From: Lacibacter luteus
GTDB taxonomy: Bacteria; Bacteroidota; Bacteroidia; Chitinophagales; Chitinophagaceae
Length of the DNA: 64,000 nt
Direction of reading: 5' to 3'
NCBI RefSeq assembly: GCF_004118265.1
Contig: NZ_SDHW01000006.1
Span: 124,001-188,000, forward strand
Part shown: piece after piece, positions 1-64,000 of the stretch
Numbering within the stretch: position 1 is the first letter of the stretch
Layout: every line of letters begins with the position of its first letter
Translations under genes and position numbers: made by a program
The notes under the pieces: model-generated
Database searches by the model: none
What the model saw: the letters and a program-made list of their open reading frames with translations, nothing else
Told to the model about the DNA's origin: nothing

Positions 1-1042
1 TGTAGCCACCACGGATAACAGTTGCCAATGCAGTGTTACCGTTTTTATCAACAATGAACTCAACCTGTACCGACATGGAGCTATTACCATTCAACATGGG
101 TACAAGCGATTGACTAAGATTAAATAACCAACGCTGCAAAGCAGCATTGCCATCTTTATAAAAAGGAACACGGTCTACTTTTTCTTCCAATGCCCAGGCA
201 GCATAAGGATTAACGGGATTATTGGTTTCTATTATTTTTATCCGTTTAACCTTAGGCGTTTCGGGGTTGGTTGAAACAACATATTGCCCGTTTTTAGCAA
301 TGAGTACTGTTGGCAGCTGATGTGTGTCTTCAAAATACTCATATGCATCCTGTATCTGTGCTGCAAACTTTTGTACTTCTGTTTTATTCTTTGCCCGCTG
401 CATTACCTGCTCCATTGATTTTTTACTATCGTAACGTGCAGGAAAAATATGAACGGGAATAAAATCCTGACCCTGATCTTTTACAACCGATGCGAGATAG
501 TACACCTGTTCAATTAAGGAATCGGTAAGTGGTAAACAACCGATGGTTACACAGTTACCATGAATATAAATATCGCCACCCGGTTTGTTTTGATCGCTGA
601 GAATTGCATCGGAAACATTGGGATAATTTAAGCCAAGTGCCAAATGGTAGTTACTGTTAGGCTTAAACTCATTGATATAATAAAATCCTTCGGGAATCTG
701 CTTATCGCCTTCTTTACGCTTAGGGCCGTAGGTGCCGGAAGTAGCGCAAACTTTGTACACTTTAAAAAGTTCGAAGGTTTCGCTCCAATCGTTCTTTAAC
801 CAAACTTCCAATTGCTTTTCGTGTTTGAACGAACGGATGTACATGTATTTCGCCGGCCACTGAAAACCTTTTTCTCTCAGTTCTTTCCGCAGCGAATCTT
901 CTACACGTGAAAAAATACCTGCGCCTTTAAAATTGCGGGCTGCTGTAACGGTAGCATTGCTACCCTCGTAGGGAGATTGTGCAAAAGCGACTGATAATGC
1001 CGCTGTAAAAGTTACGATTAAAAAGAGGCCTTTGTTGAGCAT
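1..1042 (-). CDS. L,D-transpeptidase (YkuD/YafK-like) with start of a TonB-C-like tail, partial
   Basis: Incomplete: the reading frame runs off the left edge of the window with 347 residues visible. The ATG at 1042 opens a signal peptide (about residues 1-21, ending FAFA-QS-like). Residues about 60-180 hold the L,D-transpeptidase signature: H161 and catalytic C169 lie in IHGNCVTIGCLPLT, the H-x(n)-T-x-G-C pattern of YkuD-fold enzymes that cross-link or modify peptidoglycan with an active-site cysteine. It is closest in style to the YafK type. The last visible residues (about 322-347, VEFIVDKNGNTALATVIRGG) resemble the opening of a TonB C-terminal fold, giving an unusual two-domain design. Predicted periplasmic. 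The exact substrate is not visible. Confidence 0.85.
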   Translation of the reverse strand, partial: MLNKGLFLIVTFTAALSVAFAQSPYEGSNATVTAARNFKGAGIFSRVEDSLRKELREKGFQWPAKYMYIRSFKHEKQLEVWLKNDWSETFELFKVYKVCATSGTYGPKRKEGDKQIPEGFYYINEFKPNSNYHLALGLNYPNVSDAILSDQNKPGGDIYIHGNCVTIGCLPLTDSLIEQVYYLASVVKDQGQDFIPVHIFPARYDSKKSMEQVMQRAKNKTEVQKFAAQIQDAYEYFEDTHQLPTVLIAKNGQYVVSTNPETPKVKRIKIIETNNPVNPYAAWALEEKVDRVPFYKDGNAALQRWLFNLSQSLVPMLNGNSSMSVQVEFIVDKNGNTALATVIRGGY

Positions 1043-1173
1043 ACTGGATTTTTAATGAACGTCCGTCACACAAAAATATTTGAAAATGTGCACAAAAATA
1101 AACGAAATCCCTTGTTAAATAAGGCAGGAAAAACAACAAATATTCTGTCGTAACTATCACATATTGCAAAACG

Positions 1174-1204
1174 AAAAAGGAGCAGTATTTCTGCTCCCTT
1201 TTGC
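1174..1204 (-). terminator. Intrinsic terminator after hpd
   Basis: Read on the minus strand, the stem GGAGCAG / CTGCTCC (1179-1197) with a five-base loop is followed by a run of T (complement of 1174-1178). It lies 14 bases past the hpd stop and separates hpd from the transpeptidase gene. Confidence 0.75.
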
Positions 1205-1211
1205 TATTGAT

Positions 1212-2342
1212 TTACAGGTTTCCTCTTGCTTCCTGCTCTCTTTCTATGGCCTCAAACAAAGCTTTAAAGTTTCCTTTACCAAAACTCTGCGCTCCTTTCC
1301 GCTGAATGATCTCAAAAAACAGCGTAGGACGGTCTTCCACCGGCTTGGTAAATATCTGCAGTAAATATCCTTCATCGTCCCGATCTACCAGGATGCCCAA
1401 TTCTTTTAATGGCTCCAGGTCTTCATCAATATGCCCAACACGATCGAGCAAATCATCATAATAAGTAGTGGGTACACGCAAAAATTCAACACCACGACTG
1501 CGTAAAGCCATGACGGTTTCCACAATATTATTAGTAGCAAGTGCTACATGCTGCACACCTTCGCCTGCATAATAATCGAGGTACTCTTCCACCTGCGACT
1601 TTTTCTTGCCTTCAGCAGGCTCGTTGATGGGAAACTTTACATAACCATTTCCATTACTCATTACCTTACTCATTAGTGCAGAGTACTCAGTTGAAATATC
1701 ATTATCATCAAAGCTGAGGATATTGCGGAAGCCCATTACATTTTCATAAAAGCTTACCCATGGATTCATCTGGTTCCAACCAACATTGCCTACGCAATGA
1801 TCAACATATTGCAATCCGGTTTGCCCGGTTTTGAAATAAGGGTTACTCCACGCACGGTAGCCCGGCATGAACACACCGTTATAATTTTTTCGTTCTATAA
1901 ATAAGTGTACAGTTTCACCATAGGTATGAATACCACTTACTACAACTTCGCCATCATTATCGTTAAGCTTTGTTACTTCTTGGTATTGTTTGGCTCCTCG
2001 TTTGGTGGTTTCTTCCAGTGCTGAAGCAGCATCTTCTACTTTTAAGGCCAATACTTTTACACCATCGCCATGTTTATATACATGATCGGCCATTTCGTTG
2101 CCCGAACGTAACGGCGTGGTTAATACAAAAGTGAGTTTATTCTGACGCACTGCATAACTGGCAATATCTTTCATACCGGTTTCCGGACCGGCATAAGCCA
2201 ATGGCTGGAAGCCAAATGCGGTGATATAAAAATGAGCTGCCTGCTTGGCATTACCTACATAAAATTCTACATAATCGGTACCGTGTAAAGGAAGAAAATC
2301 CTGTTGTACAGCACGGAGTTTGTTAACAGTAATTGTTGACAT
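1212..2342 (-). CDS. hpd: 4-hydroxyphenylpyruvate dioxygenase
   Basis: Converts 4-hydroxyphenylpyruvate to homogentisate in tyrosine degradation, using Fe(II). The 376-residue length is usual for the family. Two VOC-fold halves are visible, and the three iron ligands can be placed: H182 in QYVDHCVGN, H265 in EGVQHVALA and E344 in TLFFEIIQR. The C-terminal GKGNFKALFEAIE motif is also typical. The frame opens earlier (2384), but the ATG at 2342 begins MSTITVNKL and gives the normal N-terminus, so I choose it. It is transcribed alone; no homogentisate dioxygenase gene lies in the window. Confidence 0.95.
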   Translation of the reverse strand: MSTITVNKLRAVQQDFLPLHGTDYVEFYVGNAKQAAHFYITAFGFQPLAYAGPETGMKDIASYAVRQNKLTFVLTTPLRSGNEMADHVYKHGDGVKVLALKVEDAASALEETTKRGAKQYQEVTKLNDNDGEVVVSGIHTYGETVHLFIERKNYNGVFMPGYRAWSNPYFKTGQTGLQYVDHCVGNVGWNQMNPWVSFYENVMGFRNILSFDDNDISTEYSALMSKVMSNGNGYVKFPINEPAEGKKKSQVEEYLDYYAGEGVQHVALATNNIVETVMALRSRGVEFLRVPTTYYDDLLDRVGHIDEDLEPLKELGILVDRDDEGYLLQIFTKPVEDRPTLFFEIIQRKGAQSFGKGNFKALFEAIEREQEARGNL

Positions 2343-2556
2343 GATTGTTGATTTTTTTCTGTGAAGAAGAACGATAAAAAACATTGGTTCGGGAAGGAAC
2401 CATTCTCAAACAATCAGTTAGAATCTGTCGCCAATACTTCCATCAGCAAACAGTAGTTGCTGCGTTTATCGTTGAAGCGTTTATTGGCATAATCGGGGTG
2501 CATGAGGCAAAATTAAATAAAACCATCAACTTCAAACGGAAATGCCATGAGCAACT

Positions 2557-2564
2557 ATCTTTGC
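2557..2564 (+). promoter_or_regulatory. Candidate -7 element of purK promoter
   Basis: TATCTTTG matches the Bacteroidota -7 consensus TAnnTTTG and lies only four bases before the purK ATG. If used, the transcript would be leaderless or nearly so. A good -33 TTTG is not seen at the expected spacing, so confidence is moderate. Confidence 0.4.
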
Positions 2565-2568
2565 CGCC

Positions 2569-3693
2569 ATGAAACGTATTGGTATCCTTGGTGGCGGTCA
2601 GCTTGGCCGTATGTTATTGCAGGTAGCAGCAAACTATCCTGTTGAAACATATATTCTTGAAAACGATGAGCATTGTCCTTCAGCTCATCTCTGTCATCAT
2701 TTCACCAAAGGTGATATTAAAGATTTTGAAACAGTTTACCAGTTTGGTAAGGGTTTGGATGCAATTACCATTGAAATTGAAGCGGTGAATGTGGAAGCAC
2801 TGGAAAAACTGGAAGCAGAAGGTGTAAAAGTATTTCCCAAACCATCGGCCTTACGCATCATCAAAAATAAAATTGAACAAAAGAAATTCTACCAGCAACA
2901 CCAGATCCCTACTTCCGAATTTCTGATTACTGAAAACAAAGAAGAGCTGAAAGCATTTGCTTCCTTTCTTCCGGCAGCACATAAAATCGGTATGGGTGGT
3001 TACGATGGTAAAGGCGTTGAGTTATTAAAAACCGAAGCCGATCTTGAACGTGGTTTTGAGGCCCCTTCTGTTTTGGAAAAACTGGTGTCGATTGAAAAGG
3101 AAATAGCCATGATCGTTGCTGTGGGGCAAGATGGCGATACCACCATGTATCCGCCTGCCGAAATGGTATTCGACCCGTTGTTGAACCTGCTCGATTACCA
3201 GATATCTCCTTCTGTACTCCCCGAAAAAACATTGTGGAAAGTGGAAGCCATTGCCATGGCTGTTGTCCGTAATCTGCAATCGCCGGGCTTATTTGCTGTT
3301 GAACTTTTTGTTGATAAAAATGGCGATGTACTGGTAAACGAAACCGCTCCACGTGTGCACAACAGCGGTCATCACAGCATTGAAGGCAACTATTCATCGC
3401 AGTTTGATATGTTGTGGCGCATTATGCTCGGCTATCCGCTGGGCTGTACCGATGCTATCATGCCTTCGGTTATCCTAAACATTGTAGGAGATGAGGGTTT
3501 CAGCGGACCAGCCCATTACGAAGGATTGGAAGATGTATTAAAAATGGAAAACGCTTTTGTACATCTGTATGGCAAAGCACAAACCAAGCCCGGCCGTAAA
3601 ATGGGACATGTTACCGTAATTGGTAAAGACAGGTCTGAACTTACCTACAAAGCCAACCGTATTAAACACCTGTTGAAAGTTAAATCGAAGTAA
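2569..3693 (+). CDS. purK: N5-carboxyaminoimidazole ribonucleotide synthase
   Basis: ATP-grasp enzyme of de novo purine synthesis that carboxylates AIR with bicarbonate and ATP; its product is the substrate of PurE. The N-terminus carries the nucleotide-fold motif GILGGGQLGRML, and the middle holds ATP-grasp features (KIGMGGYDGKG, then LFVDKNGDVLVNETAPRVHN with the metal-binding E and N). The 374-residue length is normal. Its partner purE is about 6 kb downstream on the same strand, separated by an efflux operon, rather than adjacent as in many bacteria. Confidence 0.95.
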   Translation: MKRIGILGGGQLGRMLLQVAANYPVETYILENDEHCPSAHLCHHFTKGDIKDFETVYQFGKGLDAITIEIEAVNVEALEKLEAEGVKVFPKPSALRIIKNKIEQKKFYQQHQIPTSEFLITENKEELKAFASFLPAAHKIGMGGYDGKGVELLKTEADLERGFEAPSVLEKLVSIEKEIAMIVAVGQDGDTTMYPPAEMVFDPLLNLLDYQISPSVLPEKTLWKVEAIAMAVVRNLQSPGLFAVELFVDKNGDVLVNETAPRVHNSGHHSIEGNYSSQFDMLWRIMLGYPLGCTDAIMPSVILNIVGDEGFSGPAHYEGLEDVLKMENAFVHLYGKAQTKPGRKMGHVTVIGKDRSELTYKANRIKHLLKVKSK

Positions 3694-3819
3694 CCTCTGC
3701 AGCGCAAAACAACGCTGTATATCCATCATTTGTAGCAGTTATGGAATAACATTTACCACTCATCCATTGAAGGGGTGTAAACAAGCTTCTGTGCTTACCT
3801 TTAGCCAATTGATATTCAC

Positions 3820-4860
3820 ATGAGAAGAACAATTACTATGGCAACTGCAGTCGCATTATTGGCTGTTGGTTGTAAAGACGATAAGAAACAGGCAGCTCCA
3901 CAGGCAGGCAGACAGCAAGGCCCTATGACCGTAGTTGGTTATATTGTAAAAACAGGGGCAGTAAGCGAACCTTTGCAGCTACCGGGCACTTTATTACCAA
4001 TGGAAGAAACAGAAATTCACGCCGAAGTAAACGGCCGTGTTGTTTCTCATGCCATTAACGAAGGAGCTTATGTTAACAAAGGAGCTTTACTGGTAAAACT
4101 GTTTGATGGCGATTTGCAGGCGCAGTTAAAAAAACTGGAAGTGCAATTACAGATCGCAGAAAAAACAGAAGAACGTAATAAAGAACTTTTAAAGATTAAT
4201 GGCATCAGCCAGCAGGATTACGATCTCAGCTTTTTGCAGGTAAGCAACATTAAGGCCGATATTGAATTGATGAAAACCAATATTGCAAAAACAGAAATTC
4301 GTGCACCGTTCAACGGTCGTATCGGTTTCCGCAATATTTCTATTGGCGCCTATATTACTCCTGCAACCATCATCACCAATATTAAACAGGTGAACCAGAT
4401 GAAACTGCAGTTCAGCGTTCCTGAAAAATACACTTCCAAAATTGCTGTTGGTCAAAGCATCAGCTTCTCTATTGAAGGAAATACAAAAAAATACCTGGCT
4501 AAGGTTTATGCAACCGAAGCAACCGTAAGTGAAACCTCACGTGGTATGAATGTGCGTTGTGTTGTTCAACAAAGCGATGCCGCATTGGTATCGGGTGCCT
4601 TTGCGAAAGTAGATATGGATTTTGCAAAAAACAGCAATGCTATACTTGTTCCTTCGCAGGCTGTATTGCCACAGGCAAGAGGTAAAAAACTCATCCTGTA
4701 TAAAGATGGTGTTGCAAAGTTTGTAGATGTGCAAACCGGTATTCGTGATTCTGCCAATGTAGAAATTACGAGTGGTGTTGTTCCCGGCGACACCATTATC
4801 ACCACCGGTTTACTTGGCCTTAAGCCCGATGCAAAAGTGAAACTCTCAAAAGTTCAATAA
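3820..4860 (+). CDS. RND efflux periplasmic adaptor (HlyD/AcrA family) lipoprotein
   Basis: Membrane-fusion subunit that links an inner-membrane RND pump to a TolC-like channel. A lipobox (LLAVGC, Cys at about residue 18) predicts a lipid anchor. Residues about 55-100 show the first half of a split lipoyl domain (EETEIHAEVNGRVVSHAINE), residues about 100-150 a helical hairpin, then the second lipoyl half with EIRAPFNGRIGFR, followed by beta-barrel and membrane-proximal domains. It is the first gene of a tight operon; the pump gene starts six bases after its stop. The substrate cannot be told from sequence. Confidence 0.93.
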   Translation: MRRTITMATAVALLAVGCKDDKKQAAPQAGRQQGPMTVVGYIVKTGAVSEPLQLPGTLLPMEETEIHAEVNGRVVSHAINEGAYVNKGALLVKLFDGDLQAQLKKLEVQLQIAEKTEERNKELLKINGISQQDYDLSFLQVSNIKADIELMKTNIAKTEIRAPFNGRIGFRNISIGAYITPATIITNIKQVNQMKLQFSVPEKYTSKIAVGQSISFSIEGNTKKYLAKVYATEATVSETSRGMNVRCVVQQSDAALVSGAFAKVDMDFAKNSNAILVPSQAVLPQARGKKLILYKDGVAKFVDVQTGIRDSANVEITSGVVPGDTIITTGLLGLKPDAKVKLSKVQ

Positions 4861-4866
4861 TTAAGT

Positions 4867-7800
4867 ATGACTATTTCCGAACTGAGTTTAAAGCGACCCG
4901 TACTGGCTATCGTGATGAACATCATGATCGTACTGTTTGGTGTTATCGGGTTTCGCTTTTTAGGTATCCGTGACTATCCGGCTATCGATCCTCCCAACAT
5001 CAGCGTACGTACTTCGTACCCCGGTGCCAATGCCGATGTAATTGAATCGCAGATTACCGAACCACTGGAAAAAGCCATTAACGGTATTGCCGGTGTAAAA
5101 AATATTACCAGCAGCAGCAGCCAGGGTAACAGCAACATCAATGTTGAATTTGAATTGGGCTTTAACCTGGAAGAAGCGGCCAATGATGTGCGTGATAAAG
5201 TATCACAGACAGCACGCTCTCTTCCGTCCGATCTGGATGCGCCGCCTGTTGTTACAAAGGCCGATGCCAGCAGCGATCCTATTCTTTCCATGACCATTCA
5301 AAGTGAAAGCAGGAATCCATTGCAGGTAACAGAATATGCTACAAACAACTTACTTGAACGCATTCAAACCATTCCCGGTGTAAGTAATGTAATGATCTGG
5401 GGAGAGAAGCGGTATGCCATGCGTGTTTGGTTTGAACCGGATAAACTACTGGCTTATAATTTAACGGCAAAAGATGTACAGGCCGCACTGCAACGTGAAA
5501 ACCTTGAATTACCATCGGGTAAAATTTCGGGTAATAGCATGGAGTTAACGGTGCGTACGTTTGGCCGTTTAAGTACAGAAGAAGATTTCAATAATCTTAT
5601 TGTAAAGAATGTTGAAGGCCGTGATATTAAATTGAAAGATGTTGGACAGGCGATCCTTGGTCCGGAAAATGAAGAGAGTGTATTGAAGGAAAGCGGCATT
5701 CCCATGATCGCTCTTGCCATTGTACCGCAACCAGGCAGTAACTACGTAGCTATTGCAGATGAATTTTACAAACGTTACGAACAGATCAAAAAAGAAGTTC
5801 CTTCCGATATTAAGCTTGATGTGGGTATGGACCAGACAAAGTTTGTACGCAAATCAATTGCTGAAGTAGAGGAAACACTGGTGCTTTCATTTGCATTGGT
5901 GGTGCTCATCATCTTCCTCTTCTTCCGTGACTGGATCGTGGCAATACGTCCGTTGATCGATATTCCTGTTTCATTGATCGGTGCGTTCTTTATTATGTAC
6001 CTCAGCGGTTTTACCATTAACGTATTAACGCTGCTGGCCATTGTATTGGCAACAGGGCTTGTGGTAGATGATGGTATTGTGGTAACAGAAAACATCTTTA
6101 AAAAGATGGAACAGGGCATGGACAAATACAAAGCTGCACGTGAAGGTTCCAATGAAATTTACTTTGCTGTCATTGCTACTTCCATCACACTGGCAGTTGT
6201 ATTTCTTCCCATCATTTTCTTAGAGGGTTTTGTGGGCCGACTCTTCCGTGAGTTTGGTATTGTGGTAGCAGGTGCGGTATTGATCTCTGCATTTGTATCA
6301 CTCACCCTTACACCTGTACTCAACGTTTATTTAACACGCAAAGGCGGTATGAAACATGGCTGGTTCTACCGTGTAACAGAACCATTCTTCCGTGCAATGG
6401 AAAACGGTTACCACAAAGCGCTTGTTGCGTTTATGCGTGTACGTTGGGTTGCGTGGGTATTGATCATCGCCTGCGGTGTAATGATCTATATGATTGGTGG
6501 CAAACTGCAAAGCGAACTTGCACCAATGGAAGACCGCAGTCAGTTTCGTTTGCAGGTAAGTGCACCGGAAGGTACCAGTTACGATGCCATGGATGCTTAT
6601 ATTGATAAACTGAACCAGTTGGTAATGGACAGTGTGCCGGAAACAAAAGTGCTCATCTCCGTCACTGCTCCCGGCTTTACCGGTGCAGGTTCTGTTAACA
6701 GTGGTTTTGTACGTTCATTACTGGTAGATCCAAACGAAAGAACACGTTCGCAACAACAGATTGTAGATGTAATTAACCGTAATCTGCCAAAGTATAACGA
6801 GGGGCGTGCATTTGCAATACAGGAACAAACCATTTCTGTAAACCGTCGTGGTGGTTTACCTGTTGCGTTTGTAATCCAGAATAACAACTTCGATAAACTG
6901 AAAGCCATACTGCCGAAGTTTTTAGAAGAAGCACAAAAAAATCCAGCTTTCAACAGTGTGGATGTTGACTTGAAGTTTAATAAACCTGAGTTGCGTTTAA
7001 ATATCGATCGTTTGCGTGCAAGCGAATTAGGTGTAAGCGTTACAGATATTTCGGAACTGATGCAGTTATCGCTCAGTAACCGTCGCCTGGGTTATTTTAT
7101 TAAAGACGGTAAACAATACCAGGTTATCGGACAGGTATTGCGTGATGACCGTGATGACCCTACCGATCTGAAAAATCTATTTGTTCGTAATGCTTCGGGG
7201 CAAATGATTTCTGTAGATCAGTTTGTTTCGTTCGAAGAAGAAACAACACCACCAACATTGTATCACTTTAACCGTTACAAATCGGCAACCATCAGTGCAG
7301 GTTTGGCACCGGGTAAAACAATTGGTGATGGTATTAAAGAAATGCAGGCGATTGCAGATAAGTTGTTAGACGAATCGTTCAACACTGCCCTTTCCGGTAA
7401 CTCACGTGATTTTGCAGAAAGCAGTGGTAACACTTTTTTCGCATTTGGATTGGCACTTATTCTCATCTTCCTGGTATTGGCTGCACAGTTCGAAAGCTTT
7501 ATCGATCCGATCGTTATCATGGTAACTGTACCATTGGCGATAGCAGGTGCCTTGTTCTCTTTGTGGTTATTCGATCAAACGATCAATATCTTTTCGCAAA
7601 TTGGTATGATCATGTTGATTGGTCTTGTAACCAAAAACGGTATCCTCATTGTGGAATTTGCCAACCAGAAAAAACACGGCGGTATGTTGAAGAAGCCTGC
7701 AGTAATTGAAGCAGCAACCATGCGTTTGCGACCGATTTTGATGACGAGTCTTGCAATGGCGTTAGGTGCATTACCGTTAGCGCTTTCATTGGGTGCAGCA

Positions 7801-7965
7801 TCAACCAGTCGTATTCCGTTAGGTATCGTAATTGTGGGTGGTATCATGTTCTCGTTGATCCTTACATTGTTTGTGATCCCGGCCATGTATTCGTACCTCT
7901 CATCCAAAAAAATTAAAGTGAATGAAGAAGAAACTGCAACTGTTATCAGCAATCTTGCTGATTAG
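4867..7965 (+). CDS. RND efflux pump permease (AcrB/HAE1 family)
   Basis: Proton-driven inner-membrane pump of 1032 residues with the usual twofold repeat: a single N-terminal helix, a large periplasmic porter region, a helix bundle, then the pattern again. The proton-relay aspartates are visible in transmembrane helix 4 (VVDDGIVV, D401 and D402). The opening ELSLKRPVLAIVMNI is typical of HAE1 pumps. The gene overlaps the start of the downstream TolC gene by 44 bases, indicating translational coupling. Substrate unknown; drugs, dyes or metabolites are all possible. Confidence 0.95.
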   Translation: MTISELSLKRPVLAIVMNIMIVLFGVIGFRFLGIRDYPAIDPPNISVRTSYPGANADVIESQITEPLEKAINGIAGVKNITSSSSQGNSNINVEFELGFNLEEAANDVRDKVSQTARSLPSDLDAPPVVTKADASSDPILSMTIQSESRNPLQVTEYATNNLLERIQTIPGVSNVMIWGEKRYAMRVWFEPDKLLAYNLTAKDVQAALQRENLELPSGKISGNSMELTVRTFGRLSTEEDFNNLIVKNVEGRDIKLKDVGQAILGPENEESVLKESGIPMIALAIVPQPGSNYVAIADEFYKRYEQIKKEVPSDIKLDVGMDQTKFVRKSIAEVEETLVLSFALVVLIIFLFFRDWIVAIRPLIDIPVSLIGAFFIMYLSGFTINVLTLLAIVLATGLVVDDGIVVTENIFKKMEQGMDKYKAAREGSNEIYFAVIATSITLAVVFLPIIFLEGFVGRLFREFGIVVAGAVLISAFVSLTLTPVLNVYLTRKGGMKHGWFYRVTEPFFRAMENGYHKALVAFMRVRWVAWVLIIACGVMIYMIGGKLQSELAPMEDRSQFRLQVSAPEGTSYDAMDAYIDKLNQLVMDSVPETKVLISVTAPGFTGAGSVNSGFVRSLLVDPNERTRSQQQIVDVINRNLPKYNEGRAFAIQEQTISVNRRGGLPVAFVIQNNNFDKLKAILPKFLEEAQKNPAFNSVDVDLKFNKPELRLNIDRLRASELGVSVTDISELMQLSLSNRRLGYFIKDGKQYQVIGQVLRDDRDDPTDLKNLFVRNASGQMISVDQFVSFEEETTPPTLYHFNRYKSATISAGLAPGKTIGDGIKEMQAIADKLLDESFNTALSGNSRDFAESSGNTFFAFGLALILIFLVLAAQFESFIDPIVIMVTVPLAIAGALFSLWLFDQTINIFSQIGMIMLIGLVTKNGILIVEFANQKKHGGMLKKPAVIEAATMRLRPILMTSLAMALGALPLALSLGAASTSRIPLGIVIVGGIMFSLILTLFVIPAMYSYLSSKKIKVNEEETATVISNLAD

Positions 7966-9235
7966 CAGTATCGCTTATACACAGGCATCAACCACGCTTA
8001 CCATCGATGAAGCAATTAAAATTGCCGTTGAAAAGAATTTTGATGTGGAGATCGAACGCAATGCCCAACAGATCGGCGCCATCAATAACAATTGGGGTAC
8101 TGCCGGTTTGCTTCCAACAATCAGTGCAACATCTACTATTGGTATTGCATCGAATAATCTTGAACAACGTTTAAGTAACGGTACTACCATTAAACGTAAC
8201 GGTGCTCTCCTGCGTAATCTTAATGCAGGTTTTGCCGTAAGCTGGCGTGTATTTGATGGTATGCGCATGTTTGCAACCAAGCGCCGGTTAGAAGAACTGG
8301 AAAAAATCGGAGAACTTAGTTTCCGCAGCCAGGTGAATACAACGGTGTTTAATGTGATTGCTGCTTATTATCAGATTGTACAACTCAATCAACAAAAAAA
8401 AGCATTACAGGCAACCATCAAGTTTTTTGAAGAACGTAAACAAATTGCTGAAAGCCGCTTTACTATTGGCACTGCTCCTAAAACTGATTTCCTGCAAGCT
8501 GAAGTAGATTTAAATCAACAAAAAGGAAATCTCTTAACAATCGAAAACAGCATACGCATTGCAAAAGCCGATTTCAACAATTTACTTGCACGCAAGCCGG
8601 AAACTGTTTTTGAAGTACTGGATGTAATTGAACCGGATGCAGGATTAACATTTGCAGGCCTGGTAACAAAATCGGAAAGCGATAACTACGATCTTTTACT
8701 TGCGCAAAGTAATTTAAGTGTGTTAGTACAACAGAAGAGAGAGATTATTGCGCAACGTCTACCTTCTGTTACATTAAACGGCAACTTCAACTTATCGCAA
8801 AGCCGTAACGATGCAGGTTTTACTTTGTTTAACCGTAACCTTGGTCCCAGTGGAAACATCGGAATTGCCGTTCCTATTTTCCAGGGTGGAAATATTAAAC
8901 GCCAGGAGCAGGTTGCTGATATCAATATCAAAAATCAACAGGTAATTATTGACCGGTTGAAAAACCAGGTGTACACCAATCTGCTGAATGCCTATTCTAA
9001 TTTTCAAAATGCACTCAACTTAGTGAAACTTGAAAAAAGTACATTGAGTTTGATTGAAGAAAACAATATGATCTCAACAGAGCGTTTTCGCAAATTAGCC
9101 ATTACATCACTTGAATTAAGACAAGTGCAGATCGATTATATCAACGGACAAACACGTTATATCAACTCGCTGTATATGGCCAAGCTTGCAGAAGCAGAAA
9201 TGAAGCTATTGGCGGGAGATTTGAATAAGCTGTAA
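7922..9235 (+). CDS. TolC-family outer-membrane efflux protein
   Basis: Outer-membrane channel of the tripartite efflux system encoded just upstream. A signal peptide is visible (MKKKLQLLSAILLISSIAYTQ), followed by two long coiled-coil repeats of the outer-membrane efflux protein family, with characteristic stretches such as LTIDEAIKIAVEKNFD and AQSNLSVLVQQKREIIAQR. The 437-residue length fits. The start lies inside the last 44 bases of the permease gene in another frame. The stop is at 9233-9235; a long inverted repeat begins two bases later. Confidence 0.93.
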   Translation: MKKKLQLLSAILLISSIAYTQASTTLTIDEAIKIAVEKNFDVEIERNAQQIGAINNNWGTAGLLPTISATSTIGIASNNLEQRLSNGTTIKRNGALLRNLNAGFAVSWRVFDGMRMFATKRRLEELEKIGELSFRSQVNTTVFNVIAAYYQIVQLNQQKKALQATIKFFEERKQIAESRFTIGTAPKTDFLQAEVDLNQQKGNLLTIENSIRIAKADFNNLLARKPETVFEVLDVIEPDAGLTFAGLVTKSESDNYDLLLAQSNLSVLVQQKREIIAQRLPSVTLNGNFNLSQSRNDAGFTLFNRNLGPSGNIGIAVPIFQGGNIKRQEQVADINIKNQQVIIDRLKNQVYTNLLNAYSNFQNALNLVKLEKSTLSLIEENNMISTERFRKLAITSLELRQVQIDYINGQTRYINSLYMAKLAEAEMKLLAGDLNKL

Positions 9236-9236
9236 T

Positions 9237-9748
9237 GTTTCTGGTTTTTTGTTTATAGTTTATTGTTGAGGTTCTCTATTTTTAAGGAAGCTAAACTTAT
9301 AAACAAAAACAAATGGCAACTATTCACAAGTTTGAGGAGTTGGAAATTTGGCAACTTGCAAAAGACTTATACGAAACAATCTCACCACTATCAGACAAGC
9401 TAAAGAAGAACAAAGATTTCAGGTTTGCAGAACAGATAAAATCTTCATCGGGTTCCATTATGGACAATATTGGTGAAGGTTTTGAGCGCAGCAGTCGCTT
9501 AGAATTTATCAACTCCCTTGGCATTTCTAAAGGTGAAGCCGGTGAATTAAAATCCCAATTGCACAGGCTAAATATCGACACATACATTACCGAAAAAGAG
9601 TTTCAAGAACTTTACAAAAAAGCTGATACCTTGTGTGCTAAAATCGCAGCCTTTATGAGCTATTTAAACACAACAGCACATAAAGGTTTAAAATTTAAAG
9701 ACAGACAAAAGTGAAAGAACAAGAAACAATAAACAAAAAACCAGAAAC
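9237..9748 (+). mobile_element. IVS-like element: 31-bp inverted repeats around an S23-type ORF
   Basis: The arms 9237-9267 and 9718-9748 are inverted repeats matching at 29 of 31 positions, the outer 20 perfectly. They enclose about 450 bases holding the four-helix-bundle ORF. In RNA this would be a long double-stranded stem with the ORF in the loop, as in 23S rRNA intervening sequences (IVS), whose ORFs belong to the same family. Here the element sits between tolC and purE; its left arm starts two bases after the tolC stop and its right arm lies inside the first codons of purE. Mobility is inferred from structure only; no target duplication is clear. Confidence 0.65.
9313..9714 (+). CDS. 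Four-helix-bundle protein (S23 / 23S rRNA IVS-encoded family)
   Basis: Small helical protein of 133 residues with the family hallmarks: [15 protein letters not shown] at the N-terminus, then [20 protein letters not shown] and a segment around [16 protein letters not shown]. Members form pentameric four-helix bundles, and many are encoded inside intervening sequences of 23S rRNA; their biochemical role is not established. This copy is inside a 31-bp inverted repeat (9237-9748). Its stop overlaps the purE GTG start by four bases (GTGA), so translation of the two may be coupled. Confidence 0.9.
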
Positions 9749-10256
9749 GGTATTGGTTGGCATTATTATGGGCAGCGACAGCGATCTTCCTGTTATGCAA
9801 CCCGCTGCAGACATCCTCAAAGAATTTGGTATCGACTATGAGTTGACCGTAGTATCCGCACACCGCACACCGTTGCGCATGGTAGAATATGCCAAAACTG
9901 CTAATGCAAGAGGATTGAAAGTGATCATTGCCGGTGCCGGCGGTGCTGCCCATTTACCGGGCATGGTTGCCAGCATTACTACTTTGCCGGTTATTGGTGT
10001 GCCTGTAAAATCATCCAACTCAATTGATGGATGGGATTCTGTTTTATCTATTTTACAAATGCCCAACGGTGTGCCGGTGGCAACAGTAGCATTAAATGCT
10101 GCAAAGAATGCAGGTATACTTGCTGCTGAGATCATTGGAACATTCGATGAAGCTGTTTCAGCAAAAATTGCGGCTTACAAAACAAACATGAATGATGAAG
10201 TGCTTACGAAAGTTGAGAAGCTGAAACAACAGGGCTGGGAAAATAAATTCGATTGA
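9711..10256 (+). CDS. purE: N5-carboxyaminoimidazole ribonucleotide mutase
   Basis: Class I PurE, which moves the carboxyl group of N5-CAIR to give CAIR in purine synthesis. Motifs: [13 protein letters not shown] (phosphate-binding loop) and VVSAHRTP with the catalytic histidine; [11 protein letters not shown] follows. The start is GTG at 9711; the first in-frame ATG would delete part of the first strand, so GTG is likely. Residues about 2-13 ([12 protein letters not shown]) are encoded by the right arm of the inverted repeat and are not a conserved part of PurE, so the element seems to have replaced or extended the N-terminus. Confidence 0.94.
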
Positions 10257-10292
10257 TCTGCATTCTATTCCTTATCAAATAAAACATCTGCT

Positions 10293-11111
10293 ATGAAATC
10301 ACAGTTACATTTTTTTGCTTCTGCAATACTGTTGAGCATGCTGTTCAGCTCATGCACACTATTCCGTTTTGCTTATTCGCCAACCATCCAACAGATTCCT
10401 GCATTCAAAGAAAAAAATGAATCAAGGATCATTGCTTCTGCTGCAAGTTCATTAGTTGGTACAGAAAACAGTTACAGCGTGCAGGGTGCTTATGCAGTAA
10501 CCGATCATTTTGCATTAACCGCTGCATGGAATGGTTCGTTACGCAGCCAGGACGAATTAACCACAAGTAATGGCAGCGGAACAACAACTACGGAAGTAGT
10601 TAAATACAATCGTACCTCTGCCGAATTTGGTGCAGGTATCTTCTACCCTGTTTCATTAGACAAACAGGTATTTTTTGAATTGTATGGCGGATATGGTTTT
10701 GGTAAAAATGATATCACTGATAATATGACGACGAATAATGGGGGTAATGGTTTCCATAAAAGCAAAACCAACAGATTCTATTTTCAACCATCATTCAGTT
10801 TTCATCCCGGTAATAATTTTACGCTTACACCTGCATTGCGTTTTACTTCTATTGGTTACACCAACATTCAAACCAATTACGACAATAATGAATTGGAATT
10901 ATACCAACTGCTCGAAATTGCCAATAAGCGTTTGCTTTTTATTGAACCTGCATTAATGACCAGCTTTGGTTTTGAAAGTGCGCCCTGGTTTCGCATACAG
11001 GCACAAATGAATGTATCGTTGCTAACAGGTAGCACAAATACAAACTACCGCAGCAACTATTTCAGTATAGGTTTTCAGTTCGATCCGGTAAAAGCAGTTA
11101 AGAAGAAATAA
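10293..11111 (+). CDS. Outer-membrane beta-barrel-like lipoprotein, unknown function
   Basis: A 272-residue protein with a lipobox-like signal (LLSMLFSSC, Cys at about residue 21). The rest alternates polar and aromatic residues in short strands (AVTDHFALTAAWNGSL, FFELYGGYGFGKNDI, RFYFQPSFSFHPGNNFTL, YFSIGFQFDP), as expected for an 8- to 12-strand outer-membrane barrel. No catalytic motif is seen. It follows purE by 36 bases and may be in the same transcript. Its stop directly abuts the stop of the convergent bshC gene. Confidence 0.65.
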   Translation: MKSQLHFFASAILLSMLFSSCTLFRFAYSPTIQQIPAFKEKNESRIIASAASSLVGTENSYSVQGAYAVTDHFALTAAWNGSLRSQDELTTSNGSGTTTTEVVKYNRTSAEFGAGIFYPVSLDKQVFFELYGGYGFGKNDITDNMTTNNGGNGFHKSKTNRFYFQPSFSFHPGNNFTLTPALRFTSIGYTNIQTNYDNNELELYQLLEIANKRLLFIEPALMTSFGFESAPWFRIQAQMNVSLLTGSTNTNYRSNYFSIGFQFDPVKAVKKK

Positions 11112-12707
11112 TTATAAGGATAATACCACAAACTCCTGTTCAAGGGAAAGAGAATGTTGATACAACGCATCAATAAAACTCTTTCCTTTTTTTGCATAAA
11201 AGCTTAAGAAACTTTCTTTGCGTTCCTGTAAGCCGTTTCCGGGGAAGAGTTGCTGCTTTACTGTCTGTATTTGTCGTTGTTCATCGGCATATTTTCTTTT
11301 TTCTGCACGAATGATTTTCTTCTCCAGTTCCTGCAAACGATAAATGGCATTCACCTTTAACGACTCCACATGTTGCAGCAACGTAGGATCAACTGCAGAA
11401 GCTTGGGTCTTCAACAATTCATATAACTCTTCAGCTTTTGTTAAGCTGCCATTGAGTTGAATTTTATTTACTGTTGTGCGATGTACATAATCATTCAGCA
11501 ATGCTTCACTGTTCTTGAAAAATTCTTCAACAGTAAAACCAAGTTTCTCCACCTTATCGATCCATTGCTGTTCCGTTACAAGAAAAGAATTCCGAACGAT
11601 CAAAACAGGATACGGTACTTTATAGTGAGTAAACACTTCTTTCAATTCCAGCCAGTAAGCCAATTCACCACCACCACCAATAAATGCAATGTTGGGCAAT
11701 ATGGTATCCTGGTATAGTCCACGCAAGATCACATTCGGACTGAAACGTTCGGGATGTTCCTTCAACTCTTTCAGCATTTCTTCCTTGCTAAACTTAATCG
11801 TTGTGTTTGCAACAGCAAAACCATCCCCATCTGCTTCTATCCGTTCACGCAGGTCTTCATCAAAATAAAATAAATTGATCTCTCTTCCACCCGCCTGCAC
11901 TTTGTAATTCTTTTCAAGCGATTCAATTGTAGCAGCCACATGTTTCGATGAAGAGCGATTGAGCAACTCATCTTCAAACACAGGTATCATCTGTTGCTTC
12001 AACTCTTTTGCATCAGCAATGATGACGATCAAGCCAAATCGTTCAAACAGGAAATGCACAAATGAAAAAGTTGCATCCTGTATGGTTGTTTTTTCTTTGT
12101 AGGCTGTAAGCAATGCATCTACAATTTCTTTTCCATGTGGCTCCACCAGTAATTGTCCACTAATGGCATGAATCAGTTGTGTGATGTTCTTATCGATTAC
12201 CATTTTACCAAACGCACCATTCTGTTGCGTTGCCCATTGGTACTTTACACCGTTCACTGTTGCATAACTCAGCTCTTCAAAATCGGCATCTTCGCTACCC
12301 ATGTAATAAACGGGAACAAAATTGTGTTGTGTTAACTCCTGTTTTAAGGAATCGGCCAGTTTAATAGCATGCAGAATTTTATAAATAAAATACAGCGAAC
12401 CTGTAAATAAATTGGGCTGATGTGCGGTGATAATCGTAAATGTATTTTCCTGCAACAACAGATCAATATTGCGGTTAACCGCTGCCGATTCACTTACTGC
12501 AGCATATTGTTTTTTCAGGTGATCGACCAAAACAGTTCGATTGGTATTAAACGCCGAACGTTGTGCAATGGCTTGCTTAATACCTTCGATGTTTGGGCGA
12601 TGCACATAAAAAGGCTTTAATGCCGCAGCATCATCCAGGTAATCCAAAACTATAGTTGAAAAAGCAGCCGTGTTACGGTAACTGATCCGTTGCGATGTAC
12701 AGTCCAT
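11112..12707 (-). CDS. bshC: Bacillithiol biosynthesis cysteine-adding enzyme
   Basis: Predicted to ligate cysteine to glucosaminyl-malate in bacillithiol synthesis. The Rossmann-like motif TAHQPNLFTGSLYFIYKILH and the VPVYYMGSEDADFEEL segment are typical, as is the C-terminal coiled coil (about residues 430-490: LQELEKKIIRAEKRK). The frame opens at 12767, but ATG 12707 begins MDCTSQRISYRNT, which matches the usual BshC N-terminus (about 531 residues). It lies downstream of the SMP-30-like gene and may be the last gene of the long minus-strand run. Its stop abuts that of the convergent barrel protein with no spacer. Confidence 0.92.
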   Translation of the reverse strand: MDCTSQRISYRNTAAFSTIVLDYLDDAAALKPFYVHRPNIEGIKQAIAQRSAFNTNRTVLVDHLKKQYAAVSESAAVNRNIDLLLQENTFTIITAHQPNLFTGSLYFIYKILHAIKLADSLKQELTQHNFVPVYYMGSEDADFEELSYATVNGVKYQWATQQNGAFGKMVIDKNITQLIHAISGQLLVEPHGKEIVDALLTAYKEKTTIQDATFSFVHFLFERFGLIVIIADAKELKQQMIPVFEDELLNRSSSKHVAATIESLEKNYKVQAGGREINLFYFDEDLRERIEADGDGFAVANTTIKFSKEEMLKELKEHPERFSPNVILRGLYQDTILPNIAFIGGGGELAYWLELKEVFTHYKVPYPVLIVRNSFLVTEQQWIDKVEKLGFTVEEFFKNSEALLNDYVHRTTVNKIQLNGSLTKAEELYELLKTQASAVDPTLLQHVESLKVNAIYRLQELEKKIIRAEKRKYADEQRQIQTVKQQLFPGNGLQERKESFLSFYAKKGKSFIDALYQHSLSLEQEFVVLSL

Positions 12708-12773
12708 ACGTTTTGTAAAATTAGGAACATCCGGACGGTTACAAACAACCGTCCGACAAGTTTTCACATTCCT

Positions 12774-13607
12774 TTATTTTAGTTCGTAGGCTACTACTGT
12801 GTTTCGCCAGAAAGTGGGAACATATACGATGCGTTTCGCAGCATCATAGCCAATATCAGCCGAGTTGATCTTTTGTTCCCTTCCATCAAGGAGCACCTGT
12901 TTCGTTCCATCCGCATTTACATAATAAACAACGCCGCCCCATGTTGATACAAGAAAATCACCACCTGTAATATTTTCGATTCCGTCAGTACCACCTTCCA
13001 TGCCTTCGGCAAGTTTAGAGAGCGAACCATCTTTTTCCATACGGTACATCGTACCCGCATCAAGCACATATAAATTGCCTTTGTGTTTTAATACACCGTT
13101 TGGTCCTTTTAATTTTGAACTATCGAGCAGGATAGATGCTTTGCCTTCTTTCACTTCATATACTCGTCTTGCTTTAGAATCGGTCACATACACTGTTCCG
13201 TTTTCTTCTGTGGATACATCGTTTAAACCTGCTGAACCTTCAATAGCAATACGTTCACTGATCGTTCCTTTATTAATATCGATCACCACCAGTTCAGTAA
13301 GATCAGCAACGTACAATTTGTTTTTATGTAAACCCATTCCCTTTGGTGCATTCAAACCTGTTATCCATTCTGCAGAAATTATTTTTCCATCCAACCCTAC
13401 TTTACCAACGCTTCCTTTTCCATCTTTACCCCAAGGTTCTTTACCATCAATATTTGTGATGTAAAGCACTTTGTTTTTTCCATCGAAATAAACTGATTCA
13501 GGAACTTTTAAAGTGGTGTCTGTTTCCCACAATTTTACCAGTTGATGTTGTGCTGTTGCTGTAAACAGGATTGAAGTAAACAGAAGAACAGATGCAAGCT
13601 TTTTCAT
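12774..13607 (-). CDS. SMP-30/gluconolactonase-like exported beta-propeller
   Basis: A 277-residue protein with a signal peptide (cleaved after about TATAQ, residue 20) and a six-bladed propeller pattern. The three metal ligands known from SMP-30 lactonases appear conserved: E37 (VPESVYF), N170 (GPNGVL) and D208 (GTDGIE). That supports a metal-dependent lactonase or related hydrolase in the periplasm, but a purely structural propeller is possible. It sits 35 bases after the FAD dehydrogenase of the hydroxyproline block. A sugar-lactone substrate would fit the nearby arabinosidases, but no matching sugar dehydrogenase is present. Confidence 0.75.
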   Translation of the reverse strand: MKKLASVLLFTSILFTATAQHQLVKLWETDTTLKVPESVYFDGKNKVLYITNIDGKEPWGKDGKGSVGKVGLDGKIISAEWITGLNAPKGMGLHKNKLYVADLTELVVIDINKGTISERIAIEGSAGLNDVSTEENGTVYVTDSKARRVYEVKEGKASILLDSSKLKGPNGVLKHKGNLYVLDAGTMYRMEKDGSLSKLAEGMEGGTDGIENITGGDFLVSTWGGVVYYVNADGTKQVLLDGREQKINSADIGYDAAKRIVYVPTFWRNTVVAYELK

Positions 13608-13642
13608 ATTATGTATTTGCTGTTTGAAAAGAGAACAGCAAA

Positions 13643-14887
13643 TTATGAAAACCTTTTGGGATTGTAAGGCTTTATATCCACACTAGTCATTTGATCGTTT
13701 GCAATTTCAGCAACCAGCTTGCCGGTTCCTGCGCCAACGCTTAAACCGATCATAGCATGACCGGTAGCAATGATGGCGTTCTGTTTTATTTTTCCGATAT
13801 AGGGCAAGCCATCAGCCGAACAGGGACGGTAACCATACCAGATATTTTCAGGCGAAGGAACAGGAATTTTAAACTGCGGAACAAAACGTTCAACCGCATT
13901 TAAAATACCTTCCACTCTTTTATAACGGGGAGGCGTTTTTGTGGAGGTAATTTCCATCGTACCACCAAAGCGGATCTTGTTTCCATCCATTGGCGTGATG
14001 GCTACACGACCTTCCTGCAATACTGCCGGATGATTGAATGTAAACGGCGAATCCTCTAACGTAACAGAGTAACCTCTGCCGGGCATGAGCGGCAAATTAA
14101 GATCAAGCTTTGCAGCCATTTCTCTCGACCATGAACCGGTAGCGATCACTACCATATCTGCATCGTAACGTTGATTGTTGCAAATAACAGATTTGATCTG
14201 ATCATTCTTCATTTCAAAACCGGTTACTTCCTGTTTGGAAATTAACTGTACGCCTTTTTGCTGAAGGATGTTGATTAATCCTTTCATTAATTTCTGCGGA
14301 TACAAATGTGCATCGCATTTAAAATACAATGCACCACGTATGTTGAGTTCAACCTGTGGTTCCATTGCCTGTACTTCCTCTTTCGATAACATCACCGCTT
14401 CCAGTCCAAGCTTTGCTGCATCTGCTGCTGTGTGATGTGCATGTTCTTCATTGGCTTCTGTTTGAAACATTTCGAGCAGGCCTTTCTTTTCATACGCAAA
14501 ATCAAAACCCGGAATGTTTGTCCACTCTTCATACAACTGCTGACTGAGCAACGCAATATCACGGAGAGGGATAGCCGATTCAGCAACATGCTTCGTTGTC
14601 GCACTTTTCATAAACTTCAATCCCCAGGAAATAAGTGCAGCATTTAAACGTGGCTCCACATAAAACGGGCTTCTTGAATTCCACATCCATTTCAAACCCT
14701 GCGTAACAATACCCGGTGTTGCCAACGGCACAAAATGGCTGGGACAAACATAACCTGCGTTGCCATACGAGCAGTTATCGGAAAAATCATCTTTATCCAG
14801 TACCGTCACATCCCACCCGCTTTGTTGCAGATAGTAAGCAGAACTTAACCCGATAATGCCGCCGCCGATAACTATTGCTTTGCCCAT
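13643..14887 (-). CDS. FAD-dependent D-amino acid dehydrogenase (DadA family), predicted D-hydroxyproline dehydrogenase
   Basis: The N-terminus has the FAD-binding dinucleotide fold (IVIGGGIIGLSSAYYL), and the C-terminus has the DAO-family tail IIATGHAMIGLSVGAGTGK. Length 414 residues. DadA-type enzymes oxidise D-amino acids and pass electrons to the respiratory chain. In hydroxyproline degradation, the D-epimer made by the 2-epimerase is oxidised by such an enzyme to 1-pyrroline-4-hydroxy-2-carboxylate, so the neighbours point to cis-4-hydroxy-D-proline as substrate. Its ATG lies one base after the stop of the GH146-like gene, so the two are surely cotranscribed. D-alanine or D-proline remain alternative substrates. 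Confidence 0.85.
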   Translation of the reverse strand: MGKAIVIGGGIIGLSSAYYLQQSGWDVTVLDKDDFSDNCSYGNAGYVCPSHFVPLATPGIVTQGLKWMWNSRSPFYVEPRLNAALISWGLKFMKSATTKHVAESAIPLRDIALLSQQLYEEWTNIPGFDFAYEKKGLLEMFQTEANEEHAHHTAADAAKLGLEAVMLSKEEVQAMEPQVELNIRGALYFKCDAHLYPQKLMKGLINILQQKGVQLISKQEVTGFEMKNDQIKSVICNNQRYDADMVVIATGSWSREMAAKLDLNLPLMPGRGYSVTLEDSPFTFNHPAVLQEGRVAITPMDGNKIRFGGTMEITSTKTPPRYKRVEGILNAVERFVPQFKIPVPSPENIWYGYRPCSADGLPYIGKIKQNAIIATGHAMIGLSVGAGTGKLVAEIANDQMTSVDIKPYNPKRFS

Positions 14888-14888
14888 T

Positions 14889-17243
14889 TTATTGTTGCTC
14901 TTTTATTGTTCGTACGCCAAAAACACGACCTGCTGTTTTACCATGATTCGCATCGATCTTTACTGTGATCTTTGTTTTTCCGGCGATCATGTTTGCAGGC
15001 AGTTTATATTCCATATCATAAAACTTACCCGTCTTGCCGCCTTTCCATTCTACAGTTACAAGTTTTATCCCATCAACCAGAATATCAAATACACGATCCT
15101 TGTCATCGCCGATATAAGTTAACAGCAAGGTATTATTTACAGATGCATCCACTTTCATTTCAAACTCGAAATAGTTATTACTTCTTGCTTCACGACCCAT
15201 ACGATCCATTGCATTGCTTACATAAGAACGTTCTGTTGCTTTGAGATTGTGATCACGCTCAGGTTGCATTTCGCCCACACGGAAGTGATCGATTGTTCTG
15301 TTTTCAATTTCCTGCACACGCTTTTTCTCCGCTTCATAATCGGCCTGCAGTTTGGTAAACTCATCAGGTGTAAAATAATCCCAGTACACACTGTAATACT
15401 GATCGTATGTTTGATAGAACGGGATCAGTTTTACATCAAATGGTTTACCCACTCCTTTCATTTGAAATTGTAAAGATGAAGTTGACTGAATCCAATCATT
15501 CACATTACGGTTTGTAGTTAGCAACACCGGCACACCAACAACAGGGTCGGGTTTTTCTTTGCCCAGCAAACCTGCCAATACCAACGGACCGTACTTGAAT
15601 GCAATGCGGTTAGGATTATCCGGCATTGCTTCAGTGTAGAGATTCATATCGAGATCAACTGTTACCACATCGCCATTTTTCCATGCACGAGTTACAGATA
15701 AATAACCTGCTGCATCTGCCTCTGTTTTTACTGATCCGTTGTTTACTTTGACAACAGCAGTAGCTACACTCCATGATGGCTTACGTATTTTGAGTGTAAA
15801 CGAAGTTAGTGTTGAAGCAGTAACAACCAGTTTTGCCTGTTTGCTTTCAGGTATATAGTTTGTTTGTGTAATGCGGATGTTTTTTTCCTTCCAGTTCAAT
15901 ACAGAAGGAATGAAAAGATTGACATAGAGACTATTCTTTCCATCGTAACTGTAGATCTGCTCAGCATACTTTGCATGATTTTCGATACCGCTACCCACGC
16001 AACAGGTGAACGTATTAAACTGGTCGCTGAATTGTTTTTTTGTTCCCATGCGCAGCGGAACAAAATAAGTCATCATACCGTTCTCAGGATTCTGCGACGC
16101 AAGAATATGATTGTACAGAGCACGTTCGTAATAATCCATTAATTGTGCCGAAGGTTGCCAGGCAAACAAATGTCTTGTCAGCTTCAGCATATTGTAAGTG
16201 TTGCAGGTTTCGCAGGTGTTATCGCTCAAACGATCGTTGAGTTTACCGGCTTCTCCACAATACTCATAGTTACTGTTACCACCAATGACATAGCTGTGGT
16301 TGTGTACCATCGTTTCCCAAAAGAAAGAAGCAATGGTCTGATCACTTGTATTCCCTGTTAATTCGTATTGTCTTGCGCTGCCAATTGCTTTTGGCACGTT
16401 GGTGTTGCTGTGTTTGCCGGGCAAGGGATCAATGCGTTGCGCCAGTTTGCCCATTACAAACTCATCGTAAAACTTATACGACAGATCAAGATATTTTTTA
16501 TTGCCGGTGAAGGAATAAATATTCGCCAGCACATCGTTCATGCCGCCGTATTCACAGTTCAACATTTTTAAACGTGTTGAATCGGGAAGATGATTGACAG
16601 TGTTATATGTCCAGTCGGCCATTCCTGTAACCAGCTTTAATGCTTTATTGCTGTTGCAATACAAATACGCATCGCACAAACCTGCCATTACTTTATGCAC
16701 CGTGTACCAGGGACTCCATCCGCCATTCAGATCAAACCCGGATGATTTGATTTCTCCTTTTGCTACTTTACCAAAAATGGAATCTTCTTTTGGTATGGCG
16801 CCAATATAACCGGTCTTGCGTGCAAGCTGACAACGTTCCAGTTCAGCAACGATATAATCAATACGTTTCTTGAACTCCGCATTGCCTGTTGACACATACA
16901 TCATCGATGCCGCAGATAAATAATGCCCCAATGTATGACCTGATAATCCATCACTCTCCCATCCGCCATAAATCGAATCTTTCACCGGCAGTCCTGCATT
17001 TTTATAAAAACGATACAACAAACGATCAGCACTTAATGAAAGTAGGTAAGCACTATCGAGCTGCATAGCTTTTGTAAACGGACTTGGCAACAACTTCACA
17101 TCATTCAACGGAAAAGCAAATGCATTCACCTTTACAACAGGTTGCACTTTTACTTTTGCGTTCTTCTTTTCGGGAATGTATGATTGTGCAGTGCAAAAAA
17201 CCAATGAGGACAAAAGAGCAACTGTGCAGATTAATTTCTTCAT
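14889..17243 (-). CDS. Beta-L-arabinofuranosidase-family glycoside hydrolase (GH146-like)
   Basis: A 784-residue exported protein (signal peptide about 1-19) of the DUF1680 clan that holds GH127 and GH146. The zinc/catalytic cluster of these cysteine glycosidases can be placed: E345 and C347 in TCETCNTYNM, and C414-C415 in FTCCVGSG, one of these being the nucleophile by homology with HypBA1. E327 or E331 is a candidate acid/base. An (alpha/alpha)6 barrel spans about 50-440, then beta-sandwich domains, and a C-terminal domain of about 130 residues (from about 650). Members remove beta-linked L-arabinofuranose from plant glycans. It is followed after 14 bases (upstream side) by a GH127-like paralogue. 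Confidence 0.88.
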   Translation of the reverse strand: MKKLICTVALLSSLVFCTAQSYIPEKKNAKVKVQPVVKVNAFAFPLNDVKLLPSPFTKAMQLDSAYLLSLSADRLLYRFYKNAGLPVKDSIYGGWESDGLSGHTLGHYLSAASMMYVSTGNAEFKKRIDYIVAELERCQLARKTGYIGAIPKEDSIFGKVAKGEIKSSGFDLNGGWSPWYTVHKVMAGLCDAYLYCNSNKALKLVTGMADWTYNTVNHLPDSTRLKMLNCEYGGMNDVLANIYSFTGNKKYLDLSYKFYDEFVMGKLAQRIDPLPGKHSNTNVPKAIGSARQYELTGNTSDQTIASFFWETMVHNHSYVIGGNSNYEYCGEAGKLNDRLSDNTCETCNTYNMLKLTRHLFAWQPSAQLMDYYERALYNHILASQNPENGMMTYFVPLRMGTKKQFSDQFNTFTCCVGSGIENHAKYAEQIYSYDGKNSLYVNLFIPSVLNWKEKNIRITQTNYIPESKQAKLVVTASTLTSFTLKIRKPSWSVATAVVKVNNGSVKTEADAAGYLSVTRAWKNGDVVTVDLDMNLYTEAMPDNPNRIAFKYGPLVLAGLLGKEKPDPVVGVPVLLTTNRNVNDWIQSTSSLQFQMKGVGKPFDVKLIPFYQTYDQYYSVYWDYFTPDEFTKLQADYEAEKKRVQEIENRTIDHFRVGEMQPERDHNLKATERSYVSNAMDRMGREARSNNYFEFEMKVDASVNNTLLLTYIGDDKDRVFDILVDGIKLVTVEWKGGKTGKFYDMEYKLPANMIAGKTKITVKIDANHGKTAGRVFGVRTIKEQQ

Positions 17244-17257
17244 GATACTTATCAGTG

Positions 17258-19228
17258 TCAGTAATTAATTTTTACATCTTTAATTGTAGAAGGCAGCCAT
17301 ACCTGCATTTCGTTCTTACCACGGTTAGCCCATGTGTAATAAGGAATGGCAACGATCTTTCTTTTTTCTGTTCTGATCGATAAACCATCTTCACCAACAA
17401 GTACAACCGGCACTTCTGCCGCTAATGCTTTCACCGGTTCATCCATGATTTTATAATCGATGGTTTCAAACTTCGTATCGGCAGGCAACACAATATTCCA
17501 TGCTTTGTTATTGTTATCTGCACCTTCAACACAATATACAATTGGTCCACGTTGAATGGCAATGCGGTTATTATTCTGTTTTAATTCAGCTTTTGCAGTA
17601 ATAAGCTTTACATCCATTGGCAGGTCTAATTCAACTACATCGCCTTTCTTCCATTCATTTGTAATCGACAGGTAACCGTTTTCATACGAACCGCTGAAGC
17701 TCTTTCCATTAATTTTATAACTGAAGTGGAATGGTTCACCATCATCTGTTGTTATATTATACAAACCATCGATATCAAGATGATTAAACGCCCAATCAGG
17801 CATGTTGATATACAATTTGAAAGTTGATTTTTTCTCTTGCGGATTTACAATAATCTTCACCTTTCCCTCCCAAGGATAATTTGTTTCCATCTTTACATCC
17901 ACTTTTGTTTTGGGCAACTGAATACTTGTGTTGCTACCTACAAACAAATTCACATAAATACCATCGTCGCTTTTTGCATAAATATAATCGCCAAGCGATG
18001 CCACCATGCGTGCAATATTTGCAGGGCAGCAAGCTGTACCAAACCATTCTCTCCGTTGATGCTGTCCACGTGATGCTAACGGATTGCCATAAAAGAAACG
18101 ATCACCTGTTAAACTCAATCCATCCAATGCACCATTGTATAAACTGCGTTCCAATACATCCATATACATCGCATCGCCTGTGAGTGCATTCATCCGTTGA
18201 TTCCAGAACACCATACCCACACTTGCACAGGTTTCGCAATAAGCCTGTTCATTCGGCAAATCATAATCCTGGCTAAATCCTTCATTGCTTCCTGCAGAAC
18301 CAATACCACCGGTGATGTACATGTTACGATACACTACGTCCTGCCAAACTGTTTTCATTGCTCGGATATAATCTACATCACCTGTTTGTGCAGCTACATC
18401 AGCCGCACCTGTGTACATATACATGGCACGTACTGCATGACCTGTAATTTGTGTTTGCTCTTTCACAGGAAGAATATCCTGCGCATAAGCAGTGTCTTTC
18501 CAATCGGTCCATGTATAACCTTTTGCTAAACGTTTACCACGTTCGCTTAATAACCAATCAGCCAGCTTTAAATATTTTTCATTCTTTGTTGTCTTGTACA
18601 ATTTCACCAATGCTAATTCCAATTCCTGGTGACCCGTTACCCAATGACGTTTACCCGGTCCAAACAATGCATCAAAATGATCGGCCCACTTGATACATAC
18701 ATCTAAAAATTTTCGCTTGCCTGTTGCATTGTAATAAGCAACCGCCGCTTCAATCATATGACCTGCATTGTAATCTTCATGCATACTCATATCGGTATAA
18801 CGATCCTGCAAACCTTTCAATGTGTACCATGTGTTGAGGTAACCATCCGGTTGTTGTGCAGCTGCAATTTTATCGATCCACTCATCGCATTTCTTTTCCA
18901 TCTCTGCATTGGGATGCGTCTTTAACGAATACGCCATTGCTTCCAATGCTTTGAACACATCACTGTCATCATAAAAAATACCTTCATGCGGTTCACCTTT
19001 TTTTCGTGCAACACGTTCAAAATTGCGAAGACGTGGTGTTGCCACTTCTGTTTGATAAATACAGGCAGCTAATGTTTTGGTTGCCACCTTATCGATCTTC
19101 GGTTTCCAAAATGCATCTGTAACATTTACCTGCGAAAAATTGATGAACTCAATTTTCTGCAGGTTGTTTTGCGCAGATAGGCTTAATTGAAATAGGCAAA
19201 CAATCAAAAGGAAAATTATTTTTTTCAT
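17258..19228 (-). CDS. Beta-L-arabinofuranosidase (GH127-like)
   Basis: A 656-residue exported enzyme; I choose ATG 19228 (MKKIIFLLIVCLF signal peptide) over the earlier frame opening at 19270. Numbering from 19270, the active-site set of the Bifidobacterium enzyme HypBA1 is all present: E330 (GSNEGF, proposed acid/base), E346 and C348 (YCETCAS) and C414-C415 (TACCPAN), with the 16-residue spacing between the two glutamates conserved. HypBA1 cleaves beta-1,2-linked arabinofuranose and arabinofuranosyl-hydroxyproline, which makes this gene the link between the sugar and the hydroxyproline enzymes encoded next to it. Substrate remains inference. Confidence 0.9.
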   Translation of the reverse strand: MKKIIFLLIVCLFQLSLSAQNNLQKIEFINFSQVNVTDAFWKPKIDKVATKTLAACIYQTEVATPRLRNFERVARKKGEPHEGIFYDDSDVFKALEAMAYSLKTHPNAEMEKKCDEWIDKIAAAQQPDGYLNTWYTLKGLQDRYTDMSMHEDYNAGHMIEAAVAYYNATGKRKFLDVCIKWADHFDALFGPGKRHWVTGHQELELALVKLYKTTKNEKYLKLADWLLSERGKRLAKGYTWTDWKDTAYAQDILPVKEQTQITGHAVRAMYMYTGAADVAAQTGDVDYIRAMKTVWQDVVYRNMYITGGIGSAGSNEGFSQDYDLPNEQAYCETCASVGMVFWNQRMNALTGDAMYMDVLERSLYNGALDGLSLTGDRFFYGNPLASRGQHQRREWFGTACCPANIARMVASLGDYIYAKSDDGIYVNLFVGSNTSIQLPKTKVDVKMETNYPWEGKVKIIVNPQEKKSTFKLYINMPDWAFNHLDIDGLYNITTDDGEPFHFSYKINGKSFSGSYENGYLSITNEWKKGDVVELDLPMDVKLITAKAELKQNNNRIAIQRGPIVYCVEGADNNNKAWNIVLPADTKFETIDYKIMDEPVKALAAEVPVVLVGEDGLSIRTEKRKIVAIPYYTWANRGKNEMQVWLPSTIKDVKINY

Positions 19229-19311
19229 GATACCAGCTATTGAATTACTATTATTCATTTGTTGTGTCACTCACTTATGCGTACTGTATTTCTATTCTGC
19301 ATTCGCCAGGC

Positions 19312-19374
19312 GTTCCTATGGAACTCCAATACATGTACATGTTTTTATCTACCGATCAAATGTTCCTACGGAAC
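19312..19374. repeat. REP-like pair of short palindromes
   Basis: GTTCCTATGGAAC (19312-19324) and GTTCCTACGGAAC (19362-19374) are two near-identical palindromes 50 bases apart; between them lies the palindrome ACATGTACATGT (19331-19342). It sits in the 157-base gap between the YciI-like and GH127 genes and resembles dispersed intergenic repeats of Bacteroidota. It could also affect the stability of the long transcript. Confidence 0.6.
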
Positions 19375-19385
19375 AAATTCTGTTA

Positions 19386-19676
19386 CTAAACATCCGCTAC
19401 TTTAAACGGCTTCACTTCTATCGATTGCCAAACACCATCTTTTATGTATGGTTCATTTGCATACCAATGATCAAACTCTTCTTTTGTTTCAAACTGTACG
19501 ATCATGATCGAGCCACGCATCTTCCCTTCTTCATCAAGCGTAGCGCCACCGATCACTAAATTATCTTGCTCTCTTAATTTCTTTGCACCTGCTAAATGAA
19601 ACGGACGCACTTCCATTCTTCTTTCAAGCGCACCTTCATCTGTTCCGTCTTTTGCGATGATGACATATTGTTGCAT
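19386..19676 (-). CDS. YciI-like protein
   Basis: A 96-residue single-domain protein with the ferredoxin-like YCII pattern: MQQYVIIAKDGTDE opening, a conserved histidine in VRPFHLAGAKKL, LVIGGATLDEEGKMRGSIMIV in the middle and a final EVKPF strand. YciI-like proteins are small dimers with a His/Asp pair and largely unproven functions. It lies between the hydroxyproline epimerase gene (93 bases away) and the GH127 gene, in the same direction, so it probably belongs to the operon; a role on a pathway intermediate is possible but not shown. Confidence 0.8.
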   Translation of the reverse strand: MQQYVIIAKDGTDEGALERRMEVRPFHLAGAKKLREQDNLVIGGATLDEEGKMRGSIMIVQFETKEEFDHWYANEPYIKDGVWQSIEVKPFKVADV

Positions 19677-19769
19677 AACTTTTTAATTTATATGACAATA
19701 AAAGTCAGGTATTCAAATAAGTTGGCTCAGTGTGTTTGATGGCCTCCTTTCAGGGAGGTCGGGAAGGTT

Positions 19770-20855
19770 TCAGATCACCTGGAATCCATACGCATAAGGA
19801 TCATCTTCTTTATCGATGCTGATGGTATTGTAACCATAGATCTTTGCCCAACCTTCAATACCCGGACGGATGGCCTTGATGCCATTCACTTCCAACTCTT
19901 CTTCAATGGTACCATTGAACTTACTGCCAATGATGCTTTCGTGAATGAAATGATCGCCTTTTTTCAGTTTGCCTTTTGCATACCATTGCGCCATGCGTGC
20001 TGAAGTACCAGTGCCACATGGACTACGGTCAATTGCTTTATCGCCATAGAACACAGCATTGCGTGCAGTTGATGTTGGATCGATCACCGAACCCGCCCAC
20101 AAAATATGACTGCAGCCATTGATCGTTTCATCTTGCGGATGAACGAATGTATATTTTGCATTGATGTTCTTTCGCAATTCTCTTGCCCAAGCAATTAATT
20201 TATCAGCTGCATAATGTTCCAGTCCTTTGAAATTTTTCTGCACATCAACGATGGCATAAAAATTACCGCCATACGAAACATCTACAACCAACTCTCCTAA
20301 CTCAGGACAATCAACCGTTAATTCTGTTGAATGTAAATAAGCAGGAACGTTTGTCAACTTCACGCTCGTAACCTTTGAAGAGATGTGGTGGTGTGTCGTC
20401 CGTGGTCTATCGTCCGTTTTGTATTCTATCATCACCAATCCCGCCGGCGCTTCCATCCGAATAACACCTGGCGTTTTCGGAACGATCAATCCTTCTTCTA
20501 CTGCAATAGTGATAGTGCCAATAGTACCATGTCCGCACATGGGTAAACAGCCACTTGTTTCAATGAACAACACAGCTACATCATTCTGCGGATCATGTGG
20601 TGGATACAAAATACTCCCACTCATCATATCATGTCCACGTGGTTCAAACATGAGCCCTTTGCGGATCCAATCATACTCTTTTAAAAAGTGTTGTCGCTTT
20701 TCACTCATGTTCTTTCCTTCCAATGCTGGACCACCTTCTGCAACCAAACGCACAGGATTGCCGCAGGTATGTGCATCCACACAATGAAACACCCATCCCC
20801 CAAAACGATTGAGCGAACTGTTGGGATATTTTTTTACGATCGGGCTTGTTGCCAT
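19770..20855 (-). CDS. 4-hydroxyproline 2-epimerase (proline racemase family)
   Basis: A 361-residue enzyme of the proline racemase family. Both catalytic cysteines are present: C107 in PMCGHGTIG and C280 in DRSPCGTGTSARM. Retention of the second cysteine argues for a racemase/epimerase rather than the trans-3-hydroxyproline dehydratase branch, where it is replaced by threonine. With the neighbouring DadA, DapA-family and semialdehyde dehydrogenase genes, the expected reaction is trans-4-hydroxy-L-proline to cis-4-hydroxy-D-proline. Its ATG overlaps the stop of the upstream BNR gene by one base (TAATG), so translation is coupled. Confidence 0.92.
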   Translation of the reverse strand: MATSPIVKKYPNSSLNRFGGWVFHCVDAHTCGNPVRLVAEGGPALEGKNMSEKRQHFLKEYDWIRKGLMFEPRGHDMMSGSILYPPHDPQNDVAVLFIETSGCLPMCGHGTIGTITIAVEEGLIVPKTPGVIRMEAPAGLVMIEYKTDDRPRTTHHHISSKVTSVKLTNVPAYLHSTELTVDCPELGELVVDVSYGGNFYAIVDVQKNFKGLEHYAADKLIAWARELRKNINAKYTFVHPQDETINGCSHILWAGSVIDPTSTARNAVFYGDKAIDRSPCGTGTSARMAQWYAKGKLKKGDHFIHESIIGSKFNGTIEEELEVNGIKAIRPGIEGWAKIYGYNTISIDKEDDPYAYGFQVI

Positions 20856-23164
20856 TATTGTAAACTGTTTAAATCGTCGAGCACATATACGCCACGGCCG
20901 TATGTGCCGATCACTAATTTTTTATCTCTTGGATGAATGAACAGATCGTTCACCGAAACTGCTGCAGGAATAGTTCCATTGATCGCTATCCATTTCTTAC
21001 CGCCATCTTTACTCATGTACACACCAAAGTCTGTTCCGCAGAATAAAGTATTTGCATTGTCGGGATGTTCTGCAATTACATTCACAGGCGATGCAGGCAA
21101 GTTTGCAACGATTGGTTTCCATGTTGTACCATAATCATCACTTACATACAAATAAGGAGTATGATTATCTGCACGACGATCATTCAATACCACATACACT
21201 CTTGATGACTTGAATGTTGATGCAGCAATCTTTGCCACATGTTTATTGTAAGGAAGTCCTCTTGTAATTTCCTTCCAGCTTGCGCCATCATTTGTAGTCA
21301 ACCAAACACGGCCATCATCCGTACCTGCATACAATACACCTGCCTTATCACCTTCTGCAACAGCCGTGATGGCCTGGTGATAAATTAAATAAGGATATAC
21401 CCCATTACGTTGCTTGCTGTTGTACGAGAGATCGCTGCTGATCATCTTCCATGTTTCGCCGCCATCTTCTGTTTTATATAAATGCTGCAAACCATGATAC
21501 AATACTTTATTGTTATACTTACTCATGATGGTTGCTGCCAGCCATTCGCCACGCAGGGAATCAATACGACCCACATCAAATTGCTTGAACTGTTTCGTGC
21601 CTTCTCTTCTTCCTTTACTCATATCGGTACGCATCAAACGACCATAGTACGATGAAGCATAAACAATATTTGCATTCTCCGGATCAACTGCAATTTGTGT
21701 TCCTTCGCCACCTGGTGCCATGCGCCACGGACGAAGTGTTGTATCAGCTGCTGTTCCAAACGTGTTGCTTACATTGCCACTCATTGTTCCTTCATCTTGT
21801 ACTGCACCAAAAATGTTGAAGGGCTTTTGCATATCGTATGCTACTGTATAGAATTGTGTAGTAGGAATTTCATCAAAGAAGTTTTTCCATTTCGCTCCTC
21901 CATTATACGTAATGGAAACGCCACCATCATCACCCATGATCATACGATCAGGATTTTCTTCATCGATCCACAATGCATGATGATCGCCATGTGTCCACTC
22001 ACTTTGTTTATCTGTTGCGTCCCAAACCCTCCATGTTTTACCGCCATCTTCGCTGATCGCTTTCTCTACACCAAAAGCATATACACGGTTTTCATTTTTC
22101 GGATGTACACGTATCTGACTAAACACCCAACCATAGGTTCCTGAAAACGGTTTTAAGAAATCATGCACTTCTCCCATCTTCTCCCAGCTTTCACCTTTGT
22201 TGTTGCTGCGATAGATAGCCGCACCGATCACTACTTTCTGCACCTGTCGTTCGTAGCTATCTGTTTCACCGGGATTTGGATCACGCTTTTTATTATGATC
22301 ATCCACAAATGCATACAAGACATTCGGATTGGAATGACTAACGGCAAGGCCTATCCTTCCTGTGAGTTTTGTATCGGGTAAACCGTTGGAGATCTTTTTC
22401 CATGTTTTGCCGCCATCAGTTGTTTTATAAATATAGTCACCGTCTTCAGGCATCGGATCGCTCCAGCGTTTGCGGATGCGGTTCCACATACTTGCATACA
22501 GTGTATTTGGATCGTTTGGATCCATCACCAGGTCAATACAACCACTCTTCTCACTTTCAAACAAAATATTTTTCCATGTTTTACCGCCATCAGTTGTAAG
22601 ATAAACGCCACGTTCTTTGTTATACGTCCACTCGTTACCACTTGCAGCCACATAAACAGTGTTTGCATTTTTTGGATGAACGATGACACGTGCAATAGTG
22701 CCCGTATTTTCCAAACCAATATGCTGAAAGCTTTTGCCTGCATCCGTTGATTTATACATACCAATGCCAGGCAAGGATGCACGAAAAATATTTGCTTCAC
22801 CAGTACCAACGTACAACACATTGCTGTTTGATGGAGCTAATGCAATATTGCCGATGGATTGTGTTGCTTCTTTGTCAAAGATGGGTTTCCAGTTTGTACC
22901 GGCATCTTCTGTTTTCCATAAACCGCCTGTTGCAAACGCAGCATAAAACACATTGGGATTACCAGTTATGCCCACCACATCGGTGCTACGGCCACTTCGG
23001 TTATCGGGCCCCATTAAGCGCCACTGCAGATTTTTATACGGCGATTGCTGTAACAACAATTGCTGCTGTTTAAATGCCGTCATCCTTTGCGCACCGGTTG
23101 TGCTTTTGTTTTGCTGAGCTGCCACAGCAAGTGGCAGCATCAGCAATAAACAGATTTTTCTCAT
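20855..23164 (-). CDS. Exported BNR/Asp-box repeat propeller (sortilin/GH74-like)
   Basis: A 769-residue protein with a signal peptide (about 1-17, MLPLAVAAQQ) and at least ten Asp-box-like repeats of the form S/T-x-D-x-G-x-x-W, for example TEDAGTNWKP, TTDGGKTWKN, TEDGGETWKM and SKDGGKKWIA. The length and repeat number fit two seven-bladed propellers as in VPS10/sortilin-like and GH74-like proteins. No catalytic residues can be assigned with confidence, so binding to a glycan or peptide is as likely as hydrolysis. It is embedded in the hydroxyproline gene run and is translationally coupled to the epimerase, suggesting a role in handling the extracellular substrate. Confidence 0.85.
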   Translation of the reverse strand: MRKICLLLMLPLAVAAQQNKSTTGAQRMTAFKQQQLLLQQSPYKNLQWRLMGPDNRSGRSTDVVGITGNPNVFYAAFATGGLWKTEDAGTNWKPIFDKEATQSIGNIALAPSNSNVLYVGTGEANIFRASLPGIGMYKSTDAGKSFQHIGLENTGTIARVIVHPKNANTVYVAASGNEWTYNKERGVYLTTDGGKTWKNILFESEKSGCIDLVMDPNDPNTLYASMWNRIRKRWSDPMPEDGDYIYKTTDGGKTWKKISNGLPDTKLTGRIGLAVSHSNPNVLYAFVDDHNKKRDPNPGETDSYERQVQKVVIGAAIYRSNNKGESWEKMGEVHDFLKPFSGTYGWVFSQIRVHPKNENRVYAFGVEKAISEDGGKTWRVWDATDKQSEWTHGDHHALWIDEENPDRMIMGDDGGVSITYNGGAKWKNFFDEIPTTQFYTVAYDMQKPFNIFGAVQDEGTMSGNVSNTFGTAADTTLRPWRMAPGGEGTQIAVDPENANIVYASSYYGRLMRTDMSKGRREGTKQFKQFDVGRIDSLRGEWLAATIMSKYNNKVLYHGLQHLYKTEDGGETWKMISSDLSYNSKQRNGVYPYLIYHQAITAVAEGDKAGVLYAGTDDGRVWLTTNDGASWKEITRGLPYNKHVAKIAASTFKSSRVYVVLNDRRADNHTPYLYVSDDYGTTWKPIVANLPASPVNVIAEHPDNANTLFCGTDFGVYMSKDGGKKWIAINGTIPAAVSVNDLFIHPRDKKLVIGTYGRGVYVLDDLNSLQ

Positions 23165-23189
23165 TTTGGTTTTTGCTTTTACGATTGCT

Positions 23190-24674
23190 TTATAGTACAG
23201 AAGCAGATGGGGTATTATTCACTGTACGAATAATCCCCAACGGGTTTTCATTTTTCAATTCATCAGGCAACAAACTGTTGCTCCAGTTCTGGAATGCAAT
23301 GGGGCGTGCAAAACGTTTAATGCCATCGGCACCCACACTTGTAAAACGACTGTCGGTTGTTGCAGGAAACGGACCACCATGTTGCATACTCAAACAAACT
23401 TCCACACCTGTTGGCACACTGTTGAGAATAAAACGGCCGCAGATATTTTTCACTGCTTCTACGAGTTCATCGTGTTGCAGCATATCGTTCTCTGTTGCCA
23501 TGAGTGTTGATGTTAACTGTCCATCGAGATGTTGTGCAACAGCCAGCATTTCTTCTTTGTTTGCACAACGGATAATGAGTGAATAAGGACCAAACACTTC
23601 CTGGTGCAACACAGGATTGTTTAAAAACGCCTGTGCACTTGCGGTTGCAACAGTTGGTAATCCTTGGTTTTCTTCTACTGCTGTTTCACTTTCCGCAACG
23701 AGATGTACATCGTCCTGCAACAATGCATTTCCTTTTTTCTCTTTGTATGCGCTCACAATACCTGCATGCAACATGGCCGCAGGTTGTATTTTTTGTATAG
23801 CCTTACCCAGATCATGTGTGAAGGTTTTCAACGCTTCACTTTCAATACCAATGATGAGACCGGGATTGGTACAGAATTGTCCGACACCTAATGTAATAGA
23901 ACCGGCATACATCGTTGCAATATCTGTTGCTGATGTAGTTAATTTTTCCTGTAACAGGAACACAGGATTCACACTGCCCATTTCTGCAAATACAGGAATA
24001 GGCTCTTTGCGTTCGTTCGTCCATTTGAATAATTGCATACCTGCTCCATACGATCCCGTAAAGCCAACTGCTTTTGTATGCGGATGCTGTATCAATGCTT
24101 TTCCAACTTCAATACTTTTTCCGTACACATGTTGAAACACCGCTTTTGGTAAATTGAGATAAGCCACAGCTTTATGAATAGCATCAGCAACAATCTCCGA
24201 TGTATGCTCATGCGCAGGATGTGCTTTTACAATAACCGGACAACCCGCAGCCAATGCACAAGCCGTATCGCCACCTGCAGTTGAATACGCAAATGGAAAA
24301 TTACTTGCACCATACACCACTACCGGACCAAGCGGCACCAACATTTTTCTGATGTCGGGCTTTGGTGGATTTTTATCAGGAATCGCTGTATCAATTCTTG
24401 CTTCGAGCCAATCGCCACGTTCGCATGCATCTGCATAGCTGTTCAATTGAAAAATAGTACGGCCACGTTCGCCACGTAATCTTGCTTCAGGCAAATTGGT
24501 TTCACGCATGGCCACTTCAATTAAATGATCGCCACAGTTTTCCAGTTCCTTAGCAATGGCACGCATCAATGCTGCTCTTTCTTTTAAACTTTTTTTGCGA
24601 TACACATGAAAAGCTTTCCATGCTTCCTGCATAGATGCATCAATTTCCTGTACTGGAGTGTCGGTATAACTCAT
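23190..24674 (-). CDS. Aldehyde dehydrogenase, predicted 2-oxoglutarate semialdehyde dehydrogenase
   Basis: A 494-residue NAD(P)-dependent aldehyde dehydrogenase. Visible residues: cofactor-pocket N125 in YGASNFPFAYS, K150 in VIVKAHPAH, general base E231 in VFAEMGSVNPVF and catalytic C268 in GVGQFCTNPGL. The SNFPFA/AHPAH style is that of the KGSADH branch, which oxidises 2,5-dioxopentanoate (2-oxoglutarate semialdehyde) to 2-oxoglutarate. This is the last step of hydroxyproline degradation and also of the oxidative pentose and glucarate routes. It lies 17 bases after the DapA-family gene. Confidence 0.9.
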   Translation of the reverse strand: MSYTDTPVQEIDASMQEAWKAFHVYRKKSLKERAALMRAIAKELENCGDHLIEVAMRETNLPEARLRGERGRTIFQLNSYADACERGDWLEARIDTAIPDKNPPKPDIRKMLVPLGPVVVYGASNFPFAYSTAGGDTACALAAGCPVIVKAHPAHEHTSEIVADAIHKAVAYLNLPKAVFQHVYGKSIEVGKALIQHPHTKAVGFTGSYGAGMQLFKWTNERKEPIPVFAEMGSVNPVFLLQEKLTTSATDIATMYAGSITLGVGQFCTNPGLIIGIESEALKTFTHDLGKAIQKIQPAAMLHAGIVSAYKEKKGNALLQDDVHLVAESETAVEENQGLPTVATASAQAFLNNPVLHQEVFGPYSLIIRCANKEEMLAVAQHLDGQLTSTLMATENDMLQHDELVEAVKNICGRFILNSVPTGVEVCLSMQHGGPFPATTDSRFTSVGADGIKRFARPIAFQNWSNSLLPDELKNENPLGIIRTVNNTPSASVL

Positions 24675-24691
24675 TGTTCGTTTTTAGTGGT

Positions 24692-25588
24692 TTACAAAAC
24701 AGGTCGTGCAGCGATACCATCGTTAATGATCTTCAAAATACGATCCCGCTCACTACCCTGTAAAGTTAAACGAGGACCACGAACATATTCACTTCCGATT
24801 CCTGTTTGTGTAGCCGCCAGTTTAATATATTGTACCAGCTTTGGATGAATATCCAATTCAAGCAAAGGCATGAACCAACGATAAATGGCCGCAGCTTCTG
24901 CTATCTTACCTTCTTTCACCAGGTTGAAAATAGTAACGGTTTCTTTCGGAAAAGCGCAAACCAATCCTGCCACCCAACCATCAGCACCCAAACACAATTC
25001 TTCCACTGCCAATGTATCAACACCACAAAGAATTTTTAAGCGACCTCCAAAACGATTGATCAATCGTGTTACGTTGGTTACATCTCTTGTGCTTTCTTTT
25101 ACGGCGGTGATGTTGCTGTATTCGATCAGTTCTTCAAACATATCCAGTGTAACATCAATTTTATAATCAACCGGATTGTTGTAGATCATGATCGGAAGAT
25201 CAGTTGATTTGGCAATGGTTTTAAAATATTCCACTGTTTCCCTGTCGTCACTTTTGTAACGCATGGGCGGTAACAACATCAAGCCTGCGGCTCCCCATGC
25301 TTTTGCATTCGCTGCCTGTTGCACTGCATCTTTGGTAGTGCTTTCAGCAATATTCATGATCACCGGAATTTTTCCGTTGAGATATTTAATTGCATGTTTG
25401 ATGAGTTGTTCTTTCTCTTCGGCAGTAATGGTACTTGCTTCGCCCAGCGAACCACCAATGATCACACCATGTACACCGGCATCGAGTTGTGCCTGCAGAT
25501 TTTTTTCAAACATCGGCAGATCAATTTCCTCGTTAGCTGTAAACGGTGTAAGCAAAGCGGGGAACACCCCTTTCCATTCAAATGACAT
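24692..25588 (-). CDS. DapA/NAL-family lyase, predicted 1-pyrroline-4-hydroxy-2-carboxylate deaminase
   Basis: TIM-barrel Schiff-base enzyme of 298 residues from ATG 25588 (MSFEWKGVFPALLTPF); the frame opens at 25633, but the extra residues are not family-like. Schiff-base lysine K164 (TAVKESTRD) and catalytic Y136 (IMIYNNPV) are present. Among family reactions, the neighbours single out deamination of 1-pyrroline-4-hydroxy-2-carboxylate to 2-oxoglutarate semialdehyde. 2-Keto-3-deoxy-arabinonate dehydratase, a close relative that yields the same product, is the main alternative, given the arabinosidases nearby. It is the first gene of the minus-strand run. Confidence 0.87.
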   Translation of the reverse strand: MSFEWKGVFPALLTPFTANEEIDLPMFEKNLQAQLDAGVHGVIIGGSLGEASTITAEEKEQLIKHAIKYLNGKIPVIMNIAESTTKDAVQQAANAKAWGAAGLMLLPPMRYKSDDRETVEYFKTIAKSTDLPIMIYNNPVDYKIDVTLDMFEELIEYSNITAVKESTRDVTNVTRLINRFGGRLKILCGVDTLAVEELCLGADGWVAGLVCAFPKETVTIFNLVKEGKIAEAAAIYRWFMPLLELDIHPKLVQYIKLAATQTGIGSEYVRGPRLTLQGSERDRILKIINDGIAARPVL

Positions 25589-25610
25589 AGTAAAAAATTT
25601 TAAACGAAAA

Positions 25611-25663
25611 TAACCGATGCCGTAAACAAACAAAAAGCCGTTCTTAACGGATAGTTTACCGAT
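25611..25663. promoter_or_regulatory. Candidate AraC-type operator and divergent promoter region
   Basis: In the 152 bases between the divergent deaminase and AraC genes, TAACCGAT (25611-25618) and TTACCGAT (25656-25663) form a direct repeat with 45-base spacing, flanking a palindrome CCGTTCTTAACGG (25638-25650). On the minus strand a TATTTTCG near 25600 with TTTG about 18 bases upstream resembles the -7/-33 elements. AraC proteins bind direct repeats, so these are plausible sites; all of this is by eye. Confidence 0.4.
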
Positions 25664-25740
25664 TTTAACCTGAAATAATTTTACATTTACAAAAAGGGCT
25701 AATATTGGCTAAACACGAAATATGTCCTGAATAAAATCTG

Positions 25741-26619
25741 ATGAAAGTTGTACAGTTTACCATACCGGTTGCAGGCGACAGTTCCATTGTGGTGCAGGAA
25801 GATGTACTGCCGCATTTTTATGTACATCTTCATCGCCATCCTGAAATGCAGTTGACATGGATAAGAGAGGGCAGCGGCACATTGATAGCGGGCAACTACA
25901 TGCAGCCATTTAAAACGGGTGACATTTATCTGATTGGTGCCAATCAGCCACATGTGTTTAAAAGCGATCCTGATTATTTTGATAAACGCAGAAAGAAAAC
26001 CGTACATGCGTTGTCGATCTTTTTTCATCCTGCACAATTAGCTAACACCCTGCTGGCCCTGCCCGAAACAAAAGCTATTCGCCGGTTAATTGAACAAAGT
26101 CAGTCGGGCATACAGATCAATGCAAATGCAGCAGTAAAACTCACCAACGAAATATTGCTGGTGCAGCGAACCAAACAAGGTTATCAATTAGCTTCATTTA
26201 TTCACCTGTTGCAAAGCATCAGTTATACAAAAGGAAACCGTGTGCTTGCATCGGCTTCTGCAGGTTATACCATTTCCGATACGGAAGGTTTGCGTATGAA
26301 TGATGTGTATCGTTACACGATGGAGCATTTTTCTGAACACATCAGTCTTGAACAAATTTCTTCAGTGGCACATTTGACCGTTCAGGCTTTTTGTCGCTAC
26401 TTTAAAAAGCATACCCGTAAAACCTATGTGCGTTTTTTAAACGAGATACGCATTAACGAAGCCTGCAAAAAAATGACGGGAGTAAATGGGTTAACGATCT
26501 CCTCCGCTGCTTATGAATGTGGTTTCAGCAGTGCGGTGAGTTTTAACCGTGTGTTCAAGCAGGTAACCGGTGTGTCGCCTTCCCGTTATATGGCCGATTA
26601 CCGGCAGCAGGTAAACTAA
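25741..26619 (+). CDS. AraC-family transcriptional regulator
   Basis: A 292-residue regulator with an N-terminal cupin-like sensing domain (HFYVHLHRHPEMQLTW, then GDIYLIGANQPHVF) and a C-terminal double helix-turn-helix (residues about 195-290: ISLEQISSVAHLTVQAF and SSAAYECGFSSAVSFNRVF, ending VTGVSPSRYM). It is transcribed divergently from the hydroxyproline/arabinoside genes and is the obvious candidate for their regulator; the inducer might be hydroxyproline, a pathway intermediate or arabinose. Confidence 0.92.
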   Translation: MKVVQFTIPVAGDSSIVVQEDVLPHFYVHLHRHPEMQLTWIREGSGTLIAGNYMQPFKTGDIYLIGANQPHVFKSDPDYFDKRRKKTVHALSIFFHPAQLANTLLALPETKAIRRLIEQSQSGIQINANAAVKLTNEILLVQRTKQGYQLASFIHLLQSISYTKGNRVLASASAGYTISDTEGLRMNDVYRYTMEHFSEHISLEQISSVAHLTVQAFCRYFKKHTRKTYVRFLNEIRINEACKKMTGVNGLTISSAAYECGFSSAVSFNRVFKQVTGVSPSRYMADYRQQVN

Positions 26620-26622
26620 TTT

Positions 26623-26684
26623 CGTCACTGCGAAGAATGAAGCAGTCTACTCATTAAAGATTGCTTCGCAGGCTCGCAATGACG
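26623..26684. repeat. Dispersed palindromic repeat
   Basis: A 62-base imperfect palindrome: CGTCACTGCGA at the left pairs with TCGCAATGACG at the right, and GAAGCAGTCT pairs with AGATTGCTTC inside. This is the widespread intergenic TGCGA/GAAGCAATC palindrome type known from many bacterial genomes. It lies after the AraC stop and may act as a transcript 3' end. Confidence 0.65.
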
Positions 26685-26742
26685 ATCCTTTTGAGATGAT
26701 CTCTGCTGATGATTACTTATCTTTAATAAAGATTGTTTGCAC

Positions 26743-28023
26743 ATGGAAACCTACGGTAAAATTTTACTCATTGCCATGCCAGCTTTTTTGTTGCTGGTGC
26801 TCGGCGAAACATTGTATGGAGCTTGGAAGGGAAAACAAACCGTCCGCAATATGGATATGATCTCCAGCCTCAGCAGTGGTATTACCAATGTTACAAAAGA
26901 TGTGTTGGGTTTAAGCATTGCCATCATCGGTTATGGATGGCTTGTGAATAAACTCGCCATTGTGCATGTAGAGAACAGTTTTCTTACTTACATCATTGCG
27001 TTTATGGCACTCGACTTTGCCGGTTACTGGGTGCATCGTCTCGATCATGAGTATAATTTTTTATGGAACGCACATATCATTCATCACAGCAGCGAAGATT
27101 TTAATTTAGCCTGTGCATTGCGACAAAGCATATCAGTCGTGTTCCGCATCTTCGCTATTTTCTTATTGCCTGCTGCATTGCTTGGTGTACCGCCGATAGT
27201 CATTGCAGTTGTAGCTCCACTGCATTTGTTTGCACAGTTCTGGTATCATACACAACACATCAACAAGATGGGATTTTTGGAGAAGATCATTGTTACTCCT
27301 TCGCATCATCGTGTGCATCATGCCATCAATCCAGAGTATTTAGATAAGAACTACGGACAGATCTTTATCTTCTGGGATAAATGGTTTGGCACTTACCAGG
27401 AAGAACTTGCAGATAAACCTCCAGTGTATGGTATTACAAGACCGGTGCAGACATGGAACCCCATTAAAATAAATTTCATGCATTTGGGTTTGTTGATTAA
27501 AGATGCATGGCATACTAAAAGCTGGAACGATAAATTCCGCATTTGGGTGATGCCTACCGGCTGGCGGCCGACTGATGTTGCAGAAAAATTTCCTGTGTAC
27601 AAGATCAATGATGTATACAATATGGAGAAGTATGATACAAAAGCCTCCACTTCGTTACATATTTGGAGTTGGGTGCAGATAACGATGGTGTTGTTGTTCA
27701 TCAGTTACCTGTTTGGCAATATCGCTTCCATTAATGTGTTAAACGCCTCTTACATTTATATCTATGGATTGTTTGTGTTCCTGAGTGTGTATGCTTACAC
27801 TGAATTGATGGACCGTAACAAATATGCCATTGTGTGGGAACTCATAAAAAACTGTCTTGGCATTGCTATTCTTTTACAAACCGGTGATTGGTTTGGCGCA
27901 GCTGCTCTAAGTCCTGTGCTTAAATATATTGTTGGTGCTTACTTCATTCTTTCAACCTTTGTCACCCTTTGGTTTGTGATGAAGCATACGAAGGAAGATG
28001 AACGGGTGGTTGTGGTGGCGTGA
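26743..28023 (+). CDS. Sterol desaturase / fatty acid hydroxylase superfamily membrane protein
   Basis: Integral membrane di-iron protein of about 426 residues. The histidine-box motifs are visible: HRLDHE, HIIHHSS and HHRVHH, spread over about residues 105-200 between transmembrane helices. The C-terminal half adds several more helices, a layout seen in alkylglycerol monooxygenase-like members. Members hydroxylate or desaturate lipid chains or rings using O2; the substrate here is unknown. The frame opens with TTG at 26737, but ATG at 26743 is the likely start. Confidence 0.88.
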   Translation: METYGKILLIAMPAFLLLVLGETLYGAWKGKQTVRNMDMISSLSSGITNVTKDVLGLSIAIIGYGWLVNKLAIVHVENSFLTYIIAFMALDFAGYWVHRLDHEYNFLWNAHIIHHSSEDFNLACALRQSISVVFRIFAIFLLPAALLGVPPIVIAVVAPLHLFAQFWYHTQHINKMGFLEKIIVTPSHHRVHHAINPEYLDKNYGQIFIFWDKWFGTYQEELADKPPVYGITRPVQTWNPIKINFMHLGLLIKDAWHTKSWNDKFRIWVMPTGWRPTDVAEKFPVYKINDVYNMEKYDTKASTSLHIWSWVQITMVLLFISYLFGNIASINVLNASYIYIYGLFVFLSVYAYTELMDRNKYAIVWELIKNCLGIAILLQTGDWFGAAALSPVLKYIVGAYFILSTFVTLWFVMKHTKEDERVVVVA

Positions 28024-28147
28024 GGTTAAGGCAATTTATTTTTCGCCACTCATCCTTCTATTTCTCCTTTTATCTCTAAGATCAAAAAATCCTGTCCAAA
28101 GCATGCAACAAAACGTATAACCTCTATACTTTCTTATAAATAAACCA

Positions 28148-28708
28148 TTGAACCTGTCAACGATCATCCCATCTGCTGAAGTATTGGTGCAGCAATGCCT
28201 TAATGGCGAAGCAGCGGCTTACAGGGCCCTGTACGACCGCTACGCCAAGGCAATGTTCAACACGGCCCTGCGTATACTCAACCGCAGCGATGATGCGGAA
28301 GATATTTTGCAGGAAGCTTTTACCGATGCGTTTCAGCAACTAAGTTCTTTTGAAGGAAGATCAACCTTTGGTGCATGGTTGCGGCAGATCGTGGTGTATA
28401 AAAGCATTGCACATCTCAAAAAACAAAAACTGCATTTAAATGGACTGGAAGCTGATGCAGAAAATGTTGCAGATGAGCCGATGCTTGAAGAGGATGAAGT
28501 ATGGTACACTGTTGACAGTATTAAACAAGCCATGCAAAAATTACCGGATGGCTATCGCACTGTGTTAGCGCTTCATTTAATTGAAGGGTTTGAACAGGAA
28601 GAAGTAGCAGCTATGATGAAGGTAGCCCATTCAACCGTACGCACACAATACATGCGTGCAAAACAAAAATTATTACAGGTCTTAAAACAAGAAGTATATG
28701 AGCAGTAA
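28148..28708 (+). CDS. ECF (sigma-70 family) RNA polymerase sigma factor
   Basis: A 186-residue sigma factor with region 2 (YRALYDRYAKAMFNTALRIL, DAEDILQEAFTDAF, the core- and -10-binding part) and region 4 (LPDGYRTVLALHLIEGFEQ, then HSTVRTQYMRAKQKL). The only plausible start is TTG at 28148, since the next Met is inside region 2. It overlaps the next gene by 11 bases, the usual arrangement with an anti-sigma partner. Confidence 0.9.
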   Translation: MNLSTIIPSAEVLVQQCLNGEAAAYRALYDRYAKAMFNTALRILNRSDDAEDILQEAFTDAFQQLSSFEGRSTFGAWLRQIVVYKSIAHLKKQKLHLNGLEADAENVADEPMLEEDEVWYTVDSIKQAMQKLPDGYRTVLALHLIEGFEQEEVAAMMKVAHSTVRTQYMRAKQKLLQVLKQEVYEQ

Positions 28709-29276
28709 CCTGGAAAAATTCGTGAACAGAAACCGAAGTGAGTTTGATACGGAACATCCAAGTAATGATGTGTGGAGTAAAATTGAAAAAACACTACCGG
28801 TTAAAAAGCAAGCAAAAGTTTTTTCATTAAGAGATATTTATAAATTCTCAGCAGCGGCAGCTGTGTTGTGCATTGTTTTAACATCCGTGTATTTCATTTA
28901 CATCCGTCAACAGAAAACAGAAACTGCTTCGGTTGAACCAAAAACAAATACTGCTGAGTTAAAAAACATTTCGCCTGAATACGTGGCACAGGCAAAACAA
29001 ATGTTCAATGCCATTGAAACACGCCAGGAAGAATTAAAAGAAGCAACTGCTGATAACCCTGCTTTATATAAACAGTTTCTCGACGATCTGCAACTGCTCG
29101 ACAGCACTTACAATATGTTGCAACGGCAGGCTGCACAAGCAGCCAATAAAGATGTGATCATGAAAGCCATGTTACAAAATCTGCAACTGCAGGCAGAGTT
29201 ATTGTACCGACAGCTGCTGATCACCAACGACATCAAAAAACAAACAAAACAAAACAATGAACTGCCGAACGGATAA
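28698..29276 (+). CDS. Putative anti-sigma factor, single-pass membrane protein
   Basis: A 192-residue protein with an N-terminal cytoplasmic part of about 50 residues (NDVWSKIEKTL), one transmembrane helix (AAAAVLCIVLTSVYFIYI, about 53-70) and a periplasmic helical region rich in Q, A and E (about 90-180) likely to form a coiled coil. No zinc-binding anti-sigma motif is seen. The function is inferred from the overlap with the sigma gene and the topology. Confidence 0.65.
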   Translation: MSSNLEKFVNRNRSEFDTEHPSNDVWSKIEKTLPVKKQAKVFSLRDIYKFSAAAAVLCIVLTSVYFIYIRQQKTETASVEPKTNTAELKNISPEYVAQAKQMFNAIETRQEELKEATADNPALYKQFLDDLQLLDSTYNMLQRQAAQAANKDVIMKAMLQNLQLQAELLYRQLLITNDIKKQTKQNNELPNG

Positions 29277-29316
29277 CCGGTTGCTGTTCACCTTACATCA
29301 CACAAAATTTTTAAGC

Positions 29317-30315
29317 ATGAACTTAGTATTGAAATCCTTTACAGGAATTGTATTGCTGTTCCTTACACTGCAGGCAACAGCACAACAAAACGAACAGAAG
29401 CATGAACGTAAACGTTACGAACACGTGAAAGAACGTACCGTTTCAAAAACCTATTCATCATCGGGCGCAACGTTAAATATTGAAAACAGTTTCGGCGATG
29501 TTACAATAACTACCTGGAACAAAAACGAAATAAAAGTTGATGTACACATCGAAGCAAGCTCAAGCGATAAAGAGCTGGCAGAAAAAATGTTCGAAAACCT
29601 CGATGTAACTGATAGCAAAGATGGTAACGAAATAAAATTCAAAACCACCACAAGCAAAAACAAGAACAATAACATTAACTGCAAAAACTGTAAAGTAAGT
29701 ATGAACATTACTTACAGCATTCAGTTACCTGCATCTGTTCCGTTAAAAATTGAAAATTCGTTTGGTGCCATCAGCCTCCCCGATTACAACGGCCCTGTAT
29801 CGCTGGTAAGTAAGTTTGGTTCGTTAACTGCAGGCAACCTTTCTTCCGTTCAAAAACTGGAAGTTGAGTTCGGCAAAGCCAATCTAAAAAACCTCAACGA
29901 TGCAAATACAACGTTTAAGTTTTCTACAGTTTCCATTGAAAATATGAAAGGAGATAACAAAGTTAATCTTTCGTTCTGCAGCAGCAGCCGTATTGTTATT
30001 GATAACGATGTTACTTCTTTACAGTTAAACGAATCGTACAGTACGGTTAACCTTAAACCTTCATCAAATTTTTCGGGTACGTACAGCATCAAAACAAGTT
30101 TTGGAACTGTAACCGATCGCAGCAACGCCAACATTAAGCGTACCGATCAACCTGATAAATACGGCCCCGATTCAAACCGCAGTTACGAGGGTAAATCGGG
30201 CTCCGGTTCCTCGAAAGTGGAAGTAAAATCAAGCTTCGGTAAAATCATTATTGGCCAGGCAACCGAAGAGGATATGAAAGAAAAAAAGAAAGAAAAGAAA
30301 AAAGAAGTTATTTAA
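29317..30315 (+). CDS. Exported DUF4097-like beta-repeat protein
   Basis: A 332-residue secreted protein; ATG 29317 gives a clear signal peptide (MNLVLKSFTGIVLLFL to TAQQ). It contains a recurring S/K-F-G-x-(V/A/L)-x-(I/L) unit: NSFGDVTI, NSFGAISL, SKFGSLTA, TSFGTVTD and SSFGKIII, as in DUF4097/adhesin-like beta-solenoids. The tail is very lysine-rich (MKEKKKEKKKEVI). As third gene of a sigma/anti-sigma module it may be a sensor or target in the cell envelope. A precise function is not known. Confidence 0.75.
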   Translation: MNLVLKSFTGIVLLFLTLQATAQQNEQKHERKRYEHVKERTVSKTYSSSGATLNIENSFGDVTITTWNKNEIKVDVHIEASSSDKELAEKMFENLDVTDSKDGNEIKFKTTTSKNKNNNINCKNCKVSMNITYSIQLPASVPLKIENSFGAISLPDYNGPVSLVSKFGSLTAGNLSSVQKLEVEFGKANLKNLNDANTTFKFSTVSIENMKGDNKVNLSFCSSSRIVIDNDVTSLQLNESYSTVNLKPSSNFSGTYSIKTSFGTVTDRSNANIKRTDQPDKYGPDSNRSYEGKSGSGSSKVEVKSSFGKIIIGQATEEDMKEKKKEKKKEVI

Positions 30316-30348
30316 TAAAGCCTTTTTCTCATGTTGATTGATTCAGGC

Positions 30349-30376
30349 CCTCCTGATTCTTCGGGAGGACATTTTT
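30349..30376 (+). terminator. Likely terminator after the DUF4097-like gene
   Basis: CCTCCTGA (30349-30356) pairs with TCGGGAGG (30361-30368) around a four-base loop, followed within a few bases by TTTTT. Confidence 0.55.
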
Positions 30377-30423
30377 AGAAAAGTTTCTTAATTCCTTTTT
30401 ATAGCAGCTAACCTTATCATCGC

Positions 30424-30455
30424 TCCCCTTTTGCATAGCAGAAGGGGATTTTTTT
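30424..30455 (+). terminator. Intrinsic terminator upstream of the second ECF module
   Basis: TCCCCTT (30424-30430) pairs with AAGGGGA (30442-30448) and is followed by seven T. It isolates the second sigma gene from the module before it. Confidence 0.65.
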
Positions 30456-30496
30456 CATTCACACATTCCTCCTTATCTTAACGGCCAATATTACTC

Positions 30497-31048
30497 ATGC
30501 TCAGTTTTCAGCAAAATGAACAGGCGTTCAAAGACTTTATTACGCAACACCAGCCAAGGGTGTATAATACAGCGTTGAACCTGTTGCAAAATGCCGAAGA
30601 TGCAGAAGAGATTACACAGGATGTTTTTGTTGAAGCATGGAACAAAGCCCACACATTTAAAGGCGAGGCCCAGGTAAGTACCTGGCTGTACCGCATCACC
30701 ATCAACAAAAGCATTGATCATTTGCGGAGCAAGAAGCGGAAGAAGCGGTTTGCTTTTCTTACCAGCCTTTTTCACGATAGTGGCGAACCCATCAGCGATG
30801 CCGGTGATTTTGTGCACCCGGGCGTGGTGGCCGAAAACCGGGAAAAAGCGGCAATTCTGTACAAAGCCATTGACAAACTACCCGAAACCCAGAAAATTGC
30901 CTTTTTACTGAGTGAAACGGCGGGTCTTAGTTATGCAGAAATTAGCGAAATTACAGGCAGTTCGGTATCGTCTATCGAGTCGATGTTGTTTCGGGCACGC
31001 AAAAATCTGCGGGGTATGTTGGCCGATTTTTATAAAAAAGAGCGATAA
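30497..31048 (+). CDS. ECF sigma factor
   Basis: A 183-residue sigma-70 family protein. Region 2 is HQPRVYNTALNLLQNAEDAE with EITQDVFVEAW; region 4 is LPETQKIAFLLSETAGLSY with EISEITGSSVSSIESMLFRA. A basic linker KKRKKRF lies between. It is followed by a short single-pass protein and a Spy-like protein, suggesting an envelope or metal stress response. The start ATG at 30497 gives the normal length. Confidence 0.92.
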   Translation: MLSFQQNEQAFKDFITQHQPRVYNTALNLLQNAEDAEEITQDVFVEAWNKAHTFKGEAQVSTWLYRITINKSIDHLRSKKRKKRFAFLTSLFHDSGEPISDAGDFVHPGVVAENREKAAILYKAIDKLPETQKIAFLLSETAGLSYAEISEITGSSVSSIESMLFRARKNLRGMLADFYKKER

Positions 31049-31088
31049 TCGCAAGTTTTTTACAAACAGAACGTCAAATTAACGAGAC

Positions 31089-31391
31089 ATGAAGAAAAAT
31101 CAGGAACAATGGGTTGATGAAGTAATGGGCAGCCTGCAAGGTTTGCAGTCGGCTGAGGGTAACCCCTACCTGCACACCCGTGTATTGGCCCGCATTCAGC
31201 AACAGTTGCCCGACAGGCAACCTGTTCAGCTAAAATGGGTGTATGCTATGGCCGGCGTATTTACCATTATGTTGTTATTGAATGTAATGGGCTGGAGCAA
31301 CAGCAGTTCTGCAGACAACGCTTCGGGTGTTGATATTGAAACCGTAATAAACGAATACGATACCGATAATTCTTACACGTCTTTACCCTGA
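31089..31391 (+). CDS. Small single-pass membrane protein, probable anti-sigma partner
   Basis: A 100-residue protein with a cytoplasmic N-terminus (WVDEVMGSLQGLQSAEGNPYL), one transmembrane segment (WVYAMAGVFTIMLLLNVMGW, about 45-64) and a short acidic periplasmic tail. It follows the sigma gene by 40 bases and precedes the Spy-like gene by 12, so it is probably the membrane anti-sigma of this module. No known family motif was recognised. Confidence 0.6.
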   Translation: MKKNQEQWVDEVMGSLQGLQSAEGNPYLHTRVLARIQQQLPDRQPVQLKWVYAMAGVFTIMLLLNVMGWSNSSSADNASGVDIETVINEYDTDNSYTSLP

Positions 31392-31403
31392 TAGCAAGTA
31401 ATT

Positions 31404-31886
31404 ATGAACAAAACAAAATTCCTCACCGTACTTGTAGTATTGCTACTGGCCCTCAACGCCGTTACGCTGTATTTTGTTTGGGGCAAAAAAGATGGAGAAA
31501 AACGTCGCCCCGGTAACGGAGGCGGCCGTCCTTATTCGGAGTACATCAGCAAAAAATTAAACTTCGATACAGTACAGAAAGAGCAGCTGAAACTCTTGCG
31601 TGACAGCCACAAGCTGGAACTCGACTCTTTGCGTAAAGAAGAGAAAACCATACAGGATGTAAAAACGTTGTTACTGAAAGATGGGGTTACCGATAGTTTG
31701 AAACTTGATTCGGTTTTTACACTTGCAGCCGCCAACAAAAAGAAATTTGAGATGGCATTTCACAAGCATTTTATGGAGATAAGGGCCTTGTGCAGACCAG
31801 AACAACTGGAATTGTTTACAAAAATGCTCGACGAAATGCGGAAAAGAAGGATGCCGGTTCCGGCACCGAAAGATGGTCCAAAATAA
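31404..31886 (+). CDS. Spy/CpxP-like periplasmic protein
   Basis: A 160-residue protein with an N-terminal membrane anchor or uncleaved signal (LTVLVVLLLALNAVTLYFVW) followed by an all-helical region with LNFDTVQKEQLKLLRDSH and an LCRPEQLELFTKMLDEM segment, which is the LTxxQ-type pattern of Spy/CpxP and heavy-metal-resistance periplasmic proteins. These act as chaperones or stress sensors. Position after a sigma/anti-sigma pair supports a stress-sensing role. Confidence 0.75.
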   Translation: MNKTKFLTVLVVLLLALNAVTLYFVWGKKDGEKRRPGNGGGRPYSEYISKKLNFDTVQKEQLKLLRDSHKLELDSLRKEEKTIQDVKTLLLKDGVTDSLKLDSVFTLAAANKKKFEMAFHKHFMEIRALCRPEQLELFTKMLDEMRKRRMPVPAPKDGPK

Positions 31887-31934
31887 CGATACTGCTTAGA
31901 GGCGTTGCCCAACGTCATCATTAAAACCAGCCAT

Positions 31935-33098
31935 ATGTCCCGTTCCACCTGTCTCAGCTTTTCTGCTGCAATAGCTTGTTTGTTACTTATTGGCGAATCA
32001 TGTAAGAAAAAAAATAATGACATAGCAAACGACGGTAACGCACTTGCTGCCCTCAACTTACCTGCAGAACCATTCAATTACAGCAATCAGCCGTTACCTG
32101 TTTATTTTAATGCGCCTAACATTACTGGTCAGATCAATACCGACGCTTCAAATCCTGTTACAAACTGGGGTGCAACATTAGGTCGTGTATTGTTTTATGA
32201 TAAGATACTTTCCATCAACAATAGCATATCATGTGGCAGTTGTCATAAAAAAGAAACAGGTTTCAGTGATTCAGAAATAACAAGCAAAGGGTTTAATAAT
32301 GGCCGCACCGGCAGACACTCCATGTCATTGATAAATGCAGTGTATTATCCCAACCGTCGTTTCTTTTGGGATGAACGTGCTGCTACATTAGAGGTGCAGG
32401 CACTTATTCCTATTCAGGATGCAGTGGAAATGGGCATGCGCTTAGATACGCTTGTGAATCGTTTGAACAAAACAACACATTACCCTTATCTTTTCGAAAA
32501 AGCATTTGGCGACAGAACTATCACATCAGATCGTGTAGCAAGATCACTTGCACAATTTGTTCGTTCGATGATCTCTTACCGTACTAAGTTTGATACCGGC
32601 CGATCTTCGATTGTACCGCCGGCTAATCCTCTTGTTACAGATTACCCCAATTTTACTGCAGCAGAAAACAGGGGCAAAGCTCTTTTTTTTAGTGCACAAA
32701 CAGCTTGTGCAACCTGCCATGGAACGGAAACTTTTACAGCTCCCCGTTCAGAAAACAATGGGCTTGAATCTCCAATTGCAGATCGTGGTGTTGGTGCCAT
32801 AACAAATAATACTGCAGATGAAGGGAAATTTAAAGTGCCATCTCTGAAAAGCATTGAGCTTACTGCTCCTTATATGCATGATGGACGATTTAGTACACTT
32901 GAACAGGTGATTGAGCATTACAACAGTGGCATTAAATTCAATACCAACTTACCTCCCCAGTTACGAAATGCCGATGGTACAGGCCCACGACGATTAAACC
33001 TTACACAACAGCAAAAAGATGATCTGCTCGCTTTCCTGAGAACTCTTACTGATTATGCGATAGCAAAAGATGAAAAATTTTTGACCCCCTTCAGATAA
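31935..33098 (+). CDS. Dihaem cytochrome c peroxidase / MauG family lipoprotein
   Basis: A 387-residue exported protein from ATG 31935; the lipobox IGESC puts a lipidated Cys at residue 23. Two c-type haem sites are visible: C100-x-x-C103-H104 (SCGSCHKKETGF) and TACATCHGTETF near residue 260. A possible distal ligand Met lies in PYMHDGRFSTLEQV. Members reduce hydrogen peroxide or oxidise protein residues (MauG) in the periplasm. It follows the Spy-like gene by 48 bases (from this start) and may share its transcript. Confidence 0.9.
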   Translation: MSRSTCLSFSAAIACLLLIGESCKKKNNDIANDGNALAALNLPAEPFNYSNQPLPVYFNAPNITGQINTDASNPVTNWGATLGRVLFYDKILSINNSISCGSCHKKETGFSDSEITSKGFNNGRTGRHSMSLINAVYYPNRRFFWDERAATLEVQALIPIQDAVEMGMRLDTLVNRLNKTTHYPYLFEKAFGDRTITSDRVARSLAQFVRSMISYRTKFDTGRSSIVPPANPLVTDYPNFTAAENRGKALFFSAQTACATCHGTETFTAPRSENNGLESPIADRGVGAITNNTADEGKFKVPSLKSIELTAPYMHDGRFSTLEQVIEHYNSGIKFNTNLPPQLRNADGTGPRRLNLTQQQKDDLLAFLRTLTDYAIAKDEKFLTPFR

Positions 33099-33102
33099 AA
33101 AT

Positions 33103-33132
33103 AAAAGCCCCGTATTAACAACCGGGGCTTTT
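33103..33132. terminator. Bidirectional terminator between convergent genes
   Basis: AAAAGCCCCG (33103-33112) and CGGGGCTTTT (33123-33132) form a perfect ten-base stem with a ten-base loop and A/T runs on both sides. It serves the peroxidase gene on the plus strand and rimO on the minus strand. Confidence 0.85.
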
Positions 33133-33178
33133 ACTTTTATTAAGCTTTCTTATTATCAATTGATTCGTATCATCTGCT

Positions 33179-34489
33179 TTAAGCTGTCACTTCTCCTTCC
33201 AGATCGTAATCAAACGCCTTTGTGATTTTTACATTTACAAACTCACCAATCTTTAAGCGCTTATCTGTTTGAATGATCACTTCGTTATCCACTTCAACCG
33301 AATCGAATTCTGTACGGCCAAGATAACGGCCCGCCTCTTTTTTATCGATGATCGTTTTAAACGTCTTCCCAACTTTTTCCTGGTTCAGTTCGTACGAAAT
33401 TTCCTGCTGTACGCCCATCACCTCCTGTGCACGACGTTCTTTTTCTTCTGCAGGCACATCATCCACCAGATCAAATCCACTTGTACCTTCCTCATGGCTG
33501 TAAGTAAAAATGCCCACACGATCGAAACGTTGTTTTTGCAGGAAGAGTTTTGTTTCTTCAATATCATCCAATGTTTCGCCGGGGAAACCTGCTATTAATG
33601 TGGTACGTAAACACAAACCCGGAACTTTTTCTCTTACTGCAGCAATCAATTCTTCTGTTTCGGTTCTTGTAATCTGTCTGCGCATTGCTTTCAACATATT
33701 ATCACTTGCATGTTGCAACGGCATATCAAGATAGTTACAAATATTGGGGCGCTCACGCATCACATCCAATACATCTAGCGGAAACTTATGCGGATAGGCA
33801 TAATGCAAACGGATCCATTCCAACCCTTTTACATCGGCCAAACGATTCATCAAATCGCCCAGCATTCTTTTTTTGTACAAATCCAAACCGTAATACGTAA
33901 GTTCCTGTGCAATCAGCATTACCTCTTTCACACCTTTCTTTACAAGCCCTTCTGCTTCCTTCACCAGGTCGTCCATGCTTTTGCTCACATGCTGCCCACG
34001 CATTAAGGGAATAGCACAAAATGCACAGGTACGGTTACAACCTTCGCTGATTTTTAAATACGCATAATGCGATGGTGTACTCAGCAAACGTTCGCCTACC
34101 AGTTCCGTTTTATAATCGGCTTCAAATTGTTTTAAGATCATCGGTAATTCCATAGTGCCGTAAAACGCATCCACTTCCGGTATTTCTGCTTCAAGATTAT
34201 TTTTATAGCGTTCGCTTAAACAACCGGTAACAATCACTTTATCTAACTTACCACGCCGCTTCAGTTCTACCTGGTCTAAAATAGTATTGATGCTTTCTTC
34301 TTTTGCTTTATCAATAAAACCGCAGGTATTAACAATAACAATGTTATGATCACGCTTCGAACTTTCATGCACCACATCAATTTCATTTGCCTGCAGCTGA
34401 CCACTCAGCACTTCACTGTCAACCATGTTTTTACTGCAACCAAGTGTAATGATGTTTACTTTGTCCTTTTTTAAGGTCTTACTCTTCAT
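33179..34489 (-). CDS. rimO: Ribosomal protein S12 methylthiotransferase
   Basis: Radical SAM enzyme that methylthiolates an aspartate of ribosomal protein S12. N-terminal UPF0004 domain with cluster cysteines (ITLGCSKNMVDSE, NTCGFIDKAKEES, TGCLSERYKNN), central radical SAM motif CNRTCAFC, and a C-terminal TRAM domain. The 436-residue length is normal. A 17-base palindrome (34519-34535, AAAGCAGTAACTGCTTT) lies in its leader region and might be a regulatory site. Confidence 0.95.
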   Translation of the reverse strand: MKSKTLKKDKVNIITLGCSKNMVDSEVLSGQLQANEIDVVHESSKRDHNIVIVNTCGFIDKAKEESINTILDQVELKRRGKLDKVIVTGCLSERYKNNLEAEIPEVDAFYGTMELPMILKQFEADYKTELVGERLLSTPSHYAYLKISEGCNRTCAFCAIPLMRGQHVSKSMDDLVKEAEGLVKKGVKEVMLIAQELTYYGLDLYKKRMLGDLMNRLADVKGLEWIRLHYAYPHKFPLDVLDVMRERPNICNYLDMPLQHASDNMLKAMRRQITRTETEELIAAVREKVPGLCLRTTLIAGFPGETLDDIEETKLFLQKQRFDRVGIFTYSHEEGTSGFDLVDDVPAEEKERRAQEVMGVQQEISYELNQEKVGKTFKTIIDKKEAGRYLGRTEFDSVEVDNEVIIQTDKRLKIGEFVNVKITKAFDYDLEGEVTA

Positions 34490-34658
34490 TTGTAGTGATT
34501 ATTTTTTTATGAGCGGCAAAAGCAGTAACTGCTTTGCGTTTCAAGAAATTTTCCGAAGCTGCAAAGGTAATAGAAAGCAGCCGAAAGGCGCTTAATTGAA
34601 CAATGCAGAATACTTTGGCATGGTTTTTACAAATGTTAGCTATCTAAAACTCACTTGT

Positions 34659-35141
34659 ATGAAAAAACTTATCATGGCAGCAGTGTTAGTAACAGTAAGC
34701 GTAACATTTGCAAATGCCCAATCGAAAGGAAGCAGCTACAAAACAGCATTAGGTGTGAAATTTTATCCCGGTGCAGGTATTACACTCAAACATTTTGTTG
34801 ATAAAAATGCAATTGAAGGAATTGCCTATTTCTGGAGAGACGGTATTCGTGTAACAGGCCTGTATGAGTTTCATGGAAACATCAACGGTGCTCCCGGTTT
34901 AAAATGGTATGTTGGTCCCGGTGCACACGTTGGTTTCTGGAACAATCGTTACTGGAACAGAAATTATCCGGGTTACGATGGTGGTGCATTAATTGGTATT
35001 GATGGTGTATTGGGTTTGGATTATAAATTCAACGGAGCACCCATCAACATGTCAGTCGACTGGCAACCATCATTTGAATTTGGCGATTATGGTGGCTGGA
35101 GTGGTAACTGGGGCGGTATAGCCATCCGTTATACATTCTAA
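34659..35141 (+). CDS. Small exported beta-strand protein, unknown function
   Basis: A 160-residue protein from ATG 34659 with a clear signal peptide (MKKLIMAAVLVTVSVTFANA). The mature part is glycine- and aromatic-rich with alternating strands (GVKFYPGAGITLKHF, GLKWYVGPGAHVGFW, GGIAIRYTF at the end), which suggests a small outer-membrane barrel. No family was recognised. A strong terminator follows 26 bases after its stop, so it is probably a monocistronic gene. Confidence 0.7.
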   Translation: MKKLIMAAVLVTVSVTFANAQSKGSSYKTALGVKFYPGAGITLKHFVDKNAIEGIAYFWRDGIRVTGLYEFHGNINGAPGLKWYVGPGAHVGFWNNRYWNRNYPGYDGGALIGIDGVLGLDYKFNGAPINMSVDWQPSFEFGDYGGWSGNWGGIAIRYTF

Positions 35142-35166
35142 CCGAAAGTTATCTTATGATAGCGGT

Positions 35167-35213
35167 AAAAGGATACACTTAAACAGGAAAATTAAGTTTA
35201 AGTGTATCCTTTT
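35167..35213 (+). terminator. Strong intrinsic terminator
   Basis: An 18-base stem (35167-35184 with 35196-35213) with an 11-base loop and a final T run, 26 bases after the small exported protein gene. Confidence 0.85.
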
Positions 35214-35224
35214 TTACACGAGGC

Positions 35225-35257
35225 TTTGCTTACTTTTAAGTATCAGAATTAACTCTG
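35225..35257 (+). promoter_or_regulatory. Promoter of a candidate small RNA
   Basis: TTTG (35225-35228), 21 bases, then TAACTCTG (35250-35257), one mismatch from the Bacteroidota consensus TTTG-N19-21-TAnnTTTG. A start site near 35264 is expected. Confidence 0.5.
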
Positions 35258-35263
35258 ATTACC

Positions 35264-35388
35264 CTATAAGAGAACCATAAAAAAGTTCAATTCCTGCGAA
35301 AGACAAGTAATTCTAATCTTATGGAATATCGGAACTTGGATCCGCCTATCCCTTGAAAACTTCCCGAAACGGAAGTTTTTCTTTTTTT
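35264..35388 (+). ncRNA. Candidate free-standing small RNA of about 125 nt
   Basis: No ORF occupies this stretch, yet it has a promoter in front and a terminator at its end: AAAACTTCC (35356-35364) pairs with GGAAGTTTT (35371-35379), followed by T8-rich sequence to 35388. Inside, AAGTTC (35283-35288) pairs with GAACTT (35332-35337) and ATTCC (35290-35294) with GGAAT (35323-35327), giving a long hairpin with a large apical part. A 6S-type RNA is possible because of this shape, but I cannot confirm any family. Confidence 0.45.
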
Positions 35389-35454
35389 ACCCTGTTTTGT
35401 TCTCCCTCCTTTACATCGGCTAAATCTGTTTCTTTGTAGAAAGAAATTGCCTTC

Positions 35455-37101
35455 ATGATCGATAATTACCAGATAGCCGACCGTTTTTCATTATTAAGCA
35501 AACTCATGGACATCCATGGTGAAGATGCCTTTAAAGCAAAAACTTATGCAGCCGCAGCATTTAATATTGAAAAACTGCCGGTGCAGTTAGCCGAAGTTGA
35601 AGCAGCTAAAATTTCTACGTACAAAGGCATTGGTGCAAGCACTGCAAAAAAAGTAGTGGAGATTTTGCAAACAGGCGAACTGCAGGTGCTAAACGATTTA
35701 ATTGCCCGTACACCTTCCGGTGTAATTGAAATGCTGCAGATAAAAGGTATTGGTCCGAAGAAAATTTCAACCATCTGGAAAGAGATGGAAATTGAAAGCA
35801 TTGGTGAATTACTCTATGCCTGTAACGAAAACCGTTTGCTGCTGTTTAAAGGCTTTGGTGAAAAAACACAGCAGAATGTAAAAGAGTCGATCGAATTTTT
35901 TCTGCAACATAAGGATATTCATTTGTATGCCGATGTGGAAGCATATGCATTGGCGGTTGATAAAAATCTGCGTACACATTTTACTGATCATCAGTTTGAA
36001 CTAACAGGCGAGTTCAGACGACAGATGGAAATTATTCACCAGCTGGAATGGGTTACCACAGCAGCGGTTGCAACACTGCTGCCTGTTTTTACCAATCATA
36101 ATTTTGAAATAAAAGAACAGCGTGAAGATTTTTTGTGGGTAAAAGGGCCTGAAAATATTTCGCTGCAGTTTCATATTGCAGCCAACGATGTATTTGGAAG
36201 CACGCTGTTTACAACATCGGCAGCTGAAGAATTTTTGCAAAGCTGGGGCGAAGTAAAACCTGCTGCAGAAGAACAACTCTTGTTTGAAGAAAAAGGTATT
36301 GCCTTTCTTCCTTCCTGTCTGCGGGAAGAATACAATGCAGAACCTGTAAACGACCTGATCAATGTATCATCGATCAAAGGCATTATACACAGCCACAGTA
36401 ATTGGAGCGATGGTGGCGAAACCATTGAAACCATGGCACGCCATGCACAGCAAATGGGTTTTGAATACCTGGTGATAAGCGACCACAGTAAAAGCGCCGG
36501 TTATGCCAATGGTTTAAGTGTGGAGCGTATTGAACAACAGCACCGGTACATTGATGAGCTCAACAGCAAACTCAATGGCTTCCGTATTTTTAAAAGTATT
36601 GAAGCCGATATTTTAGGTGATGGTTCGCTGGATTACGATGATGATACATTGGCAAGTTTTGATCTGGTGATTGCATCGGTACACAGCAATTTAAAAATGA
36701 ACGAAGAGAAAGCGATGATGCGTGTACTGAATGCGATTGAAAATCCGTACACCACTATTCTCGGACATATGACGGGACGCTTGTTGTTAAGCCGTGCAGG
36801 TTACCCACTCGATCATAAAAAAATTATTGACGCCTGCGTTGCCAACAGCGTAGTGATAGAACTGAATGCACACCCCCGCCGTTTGGATATTGACTGGCGC
36901 TGGATACCGTATGCGTTAGCCAAAGGTGCCATGATCTCCATTGACCCCGATGCGCACGAGCTGAGTGGTTACAACGATATTAAATACGGTGTACTGGCTG
37001 CACAGAAAGGACGCCTCACCAACAGCCGCAACTTAAGCAGCTTTGGTTTAAAAGAATTTGAAGAATACATTATGGATGTGCGGATGGAGAAAGGGATTTG
37101 A
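35455..37101 (+). CDS. PolX-like protein with PHP nuclease domain and degenerate polymerase domain
   Basis: A 548-residue homologue of bacterial PolX. Residues about 1-150 hold helix-hairpin-helix segments (YKGIGASTAKKV, IKGIGPKKIST, FKGFGEKTQQN). The family-X palm follows, but the usual GSLRR...DLD is here TGEFRR...Q196-L-E198, and the third carboxylate is Q238 (SLQFHIA), so polymerisation should be lost. The PHP domain (about 308-540) keeps its metal ligands: H312/H314, D343-H344, E383, H410, H438, D499 and H501. Expected activity is 3'-5' exonuclease or phosphoesterase, perhaps in repair. Confidence 0.88.
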   Translation: MIDNYQIADRFSLLSKLMDIHGEDAFKAKTYAAAAFNIEKLPVQLAEVEAAKISTYKGIGASTAKKVVEILQTGELQVLNDLIARTPSGVIEMLQIKGIGPKKISTIWKEMEIESIGELLYACNENRLLLFKGFGEKTQQNVKESIEFFLQHKDIHLYADVEAYALAVDKNLRTHFTDHQFELTGEFRRQMEIIHQLEWVTTAAVATLLPVFTNHNFEIKEQREDFLWVKGPENISLQFHIAANDVFGSTLFTTSAAEEFLQSWGEVKPAAEEQLLFEEKGIAFLPSCLREEYNAEPVNDLINVSSIKGIIHSHSNWSDGGETIETMARHAQQMGFEYLVISDHSKSAGYANGLSVERIEQQHRYIDELNSKLNGFRIFKSIEADILGDGSLDYDDDTLASFDLVIASVHSNLKMNEEKAMMRVLNAIENPYTTILGHMTGRLLLSRAGYPLDHKKIIDACVANSVVIELNAHPRRLDIDWRWIPYALAKGAMISIDPDAHELSGYNDIKYGVLAAQKGRLTNSRNLSSFGLKEFEEYIMDVRMEKGI

Positions 37102-37236
37102 GTTGATATTAGATTGTACTAACAACAAAGTAAATTGCATAACACTAACCTATTTATTTTCAAGTAGTGTTTTTTAGAGGATGGCGCCTTATATCATATA
37201 TTTACGTATTGTTAGCTGCTTTGTGACGACCTACAA

Positions 37237-37752
37237 ATGACAAACAAATCAATTTTTTATTTTCTCATTTTGGCTTTCGTAGTTTTCTCTTGCAGACAAA
37301 ACGCAAAAGACACTTTTGATTATAGTTTGCTTCAAGTTGACACGAATTACATCAAAGTCTTTAAATACGACTCTGCTTTATACACTTTTCCAAAATTCTC
37401 TGAACCATTAGCCCTGACAAATGACGATGTAAAACTTGTAGACAGTTTACTGGTTGACGCAGTTCAAAAATTTAATCAGACAAACAGCAAAGGACTTTAT
37501 GAGGAATTCAATAAACAATTTTCCATTGACAGTTTCACTATTGACTTGACCAAATACAAGCGACAATATTTTCCGTACAAAGACAACAATGGACAAAAAG
37601 TATTTCAGCTTATTTGCTTCTCATCACCTTTTGCTGACTGGAAAGAGAAAATTTATTCAGGCAGACTTCATGGAGGTATTACAAAATTCACTTTACGAGT
37701 AAACTTGTCTGACAAAAAAGCTGACGAGTTTTCAATTGGTGGCTACGGATAA
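37237..37752 (+). CDS. Hypothetical lipoprotein, cassette-like
   Basis: A 171-residue protein with a lipobox signal (FVVFSC, Cys at about residue 19). The rest (VDTNYIKVFKYDSALYTFPK, then a lysine/aspartate-rich globular part) matches no family I recognise. Base use differs from neighbours: it favours GAC and ACA codons and is AT-rich. GTTAGCTGC precedes it (37210-37218) and GCTGCCAAC follows the stop, hinting at a gene-cassette origin. Confidence 0.6.
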   Translation: MTNKSIFYFLILAFVVFSCRQNAKDTFDYSLLQVDTNYIKVFKYDSALYTFPKFSEPLALTNDDVKLVDSLLVDAVQKFNQTNSKGLYEEFNKQFSIDSFTIDLTKYKRQYFPYKDNNGQKVFQLICFSSPFADWKEKIYSGRLHGGITKFTLRVNLSDKKADEFSIGGYG

Positions 37753-37910
37753 AGCTGCTGCCAACAGGTGCATTTGTGTTATGTCGGCGGACTGATAACG
37801 CCGCTACTTCGCAGGTGAGTCTGGTGCAACCGACTCGACGTTTAATAATCAAGAAATGAATGAAACACGCTTAGCCCCTCGCAGGAGACTCGGCTACAAA
37901 TAAATTTTAA
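37753..37910. other. Intergenic remnant with hairpins between two cassette-like ORFs
   Basis: A 158-base GC-richer spacer that starts with GCTGCCAACAGGTGC and contains the hairpin 37817-37836 (GAGTC/GACTC with inner GGT/ACC pairing). It resembles half of a degenerate recombination site of the attC type, but no complete site can be drawn. Confidence 0.35.
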
Positions 37911-38555
37911 ATGGCAATTACCCTTCTACATAAGGACTTGAGAATTCAGATCTTTGACGACTCCGCATTTAATCAAACAGCAGACAGTCCGACAAGTTAT
38001 GATAAAGTCATTCAAGCAGACAAAGACAAACAATATTCATCAATTTCACAGCATGCTATAAAAATCTATAGAGATAATAATCTTATTAGCAGTGCCATTA
38101 TTTTGGCAACCGGTGGCGGCACAGGTGTTCATAGCGACACAGCTTTAATTGACGAGAATAATTTAATAATTCGCTGCTGTAACAAATTATTCAGTTTAAC
38201 TCTACCCGAATTAACAATAAACTGGATGGCAGAACCAGATTTGGCAACATGCTTTTCAATTCATAAATACCAGAACTCTTACATTACTCATGGAGAAACA
38301 TCCATAGCAAGAATTGACAAGAATGGAAATATCATTTGGAGTTATGGTGGCGCCGACATTTTTGTTAGACTTTATGATGGGAATCCCTTTGAAATGCATG
38401 AGACTTATATTGAACTGATGGATTTCAATGGCAGCATATATAAAATTGATTACAATGGAGAAACGATTGACCATCAGGAATCCGACTATTATAAACAACA
38501 ACCTGTGACAGTTTATTTAAAACCTAAAAAGCCATGGTGGAAATTTTGGGCCTAA
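37911..38555 (+). CDS. Hypothetical protein, cassette-like
   Basis: A 214-residue soluble protein without signal peptide. It has a beta-rich body (AIILATGGGTGVHSDTALID, SIARIDKNGNIIWSYGG, YIELMDFNGSIYKIDYNG), reminiscent of propeller blades, and ends in an unusual aromatic tail (KPKKPWWKFW). No family recognised. Like its neighbour it is AT-rich with codon use unlike the flanking genes, and lies in the same probable accessory patch. Confidence 0.6.
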   Translation: MAITLLHKDLRIQIFDDSAFNQTADSPTSYDKVIQADKDKQYSSISQHAIKIYRDNNLISSAIILATGGGTGVHSDTALIDENNLIIRCCNKLFSLTLPELTINWMAEPDLATCFSIHKYQNSYITHGETSIARIDKNGNIIWSYGGADIFVRLYDGNPFEMHETYIELMDFNGSIYKIDYNGETIDHQESDYYKQQPVTVYLKPKKPWWKFWA

Positions 38556-38613
38556 GTCAACTTCATAAAATCTAGTGCAACTATTTTGATGAAGGCATCT
38601 ATCTTTCCCTTAT

Positions 38614-38635
38614 CGGTTGGAGTCTCCTCCAACCG
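38614..38635. repeat. Perfect 9-bp hairpin (dispersed-repeat type)
   Basis: CGGTTGGAG and CTCCAACCG are separated by TCTC. There is no T run, so it is less like a terminator than like the short palindromic repeats scattered in Bacteroidota genomes. It lies in a 264-base gap otherwise without genes. Confidence 0.5.
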
Positions 38636-38794
38636 AAACAACATAAACAATTACGATGTACGTTTTCTGTTACTCATAACAAAAACAGCATCCTTTCTTC
38701 TATTATAACGAAAGAACATTTTGCCCTACCTGTTTGGTCAGGCATTATCCTGTCATCTGTTGGTGCAGCACTTCCCGCCGCAATCATAAACCGC

Positions 38795-38802
38795 TAACTT
38801 TG
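38795..38802 (+). promoter_or_regulatory. Candidate -7 element upstream of the HTH-membrane gene
   Basis: TAACTTTG fits TAnnTTTG and lies 17 bases before the ATG at 38820. No clear -33 TTTG at the right spacing. Confidence 0.4.
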
Positions 38803-38819
38803 CTCAAAGCATTTCTTTA

Positions 38820-39419
38820 ATGGAAGTATATAAGAAGATCGTTCATGCAAGAAAACAAAAAGGGCTTACGCAGGAGCAACTTGCAGATTTATCGAACGTA
38901 ACGGTCCGCACTATTCAGCGGATTGAAAGTGGTGAGAGTATGCCAAGAGCGTATACGTTAAAAGCAATTGCAACTGCCCTCAACATCAGTTTTGAAGAAC
39001 TAACAGCGGATAATAACCTTGCAGAACATTTACCTGCTTCCGAAAGCACGGTTCAAACTCCCGACTATACAGACAGCAAACATACGCTCAAAATAATTTG
39101 TCTTTCCTGTTTCAGTTACCTGGTAGTTCCCTTTATCCATTTTCTTATACCAACCCGTTTGCTAAAAAAATCAAATGAACAGAATCCAACGATCGTTGCA
39201 TTTGCAAAAAAAATGATCAGGACGCAGTTGTATTGGAAGGTTGCACTTTGGCTGCTGCTTTTAGGTACCCTGGCATATAATCTGATAATGGCTGCCTGGT
39301 TTCAAAAAAACTATCTCATCAGTTATCTCGTTCCTTTTTTTGCCATGTATTTTCTTAACGCAATTATTATCAGCATCACTCTCCTGCGCATTCAAAAGAC
39401 CGACTTTTCCTTGAAGTAG
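38820..39419 (+). CDS. Membrane-anchored XRE-type helix-turn-helix protein
   Basis: Residues about 1-65 are an XRE/Cro helix-turn-helix (QKGLTQEQLADLSNVTVRTIQRIESGE). Residues about 95-199 form three or four transmembrane segments (ICLSCFSYLVVPFIHFLIP, VALWLLLLGTLAYNLIMAAW, LVPFFAMYFLNAIIISITLL). This fusion is a recurring type in Bacteroidota and could report a membrane signal to DNA. Targets unknown; the adjacent aspartic-protease-like gene is in the same direction but 113 bases away. Confidence 0.8.
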   Translation: MEVYKKIVHARKQKGLTQEQLADLSNVTVRTIQRIESGESMPRAYTLKAIATALNISFEELTADNNLAEHLPASESTVQTPDYTDSKHTLKIICLSCFSYLVVPFIHFLIPTRLLKKSNEQNPTIVAFAKKMIRTQLYWKVALWLLLLGTLAYNLIMAAWFQKNYLISYLVPFFAMYFLNAIIISITLLRIQKTDFSLK

Positions 39420-39532
39420 CCAGTTTAACTTCTTGATTGTCCGTAAAATTCGTAGTAACGTCGGGGAAATGTCGGGCAAAATGCGGGTGCAGTTAAAACG
39501 ATCTGTTACAGTTTTGCATACCAAAAAAGTAA

Positions 39533-40516
39533 ATGATGTATACAAAATTGAAATCGATCAAACAAAGTGCTGCAGTTATTTTCTTTATGCTTCTTGTTGC
39601 TGATACAGCAAAAGCACAAGTTGCGTCCGCTATTCCCGACAACCAACTGCTGCTCCCGGCAAAAGCGCAAACAATTACTTTCTATTGGCAGGGAGATAGT
39701 ATTAACGCAAAATGGGAAGAACATACGGCCATCCTTTTACCTGTAAAACTAAAAAACTGTCCACGCCGGTTTTATATGCAGTTCGATCTGGGTTCGCCTT
39801 ATTCACTTTTTTATAAAAATAAACTGCGTGCCATTCAGGCCAGGTATCCCAAAGCAGTACAGTTAAAAGAAACGGATCATGAACTGACTGACTATTCTTT
39901 TCATGTAGACAAAATGCCGGTTTCTGCAAAACAGATAGCTGTAAAAGCGTTCGATAGTTCAACTGTAAACTGGAGCGACAAAAACAGTATAGAAATTATC
40001 GGCACAATTGGTGCAGACTTGCTCGATGGCAAAGTTGGCATCATTGATTATCCAAAAAAGAAATTGACCATTTCAGCAGCAATTCCGGTAGAGTTAGCAG
40101 CAAATGCTCCGTTAACAGATTTCATCTACATACAGCGTAGGATATTACTGCCTGCAGTAATAAAAGGTAAACAAACATTGCTTTATTTTGATACAGGATC
40201 CAGCATGTTCGAGTTGCTGACAAACCGGAAAACGGTTGAGTTGCTTGCTGTTGATAAACAGGTTATACAAAGCAACGTAAAATCATGGGGAAGCTATTTA
40301 ACTGCAAACACCGTTGCAACAAACGACAGTATAGAAATCGGCAACAGCAAAATACCTTTAAACAAAGCAACGTATATTGATGGTGCCAGTAATTCGCAGG
40401 CAGAGCAGATGATGAAAATGGGAATCGGTGGTATGACGGGTAATAAACTTTTTTTAAACTATACGTTGATCATCGACACAAAAAATAAAAAATTCGGACT
40501 TGTTCGTTCGATGTAA
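39533..40516 (+). CDS. Exported aspartic-protease-like protein with two D-x-G-S sites
   Basis: A 327-residue protein with a signal peptide (about 1-29, VIFFMLLVADTAKAQ). Two retropepsin-like signatures are present, FDLGSPYS near residue 83 and FDTGSSMF near residue 220, each within an alternating-strand context, so the chain could form a two-lobed aspartic protease from one polypeptide. ATG at 39533 is directly followed by a second ATG; either could start. Substrate unknown; probably periplasmic. Confidence 0.65.
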   Translation: MMYTKLKSIKQSAAVIFFMLLVADTAKAQVASAIPDNQLLLPAKAQTITFYWQGDSINAKWEEHTAILLPVKLKNCPRRFYMQFDLGSPYSLFYKNKLRAIQARYPKAVQLKETDHELTDYSFHVDKMPVSAKQIAVKAFDSSTVNWSDKNSIEIIGTIGADLLDGKVGIIDYPKKKLTISAAIPVELAANAPLTDFIYIQRRILLPAVIKGKQTLLYFDTGSSMFELLTNRKTVELLAVDKQVIQSNVKSWGSYLTANTVATNDSIEIGNSKIPLNKATYIDGASNSQAEQMMKMGIGGMTGNKLFLNYTLIIDTKNKKFGLVRSM

Positions 40517-40575
40517 TAACCATTGCATCGGTTCTCTGTAAGCAAACACAAATTATAAACTATAAATCTTTACTA

Positions 40576-40929
40576 GTGGAACCACAAATTGAGCAGCTAA
40601 TTAAAAAAGCTTACGCAGCCTTTAATGCAAGAGATATTGCTACTGCACTTTCTACCATGCATGCCAATGTTGAATGGCCAAAAGCATTTGAAGGTGGCTA
40701 TGTAAGCGGACACAATGAAATAGAAAAGTACTGGACCCGGCAATGGACAGAGATAAATCCTGTTGTTGAACCGATTAGCTTCAGTGAACGGGAAAATGGC
40801 AGCATCGAAATTACTGTTCATCAAACTGTAAAAAGTTTATTGGATGAGGTACTGTTTGATGGTACTGTAAAACATGTATACAGTTTAGAAGATGGTTTGT
40901 TACGGCAAATGAATATTGAGCTTGAGTAG
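40576..40929 (+). CDS. NTF2-like / SnoaL-like protein
   Basis: A 117-residue single-domain protein starting with GTG at 40576. The pattern AYAAFNARDIATALSTMHANVEW then GHNEIEKYWTRQW is the usual alpha-plus-beta barrel of the nuclear transport factor 2-like superfamily. Such proteins bind or transform small hydrophobic molecules; no catalytic residues are clear. It follows the aspartic-protease-like gene by 59 bases and is closed by a terminator shared with the convergent gene. Confidence 0.75.
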   Translation: MEPQIEQLIKKAYAAFNARDIATALSTMHANVEWPKAFEGGYVSGHNEIEKYWTRQWTEINPVVEPISFSERENGSIEITVHQTVKSLLDEVLFDGTVKHVYSLEDGLLRQMNIELE

Positions 40930-41027
40930 ATCATCTTGGTGTTCTTAAGTTCCGGCAATTACGTCTGACCGGCATGTTGTAACCCGTTATACAATTTATC
41001 TCTTCAATTGTTAACAATACAAGCAAT

Positions 41028-41060
41028 AAAAAAAGTCGCCCAAAAAGGCGACTCTTTTAT
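41028..41060. terminator. Bidirectional terminator
   Basis: AGTCGCC (41034-41040) and GGCGACT (41047-41053) form a seven-base stem with A and T tracts on the two sides. It lies between the NTF2-like gene and the convergent small secreted protein gene. Confidence 0.8.
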
Positions 41061-41078
41061 TATGTTTCCTCAGGTTGA

Positions 41079-41465
41079 TTATTTTTTTACAATCAATGTT
41101 TCTTCGCCGTTGCCTACTGTAAATACAACCGGCTTTTCATTGCTTTTACCAACGATTTCAAAAGTAAGACCTGTAACACCCAGCTCTTCTGTGTTTAACT
41201 GGTACTTACGTTTAATGTTTACACCACTTACAGTTTCCTGGTAAACAATTGCACCCGATTCATCTTTAACCACTACAAGGTATTTTGCATTTTGTGCGTT
41301 GTTGAGCGAAAGTTGAAATACAGGTTGGTTATCTAAGTGTGTAATTAATTTTAATTCTGCTGCAGGCGCAACATCTTCTGTTGTTGTTGCGTTTGCAAAG
41401 TTTACTGTAAAAATTGCTACCAGCGTAACTAATCCGATCACTGCGTTTTTAATTGTCGTTTTCAT
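41079..41465 (-). CDS. Small secreted protein, unknown function
   Basis: A 128-residue protein with a clear signal peptide (about 1-26, ending VNFANA). The mature part is a short beta-sandwich-like chain: LDNQPVFQLSLNNAQNAKYL, VVVKDESGAIVYQETVSG, FEIVGKSNEKPVVFTVGN. The pattern resembles fibronectin-like or secretion-tail domains, but there is only one. Likely transcribed alone, from the 414-base gap upstream. Confidence 0.7.
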   Translation of the reverse strand: MKTTIKNAVIGLVTLVAIFTVNFANATTTEDVAPAAELKLITHLDNQPVFQLSLNNAQNAKYLVVVKDESGAIVYQETVSGVNIKRKYQLNTEELGVTGLTFEIVGKSNEKPVVFTVGNGEETLIVKK

Positions 41466-41879
41466 GTCTTTTAATTTATAAGTTTAATAATTTTTTACTG
41501 TTTCTTTTCGCAGGCAAGTAATCGGGGAAAATCTACCAAGATGCAGATTGTCGATTGTGTAATGTTGGAAGTGTTTTTTGGTTCTCTTATTCCGTTAGCA
41601 TCATCGACAGTACAAAAGTACAGTGCCGCAAACTGCCCCGCAAGTCAAAAAACAGTTGCTTTTATGGTCTTAAATTTTAAAATATTTTGCAAAAACCCTT
41701 TACAGTAAAGGGTTTCAGCCAATAAGGCGAATGATGCCCAATAGCATAAAACGGCCTTAAAAAACCGCATTTTCTTGCATTTCTTTGCATTTTCTCCCAC
41801 GGTATTTGCGTTTAATAGGTTTATTTTTGTTGCCTTAACAATTTCTTAAAGAGATCGATCATATAACCTTATCTGACTG
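41466..41879. other. 414-base intergenic region with a hairpin
   Basis: No gene is seen. It contains the leaders of the divergent secreted-protein and Crp-family genes and a perfect hairpin, AACCCTTTA/TAAAGGGTT with loop CAG (41694-41714). On the minus strand this hairpin is followed by five T and could terminate an unseen transcript or attenuate expression of the secreted protein. Confidence 0.5.
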
Positions 41880-42455
41880 ATGCAGCACAAAAACCTGAAA
41901 CAACAAATCAGTTCGTTTGCCTATTTTTCTAACGATGAGCTGGAATTAATTGTATCGAAATTTATACCTCACTCATTTAAAGCAAAAGCTTTTCTGCAAA
42001 AACAAAACAGAGTTTGTTCGGCTATTCATTTTATTTCAGAAGGGCTTGTGCGCAATTATTATGTACGGAACGATAAAGAGATCACTACCTATTTAGCGTG
42101 TGATAACAGTTTTATTTCGGCTTATGCCAGTTTTATTACACAAACAAACTCCGCAGAAAACATTCAATGTATTGAAGCAACGAAAACACTTTCTATTTCG
42201 CATACCCACATGCAGGAGTTGTACAGAGATGTACCCAATTGGCAAATTATCGGGCGAATACTGGCTGAAAAAAATTACATCTGCATGGCCGATCGGATCT
42301 TAAAATTGCAAGCTGTACCTGCAAAAGATAAATACCTCGACTTTTTATCAACTTCATCAACAAAAATTATTCAGCGCACACCACAGATCTATATTGCTTC
42401 GTTCCTCGGTATTACTCCCGAATCACTCAGCAGAATACGGAAGAGTATTTCTTAA
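41880..42455 (+). CDS. Crp/Fnr-family transcriptional regulator
   Basis: A 191-residue protein with a cyclic-nucleotide-binding-like beta-roll (about 20-115, KAKAFLQKQNRVCSAIHFI, VRNYYVRNDKEITTYLACDN) and a short C-terminal helix-turn-helix (QIYIASFLGITPESLSRIRKS). It has the short format common in Bacteroidota, with no cysteine cluster for an iron-sulphur sensor. It precedes a metallo-beta-lactamase-fold gene by 58 bases and may regulate it. Confidence 0.88.
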   Translation: MQHKNLKQQISSFAYFSNDELELIVSKFIPHSFKAKAFLQKQNRVCSAIHFISEGLVRNYYVRNDKEITTYLACDNSFISAYASFITQTNSAENIQCIEATKTLSISHTHMQELYRDVPNWQIIGRILAEKNYICMADRILKLQAVPAKDKYLDFLSTSSTKIIQRTPQIYIASFLGITPESLSRIRKSIS

Positions 42456-42513
42456 CAATTGGTAAGTAACGCTGCCTGTTGTCCAATTAGTTTTGTTCAA
42501 CAAGCATTACAGC

Positions 42514-43191
42514 ATGAAAGAAATAGCAACAAATGTTTTTCAACTTTCGCTCCTGCCAAGAAACAGCATTAACTGCTATGTAGTAGATGATATACTTATT
42601 GATGCCGGCATTCGCAGTTCGGCAGCAAAAATTTTAAAAGCCATTCGTACTAAAACAATCAACACACATGTGCTCACACACGCACATGCCGATCACCAGG
42701 GAAGCAGTAATGCTATTTGTATAGCACGCAACATTCCTCTCTGGACATCAGAAACAGAAAAAGCAAATGCCGAATCAGGCAGGGTTATTTATGAATACCC
42801 CGATGCCACACATGTTGTTGCAAGGTTTCAACAAAAGTACTGGGCAGGCAAAGGCATGCCGGTTTCAAAAACATTAAAGGAAGGCGATCCTGTGGGCAGT
42901 TTTACTGTAATAGAAACACCCGGACACAGCAACGGGCATCTTTCTTTTTTCAGAGAAAAGGACAGATTGTTAATTGCCGGTGATGCACTCATAAACATGA
43001 ACTTACTAACCACAATTACGGGCTTGAGTTTACCCCCGTCTTTATTTACTACCAACAGGGAAACAGCCATTCAATCCGTATTAAAAATTTATGCGCTCAA
43101 ACCAAACATCATCTGCTTTGGTCATGGACCTGTTTTATACAATAACGGTCAACTGGAAAAACTGGTTGAAAAACTCTCTGAAATAAGCTGA
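42514..43191 (+). CDS. Metallo-beta-lactamase-fold hydrolase
   Basis: A 225-residue enzyme from ATG 42514 (the frame opens with TTG 42493). Metal-binding residues: H56, H58, D60 and H61 in LTHAHADHQGS, H in TPGHSNGHLS, D in LIAGDALI and the last H in CFGHGPVL. This is the glyoxalase II-like branch of the superfamily, so hydrolysis of a thioester or similar small substrate is likely. Cytoplasmic; no signal peptide. Confidence 0.88.
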   Translation: MKEIATNVFQLSLLPRNSINCYVVDDILIDAGIRSSAAKILKAIRTKTINTHVLTHAHADHQGSSNAICIARNIPLWTSETEKANAESGRVIYEYPDATHVVARFQQKYWAGKGMPVSKTLKEGDPVGSFTVIETPGHSNGHLSFFREKDRLLIAGDALINMNLLTTITGLSLPPSLFTTNRETAIQSVLKIYALKPNIICFGHGPVLYNNGQLEKLVEKLSEIS

Positions 43192-43260
43192 TTCTTTGGC
43201 CTTCCTTTAACGCTGCTTCAGCCACAGTTTTCGTAACTTATACTATTAAAATGTGGATGT

Positions 43261-43710
43261 ATGAAAAAGCAGATCCTTTTGCTGCTTCTTGTGGCTTCGG
43301 CAGTTCTTACACAGGCACAGGTTTACCGCAGCAAACAAACAATTACAAGGGAAGAACAGTTAAACGAACAGTATTGCAGCAGTTTGTTTAAAACAGCGCA
43401 TGGTACTATTTTCGACTTTACTGATGAGGTTACTGCACAGGGTTTTACAAATGTTCTTCAATGGTTGCAGGGCCGTGTAGCAGGCTTAACAATTTATACT
43501 ACCCGTACGGGAGTTACATTACCTTTTATTCGCAACCAGCTTGCAACCGTATTTATTGATGAAATGCCTGTTGAGCATGCGTATGCCGGCATAATCAATC
43601 CGGCAGATATTGCGATGATCAAAATTATTAAAGGTCCGTTTGGTGGCAACATGCTATATGGCAGTGGTGGGGCAGTAGCAATTTACACACTCAGGGGCGA
43701 TGAAGGATAA
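43261..43710 (+). CDS. Stand-alone TonB-dependent-receptor plug-like protein
   Basis: A 149-residue exported protein (signal peptide MKKQILLLLLVASAVLTQAQ). The mature part matches the plug of SusC-like receptors: FTNVLQWLQGRVAGLTI, a variable middle, then VFIDEMPVE and ADIAMIKIIKGPFGGNM followed by YGSGGAVAIYTLRG. No barrel-coding frame follows; the next 170 bases have no ORF, so it is not a simple frameshift. Its role is unknown: it might act as a periplasmic partner of a receptor or be a remnant. Confidence 0.7.
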   Translation: MKKQILLLLLVASAVLTQAQVYRSKQTITREEQLNEQYCSSLFKTAHGTIFDFTDEVTAQGFTNVLQWLQGRVAGLTIYTTRTGVTLPFIRNQLATVFIDEMPVEHAYAGIINPADIAMIKIIKGPFGGNMLYGSGGAVAIYTLRGDEG

Positions 43711-43848
43711 GCAGAAAAGCGATGGTTCTTAACCGCTTGAAATACTGCTTTAGCCAATGCTTCAGCACTTACAACAATTACCAAACAACCTGTTCTGCAA
43801 TAATTTAACAGAAGAGTGACGATTTGCAAAAAGCTCTTTTTCCGGAAT

Positions 43849-43866
43849 AGTACAATCTGTTGTACT
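43849..43866. promoter_or_regulatory. Palindromic operator candidate at the second RND operon promoter
   Basis: AGTACAATCTGTTGTACT is a perfect 7-4-7 inverted repeat, 13 bases before the ATG at 43880. It overlaps TACTTTCG (43863-43870), one mismatch from the -7 consensus TAnnTTTG. A dimeric repressor binding here would block the promoter. Confidence 0.5.
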
Positions 43867-43879
43867 TTCGCTGACCGAA

Positions 43880-44338
43880 ATGCATAAGCAAAACAACAAT
43901 AGAAACCGTTTTCCGAATCACTGTTTATCTGTAAAATCAGTGATTAACCGTTGCGTTGTTTTTCTTTTAGCTTTTGTTTTTTTCCTGCAGCAACTTTCTG
44001 CTTTTACTGTTTTAAAAACAGCCGGTGGTACTGCAAAAACTAATTTCTCTGCAGAGCAGAGAACAAATTCTCTTACAAATACACAGCTTTCAGTTCATCT
44101 TCCCTACCAATCTTCACCCGTAGGATTTGAAATGGAAGTGGAAGTTGCAGAAGAAGACGATACCAAAAACGATCTTGAAGAATTCTGCAGCAACCTTGCT
44201 GCCATACATGCAATAGAAGAACAGGTTTATACCTCTTACTTACGAAGCCGCTATTTACAAATAGCATCTTCCGTTCACGACCAACCTGCAATTCCTTTCT
44301 TCATTCTGTACCATTCCTGGAAAAACCACCTCGCTTAA
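43880..44338 (+). CDS. Small membrane/exported protein at head of RND operon
   Basis: A 152-residue protein with one N-terminal hydrophobic segment (CVVFLLAFVFFLQQLSAF, about 28-45) and an acidic middle (EMEVEVAEEDDTKNDLEEF, about 93-112), then a helical tail ending SWKNHLA. No family recognised. It begins just after the palindromic promoter and precedes the adaptor gene by 122 bases in the same direction, so it likely shares regulation with the efflux genes. Confidence 0.55.
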   Translation: MHKQNNNRNRFPNHCLSVKSVINRCVVFLLAFVFFLQQLSAFTVLKTAGGTAKTNFSAEQRTNSLTNTQLSVHLPYQSSPVGFEMEVEVAEEDDTKNDLEEFCSNLAAIHAIEEQVYTSYLRSRYLQIASSVHDQPAIPFFILYHSWKNHLA

Positions 44339-44460
44339 TTCCCCTTTTTACATCAGTTTGATTTAATTACCCGGATAGTTCCAGGTAAACCTCATTTCCA
44401 ATACGCATTGGCGTTATGCCAACTGCACAGTTTATTATTCATCAACAAAACAACTATTTA

Positions 44461-45546
44461 ATGAAGAGGATATTTATTCTCGCCATTGTGGCAACCGCAT
44501 TTATTTTTTCATCCTGCAAACACAAAACGGAAGAAAAAACAGAAGACTTAAAATTTTTAGTTACAAGTCCATTAGAAAGAGACACGATCATTTATAAAGA
44601 ATATGTTGGCCAGGTTCAATCATCCAGTCATATTGAATTACGCTCACAGGAAAAGGGTTATCTCGAAAAAATATACGTTGACGAAGGCCAGTTTGTAAAG
44701 AAAGGGCAACTCCTGTTCAAGATCATGCCTGTTATTTACCAGGCCGAAGTGGAGAAAGCAAGAGCAGAAATGAATTTTGCTGAGATCGAATACAACAATA
44801 CCAAAAGCCTCGCCGATAAAGATGTAGTATCACCCAACGAACTCGCATTGGCAAAAGCCAAGCTCAATAAAGCAAAAGCCGAGCTGGCTTTAGCTGAAGC
44901 ACATTTAGGTTTTACAGAAATACGTGCACCGTTTGATGGCATCATGGATCGCTTTCAAAAACGTTTAGGAAGTCTTATTGATGAAGGCGAATTACTCACC
45001 ACACTTTCCGATAACAGCAAAATGTGGGTGTACTTTAATGTGCCCGAAGCAGAATATCTCGACTATGTGAAGAACGCAAAAGCAAAGAGCGGACAAACTG
45101 TATTACTACAAATGGCTAACAAAGAAATGTTTGATGTACCCGGTGTTGTTGAAACCATCGAAGCCGATTTCAACAACGAAACTGGTAACATCGCTTTCAG
45201 AGCAACCTTCCCGAATCCGAAAGGAATTCTTCGTCATGGCGAAACAGGTAATATACAAATGCCTGTTACCATTAAAAAAGCTATCCTCATTCCGCAAAAA
45301 GCAACATTTGATGTACTCGATAAAAAGTATGTGTACGTAGTTGATGCCAATGGCGTGTTAACTGCCAAACAAATTACCATCGGCTACGAAATGCCGCATG
45401 TATATGTTGTTGCAGCGGGCTTACAGGCAAATGCTAAAATTCTTGCAGAAGGTTTGGGTAAAGTAAAAAACAACGAGAAGATCAAATACGAGTTTGTTCC
45501 TTTTGAAAAAGAATTAGCTGAGTTAAACAATTTACACGCCGAGTAA
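44461..45546 (+). CDS. RND efflux periplasmic adaptor lipoprotein
   Basis: Membrane-fusion subunit of the second RND system, 361 residues from ATG 44461 (MKRIFILAIVATAFIFSSC, lipidated Cys at 19). It shows lipoyl halves (SHIELRSQEKGYLEKIYVDE and LGFTEIRAPFDGIM) around a helical hairpin rich in Ala/Lys/Glu, then barrel and membrane-proximal domains. The pump gene follows after 26 bases. It is of the AcrA/MexA type rather than the type in the first operon, and the two share only the general design. Confidence 0.93.
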   Translation: MKRIFILAIVATAFIFSSCKHKTEEKTEDLKFLVTSPLERDTIIYKEYVGQVQSSSHIELRSQEKGYLEKIYVDEGQFVKKGQLLFKIMPVIYQAEVEKARAEMNFAEIEYNNTKSLADKDVVSPNELALAKAKLNKAKAELALAEAHLGFTEIRAPFDGIMDRFQKRLGSLIDEGELLTTLSDNSKMWVYFNVPEAEYLDYVKNAKAKSGQTVLLQMANKEMFDVPGVVETIEADFNNETGNIAFRATFPNPKGILRHGETGNIQMPVTIKKAILIPQKATFDVLDKKYVYVVDANGVLTAKQITIGYEMPHVYVVAAGLQANAKILAEGLGKVKNNEKIKYEFVPFEKELAELNNLHAE

Positions 45547-45572
45547 GGCAGGAACCAAAAAACAAAAGAACA

Positions 45573-48500
45573 ATGTTTAATAAGTTTATAAAAAGGCCGG
45601 TTCTTGCCATTGCCCTATCGATCGTAATTGTGTTCATGGGCTTGTTGGCAATTAACTCATCGCCGGTTGCACAGTTTCCCGAAATAGCACCGCCAAGGGT
45701 AAACATCTTTATCGAGTTTCCCGGATCGAATGCGGATGTATTGGTAAAATCGACACTCACAATTCTTGAACGTGCCATCAACGGTGTGCAGGGTATGCAA
45801 TACATCTTGAGCGATGCAACGAGTGCAAGTGAAGCAAGTATTGAAGTGATCTTTGAACCGGGCACCGATCCAACACTTGCAGCAGTAAGAGTTAAATCGA
45901 GAGTTGACCAGGTAATGACCAATCTTCCACCATTGGTGCAACGTGAAGGTGTGATCATTTCTCCGCTACAGCCAAGTATGTTGATGTATTTAAATCTTTA
46001 CAGCAAAGAAAAAAACATCGACGAAAAATTTCTGTTCAACTATGCCAATACCTACATCTTACCCGAACTGCAACGTATCAAAGGGATGGGTTTTGCGCAA
46101 GCCATTGGTAGCCGTTCATTCGCTATCAGGGTTTGGTTAAATCCTGAACGCATGAGAGCGTATAGCATTTCGGCAGATGAAGTATTGAAATCAATTGATG
46201 AGCAAAGTGTATTGGCAAGGCCGGGCCGTGTTGGTCTTAGCTCCGGTAAAACAGCACAGTCGCAGGAATATGTATTTACTTATAAAGGTTGGTACAATAC
46301 ACCCGAGCAGTATGAGAATATTGTGATCAAAGCTAACTCCAATGGAGAGATACTGAAGCTGAAAGATATTGCTGAAGTGGAAGTGGGCAGTGAGTTTGTT
46401 GATATCTATTCGAACAAAGATGGCAACCCTTCTGCATCGCTTGTGTTGAAACAAAACCCGGGTAGTAATGCAAACACTGTTATTGCAGATGTAAAAGCAA
46501 AACTACAGGAGTTGAAAAAAGATTTTCCTCCGGGTATTGATTACGAGATCAACTACGATGTATCAAAATTTGTGGATGCCTCCATTGAAAAAGTAATACA
46601 CACATTACTGGAAGCCTTCGTGCTTGTTGCTATTGTGGTATTTATTTTCCTTGGCGATTGGCGATCGACATTCATTCCCATTCTTGCTGTACCGGTATCG
46701 TTGATCGGTGCATTTACCTTAATGAAGTTTTTTGGGCTTAGCATTAACCTCATTACGTTGTTTGCATTGGTATTGGCAATTGGTGTGGTGGTGGATGATG
46801 CCATTGTGGTAGTGGAAGCAGTGCATGTGAAGATGGAAGAAGAACATCTCTCCCCTTTTGCTGCGGTGAAAAAAGTAATTGGCGAAATAAGTGGAGCCAT
46901 CATTGCCATTACATTGGTGATGATCTCCGTGTTCGTGCCCGTTGCATTTATGAGTGGACCGGTTGGTGTATTGTATCGCCAGTTTTCACTCACCATGGCA
47001 AGCGCCATTTTCATTTCCGGTTTTGTGGCGCTTACACTTACACCTGTATTGTGTGCTATTTTACTGAAGAATACACATGGTCAGCCAAAACGCAAAACAC
47101 CCATCAGCATGTTTATTAATTGGTTTAACCGAACCTTTGAACGTGTAACGGGTAAGTACACAAAATTCTTAACACTCATCGTTAACCGCAGAGTAGTTAC
47201 GTTTGGTATTTTGATCGCTTTTGCATTTGGTATTATGGGTATAAACAAAGTGTTGCCTGCAGGTTTTATTCCAAGTGAAGACCAGGGACAGGTTTATGCC
47301 ATCATTCAAACACCTCCGGGCACAACGCTTGAACGTACTAATGAAATATCAAGGAAGTTGCAGTTGCTGGCGAAACAAGTAGAAGGTGTTGCATCGGTTA
47401 CTTCATTGGCAGGTTACGAAATTTTGACTGAAGGTCGTGGTTCCAATGCAGGTACTTGTTTGATCAATTTAAAAGATTGGTCAGAACGGAAGCATTCCGT
47501 AAAACAGATCGTTGAAGAGCTGGAAGAAAAATCAAAAGATCTTCCTGCCAACATCGAATACTTTGAACCTCCTGCTGTTCCAGGTTATGGTACATCTGAT
47601 GGCTTCTCGTTGCGTTTGTTAGACAAAGGCAGCGATGTTGATTACCAGGAATTCGACAGAGTAAATGCAGAGTTTGTTGCAGCATTGAAAAAAAGAAAAG
47701 AGCTGGCAGGTTTATTTTCGTTTTACTCAGCCAAGTATCCGCAGTACGAAATATTTGTTGATAACGAACTGGCGATGCAAAAAGGTGTTTCCGTTGGCGA
47801 TGCCATGGAAAACCTCAACATCATGATCGGCAGTACCTACGAGCAGGGCTTTATCCGTTTCAATAATTATTACAAAGTGTACACACAGGCCGGTCCCGAA
47901 TTCAGAAAACAACCAGGCGATATTTTGAACATGTTCATTAAAAACGATCATGGTGAAATGGTTCCTTACTCGGCGTTTATGAAAATCAAAAAAACACAGG
48001 GGCCAAATGAAATTGCACGTTACAACTTGTACATCTCATCACTTATTAATGGTATGCCGGCAAAAGGTTATTCATCAGGCGATGCCATCAACGCCATTAA
48101 AGAAGTAGCGAAACAATCGTTGCCACGTGGTTATGATATTGCATGGGAAGGTTTATCGTACGATGAAGCGAAACGTGGAAATGAAGCGTTGTATTTATTT
48201 CTTGTGGTACTCTTCTTTGTGTACCTCATTCTTGCAGCACAATACGAAAGTTTTATTCTGCCGTTGGCTGTATTGCTTTCATTACCTCCGGGCATCTTCG
48301 GTTCCTTCCTCTTATTAAAAGGAATGGGGCTTGCAAACGATGTGTATGCCCAGGTGGGATTGATCATGTTGGTTGGTTTGCTTGGAAAGAATGCGGTGTT
48401 GATCGTTGAGTTTGCTGTACAGAAACACAACCAGGGAGCAACTGTTTTGCAGGCAGCAATTGAAGGTGCAAAAGCACGTTTCCGTCCCATCTTAATGACA

Positions 48501-48812
48501 TCCTTTGCGTTTATCGCCGGCTTGATACCGTTAGTAATTGCAACAGGACCCGGTGCTGTTGGCAACCACACTATTGGTGCATCTGCATTGGGTGGTATGT
48601 TGTTCGGTACTGTGTTCGGTGTGATCATTGTGCCGGGACTTTACTTCATATTCGGTAAAATGGCAGAAAGCAGACATCTTATCAGGGACGAAGATGAAAA
48701 CCCATTGAGTGAAGATTTTGTCGAAAGTGGCTCTGACCGTGCACTCAGCAAACGCATTACAAAAATTATCAAACGAATCAGAAATAAAAATGACAAAGAA
48801 GATAACAGCTAA
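45573..48812 (+). CDS. RND efflux pump permease (HAE1 family)
   Basis: A 1079-residue inner-membrane pump with an FIKRPVLAIALSI first helix. The proton-relay aspartates D408 and D409 stand in AIGVVVDDAIVVVEAV, almost exactly where AcrB has them. The porter region starts INSSPVAQFPEIAPPRVNIF, in the AcrB/MexB style. An extra charged tail (about 1040-1079) follows the last helix. It overlaps the downstream TolC-family gene by 23 bases. Substrate range cannot be told. Confidence 0.95.
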   Translation: MFNKFIKRPVLAIALSIVIVFMGLLAINSSPVAQFPEIAPPRVNIFIEFPGSNADVLVKSTLTILERAINGVQGMQYILSDATSASEASIEVIFEPGTDPTLAAVRVKSRVDQVMTNLPPLVQREGVIISPLQPSMLMYLNLYSKEKNIDEKFLFNYANTYILPELQRIKGMGFAQAIGSRSFAIRVWLNPERMRAYSISADEVLKSIDEQSVLARPGRVGLSSGKTAQSQEYVFTYKGWYNTPEQYENIVIKANSNGEILKLKDIAEVEVGSEFVDIYSNKDGNPSASLVLKQNPGSNANTVIADVKAKLQELKKDFPPGIDYEINYDVSKFVDASIEKVIHTLLEAFVLVAIVVFIFLGDWRSTFIPILAVPVSLIGAFTLMKFFGLSINLITLFALVLAIGVVVDDAIVVVEAVHVKMEEEHLSPFAAVKKVIGEISGAIIAITLVMISVFVPVAFMSGPVGVLYRQFSLTMASAIFISGFVALTLTPVLCAILLKNTHGQPKRKTPISMFINWFNRTFERVTGKYTKFLTLIVNRRVVTFGILIAFAFGIMGINKVLPAGFIPSEDQGQVYAIIQTPPGTTLERTNEISRKLQLLAKQVEGVASVTSLAGYEILTEGRGSNAGTCLINLKDWSERKHSVKQIVEELEEKSKDLPANIEYFEPPAVPGYGTSDGFSLRLLDKGSDVDYQEFDRVNAEFVAALKKRKELAGLFSFYSAKYPQYEIFVDNELAMQKGVSVGDAMENLNIMIGSTYEQGFIRFNNYYKVYTQAGPEFRKQPGDILNMFIKNDHGEMVPYSAFMKIKKTQGPNEIARYNLYISSLINGMPAKGYSSGDAINAIKEVAKQSLPRGYDIAWEGLSYDEAKRGNEALYLFLVVLFFVYLILAAQYESFILPLAVLLSLPPGIFGSFLLLKGMGLANDVYAQVGLIMLVGLLGKNAVLIVEFAVQKHNQGATVLQAAIEGAKARFRPILMTSFAFIAGLIPLVIATGPGAVGNHTIGASALGGMLFGTVFGVIIVPGLYFIFGKMAESRHLIRDEDENPLSEDFVESGSDRALSKRITKIIKRIRNKNDKEDNS

Positions 48813-50217
48813 ATACGTTGTACTTGTTGCCTGTATTGTTTGGCTTGGTGCCTGTAAAGTGCCAGCCATTACCGGCAAACAGGAAAACAAATCAGTTCCT
48901 GCGGCTTATAACAACTCGCAGGACAGCAGCAACATTGTAAAAATGAAATGGCGGCAATACTTTACCGACCCCAATCTTATTGCACTCATCGATACTGCAC
49001 TCATCAACAACCAGGAGTTGAATATTACATTGCAGGAAATTGAGATGACGAAAAATGAGATCATGCAGCGTAAAGGGGAATACATGCCCTTCCTGAATTT
49101 GAAAGCAGGCGCTGCTGTTGACAGAGCAGGTAAATACACATGGGATGGTTTATCGGAAGAAGACTGGAAAGCACGCCCAGACAAAGAGCATAAATATGTT
49201 GGTGATTTTATGGTGGGCACTTACTTTACATGGGAGCTCGACGTGTGGAAGAAATTGCGCAACGCAAAAAAATCGGCAGTGATGAAATACCTGTCAACCA
49301 TCGAAGGCAAAAACTTTATGCTGACAAACATCATTGCAGAAATTGCTGAATCGTATTACGAATTGATGGCGCTTGATAACCTGCTCACCATTGTTCAGCA
49401 AAACATCGAACTGCAAAACAATGCACTGCAGCTGGTAAAACTGGAGAAAGACGCAGCGAAGGTTACGCAGTTAGCAGTGAACCGTTTTGAAGCACAATTG
49501 CTCAACACAAAAAATCTGCAATTCGAAATTCAACAGAAGATCGTTGAAACAGAAAACAGGATCAATTTTCTTGCAGGCCGTTTTCCGCAACCTGTTGTAC
49601 GCAATTCAACTGCGTTCAATCATCTTGCATTCGATCCCATTTTTGCAGGTGTACCATCGCAACTGCTCTCCTACCGTCCGGATATTCGGCAGGCTGAGCT
49701 AGAACTTGCAGCAGCGAAATTAGATGTGCAAGTAGCGAAGGCAAACTTCTATCCATCGTTCAGCCTACATGCAGGTGTTGGTTTGCAGGCGTTCAATCCT
49801 GTGTATCTCATCAGACCCGAATCGATCCTATACAATTTAGCAGGCGATATGATCGCTCCGTTGATTAACAGGAATGCGATCAAGGCAACTTACTTCAACG
49901 CCAATGCAAAACAGATACAGGCCGTTTATAATTATGAACGCTCAATCTTAAATGCACACATCGAAGTAGTGAACCAGCTTTCACGCATGGATAATTTTAC
50001 GAAGAGCTTTGAAACAAAAGCGAAGGAAGTGGAGATACTTACAAAGTCAATCATCATTTCAAACGACCTCTTCCGATCGGCAAGAGCAGATTATATTGAA
50101 GTATTGTTGACACAACGTGAAGCATTGGATTCGAAAATTGAATTGATCGAGATCAAACTGAAACAGTTTAATGCCAAAGTAAATATTTACAAATCATTGG
50201 GCGGCGGCTGGAATTAA
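48790..50217 (+). CDS. TolC-family outer-membrane efflux lipoprotein (OprM/NodT type)
   Basis: Outer-membrane channel of the second RND system. ATG 48790 (MTKKITAKYVVLVACIVWLGAC) gives a lipobox with the modified Cys at about 22, as in OprM/NodT proteins, which fits better than the frame opening at 48709. Family motifs include PNLIALIDTALINNQELNI, LLSYRPDIRQAELELAAAKLDV and AKANFYPSFSLHAGVGL. Length about 475 residues. The operon ends at a strong terminator just downstream. Confidence 0.93.
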   Translation: MTKKITAKYVVLVACIVWLGACKVPAITGKQENKSVPAAYNNSQDSSNIVKMKWRQYFTDPNLIALIDTALINNQELNITLQEIEMTKNEIMQRKGEYMPFLNLKAGAAVDRAGKYTWDGLSEEDWKARPDKEHKYVGDFMVGTYFTWELDVWKKLRNAKKSAVMKYLSTIEGKNFMLTNIIAEIAESYYELMALDNLLTIVQQNIELQNNALQLVKLEKDAAKVTQLAVNRFEAQLLNTKNLQFEIQQKIVETENRINFLAGRFPQPVVRNSTAFNHLAFDPIFAGVPSQLLSYRPDIRQAELELAAAKLDVQVAKANFYPSFSLHAGVGLQAFNPVYLIRPESILYNLAGDMIAPLINRNAIKATYFNANAKQIQAVYNYERSILNAHIEVVNQLSRMDNFTKSFETKAKEVEILTKSIIISNDLFRSARADYIEVLLTQREALDSKIELIEIKLKQFNAKVNIYKSLGGGWN

Positions 50218-50235
50218 TACTCCATTCTCTTTTAC

Positions 50236-50273
50236 AAAAGGGTTCATCAAACAGTTGTTTGATGAACCCTTTT
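50236..50273 (+). terminator. Strong intrinsic terminator of the second RND operon
   Basis: A perfect 17-base stem (50236-50252 with 50257-50273), loop AGTT, ending in T5. It lies 18 bases after the TolC-family stop. Confidence 0.9.
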
Positions 50274-50438
50274 TAATATCAATACTTTACTATCCTAACC
50301 ACAATCAGCAATTCTTAATTGTTTTCTTCTCGTAACTGTGTTACCTTTTACCTGCTGTTACAGGCAAATATTGCGCCTGTGCTTTTGTCTGCAGCATACA
50401 TGCAGCTTTCAGTTACTTTTACAGACAAATTCTTTTTT

Positions 50439-50819
50439 ATGGCTACAGTAAAACTTACCACACAGGATTTTAAAGAGAACATCTTTAACTACGATACCGA
50501 GAAAGAATGGAAATACAAGGGATCAGTTCCGGCTATTATTGATTTTTATGCTGACTGGTGCGGTCCTTGCAAAGCTGTTGCGCCTGTGCTGGAAGAATTA
50601 TCGGATGAATACAAAGACAAACTGATTGTTTATAAAGTTGATACAGATGCCGAAATGGAATTAGCAGCAGTGTTTGGTATTCGCAGCATTCCTACTTTTT
50701 TATTTATTCCTGTTAATGATGACCCGATGATGCAGCCCGGTGCATTTCCCAAAAAAGTGTTTAAAGAAATCATCGAAACACAATTATTAAAGAAAGAAGA
50801 AGCCGGGGAAAGTGAGTAG
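50439..50819 (+). CDS. Thioredoxin
   Basis: A 126-residue cytoplasmic thioredoxin from ATG 50439. The active site is DWCGPCKAV (C41-GP-C44); the cis-proline motif is RSIPTFLF. An N-terminal extension of about 25 residues (KENIFNYDTEKEWKYKG) precedes the core, common in Bacteroidota. The frame opens at 50319, but that part is not thioredoxin-like. It donates electrons to reductases and peroxidases. Confidence 0.92.
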   Translation: MATVKLTTQDFKENIFNYDTEKEWKYKGSVPAIIDFYADWCGPCKAVAPVLEELSDEYKDKLIVYKVDTDAEMELAAVFGIRSIPTFLFIPVNDDPMMQPGAFPKKVFKEIIETQLLKKEEAGESE

Positions 50820-50874
50820 TTAGTGACGGGTGGATAGTAGTAAGCAGCGGATAATGAAAGTGCTCTTTCACTTA

Positions 50875-53800
50875 CTACTCACCAGTCATCAGTAAAGGCA
50901 GTTCTACAAAAAATGTACTGCCTTTGTATTGTTCTGTAGTGAACCATATATCGCCTTTCATTTGTTCTACAATGCTCTTGCACATGGCCAGTCCTAAACC
51001 TGTACCTGAAGTTTTTGTTGTAAAGTTGGGATAAAATATTTTCTGTTGCAGTTCTGCAGGTATACCTTGTCCGTTATCACGCACTGCAACAACTGCCTTA
51101 TCATTCCGCAAATCAATGTGCAATTCAACAACCGCTTCTTCTTCTCCTGCAGCTTCAATGGCATTACGAATCAGGTTTGTAAACAAACGGTTGAGTTGTG
51201 TTTTATCGGCCATGAGGTAAGCTTCATTAATTGTAGTAGTAAATGCAACCTGCGCATTTTCCTGCATGTTAAACAATTCCACTACCGATTGTACCGATGC
51301 AATAAGATTTACCCGTTCCATACGGGGATTGCCAATATTGGCAAAGCTGGAGAAGTCGGATGCAATGTTAGAAAGATAATCAATTTGCTCTACCAATGTT
51401 TTGGCAACGTTCTGCGAAATCTGTTTGGTATCTGCAGAATTACTGTCAACTGCTTTTTGCAGGTACTGAATACTCAGCTTCATTGGGGTAAGCGGATTTT
51501 TAATTTCATGAGCTACCTGCCGGGCCATTTCACGCCATGCCCCTTCCCTTTCGCTTCGTGCAAGTAAATTTGCACTCTCTTCCAGTTGCTTTACCATTCG
51601 GTTGTATTCCTGTACCAGCTCACCAATTTCATCGTTCCTGTTCCAAACAATGGCTTCGTTTGTTTTTCCCAGTTTGATCTCTTTCATTTTTTCACTAATG
51701 ATGGCAAATGAATTGGTGATTCTGCTTGTAACAAAAAATGCAATTAACCCTGCTATTAAAAATATAAACGCATTCAGATTTATCAGTGTAACAAGAAAAT
51801 TCGATATCTCCTGCTTGAGCTCATTTTGCGAAGTGAAGTAAGGAATATTGAGATAAGCATAGGTTTTACCATCATCATCACGCACCGGCACATAAATACT
51901 CATATACGAAAGCTTACCCACTTTTTCGTTTTCAATTGTTTGTACCAGGTACTCTCTTGAAAGTTTGTAGTATGCCAGCGGATCTGTTTTGGAGCTTAAT
52001 AAACCTTTGTTGTAATAATATGGCTGCGACGATATCCGCAGATTACCGTTAGGGTCGTAGATATTTACATCCACGCCATGTATTTCGGAAATACGATTGA
52101 TCTTTCCTTTTAACTCTGCCGATGAAGGTGCATCGTACAATTTCAACACATCATCCAAAAGTGCATGATTACTTAAAGCAGTTTCAACTTCTGCTTTCAT
52201 GATGGCAATCGATCTTGACAAGCGCTCTTTATTAATCCTGCTATGCCTGTTTATAAAAAAGAAAATAGTAGATGCCCCGATAACGAGAAATGAAAAAATG
52301 CTGATGCCAATGATGGTTGTATGCACCTGTGTGCGGAAGGTTAGCTGCAAATGTGCTTTCCATTCAGCAGGACGCAACCCTAACTGCAAAAAATATTGCA
52401 CCAGTCTGAAAGAGGCAAGCATCAATAAAAACACACAAAACAAGTAAGCAAACAGTGTAATTGTTTCCAGCAACCTGTTTTGCGATTTTGCAATAATAAT
52501 GGTGAAGTTGTTGGATGCGTTGTACCACAGTTCGGAGTAACCCTTCTTGATTACTTTCCGTTCAGCTTTTTCTCCTGTTGCTTTTTTATCGAGATGAATG
52601 GGGAACGGATAATCGTTTACGCTGCTGATGAGTTCATTGCTTTTGTAAATGGCATAGGCATATGAAACCGTATTATCAGGAACTTTTGTATCGGAACGAT
52701 AGAAGATATCCGCATTAAACTTTTCATCGGCATAACGTTTAGGGCGTGATATTACAAATACATAGCCCTTTGGCTGACCTGATTCGGCTGTATCAGTAAT
52801 TACTTTTCTTGCGATGTAATAAAACTTGTCGAACGACTCTTCGTAATACTTCCATTCTGCAGAACTGGTACGTCTGCTTTGCAGATTGTACACCGTATTT
52901 AAAGTATTGAATGAAACTGAATCGATATTAAACAATGGATTCTCATCCTTATCGAACGTGTAAATTTCTGTTTCATATACGTTCAGGTAGCCACTGAAAT
53001 TTTCACTAATAAGACTGTCTTTTAATAACTGGTTATCGCCGGAAACAAAAAAACGACGAAACTCGCTTTGAAGAAATTCGCTTCTGAAATTGCGCATGGC
53101 AATATTCAATAAACTTTCCGAAGAGGGATCGGTTTGCAGACTTAGTTTTTCGGCTGTACGAATACGGTCTTTCCATTCCCGTTCTCCGTTTTCGCTTATT
53201 AATAAAAGTGTAAGCGACAGTGAAAAGAAAAATAACCAGAAAATTGTTTTTCCGTTTGATGATAAGAAGTTAAGCCGCATCCGCTTATTATTAAGCAACA
53301 TTACAAGCAGTAACAACCAGCCAAGCAAACACAACTGATAAATAACGGAAGAGGAATTAATGTTGAATGTAAGATAAATAAGACCTGCAACTGTAAGTGT
53401 GAGCAATTGCAAAGGAATACGTCGGTGGCTGTAATGTTTAAGATAGCCCGACAGCCAATCGGCAATAATAAAATAATTCAGCGCAAGCGAACCCAACACA
53501 AAAAAACCTGCAAAGCTGAAAATAGAAAGTTTGAAAATATTAATAACATCAAACGAAATCTGCGAATCGGAAACAAGACTTTTAATAATGTTACCAAATA
53601 GAATTGTTGTGCCGAATAAAAGCAATGTGCTGATAATAAGCCCTGCATTCGCTTTTAACTTCAATGGAATTTTTCTTGCCAGTTTTGCGTACCGCCGTAT
53701 AAAAAGCAATATCCACAACAACAGAAAAGAGTTGATGAGCAAATCGCCCAGGGATCGTAATATTTTATTGGAGCCATACACAGATGGGTCGAACAGCTCG

Positions 53801-54696
53801 AACTGACGCAGATTAAATGGTATAGGGAGATAATAACTTGAAATGCGTAACAGCAGAATAACCGCTATGAGAAATGATAAGCCTGCTGCAAACGAGTACA
53901 GTTCGGTAAGCATTGCAGACAGTTTATGCAAAAACATAAACAGGCACAGCATTGCCAGCAAACGGAAAATAATGGTTGTACTGTTTAAAGGCTGTGGCAG
54001 ATTGTTGAGTTCTTTTAACCAGAACAATATTGTACCGTCGGTACTCTGCACTTTTAGTTGCGATTGTTCAACATCACTTAAGTTGTAATATTTTTCTATT
54101 CCCCTGAGGTATGCAAAATCGTTACTGATGTAGTCGGCTTCAACAAAAAAATTCCATTTAACAGGAATTAAGGCCATTGCCTGGCAAATACTTCCATCGC
54201 CAAGTTTTTTTGTTTTTTTATAAACTGTATAATATCCATTGATTAATTGCTCGAACCAGATACCATCTGCTCGTTGCCATAATTGGTAAGTGGGTAAAAT
54301 AGCCTGTGTATTCCAGAAGCGTGTTTGAAAACCATCGTCTCCATCGCTTGCCACAAAAATGAAATAATCTTTCTCTACAAGTTTTTCAACGGTTTCTAAA
54401 TCGGCCTTACCGGTTTTTAATTTCAGCAGAAGCGAAGAATCGGTAAGCAGCCGTGCAAAATCCTTCTCTCGTTTATTAATTGCTTTCTGCAATGTTTTCT
54501 TTACCTGTTCCGGCGCAGAGGTGTACGACCAGTAATATTGAAATAAGTAGGAAAATGTAAGTAACCAACCTGCCAGGATAAGCAGGTAGCCATTTCGGTA
54601 AACAAAGCGGCGGATGGTTAAAATGTGGTTCAAAATATTATTGCGCTTCCCTGTTTTTCTGTTTAATGCGGTTCCAGATATTATCCATTTCCTCAA
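50875..54696 (-). CDS. Large NtrY-like sensor histidine kinase
   Basis: Membrane sensor kinase of up to 1273 residues. One helix near residue 40, a periplasmic stretch, a cluster of about six helices (about 230-480), a second long periplasmic region (about 490-740), further helices around 750, 800 and 960, then HAMP, HisKA with the phospho-acceptor H (ARQVAHEIKNPLTPMKLSI) and HATPase_c (NLIRNAIEAAGEE, VRDNGQGIP, KTSGTGLGLAMCKSI). Start uncertain: ATG 54696 overlaps mazG by 59 bases, while TTG at 54633 lies just after the mazG stop. No response regulator gene is adjacent. Confidence 0.88.
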   Translation of the reverse strand: MRKWIISGTALNRKTGKRNNILNHILTIRRFVYRNGYLLILAGWLLTFSYLFQYYWSYTSAPEQVKKTLQKAINKREKDFARLLTDSSLLLKLKTGKADLETVEKLVEKDYFIFVASDGDDGFQTRFWNTQAILPTYQLWQRADGIWFEQLINGYYTVYKKTKKLGDGSICQAMALIPVKWNFFVEADYISNDFAYLRGIEKYYNLSDVEQSQLKVQSTDGTILFWLKELNNLPQPLNSTTIIFRLLAMLCLFMFLHKLSAMLTELYSFAAGLSFLIAVILLLRISSYYLPIPFNLRQFELFDPSVYGSNKILRSLGDLLINSFLLLWILLFIRRYAKLARKIPLKLKANAGLIISTLLLFGTTILFGNIIKSLVSDSQISFDVINIFKLSIFSFAGFFVLGSLALNYFIIADWLSGYLKHYSHRRIPLQLLTLTVAGLIYLTFNINSSSVIYQLCLLGWLLLLVMLLNNKRMRLNFLSSNGKTIFWLFFFSLSLTLLLISENGEREWKDRIRTAEKLSLQTDPSSESLLNIAMRNFRSEFLQSEFRRFFVSGDNQLLKDSLISENFSGYLNVYETEIYTFDKDENPLFNIDSVSFNTLNTVYNLQSRRTSSAEWKYYEESFDKFYYIARKVITDTAESGQPKGYVFVISRPKRYADEKFNADIFYRSDTKVPDNTVSYAYAIYKSNELISSVNDYPFPIHLDKKATGEKAERKVIKKGYSELWYNASNNFTIIIAKSQNRLLETITLFAYLFCVFLLMLASFRLVQYFLQLGLRPAEWKAHLQLTFRTQVHTTIIGISIFSFLVIGASTIFFFINRHSRINKERLSRSIAIMKAEVETALSNHALLDDVLKLYDAPSSAELKGKINRISEIHGVDVNIYDPNGNLRISSQPYYYNKGLLSSKTDPLAYYKLSREYLVQTIENEKVGKLSYMSIYVPVRDDDGKTYAYLNIPYFTSQNELKQEISNFLVTLINLNAFIFLIAGLIAFFVTSRITNSFAIISEKMKEIKLGKTNEAIVWNRNDEIGELVQEYNRMVKQLEESANLLARSEREGAWREMARQVAHEIKNPLTPMKLSIQYLQKAVDSNSADTKQISQNVAKTLVEQIDYLSNIASDFSSFANIGNPRMERVNLIASVQSVVELFNMQENAQVAFTTTINEAYLMADKTQLNRLFTNLIRNAIEAAGEEEAVVELHIDLRNDKAVVAVRDNGQGIPAELQQKIFYPNFTTKTSGTGLGLAMCKSIVEQMKGDIWFTTEQYKGSTFFVELPLLMTGE

Positions 54697-55417
54697 GCGT
54701 CATATGTGTAAGCTGTTTGCCTTCACTAATTGCTTCCTGCTCCATTTGTGTAAACCGCTTTATAAACTTCTGATTTGTACGTTCCAACGCATGGTCTGCA
54801 TCAATCTGCAAAAACCGTGCATAATTCACCAGAGAAAAAAACACATCGCCCAACTCCTCTTCTATTTTATCCTGTTCGCAGGTGTTTACTACTTCTTTCA
54901 ACTCATTTATTTCTTCCTCTATCTTTTCAAACACTTGCTCTTTATTCTCCCATTCAAACCCTACCTGCTTTGCTTTTTCCTGTATGCGAATTGCTTTTAC
55001 CATCGATGGTAATCCTTTGGGTACACCACTTAATACAGAGGTTTTGCCTTCTTTCATTTTCAGCTTTTCCCAGTTACGTTTTACTTCTTCTTCGTCGGTA
55101 ACTTTTACATCGCCGTAAATATGCGGATGACGGGCAATCAGCTTTTCACAAATACCATTCAACACTTCGGGCAATGTAAACTGCTGTTGTTCGGTACCGA
55201 TCTTTGCATAAAACACAAGGTGCAACATCAGATCGCCCAGCTCTTCTTTAATATGCTTCCAGTTCTCTTCAGAAATAGCATCGGTTAATTCGTAGGTTTC
55301 TTCAATAGTAAGCTGACGGAGTGTATGAATGGTTTGCTTTTTATCCCACGGGCATTGTTCCCGCAATTCATCCATAATTTTCACCAAACGTAAAAAGCTG
55401 TCTGCTGTTGCTTGCAT
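54638..55417 (-). CDS. mazG: Nucleoside triphosphate pyrophosphohydrolase
   Basis: A 259-residue MazG with two tandem all-alpha NTP-PPase domains. The first has LTIEETYELTDAISEENW and IKEELGDLMLHLVF; the second has EKIEEEINELKEV and IEEELGDVFFSLVNY, the EExxE and ExxD metal-binding patterns. It hydrolyses (deoxy)nucleoside triphosphates to monophosphates, cleaning aberrant nucleotides. It lies three bases after the DUF3667 gene stop and just before the kinase gene, in one run on the minus strand. Confidence 0.95.
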   Translation of the reverse strand: MQATADSFLRLVKIMDELREQCPWDKKQTIHTLRQLTIEETYELTDAISEENWKHIKEELGDLMLHLVFYAKIGTEQQQFTLPEVLNGICEKLIARHPHIYGDVKVTDEEEVKRNWEKLKMKEGKTSVLSGVPKGLPSMVKAIRIQEKAKQVGFEWENKEQVFEKIEEEINELKEVVNTCEQDKIEEELGDVFFSLVNYARFLQIDADHALERTNQKFIKRFTQMEQEAISEGKQLTHMTLEEMDNIWNRIKQKNREAQ

Positions 55418-55420
55418 AGT

Positions 55421-56542
55421 TTAAATATTTAAAGCCGAGAAAATAAAGAACCCGGCAAACAGGAAAATGATCACAAATAAAAACACGAAATTCAGAAACA
55501 TATATTTCAAAATTGTTTTTGCCCGCCCCTGCAGGTAATAATGCCGCATCGCTTTGTAGAGATACACATAAAACGAGAGGAACAAGATGATCTCCAACCA
55601 GGAAAAAATGCGCCAATGTGTAAGCTCCGAAAGTTTATCGGTACCAAAATAAATGAGCAGAGTTAAAAAACAGAAGATATAATAATAGATGCTGAAAATT
55701 GCATGGTTTACATAATTGTATTGTCTGCGTCGTATGTACAACAACGATAAGATGAGTGCAAACAAAGGCAGGGATATAAATAATATAGTTGGCAGCTTGT
55801 GCAGAAACACATCGAAGATGCGTGCATAGGCAAGTCCGGGACTTTTACTGTACTTATTGTTTACATAAATTACTTTCCTGTTCAACTGCGTACCTAACCA
55901 TCCATCTCTTTCTGCTGCCGGCAATGTTTGCTGTACAGAATCGTACTGCCCTACAGTTGTATAACGTTTACCAAAATTAAAAAGCGTAGAACCCGATTCT
56001 TCTGTTGAGTCGGCAACTGCAGTTGAAGCTGTATCCTTTTTTGCTGCAGCATTGGCAATGGAATCGATCAAACGATCATTCACCTTTTCCATTTGCTTAA
56101 TGTTACCCACAACCACTTTATCAACCGTAATGTTACCGGTTACAAAGTTTACGTTGAAATTGGCATTGCTGTTCTTCAACCGTTCTTCCAGTTTATTATA
56201 GCTCATCGCCACATCTTCGTCGGGCACTTTAAATAAGGAAAAGAAAACAATGAAGAAAAATGCTGATGTAAATACATACATCCGCACCGGGTTCATATAA
56301 CTTGCACGGCGGCCCCGTTCATATTCTTTTGCCAAAAAACCCGGACGAAAAAGAATGTATCGTAAAGAGGTAATAAACTTACCCTCGAAGTGCGTGATGT
56401 CGTTAAAAAAATGCGTAATAAGTCCGAATGCCGACTCTTTGGGCTCAATATTTTCCTGTCCGCATACATGACAATAACGGCCAAACACCCTTGCATTACA
56501 GTTTAAACAGTTTTTTTCCTTTCGTTCGTGCCCGTGCGACAT
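55421..56542 (-). CDS. DUF3667 membrane protein with N-terminal zinc ribbon
   Basis: A 373-residue protein. The N-terminus has four cysteines in a zinc-ribbon pattern (CLNCNARVFGRYCHVCGQ, residues about 13-30), followed by the conserved FHFEGK-like stretch ITHFEGKFITSLRYILFRPG of DUF3667 and one helix (VYVFTSAFFFIVFFSLF-like, about 90-107). A long periplasmic segment with many charged residues comes next, then four or more C-terminal helices. Function unknown; the family is typical of Bacteroidota. Confidence 0.85.
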   Translation of the reverse strand: MSHGHERKEKNCLNCNARVFGRYCHVCGQENIEPKESAFGLITHFFNDITHFEGKFITSLRYILFRPGFLAKEYERGRRASYMNPVRMYVFTSAFFFIVFFSLFKVPDEDVAMSYNKLEERLKNSNANFNVNFVTGNITVDKVVVGNIKQMEKVNDRLIDSIANAAAKKDTASTAVADSTEESGSTLFNFGKRYTTVGQYDSVQQTLPAAERDGWLGTQLNRKVIYVNNKYSKSPGLAYARIFDVFLHKLPTILFISLPLFALILSLLYIRRRQYNYVNHAIFSIYYYIFCFLTLLIYFGTDKLSELTHWRIFSWLEIILFLSFYVYLYKAMRHYYLQGRAKTILKYMFLNFVFLFVIIFLFAGFFIFSALNI

Positions 56543-56617
56543 ACCCTTTTGCTTTTGCTAAAAATAAAAAGATTACCCCAAACGTTTCTTATTTCAGGAA
56601 TATCTTTGAACAACCAT

Positions 56618-57454
56618 ATGCGTAAACTCTATTTTCAGCTTCTTGCAGTGATGTTGTTGCCGTTAGCCGGCAGCAGCCAGTATTATCAAAAAGATATTGT
56701 AAGTACTCAGCAGGCTACGAACCAGGTAAAGCAGTACAAAACCAATAAAGTAAGAAAGGTTGTATTACAATCGTTCGAAGCAACAGGAGAACCTGTTGAT
56801 CAGTTTATCTGTTTCCAGGAAATTACTCCTGCCTACAACATCATTAAAACGTATACGCAAACCATTGCTACCATGCAATCGGTTTTGGTAACACAGTTTA
56901 ATACAAAAGGGCAATTGATACGCAGTGCCGACAGCTCGAACACAACATTAAACGTATCGAATTACGTGTACGATGCTGCCGGCCGTTTGCTGGTGGTTGA
57001 AAATGTATCGCAGGCTTATGCATACAAAACAAAAGAAACAGTACGGCATGAATACAAATATGATTCAACCGGTTTTCCTGTATCGATGCTGCGAATAAAA
57101 AATGTAACAGATACCAGTTATGTACAGTTTAAGCCCGATGAGAAAGGAAATGTTGGTGAAGAGATCATAACAGGCCGTAACAAACAAACAGAAACCTGGT
57201 ATTATTATTATGATGATAAAAACCGTTTGACAGATGTTGTACGTTATAACACAAGAGCCAAACGTTTACTGCCTGATTATATGTATGAGTACAACGAACA
57301 ATCGCAATTAACACAAATGATCTCTGTACAAAGCGGCAGCAGCGATTATGTTACCTGGCGTTACCAATACAATGAGCAGGGATTAAAAACAAAAGAAAGC
57401 TGTTTCAGCAAACAGAAACAACTGATGGGATATGTAACGTATAGTTATGAATGA
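56618..57454 (+). CDS. Exported YD-repeat-like protein
   Basis: A 278-residue protein from ATG 56618 with a signal peptide (MRKLYFQLLAVMLLPLAGSSQ). It carries several YD-type units: NYVYDAAGRLLVVEN, HEYKYDSTGFPVSM, YYYDDKNRLTDVVRYN, YEYNEQSQLTQMIS and YQYNEQGLKTKES, as in small RHS-like Bacteroidota proteins. No toxin domain or catalytic residues are seen. Function unknown. It is divergent from the DUF3667 gene, 75 bases apart, and followed by a terminator. Confidence 0.75.
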   Translation: MRKLYFQLLAVMLLPLAGSSQYYQKDIVSTQQATNQVKQYKTNKVRKVVLQSFEATGEPVDQFICFQEITPAYNIIKTYTQTIATMQSVLVTQFNTKGQLIRSADSSNTTLNVSNYVYDAAGRLLVVENVSQAYAYKTKETVRHEYKYDSTGFPVSMLRIKNVTDTSYVQFKPDEKGNVGEEIITGRNKQTETWYYYYDDKNRLTDVVRYNTRAKRLLPDYMYEYNEQSQLTQMISVQSGSSDYVTWRYQYNEQGLKTKESCFSKQKQLMGYVTYSYE

Positions 57455-57482
57455 TGATAATGAACAGGAAGTAATGAGCATA

Positions 57483-57514
57483 AAAAAAAGCGACGATAAT
57501 TCGTCGCTTTTTTT
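57483..57514. terminator. Terminator after the YD-repeat gene and tRNA-Leu
   Basis: A-rich arm with GCGACGA (57490-57496) pairs with TCGTCGC (57501-57507), ending in T7 on the plus strand; the A run also makes it functional on the minus strand, directly after tRNA-Leu. Confidence 0.8.
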
Positions 57515-57515
57515 G

Positions 57516-57601
57516 TGCCCCGGAACGGAGTTGAACCGTTACTCGCATTGCTGCGAACAGGATTTTAAGTCCTGCGTGTCTACCAATTCCACCACCGGGG
57601 C
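57516..57601 (-). tRNA. tRNA-Leu (anticodon TAA)
   Basis: An 86-base tRNA with acceptor GCCCCGG/CCGGGGC, the D-arm GGTGGTGGAATTGGTAGAC, anticodon stem CAGGA/TCCTG with loop CTTAAAA, a long variable arm and a T-arm GGTTCAACTCC. CCA is not encoded. It lies behind tRNA-Gly on the same strand. Confidence 0.95.
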
Positions 57602-57621
57602 ATCCGTTTAGTGAAAAAAAA

Positions 57622-57639
57622 TCCCGCTTGTGAGCGGGA
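57622..57639 (-). terminator. Hairpin between the two tRNA genes
   Basis: On the minus strand TCCCGCT/AGCGGGA with a four-base loop is followed by a run of T (complement of 57614-57620). It could end the tRNA-Gly transcript or act as a processing site before tRNA-Leu. Confidence 0.7.
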
Positions 57640-57644
57640 CTTTG

Positions 57645-57717
<73 letters not shown>

Positions 57718-57743
57718 TGATGTGTTAAAGAACGATTGGGGTG

Positions 57744-57774
57744 CAAATGTAAGGGACGTTTTAATATTGACAAA
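57744..57774 (-). promoter_or_regulatory. Promoter of the tRNA-Gly/tRNA-Leu pair
   Basis: On the minus strand TTTG (57774-57771), 19 bases, then TACATTTG (57751-57744), a full match to the Bacteroidota housekeeping promoter; the tRNA begins 27 bases downstream. Confidence 0.8.
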
Positions 57775-57829
57775 AAAGTTGAAGAAAAATTTCTAAAAAA
57801 ATTACTTTTTCTTTTCTCTCCTGCATAAC

Positions 57830-59335
57830 TCATTCAGCATTATTTTTCATCATTAGTTGTTCCATATCAATCACTAACCCTGAAAATGCTCTTCGCTTCT
57901 CATTAAATTGCACTGAATCGGCATGGGCATATTGTAGTACAATCAAACGCCCTGCTTTTTCCCGGCTTCCTGTCTTCTCCAACAACAATTGTTTTAATAA
58001 AGGATCGGCTGTCCAGTCTTTTTCAGTTGAAGGATAACCAAACTCATCGGTATAATAATTAATGCCGTAAAGAGGTTTAAATGCATTAACCGGAGGCCGT
58101 TTCAGAAGCACACTATCTCCTTCTTTATACGCCGTTAAAAAAACGTTGCGTAAAGTTTGATACTCCATTGCCAACGGTTTGGAGAAATTGTAGTGGTAAT
58201 TGTAAAAAGCCGTTACAGTTAAAATCAACGATGCGGTAACAGTAACCCAACGAATAATTGGCTCGCTTTTAAAAAATGTCAGCAGGCTATAACACAGGAT
58301 AACAAAAGCTGCAAAATTAAAAGCAAACATTGTTCGGTAAGATGCAAAGTTTTCGAGTGAGATCATCAATGGCAGATACATCAACACAAAAAAACCAATA
58401 CAGAAAGCAACATGCAGTAAAATTTTACCAACCTGTTTTTTATTATTTTGCCAATAGAGACTAAGCATCCATAAAACCAGCATTGCAGGATAAAACAGTT
58501 GCGACACAATACTCCTGGCATTGTACAGAAAATTAAAACTAAACGCCTGTGCTAACGGATAGGAAAAGAAAAAACTGAGCTTCCCCAACGGATCGATATT
58601 TATTGCTGTTCTTTCGCTTGCAGTTACGTTATAAACTTTTAATGAGTATTTAAAAAGTAAATAATAGAGAACATAACAGGCAAGATAAAATACAATTCCA
58701 ATTACAACTGTTCTGTCAGTTTTTGCAGCCTTCTTCGAAATGAAATAGAGGAAAAATGGAAACAGAAAAAACCCAAATGCCGTTTGATAGGTAAACAGCG
58801 AACTTAAAGCGAATACAACACTCATTACAAGTGTTCCGGTTGGTATTTGAATATATTGTTCGCTACTATTGAGTTTGGTAAAAAGAATATAGCCCGAAAG
58901 AAAAGCTGTGGTTGTTGCAAAAAATATTTCTGCACAGGATGCCCAGCCAATATAAATAGCGGCAGATAAGCTGCAAGGGATAAACACAACTGAAAGCCAC
59001 CATAATTCAGCAGGCAGACCAAGTTGTTTAAACAGCTTTCTTCCGTAAACAGCATATACAAGAATAAATACAAGCAGGCTGGCAAAAGAAAACATCCGCA
59101 ACCATTTTATATCGCCTACAGATTGAATGTTTGCGAAAGCAGCATCGAATAACCAGCCGGTTATGATCCTGCCATGGTTTAAAAAAATAGTAAAATTAGA
59201 ACCGTCTTTATTGTTCCAGAGCTGGTGCGCTTCATCGGTAAACGCATAATCGGTAAAAAAAACAGGATAGTAAATGAAGAAACTTACCAGTATGGCAATA
59301 CCTGTTGCGATGTAAAGCTGTTTTGGTGTATTCAT
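57830..59335 (-). CDS. Polytopic membrane protein, possible glycosyltransferase of the GT-C type
   Basis: A 501-residue protein with about 11-12 transmembrane helices across its length and a short soluble C-terminal part (about 410-501). The first periplasmic loop holds acidic residues (FFTDYAFTDEAHQLW), the place where GT-C enzymes and O-antigen glucosyltransferases carry catalytic Asp/Glu. No certain family match. ATG 59335 is preferred over the TTG two codons earlier. Transcribed alone toward the tRNA genes. Confidence 0.65.
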   Translation of the reverse strand: MNTPKQLYIATGIAILVSFFIYYPVFFTDYAFTDEAHQLWNNKDGSNFTIFLNHGRIITGWLFDAAFANIQSVGDIKWLRMFSFASLLVFILVYAVYGRKLFKQLGLPAELWWLSVVFIPCSLSAAIYIGWASCAEIFFATTTAFLSGYILFTKLNSSEQYIQIPTGTLVMSVVFALSSLFTYQTAFGFFLFPFFLYFISKKAAKTDRTVVIGIVFYLACYVLYYLLFKYSLKVYNVTASERTAINIDPLGKLSFFFSYPLAQAFSFNFLYNARSIVSQLFYPAMLVLWMLSLYWQNNKKQVGKILLHVAFCIGFFVLMYLPLMISLENFASYRTMFAFNFAAFVILCYSLLTFFKSEPIIRWVTVTASLILTVTAFYNYHYNFSKPLAMEYQTLRNVFLTAYKEGDSVLLKRPPVNAFKPLYGINYYTDEFGYPSTEKDWTADPLLKQLLLEKTGSREKAGRLIVLQYAHADSVQFNEKRRAFSGLVIDMEQLMMKNNAE

Positions 59336-59356
59336 ATTCAATGCTGCAAAATGCTA

Positions 59357-59382
59357 TAAAAAAACCCTCTGTTAAGAGGGTT
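59357..59382 (-). terminator. Terminator after the 67-residue membrane protein gene
   Basis: On the minus strand AACCCTCT/AGAGGGTT (59382-59363) with loop TAAC is followed by T7. It lies 20 bases past the stop of the small gene at 59403. Confidence 0.75.
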
Positions 59383-59402
59383 CAGTTATTTAAACAAGTA
59401 AC

Positions 59403-59606
59403 TTATTTATACTTTGGATTGTAGAGTGTGCTTTCGGGTACTTCTACAGCAGGCTTGCCTTTATAGCGTGAATTGTACAATTTGTAACAACCGCCTAATA
59501 AAAACGCAGCAATACAAAACAGTTGAACATAAAACAGAAAACGGGATGATGTTACCCAGTTGCGGGTAATGTCTTTTTGCTTTGTATCGTTAGTTTCGTG
59601 TGCCAT
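59403..59606 (-). CDS. Small single-pass membrane protein
   Basis: A 67-residue protein with a polar N-terminus (MAHETNDTKQKDITRNW), one membrane helix (FLFYVQLFCIAAFLLGGCYKLY, about 24-42) and a short basic tail ending STLYNPKYK. No known family, but position, a terminator right behind it and coding-like residue use support it as a real gene. The neighbouring glycosyltransferase gene is 53 bases upstream in the same direction. Confidence 0.6.
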   Translation of the reverse strand: MAHETNDTKQKDITRNWVTSSRFLFYVQLFCIAAFLLGGCYKLYNSRYKGKPAVEVPESTLYNPKYK

Positions 59607-59659
59607 ATATGCGTCAGTTTTTTATCGTTGCAAATGTAAGGGATGATCGCAACATCTGT

Positions 59660-60700
59660 TTACCCTTGCTTTACAATTTCAGAAAATTTCTTCTTTTTTT
59701 TGAGGAAGTATTGGTATACCACAGAGCCTTTGTACACAGTTTGCAATACAGGGTAGGCTTGCGTGTTTCGTTTTTGCCTGCCCAATGCCCATTCGCAAAA
59801 AGCCATGTGTGCATTGTAAACCGCCAGCCAATACCCTCCTTTTCCTGCCAAAAGCTCTTTCCAGGCCGATAATCCATCCAATGCCAACCGCAACGGCAGC
59901 TTCCACCAAAGCTCACTCCAGGGCATGTTTTTGGTAATCATTACAAGGTTATTGCGGAAATTAAGATACACTTTGCGATTACTGCCGGTGGGCAATGTGC
60001 CGCCACCTACATGGTATACTACGGATTGTGGACATACATAAATTTTATAGCCCGCCCGTTGCAGTCGCCAGCAAAGATCAATTTCTTCCTGGTGAGCAAA
60101 AAAGAACGGATCGAAGCCCTGCATTGCATGAAAGCGATCGGCACGGATAAATAAAGCTGCGCCGCTTGCCCAAAAGATGGGGGTTGCGTTGTTGTATTGC
60201 CCTTCGTCTTTTTCCAACTCATCAAACACCCGCCCACGGGAAAAAGGATAGCCCAACATGTCTATCCATCCCCCGCCTGCACCTGCATATTCAAATTCGG
60301 TTTTGTTATGATACGCCAATAGTTTCGGTTGACATGCTGCAATTGATGCATCGCTTTCCATCAAACTGATTACCGGTTCAATCCAACCCTGTTCCACTTC
60401 CACATCGCTGTTGAGCAAAATATAATAATCCGATTGAACCTTTTGGAGAAAATGATTGTACCCTTTTGCAAAACCATAATTCTCTTTGCTTATTAAAACT
60501 TCAACCGTTGGAAATATTTGCTCTACATACGCAACCGAATCGTCGGTTGATGCATTGTCGGCAACAATGATGCGCAGGTTGGGATAAGTTGATGCAAGTA
60601 CTGATGGTAAAAATTGCTGCAGGAATTTTCTTCCATTCCAGTTAAGAATTACAACAGCTACTGCAGGTTGAGTTTGCAAGGGCGATAAATATTTTTTCAA
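59660..60700 (-). CDS. Family 2 glycosyltransferase
   Basis: A 346-residue GT-A fold enzyme. Motifs: VAVVILNWNGRKFLQQFLPS at the nucleotide-sugar site, IVADNASTDDSVAYVEQIFP, YYILLNSDVEVEQGW (the D-x-D-like metal site) and AHQEEIDLCWRLQRAGY. It resembles rhamnosyl- or similar transferases of envelope glycan synthesis. Two possible membrane-associated segments lie toward the C-terminus. No ATG is available; TTG at 60700 is the likely start. Confidence 0.88.
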   Translation of the reverse strand: MKKYLSPLQTQPAVAVVILNWNGRKFLQQFLPSVLASTYPNLRIIVADNASTDDSVAYVEQIFPTVEVLISKENYGFAKGYNHFLQKVQSDYYILLNSDVEVEQGWIEPVISLMESDASIAACQPKLLAYHNKTEFEYAGAGGGWIDMLGYPFSRGRVFDELEKDEGQYNNATPIFWASGAALFIRADRFHAMQGFDPFFFAHQEEIDLCWRLQRAGYKIYVCPQSVVYHVGGGTLPTGSNRKVYLNFRNNLVMITKNMPWSELWWKLPLRLALDGLSAWKELLAGKGGYWLAVYNAHMAFCEWALGRQKRNTQAYPVLQTVYKGSVVYQYFLKKKKKFSEIVKQG

Positions 60701-60739
60701 AAATAGTTCAACAGAGCCAAACCTTCTCTAAATTAGGGC

Positions 60740-61888
60740 ATGCTTGGTCAATATTTTAACTGGCGCACGTTGTTGGCACTTGTTGCAATACTTATTGTTA
60801 CGGGTACTATTTTCTACTCGAATTATTTAGCCGGGAAAATTGCTGTGGAAGAGCGACAGAAAGTTGAGCAATGGGTTGAAGCAGGCCGTTTCCTGATTTA
60901 TGCGCCTGTTGATGCCGATACAAAACTGCCATCGCTGATACGGAATGAACAGAAATCGATCCCCATTATTGAAACAGATGAGAAGGACAGCATAGTGAGT
61001 TACATTAACATCGACAGTACAAAAATTGCTGCCGACCCCATGTACCTGCAAAAACAACTGAAAGCATTTAAAACACAGAATCAACCCATCATACTTGAAA
61101 TAAGCAAACAACCTTTGCTCATTAACAAGTATTACTATGGTCATTCGGTATTACTGCAGCAGGTAAAGTATTACCCAATGGTGCAGTTGTTTATAGTGGC
61201 GCTGTTTATCATCATTACGATCTTCTCCCTGCAGATCCGTAATAAATCAACACAAAACCAGGTTTGGGCAGGCATGGCCAAAGAAACGGCACATCAGCTG
61301 GGCACACCTGTATCTTCTTTACAGGGTTGGGTGGAAATGTTGAAAGAAGAAGATAGCAGCCGGCAAATTGCTACCGAAATTGAAAAAGATGTACAACGTT
61401 TACGACTTGTAAGCGATCGCTTTGGAAAAATCGGCAGTACGCCGCAGTTAGAACAGCATGATGTGGTGATACAGGTTGAAGAAATGGTTGAATACATCCG
61501 CAAACGTGCAACAGGAAAGGTTCACCTGGATGTGAAGAAAAATGCTGCTGAGATGAGCGCTAAAATTTCGCCTCCCCTTTTCGATTGGGTTATTGAAAAC
61601 CTGCTGAAAAACGCATTGGATGCAATGGATGGAAAAGGCAATATTATCGTTGATATGCATAACGAAGAACGGAGTATTATCCTTGATGTAAGTGATACCG
61701 GAAAGGGCATTGCATCGCAAAACGTAAACAGAGTATTTAAACCGGGCTTTACTACTAAAAAACGTGGCTGGGGTTTAGGCCTTTCGCTGAGCAAACGCAT
61801 TATTGAACAGTACCACAAAGGCCAGCTGTATGTAAAACATTCCGAACCGGGTAAGGGTACTACTTTCAGAATTGTGTTGAAGAAATAA
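60740..61888 (+). CDS. Sensor histidine kinase
   Basis: A 382-residue kinase with two transmembrane helices (about 10-30 and 148-170) bracketing a 115-residue periplasmic sensor. HisKA box: MAKETAHQLGTPVSSLQGWVEML with the phospho-acceptor His near 186. HATPase_c: WVIENLLKNALDAM (N box), DVSDTGKGI (G1) and KRGWGLGLSLSKRII (G2). No response regulator lies next to it. Divergent from the glycosyltransferase gene, only 39 bases apart. Confidence 0.9.
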   Translation: MLGQYFNWRTLLALVAILIVTGTIFYSNYLAGKIAVEERQKVEQWVEAGRFLIYAPVDADTKLPSLIRNEQKSIPIIETDEKDSIVSYINIDSTKIAADPMYLQKQLKAFKTQNQPIILEISKQPLLINKYYYGHSVLLQQVKYYPMVQLFIVALFIIITIFSLQIRNKSTQNQVWAGMAKETAHQLGTPVSSLQGWVEMLKEEDSSRQIATEIEKDVQRLRLVSDRFGKIGSTPQLEQHDVVIQVEEMVEYIRKRATGKVHLDVKKNAAEMSAKISPPLFDWVIENLLKNALDAMDGKGNIIVDMHNEERSIILDVSDTGKGIASQNVNRVFKPGFTTKKRGWGLGLSLSKRIIEQYHKGQLYVKHSEPGKGTTFRIVLKK

Positions 61889-61945
61889 GCTGCAAGCGGC
61901 TATTTTTTATTTTTCATTTTACATTTTTCCCGCCCTAAAAAAAAA

Positions 61946-61977
61946 TTTGATGAGGTCGGGCAAGCACTTTACATTTG
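61946..61977 (+). promoter_or_regulatory. Promoter of tRNA-Leu(GAG)
   Basis: TTTG (61946-61949), 20 bases, then TACATTTG (61970-61977): a full match to TTTG-N19-21-TAnnTTTG, 12 bases before the tRNA. Confidence 0.8.
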
Positions 61978-61989
61978 CTGCCCAATTAA

Positions 61990-62073
61990 GCCCGGGTGTT
62001 GAAATTGGTAGACAAGCCACTTTGAGGTGGTGGTGTTCGAAAGGACGTGCTGGTTCGAATCCAGTCCCGGGCA
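61990..62073 (+). tRNA. tRNA-Leu (anticodon GAG)
   Basis: An 84-base tRNA with acceptor GCCCGGG/CCCGGGC, D-arm TGTTGAAATTGGTAGACA, anticodon stem CCACT/GGTGG with loop TTGAGGT, a variable arm and T-arm TGGTTCGAATCCA. Discriminator A; CCA is not encoded. Confidence 0.95.
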
Positions 62074-62074
62074 C

Positions 62075-62104
62075 AAAAAAGCAGTTCAATTGAACTGCTT
62101 TTTT
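62075..62104. terminator. Perfectly palindromic bidirectional terminator
   Basis: A 30-base perfect palindrome (A6-GCAGTTCAA and its complement) starting two bases after tRNA-Leu. It can stop transcription of the tRNA on the plus strand and of the cysteine synthase gene on the minus strand. Confidence 0.88.
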
Positions 62105-62193
62105 GATTTTGACATTTGTGATTAACCGGGAGGAAAGTCGACACAATCCTCCGGGTACAATCAACATGAGAAAACATTCTTACTTAAACCAAA

Positions 62194-63285
62194 TTATAAT
62201 CGATCGATTGCTTTGTAATCGATCAGTTCAATATGTTGTGATAAATATTCCTGGCGCATCGGTTGTTCTTTCATTAAGTCGGTGCTCAGGTATTTTTTAT
62301 TACTGTCGCTGAATACGGTTACAACAACTTTATCTGCACCCATTTCGTTCTGCAACTGAATAGCACCTAAAAAATTAGCACCCGATGAAATACCTACTGC
62401 CAATCCTAATTGCTTCGCTAACTTCTGTGCCATGATGATGGAATCACCATCGGATGCTTTTACTACTTTATCTAATTGATCAAGCTTTACAATAGCAGGA
62501 ATAAATTCATCGGAAATACCTTGTATTCGATGCGAACCAACTTTATAACCAGTGGAAAGTGTGGGTGATTCTGCAGGCTCCAACGGATGTACTTTAATGG
62601 CAGGATTACGCTTACGCAAATAATTACCCATGCCCATTACTGTACCACCTGTGCCCACACCAGCAACAAATGCATCGGGTGTAAGATCGATGCTTTGCAA
62701 CTGCATCCAAATTTCTTTGGCGGTTGTTTTTTCATGTGCTTCAGCATTGTATAAATTTTCAAATTGCTGCGGTAAGAAAACTGTTTTATCTGCAGCAGCC
62801 ATTTGTTCACTCAATGCAATACTGCCGAGGAAACCACCTTCTTCTTTGCTGATGAGTACCACATCAGCACCAAGACTCTTGATGATATCAATACGTTCTT
62901 TACTGAGCCAGTTGGGCATAATGATGGTTACATCATGTCCCAATGCTTTACCAATTGCACTGAAGGCAATACCGGTGTTGCCACTTGTGGCTTCCACAAT
63001 GGTATCGCCTGGTTTTATTTTATTCTGACGATAGGCTTGCTGTAAAATATACAGGGCCATACGGTCTTTAATACTCCCGGTAAGATTATAGTTCTCACAC
63101 TTCACATAAATTTTTCTGCACTCGTCTTTGTATTTGTAAGCAATTTCAAGCATAGGTGTATTGCCCACCAATCCCCAGAGGTGACGAAACTTGCTTTCCA
63201 ATTTATCCGATACGGAAGGTGAAGCATCATAACAACCGCAATCGTTGTTGATGCTGTTTGATGTTAGTTCGTTCTGCATGATCAT
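62194..63285 (-). CDS. Cysteine synthase family PLP enzyme
   Basis: A 363-residue fold-type II PLP enzyme. The Schiff-base lysine is in [11 protein letters not shown]; the substrate loop is [14 protein letters not shown], and the phosphate-binding loop is [12 protein letters not shown]. It is closest to O-acetylserine sulphhydrylases (CysK/CysM), but has an N-terminal extension with NNDCGCYD and a C-terminal tail of about 30 residues. ATG at 63285 or 63279 could start it. It begins five bases after the stop of the DsbD-like gene, so they form one transcript; both deal with sulphur chemistry. Confidence 0.88.
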
Positions 63286-63289
63286 AGTT

Positions 63290-64000
63290 TTACTGATTGC
63301 CTGCTGCGTATTTTTCTTTTACGGTATCCAGCAGTTGTTTAAACTTGTTGATATCCGGATCATAACCATATCCATCGGGAACGATCCTTTTTTCATTGGC
63401 ATCGAGGAAGAAATAATAGGGTTGACTGTTGGCACCATAGCTTGTTACCTGCAGGTCTGCATTTTTATCGCCCAGCGTTTCCACTTGTTTGCTCAATGCT
63501 TTGGAGAAATAATGTTCACTCTCCGGCAGGTCAACATTCTGCACATCCACATACAACGATACGATCACAAAATCTTCTTTCAGTTTATTCATCACTGCTG
63601 CATCGCTCCACACCTGTCCTTCCATTTTGCGGCAGTTCACACAGTTGATACCGGTAAAATCAAGCATCAATGGTTTCTTTAATTTTCTTGCAACATCCAA
63701 TGCTTCATCATAATCGAAATAAGTGACCATGCCATACTTTGTTACCACTTCCGGTTCGTACACTTTCATCTGTTCATAATATTTCTGCGGATGCTGAGTA
63801 GCAGCGTTCCTTTCAGGGCGCTGATGAATACCTGCTCCCATTACAAAATCCTGTGTACCCATGGGCGGCACAAATGCACTGATGCTTTTTAATGGCGCAC
63901 CAAATAAACCGGGGATCATATACACAGCAAATGCAAAAGCAGTGATCGCAAACATCAACCTTGTTACAGTGAGATAGGGCAAACCAAAATCATTCTTTGG
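63290..64000 (-). CDS. DsbD-like thiol:disulphide interchange protein, C-terminal part
   Basis: Incomplete: the reading frame continues past the right edge (the codons from 64000 read PKNDFG, then the visible chain). A final transmembrane helix ([20 protein letters not shown]) is followed by a periplasmic thioredoxin-fold domain with the redox motif [12 protein letters not shown] and the cis-Pro region SQPYYFFLD. This layout fits the end of DsbD, which carries reducing power across the inner membrane to periplasmic thiol proteins. Confidence 0.88.

Follow-up and report, generated by a model that had tools for sequence, protein, structure and literature searches.

The locus described here raises the question of why genes for two beta-L-arabinofuranosidases, of families GH127 and GH146, should be interleaved with genes for the catabolism of trans-4-hydroxyproline (Hyp). 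Extensins and related glycoproteins are major plant sources of hydroxyproline. The genes come from Lacibacter luteus (assembly GCF_004118265.1, contig NZ_SDHW01000006.1, forward strand 124,001-188,000); this 64,000-nt stretch is hereafter the window, and all coordinates refer to it. From gene content, in the window and in relatives, we consider it probable that the operon serves the use of both halves of plant Hyp-arabinosides, as found in extensins and related hydroxyproline-rich glycoproteins.

The operon is tightly packed on the minus strand (11112-25588). As the first-pass annotation had it, a gene for an AraC-family regulator with a cupin-type sensor domain (25741-26619, plus strand) is divergent from these minus-strand Hyp and GH genes, and similar AraC genes occur in 40 of 121 relatives' loci. 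From the DHDPS-type gene through BshC, intergenic spacing is only -1 to 157 bases, so that these genes are likely to form a single transcription unit. Every gene named in that annotation is an open frame, and its coordinates and family assignments were confirmed by these frames and by profile matches. Two longest frames begin slightly upstream of the starts used here, that of GH127 at 19270 (GTG) and that of the DHDPS-type gene at 25633 (TTG); the starts at 19228 and 25588 are internal ATGs. A promoter scan turned up no more sites than expected (36 against 39.7), and none of the 21 terminator-like sites (13.9 expected, sd 3.2) was accepted as functional.

Profile matches place the families for all four steps of trans-4-Hyp degradation in this one operon, as first proposed, and their predicted activities would form a route from trans-4-Hyp to 2-oxoglutarate. 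The 4-hydroxyproline 2-epimerase (19770-20855, minus strand) scores 571.7 bits against NF010578 (cut-off 376) and has the two cysteines of such epimerases, Cys107 and Cys280. The same cluster holds the three partner superfamilies of trans-4-Hyp degradation clusters: a DAAO-superfamily FAD enzyme, the predicted cis-4-hydroxy-D-proline dehydrogenase or oxidase (13643-14887, minus strand; PF01266); a DHDPS-superfamily enzyme, the predicted pyrroline-4-hydroxy-2-carboxylate deaminase (24692-25588, minus strand; PF00701; Lys164, Tyr136); and an aldehyde dehydrogenase (ALDH), the predicted 2-oxoglutarate semialdehyde dehydrogenase (23190-24674, minus strand; PF00171; Cys268, Glu231), whose nearest solved chains are 3v4c and 1eyy. 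Residue inspection bore out the claim that active sites are intact in the epimerase, the DHDPS-type enzyme, the ALDH and both GHs, the catalytic roles being in part our assumption; for the DAAO-type enzyme it covered the FAD-binding motif.

It is highly improbable that this set handles another substrate, such as proline, 3-hydroxyproline or D-amino acids. Such a role would accord with the epimerase passing one 4-Hyp epimerase model and failing two others, with its closest solved chain being a proline racemase, and with its three partners falling under every NCBIfam equivalog cut-off listed: the top matches of the DAAO-type enzyme are D-amino acid dehydrogenases, and the DHDPS-type protein scores 178.3 bits against DapA (cut-off 206.15). 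However, the epimerase also scores too low for the proline racemase model and for the 3-Hyp dehydratase model, and a proline or 3-Hyp role was therefore judged unlikely. The usual type of dehydratase, moreover, is at odds with two catalytic cysteines. In published work (PMC4113996) the DAAO-DHDPS-ALDH trio marks the trans-4-Hyp pathway, and its members recur in 100, 98 and 88, respectively, of 121 relatives' epimerase loci.

The two GH enzymes interleaved with these genes agree with the families first assigned to them. Both have signal-peptide-like N termini and, judged by eye, look exported. The GH127 beta-L-arabinofuranosidase (17258-19228, minus strand; PF07944 at 348.4 bits, PF20736, PF20737) aligns to 6ex6, 4qjy and 3wkw. 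It has the catalytic domain, the zinc-binding Glu-Cys-Cys-Cys set and what we take to be the acid/base Glu (Glu316, Glu332, Cys334, Cys400 and Cys401), and these five residues are unchanged in all 34 of the locus homologues that reach 560 aa. The GH146-type enzyme (14889-17243, minus strand; PF07944, PF20736, PF20620) carries a C-terminal DUF6805 and has as its top solved match 5opj, presumably BT0349 (residues 43-779, 499.5 bits); the zinc set is again present, and Glu327, Glu345, Cys347, Cys414 and Cys415 are invariant in 25 of 25 homologues. We took the GH127 zinc-binding set from PMC10850190. Fusions of GH146 and GH127 exist in two genomes, in both orders. At 444 bits for GH127 and 84.7 for GH146, against a cut-off of 950, neither was classed as an aceric acid hydrolase. 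Among characterised enzymes, XeHypBA1 prefers Araf-beta-Hyp, HypBA1 works on beta-Ara2 and Ara1-3-Hyp (PMC6085000), and the GH146 enzymes for Araf-beta-Hyp include XeHypBA1 and Bll4HypBA1; GH127 and GH146 relatives also cleave arabinan, AGP and aceric-acid substrates (PMC10850190). The true substrate here may be extensin arabinosides or a different beta-L-arabinofuranoside.

Four further genes on the same strand went unmentioned at first pass. These encode a sortilin/BNR beta-propeller protein with a signal-peptide-like start (20855-23164, minus strand; PF15902/PF02012; similar gene in 15/121 loci), a 96-aa YCII-domain protein (19386-19676, minus strand; 7/121), an SMP-30/arylesterase-like protein, also with a signal-peptide-like start (12774-13607, minus strand; PF08450/PF01731; 20/121), and BshC of bacillithiol synthesis (11112-12767, minus strand; TIGR03998 above cut-off). 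BshC lies 6 bases from the SMP-30-like gene and is probably unrelated to the Hyp/arabinose pathway. A domain scan of ten operon and regulator proteins plus the YCII protein found no transporter, SusC/D pair or peptidase, in keeping with the earlier statement about this block. The SusC/SusD pair that marks a polysaccharide utilisation locus was absent from the operon, regulator and flanking proteins scanned (7922-29276), among which two flanking frames matched no Pfam family, as was likewise the case for 29257-30312.

Co-occurrence in relatives was one of the points on which the first-pass annotation had staked its reading, and it is found. Of the family's 117 genomes with an epimerase, 48 have GH127 and/or GH146 no more than about 10 kb from that gene; they represent 29 of 58 genera, against about 3.7 genera expected by chance (8 copies placed randomly in 5 Mb). 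Of all arabinofuranosidase matches, 73/158 lie within 20 kb of an epimerase gene, compared with 1/118 for a decoy gene (PF00221); 28/45 GH127 orthologues and 29/46 GH146 genes are this close to an epimerase. Moreover, GH146 is present in 46/117 epimerase-plus versus 6/127 epimerase-minus genomes (Fisher 1.4e-11), and a GH127 orthologue in 45/117 versus 14/127 (Fisher 5e-7), kinship being ignored in both tests. The linkage exceeds chance. Outside the family, GH127/146 lie within about 7 kb in 3 of 55 epimerase-bearing genomes, all three from one family, and given this rarity in a by-eye comparison we rejected a phylum-wide spread.

Linkage could also arise if GH127/GH146 were a mobile or ancestral cassette riding in the Hyp operon without a functional tie, which we regard as quite improbable. 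Within one genus, presence and absence are clean, with the GH pair at 5/9 epimerase loci and missing from 4/9, as a cassette would produce. GH127 is a neighbour in 40/121 loci, and BshC and a fatty-acid-hydroxylase/sterol-desaturase-type gene (PF04116) are neighbours in 41/121 each; because those two are equally common with no obvious link, neighbourhood by itself is no proof. However, the linked enzymes form three lineages, GH146 and two GH127 subtypes, at differing positions and orientations: in the epimerase-DAAO interval, after the DAAO gene or on the opposite strand. The spread over genera and the near-empty decoy likewise speak against a passenger, as do split loci that tie GH146 to other Hyp genes. 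At L234-L236, GH146 adjoins the deaminase gene where the latter lies apart from the epimerase. Twenty of 23 epimerase-distant GH146 loci were considered: 7/20 adjoin a Hyp-type gene other than the epimerase (three of them being AraC-DapA-DUF885-GH146 clusters of a single genus), 2/20 are housed in L-arabinose operons and 11/20 have no Hyp or arabinose genes. Frozen synteny as the sole cause was set aside, since the Hyp/GH label is scattered on both the epimerase and GH trees, all of them quick builds without bootstrap. On the GH127 tree the Hyp label must change 12 times, and well-supported branches force at least 9 of these changes; the epimerase tree requires at least 29, only 6 of them forced, with 47/101 inner branches unsupported and 19/500 shuffles as low.

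A stronger competitor, though we still think it unlikely, is that a shared operon suits plant debris rather than one molecule, with free Hyp coming from any source and the GHs acting on AGP, arabinan or rhamnogalacturonans. Characterised relatives use such substrates (BT0349 in an RG-I locus, BT3674 on AG; PMC10850190), and the top solved matches, 6ex6 and 5opj, are not among the enzymes we know for Hyp-arabinosides. Nor is the GH127 type exclusive to Hyp loci: 51 of 80 loci in a genome-contig scan show no Hyp gene, and 37 of these 51 are at least 15 kb long. Other glycosidases do adjoin the epimerase, namely two GH51-type clusters (4 loci each), GH95 (4) and a GH27-type (3), one GH51-type enzyme sitting between epimerase and GH127 (L079). 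These are few, however, whereas GH127 (40/122) and GH146 (26/122) are the commonest glycosidase clusters and the next glycosidase-like cluster counts 10; the attachment of GH146 to the deaminase gene away from the epimerase also tells against this account.

Genes that the Hyp-arabinoside idea predicts do turn up in the Hyp loci of some relatives, namely those for L-arabinose catabolism, proline-type peptidases, GH51, an amino-acid permease or SusC/D; two such loci (L134, L135) combine araA, araB, araD, a symporter and aminopeptidase P with GH127 or GH127 plus GH146. We found no enrichment of peptidases in GH-bearing loci (11/25 loci with DUF885, M24 or S9, against 49/122 overall), nor of SusC (3/7), SusD (2/5) or AraD-type aldolase (2/5), and a SusC/SusD pair is found in 5 of the relatives' Hyp loci, GH127/146 being present in 2. 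For peptidases and SusC/D this is as the plant-debris account would have it, and peptidase, SusC/D and AraD-type neighbours would fit Hyp from collagen equally well. A recurrent 352-aa accessory protein has a predicted fold (pLDDT 69.9) resembling a GH5-type TIM barrel (TM about 0.55). A PDB sequence search with a GtaA-type neighbour gave no match.

Taken together, the co-occurrence in relatives, far above background, supports the joint reading of arabinose removal and Hyp catabolism, in which both activities would serve Hyp-arabinoside use. Short arabinosylated Hyp peptides or Hyp-arabinosides would arrive in the periplasm, where, by analogy with characterised GH127/GH146 enzymes, exported GH127 would trim beta-1,2-linked arabinofuranose and exported GH146 would take the final arabinofuranose off Hyp. 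Hyp and L-arabinose would then be imported to the cytoplasm; an amino-acid permease and a sodium:solute symporter are located in some relatives' Hyp loci. Hyp would pass through the 2-epimerase, the FAD dehydrogenase, the DHDPS-type deaminase and the aldehyde dehydrogenase to 2-oxoglutarate, and L-arabinose may enter an araB-araD-araA operon, since homologues of araB-araD-araA and a symporter lie elsewhere in the genome. The AraC regulator is probably a sensor of Hyp or arabinose. More tentatively, and at somewhat short of even chances, we propose an undescribed class, the Chitinophagaceae extensin (hydroxyproline-rich glycoprotein) utilisation locus, which would take a structural glycoprotein of plants apart and catabolise both its sugar and its modified amino acid. 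Its fullest forms would have SusC/D uptake, proline-type peptidases, alpha- and beta-arabinofuranosidases and arabinose and Hyp catabolism, with the window as a compact core; our rating of it is held down by the lack of enrichment of most accessory genes at loci that carry the GHs.

If Hyp-arabinoside use is the true function, it would give bacteria access to carbon and nitrogen from the protein of plant cell walls and would point to physiological substrates of many GH127/GH146 enzymes. In open-licence PMC literature, covered largely at title and abstract level and so no proof of absence, we found no description of a linkage between GH127/GH146 and Hyp catabolism, and the described bacterial systems for extensin-type arabinosides, as far as the consulted portions of those sources go, recover sugar only. 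The hypBA1-hypBA2-hypAA cluster of Bifidobacterium longum likewise has a GH127 enzyme for the same linkage class (PMC7263609, PMC5928203). That cluster imports the disaccharide, and Hyp catabolism is not described in the sections consulted, whereas here the GHs look exported and a full predicted Hyp pathway is present; its GH121 beta-L-arabinobiosidase partner has no counterpart among the annotated neighbours. Xanthomonas euvesicatoria has XeHypBA1/BA2/AA, the first a GH146 enzyme as noted above, and a broken prolyl oligopeptidase gene adjoins xehypAA; Hyp-degradation genes go unmentioned in the consulted part of that account (PMC6085000), and its GH121 and GH43 partners were not seen here. 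Bacterial trans-4-Hyp clusters (4HypE-DAAO-DHDPS-ALDH) have identical enzyme superfamilies, and the word arabinofuranosidase has 0 occurrences in the main text describing them (PMC4113996). An earlier in-silico proposal held that Latescibacteria degrade extensin with GH127 and peptidases; in the sections consulted it is a genome-wide inventory with an amino-sugar epimerase only, and says nothing of Hyp catabolism or of linked genes (PMC4454575). Lastly, polysaccharide utilisation loci of Bacteroidota likewise unite exported glycosidases in a single regulated locus; unlike these SusC/D loci, the block in the window has no SusC/D, and half of it is predicted amino-acid catabolism.

The operon that the first-pass annotation described, joining GH127 and GH146 beta-L-arabinofuranosidases to genes of trans-4-hydroxyproline (Hyp) degradation, was confirmed gene by gene as a minus-strand block (11112-25588) with an AraC gene diverging from it on the plus strand (25741-26619). 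From the promoter side the order is DHDPS-type (DapA), ALDH, sortilin/BNR, 4-Hyp 2-epimerase, YCII, GH127, GH146, DAAO-type, SMP-30-like and BshC, the YCII protein between epimerase and GH127 being an addition to the annotated list, and intergenic gaps run from -1 to 157 bases. Judged by eye, the GH127, GH146, BNR and SMP-30-like proteins have signal-peptide-like N termini and the Hyp enzymes do not. The sortilin/BNR beta-propeller gene (20855-23164) lies within the operon and has a similar gene in 15/121 loci of relatives. The bacillithiol synthesis gene BshC (11112-12767) sits 6 bases behind the operon and is a neighbour in 41/121 loci for no obvious reason. Adjoining AraC is a PF04116 fatty-acid-hydroxylase/sterol-desaturase-type gene (26737-28023), which in many relatives lies antisense within the Hyp operon, with ALDH on one side and the epimerase on the other. 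Elsewhere in the window are two RND efflux sets (4867-9235 and 44416-50214), both AcrB-type with OEP and the second also with a HlyD-type adaptor, and a frame for a four-helix 23S rRNA-intervening-sequence protein (9313-9714) between efflux genes and a purE-type gene.

The epimerase exceeds the cut-off of one 4-hydroxyproline epimerase model, NF010578, and falls below those of two further such models, of proline racemase and of 3-Hyp dehydratase. Its DAAO, DHDPS and ALDH partners correspond to the t4Hyp scheme of PMC4113996. None of these three reached an equivalog cut-off, and their assignments stand at superfamily level.

GH127 aligned best to structure 6ex6, then to 4qjy and to 3wkw, a Bifidobacterium-type chain. 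GH146 aligned to 5opj across almost its entire length, C-terminal domain included, and this shared architecture suggests that small substrates may be used here too. Five catalytic/zinc residues are invariant in all locus homologues of at least 560 aa (34/34 GH127, 25/25 GH146). According to PMC6085000, HypBA1 frees arabinose from beta-Ara2 and Ara1-3-Hyp and XeHypBA1 mainly from Ara-Hyp; XeHypBA1 and Bll4HypBA1 are assigned to GH146 in PMC10850190. Given these specificities and this placement, we infer that Araf-beta1,2-Araf-beta-Hyp would be a fitting substrate for the GH127 and GH146 pair. Among loci of relatives (L-numbers) we found a GH146-GH127 fusion in a single 1592-aa frame (L237:9025-13800) and a fusion in reverse order in a 1568-aa frame (L246:5161-9867), in which the GH146-like portion shares 32% identity with the window GH146. 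Such natural fusions, one in each order and each in its own genome, suggest that the two enzymes act on one substrate.

Within the genus, 9/14 genomes carry the epimerase, and the GH pair is present in 5/9 of these loci, window included, and missing from 4/9. Among sampled Chitinophagaceae, 117/244 genomes carry it. We fetched 121 loci (8 from the genus and 113 others; 91 of at least 19 kb), of which 100 hold DAAO, 98 DHDPS, 88 ALDH, 40 GH127 and 27 GH146, and 48 have at least one GH. The interpretation that the locus strips arabinose from Hyp and then degrades the amino acid is supported by this co-occurrence, a check set out in the first-pass annotation itself: counted by genome and including the window, linkage was seen in 48/117 genomes and 29/58 genera. 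Scattering 8 copies, as many as the window genome has, over 5 Mb would give ~3.7 genera, a figure that more copies per genome would raise; the window genome is 5.07 Mb. GH127 orthologues (at least 55% identity) lie within 20 kb of the epimerase in 28/45 cases, more distant GH127s in 16/67 and GH146s in 29/46, against 1/118 for a decoy, the aromatic amino acid lyase family PF00221. Fisher tests on GH and epimerase presence ignored kinship and are indicative only.

The GH127s of Hyp loci belong to two subtypes. In the GH127 tree, where 55 of 106 rows are Hyp-linked, the Hyp label requires 12 changes, at least 9 of them forced by well-supported branches, and 0/500 label shuffles were as low; in the GH146 tree, with 38 Hyp-linked rows out of 56, it requires 10, of which 6 are forced. 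The epimerase tree (104 rows), in which 47/101 inner branches are without support, requires 29 changes, only 6 of them forced, and 19/500 shuffles were as low. From these changes on the epimerase tree, the GH module seems often to have been gained and lost. The position of the GHs also varies: some lie between the epimerase and DAAO genes, others follow DAAO, and others are encoded on the opposite strand. We examined 20 of the 23 GH146 loci away from the epimerase; 7/20 adjoin another Hyp-type gene, including three AraC-DapA-DUF885-GH146 clusters from one genus, 2/20 are within L-arabinose operons, and 11/20, some of them on short contigs, showed neither Hyp-type nor arabinose genes.

Outside the family, compared by eye, a GH lies within ~7 kb in only 3/55 epimerase-bearing genomes, all from one other family in which 5 carry the epimerase. 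Among the best 80 of 156 GH127 relatives in public genome records, 29 loci show a Hyp gene and 51, including those of Larkinella, Spirosoma and Cyclobacteriaceae, show none; 37 of these 51 are at least 15 kb. In Chitinophagaceae bacterium IBVUCB2, whose record carries no MAG label, L147 holds the complete series DapA-ALDH-epimerase-GH127-GH146-DAAO; L159, from Ferruginibacter paludis CECT 8366, holds ALDH-GH127-DAAO, with no epimerase in the stretch covered. BshC and the PF04116 gene are near the epimerase as often as GH127, and therefore proximity alone is no proof of function.

Accessory genes were examined by clustering 1687 frames from 122 loci, 49 of them GH-bearing, and scanning representatives against Pfam/NCBIfam. 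Only the GtaA-type protein, a TIM-barrel glycosidase and perhaps an APC amino-acid permease (13 loci, 8 GH-bearing) lean to GH-bearing loci. The GtaA/DUF5127/DUF4964 six-hairpin protein (L026:1061-3439, L191:6394-8583) occurs in 7 Hyp loci, each of which also has GH127/146, and in 11 of the GH127 loci that show no Hyp gene; a sequence search gave no solved relative. The glycosidase (352 aa; L146:11695-12750 and relatives) is in 10 Hyp loci, 8 with GH127/146, and is predicted at medium model confidence to have a GH5-like fold. Across the 122 loci no such lean was found for peptidases (M24 aminopeptidase P, 8 loci, 4 GH-bearing; S9 DPP-IV-like, 5 and 3) or for SusC (7 and 3) and SusD (5 and 2), all of which would fit collagen-derived Hyp too. 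DUF885 (18 and 7), aldose 1-epimerase (9 and 5) and an AraD-type aldolase (5 and 2) were also recorded. In L079 a GH51-type alpha-arabinofuranosidase gene separates the epimerase from GH127, and L085, L097 and L110 have a GH27-type protein. Since araA, araB, araD and a sodium:solute symporter diverge from the Hyp genes in L134 and L135 (L135:1-5562; same order in L134), one locus could use both arabinosyl-Hyp products; the L135 proteins exceed their cut-offs (AraA 803 bits vs 622, AraB 706.8 vs 428, AraD 346.5 vs 257). In the window genome, araB-araD-araA-symporter homologues are grouped on a different contig.

This locus probably consumes both halves of plant Hyp-arabinosides, and a class of extensin utilisation loci in Chitinophagaceae, with the window holding its compact core, is proposed only tentatively; the rival explanation that the pathway and the GHs serve separate plant-debris substrates appears unlikely. 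That most accessory genes show no preference for GH-bearing loci weighs slightly against the first two readings and in favour of the third. The parts and the pathway are already known; what appears to be new is the combination of Hyp-arabinoside cleavage with the breakdown of Hyp.
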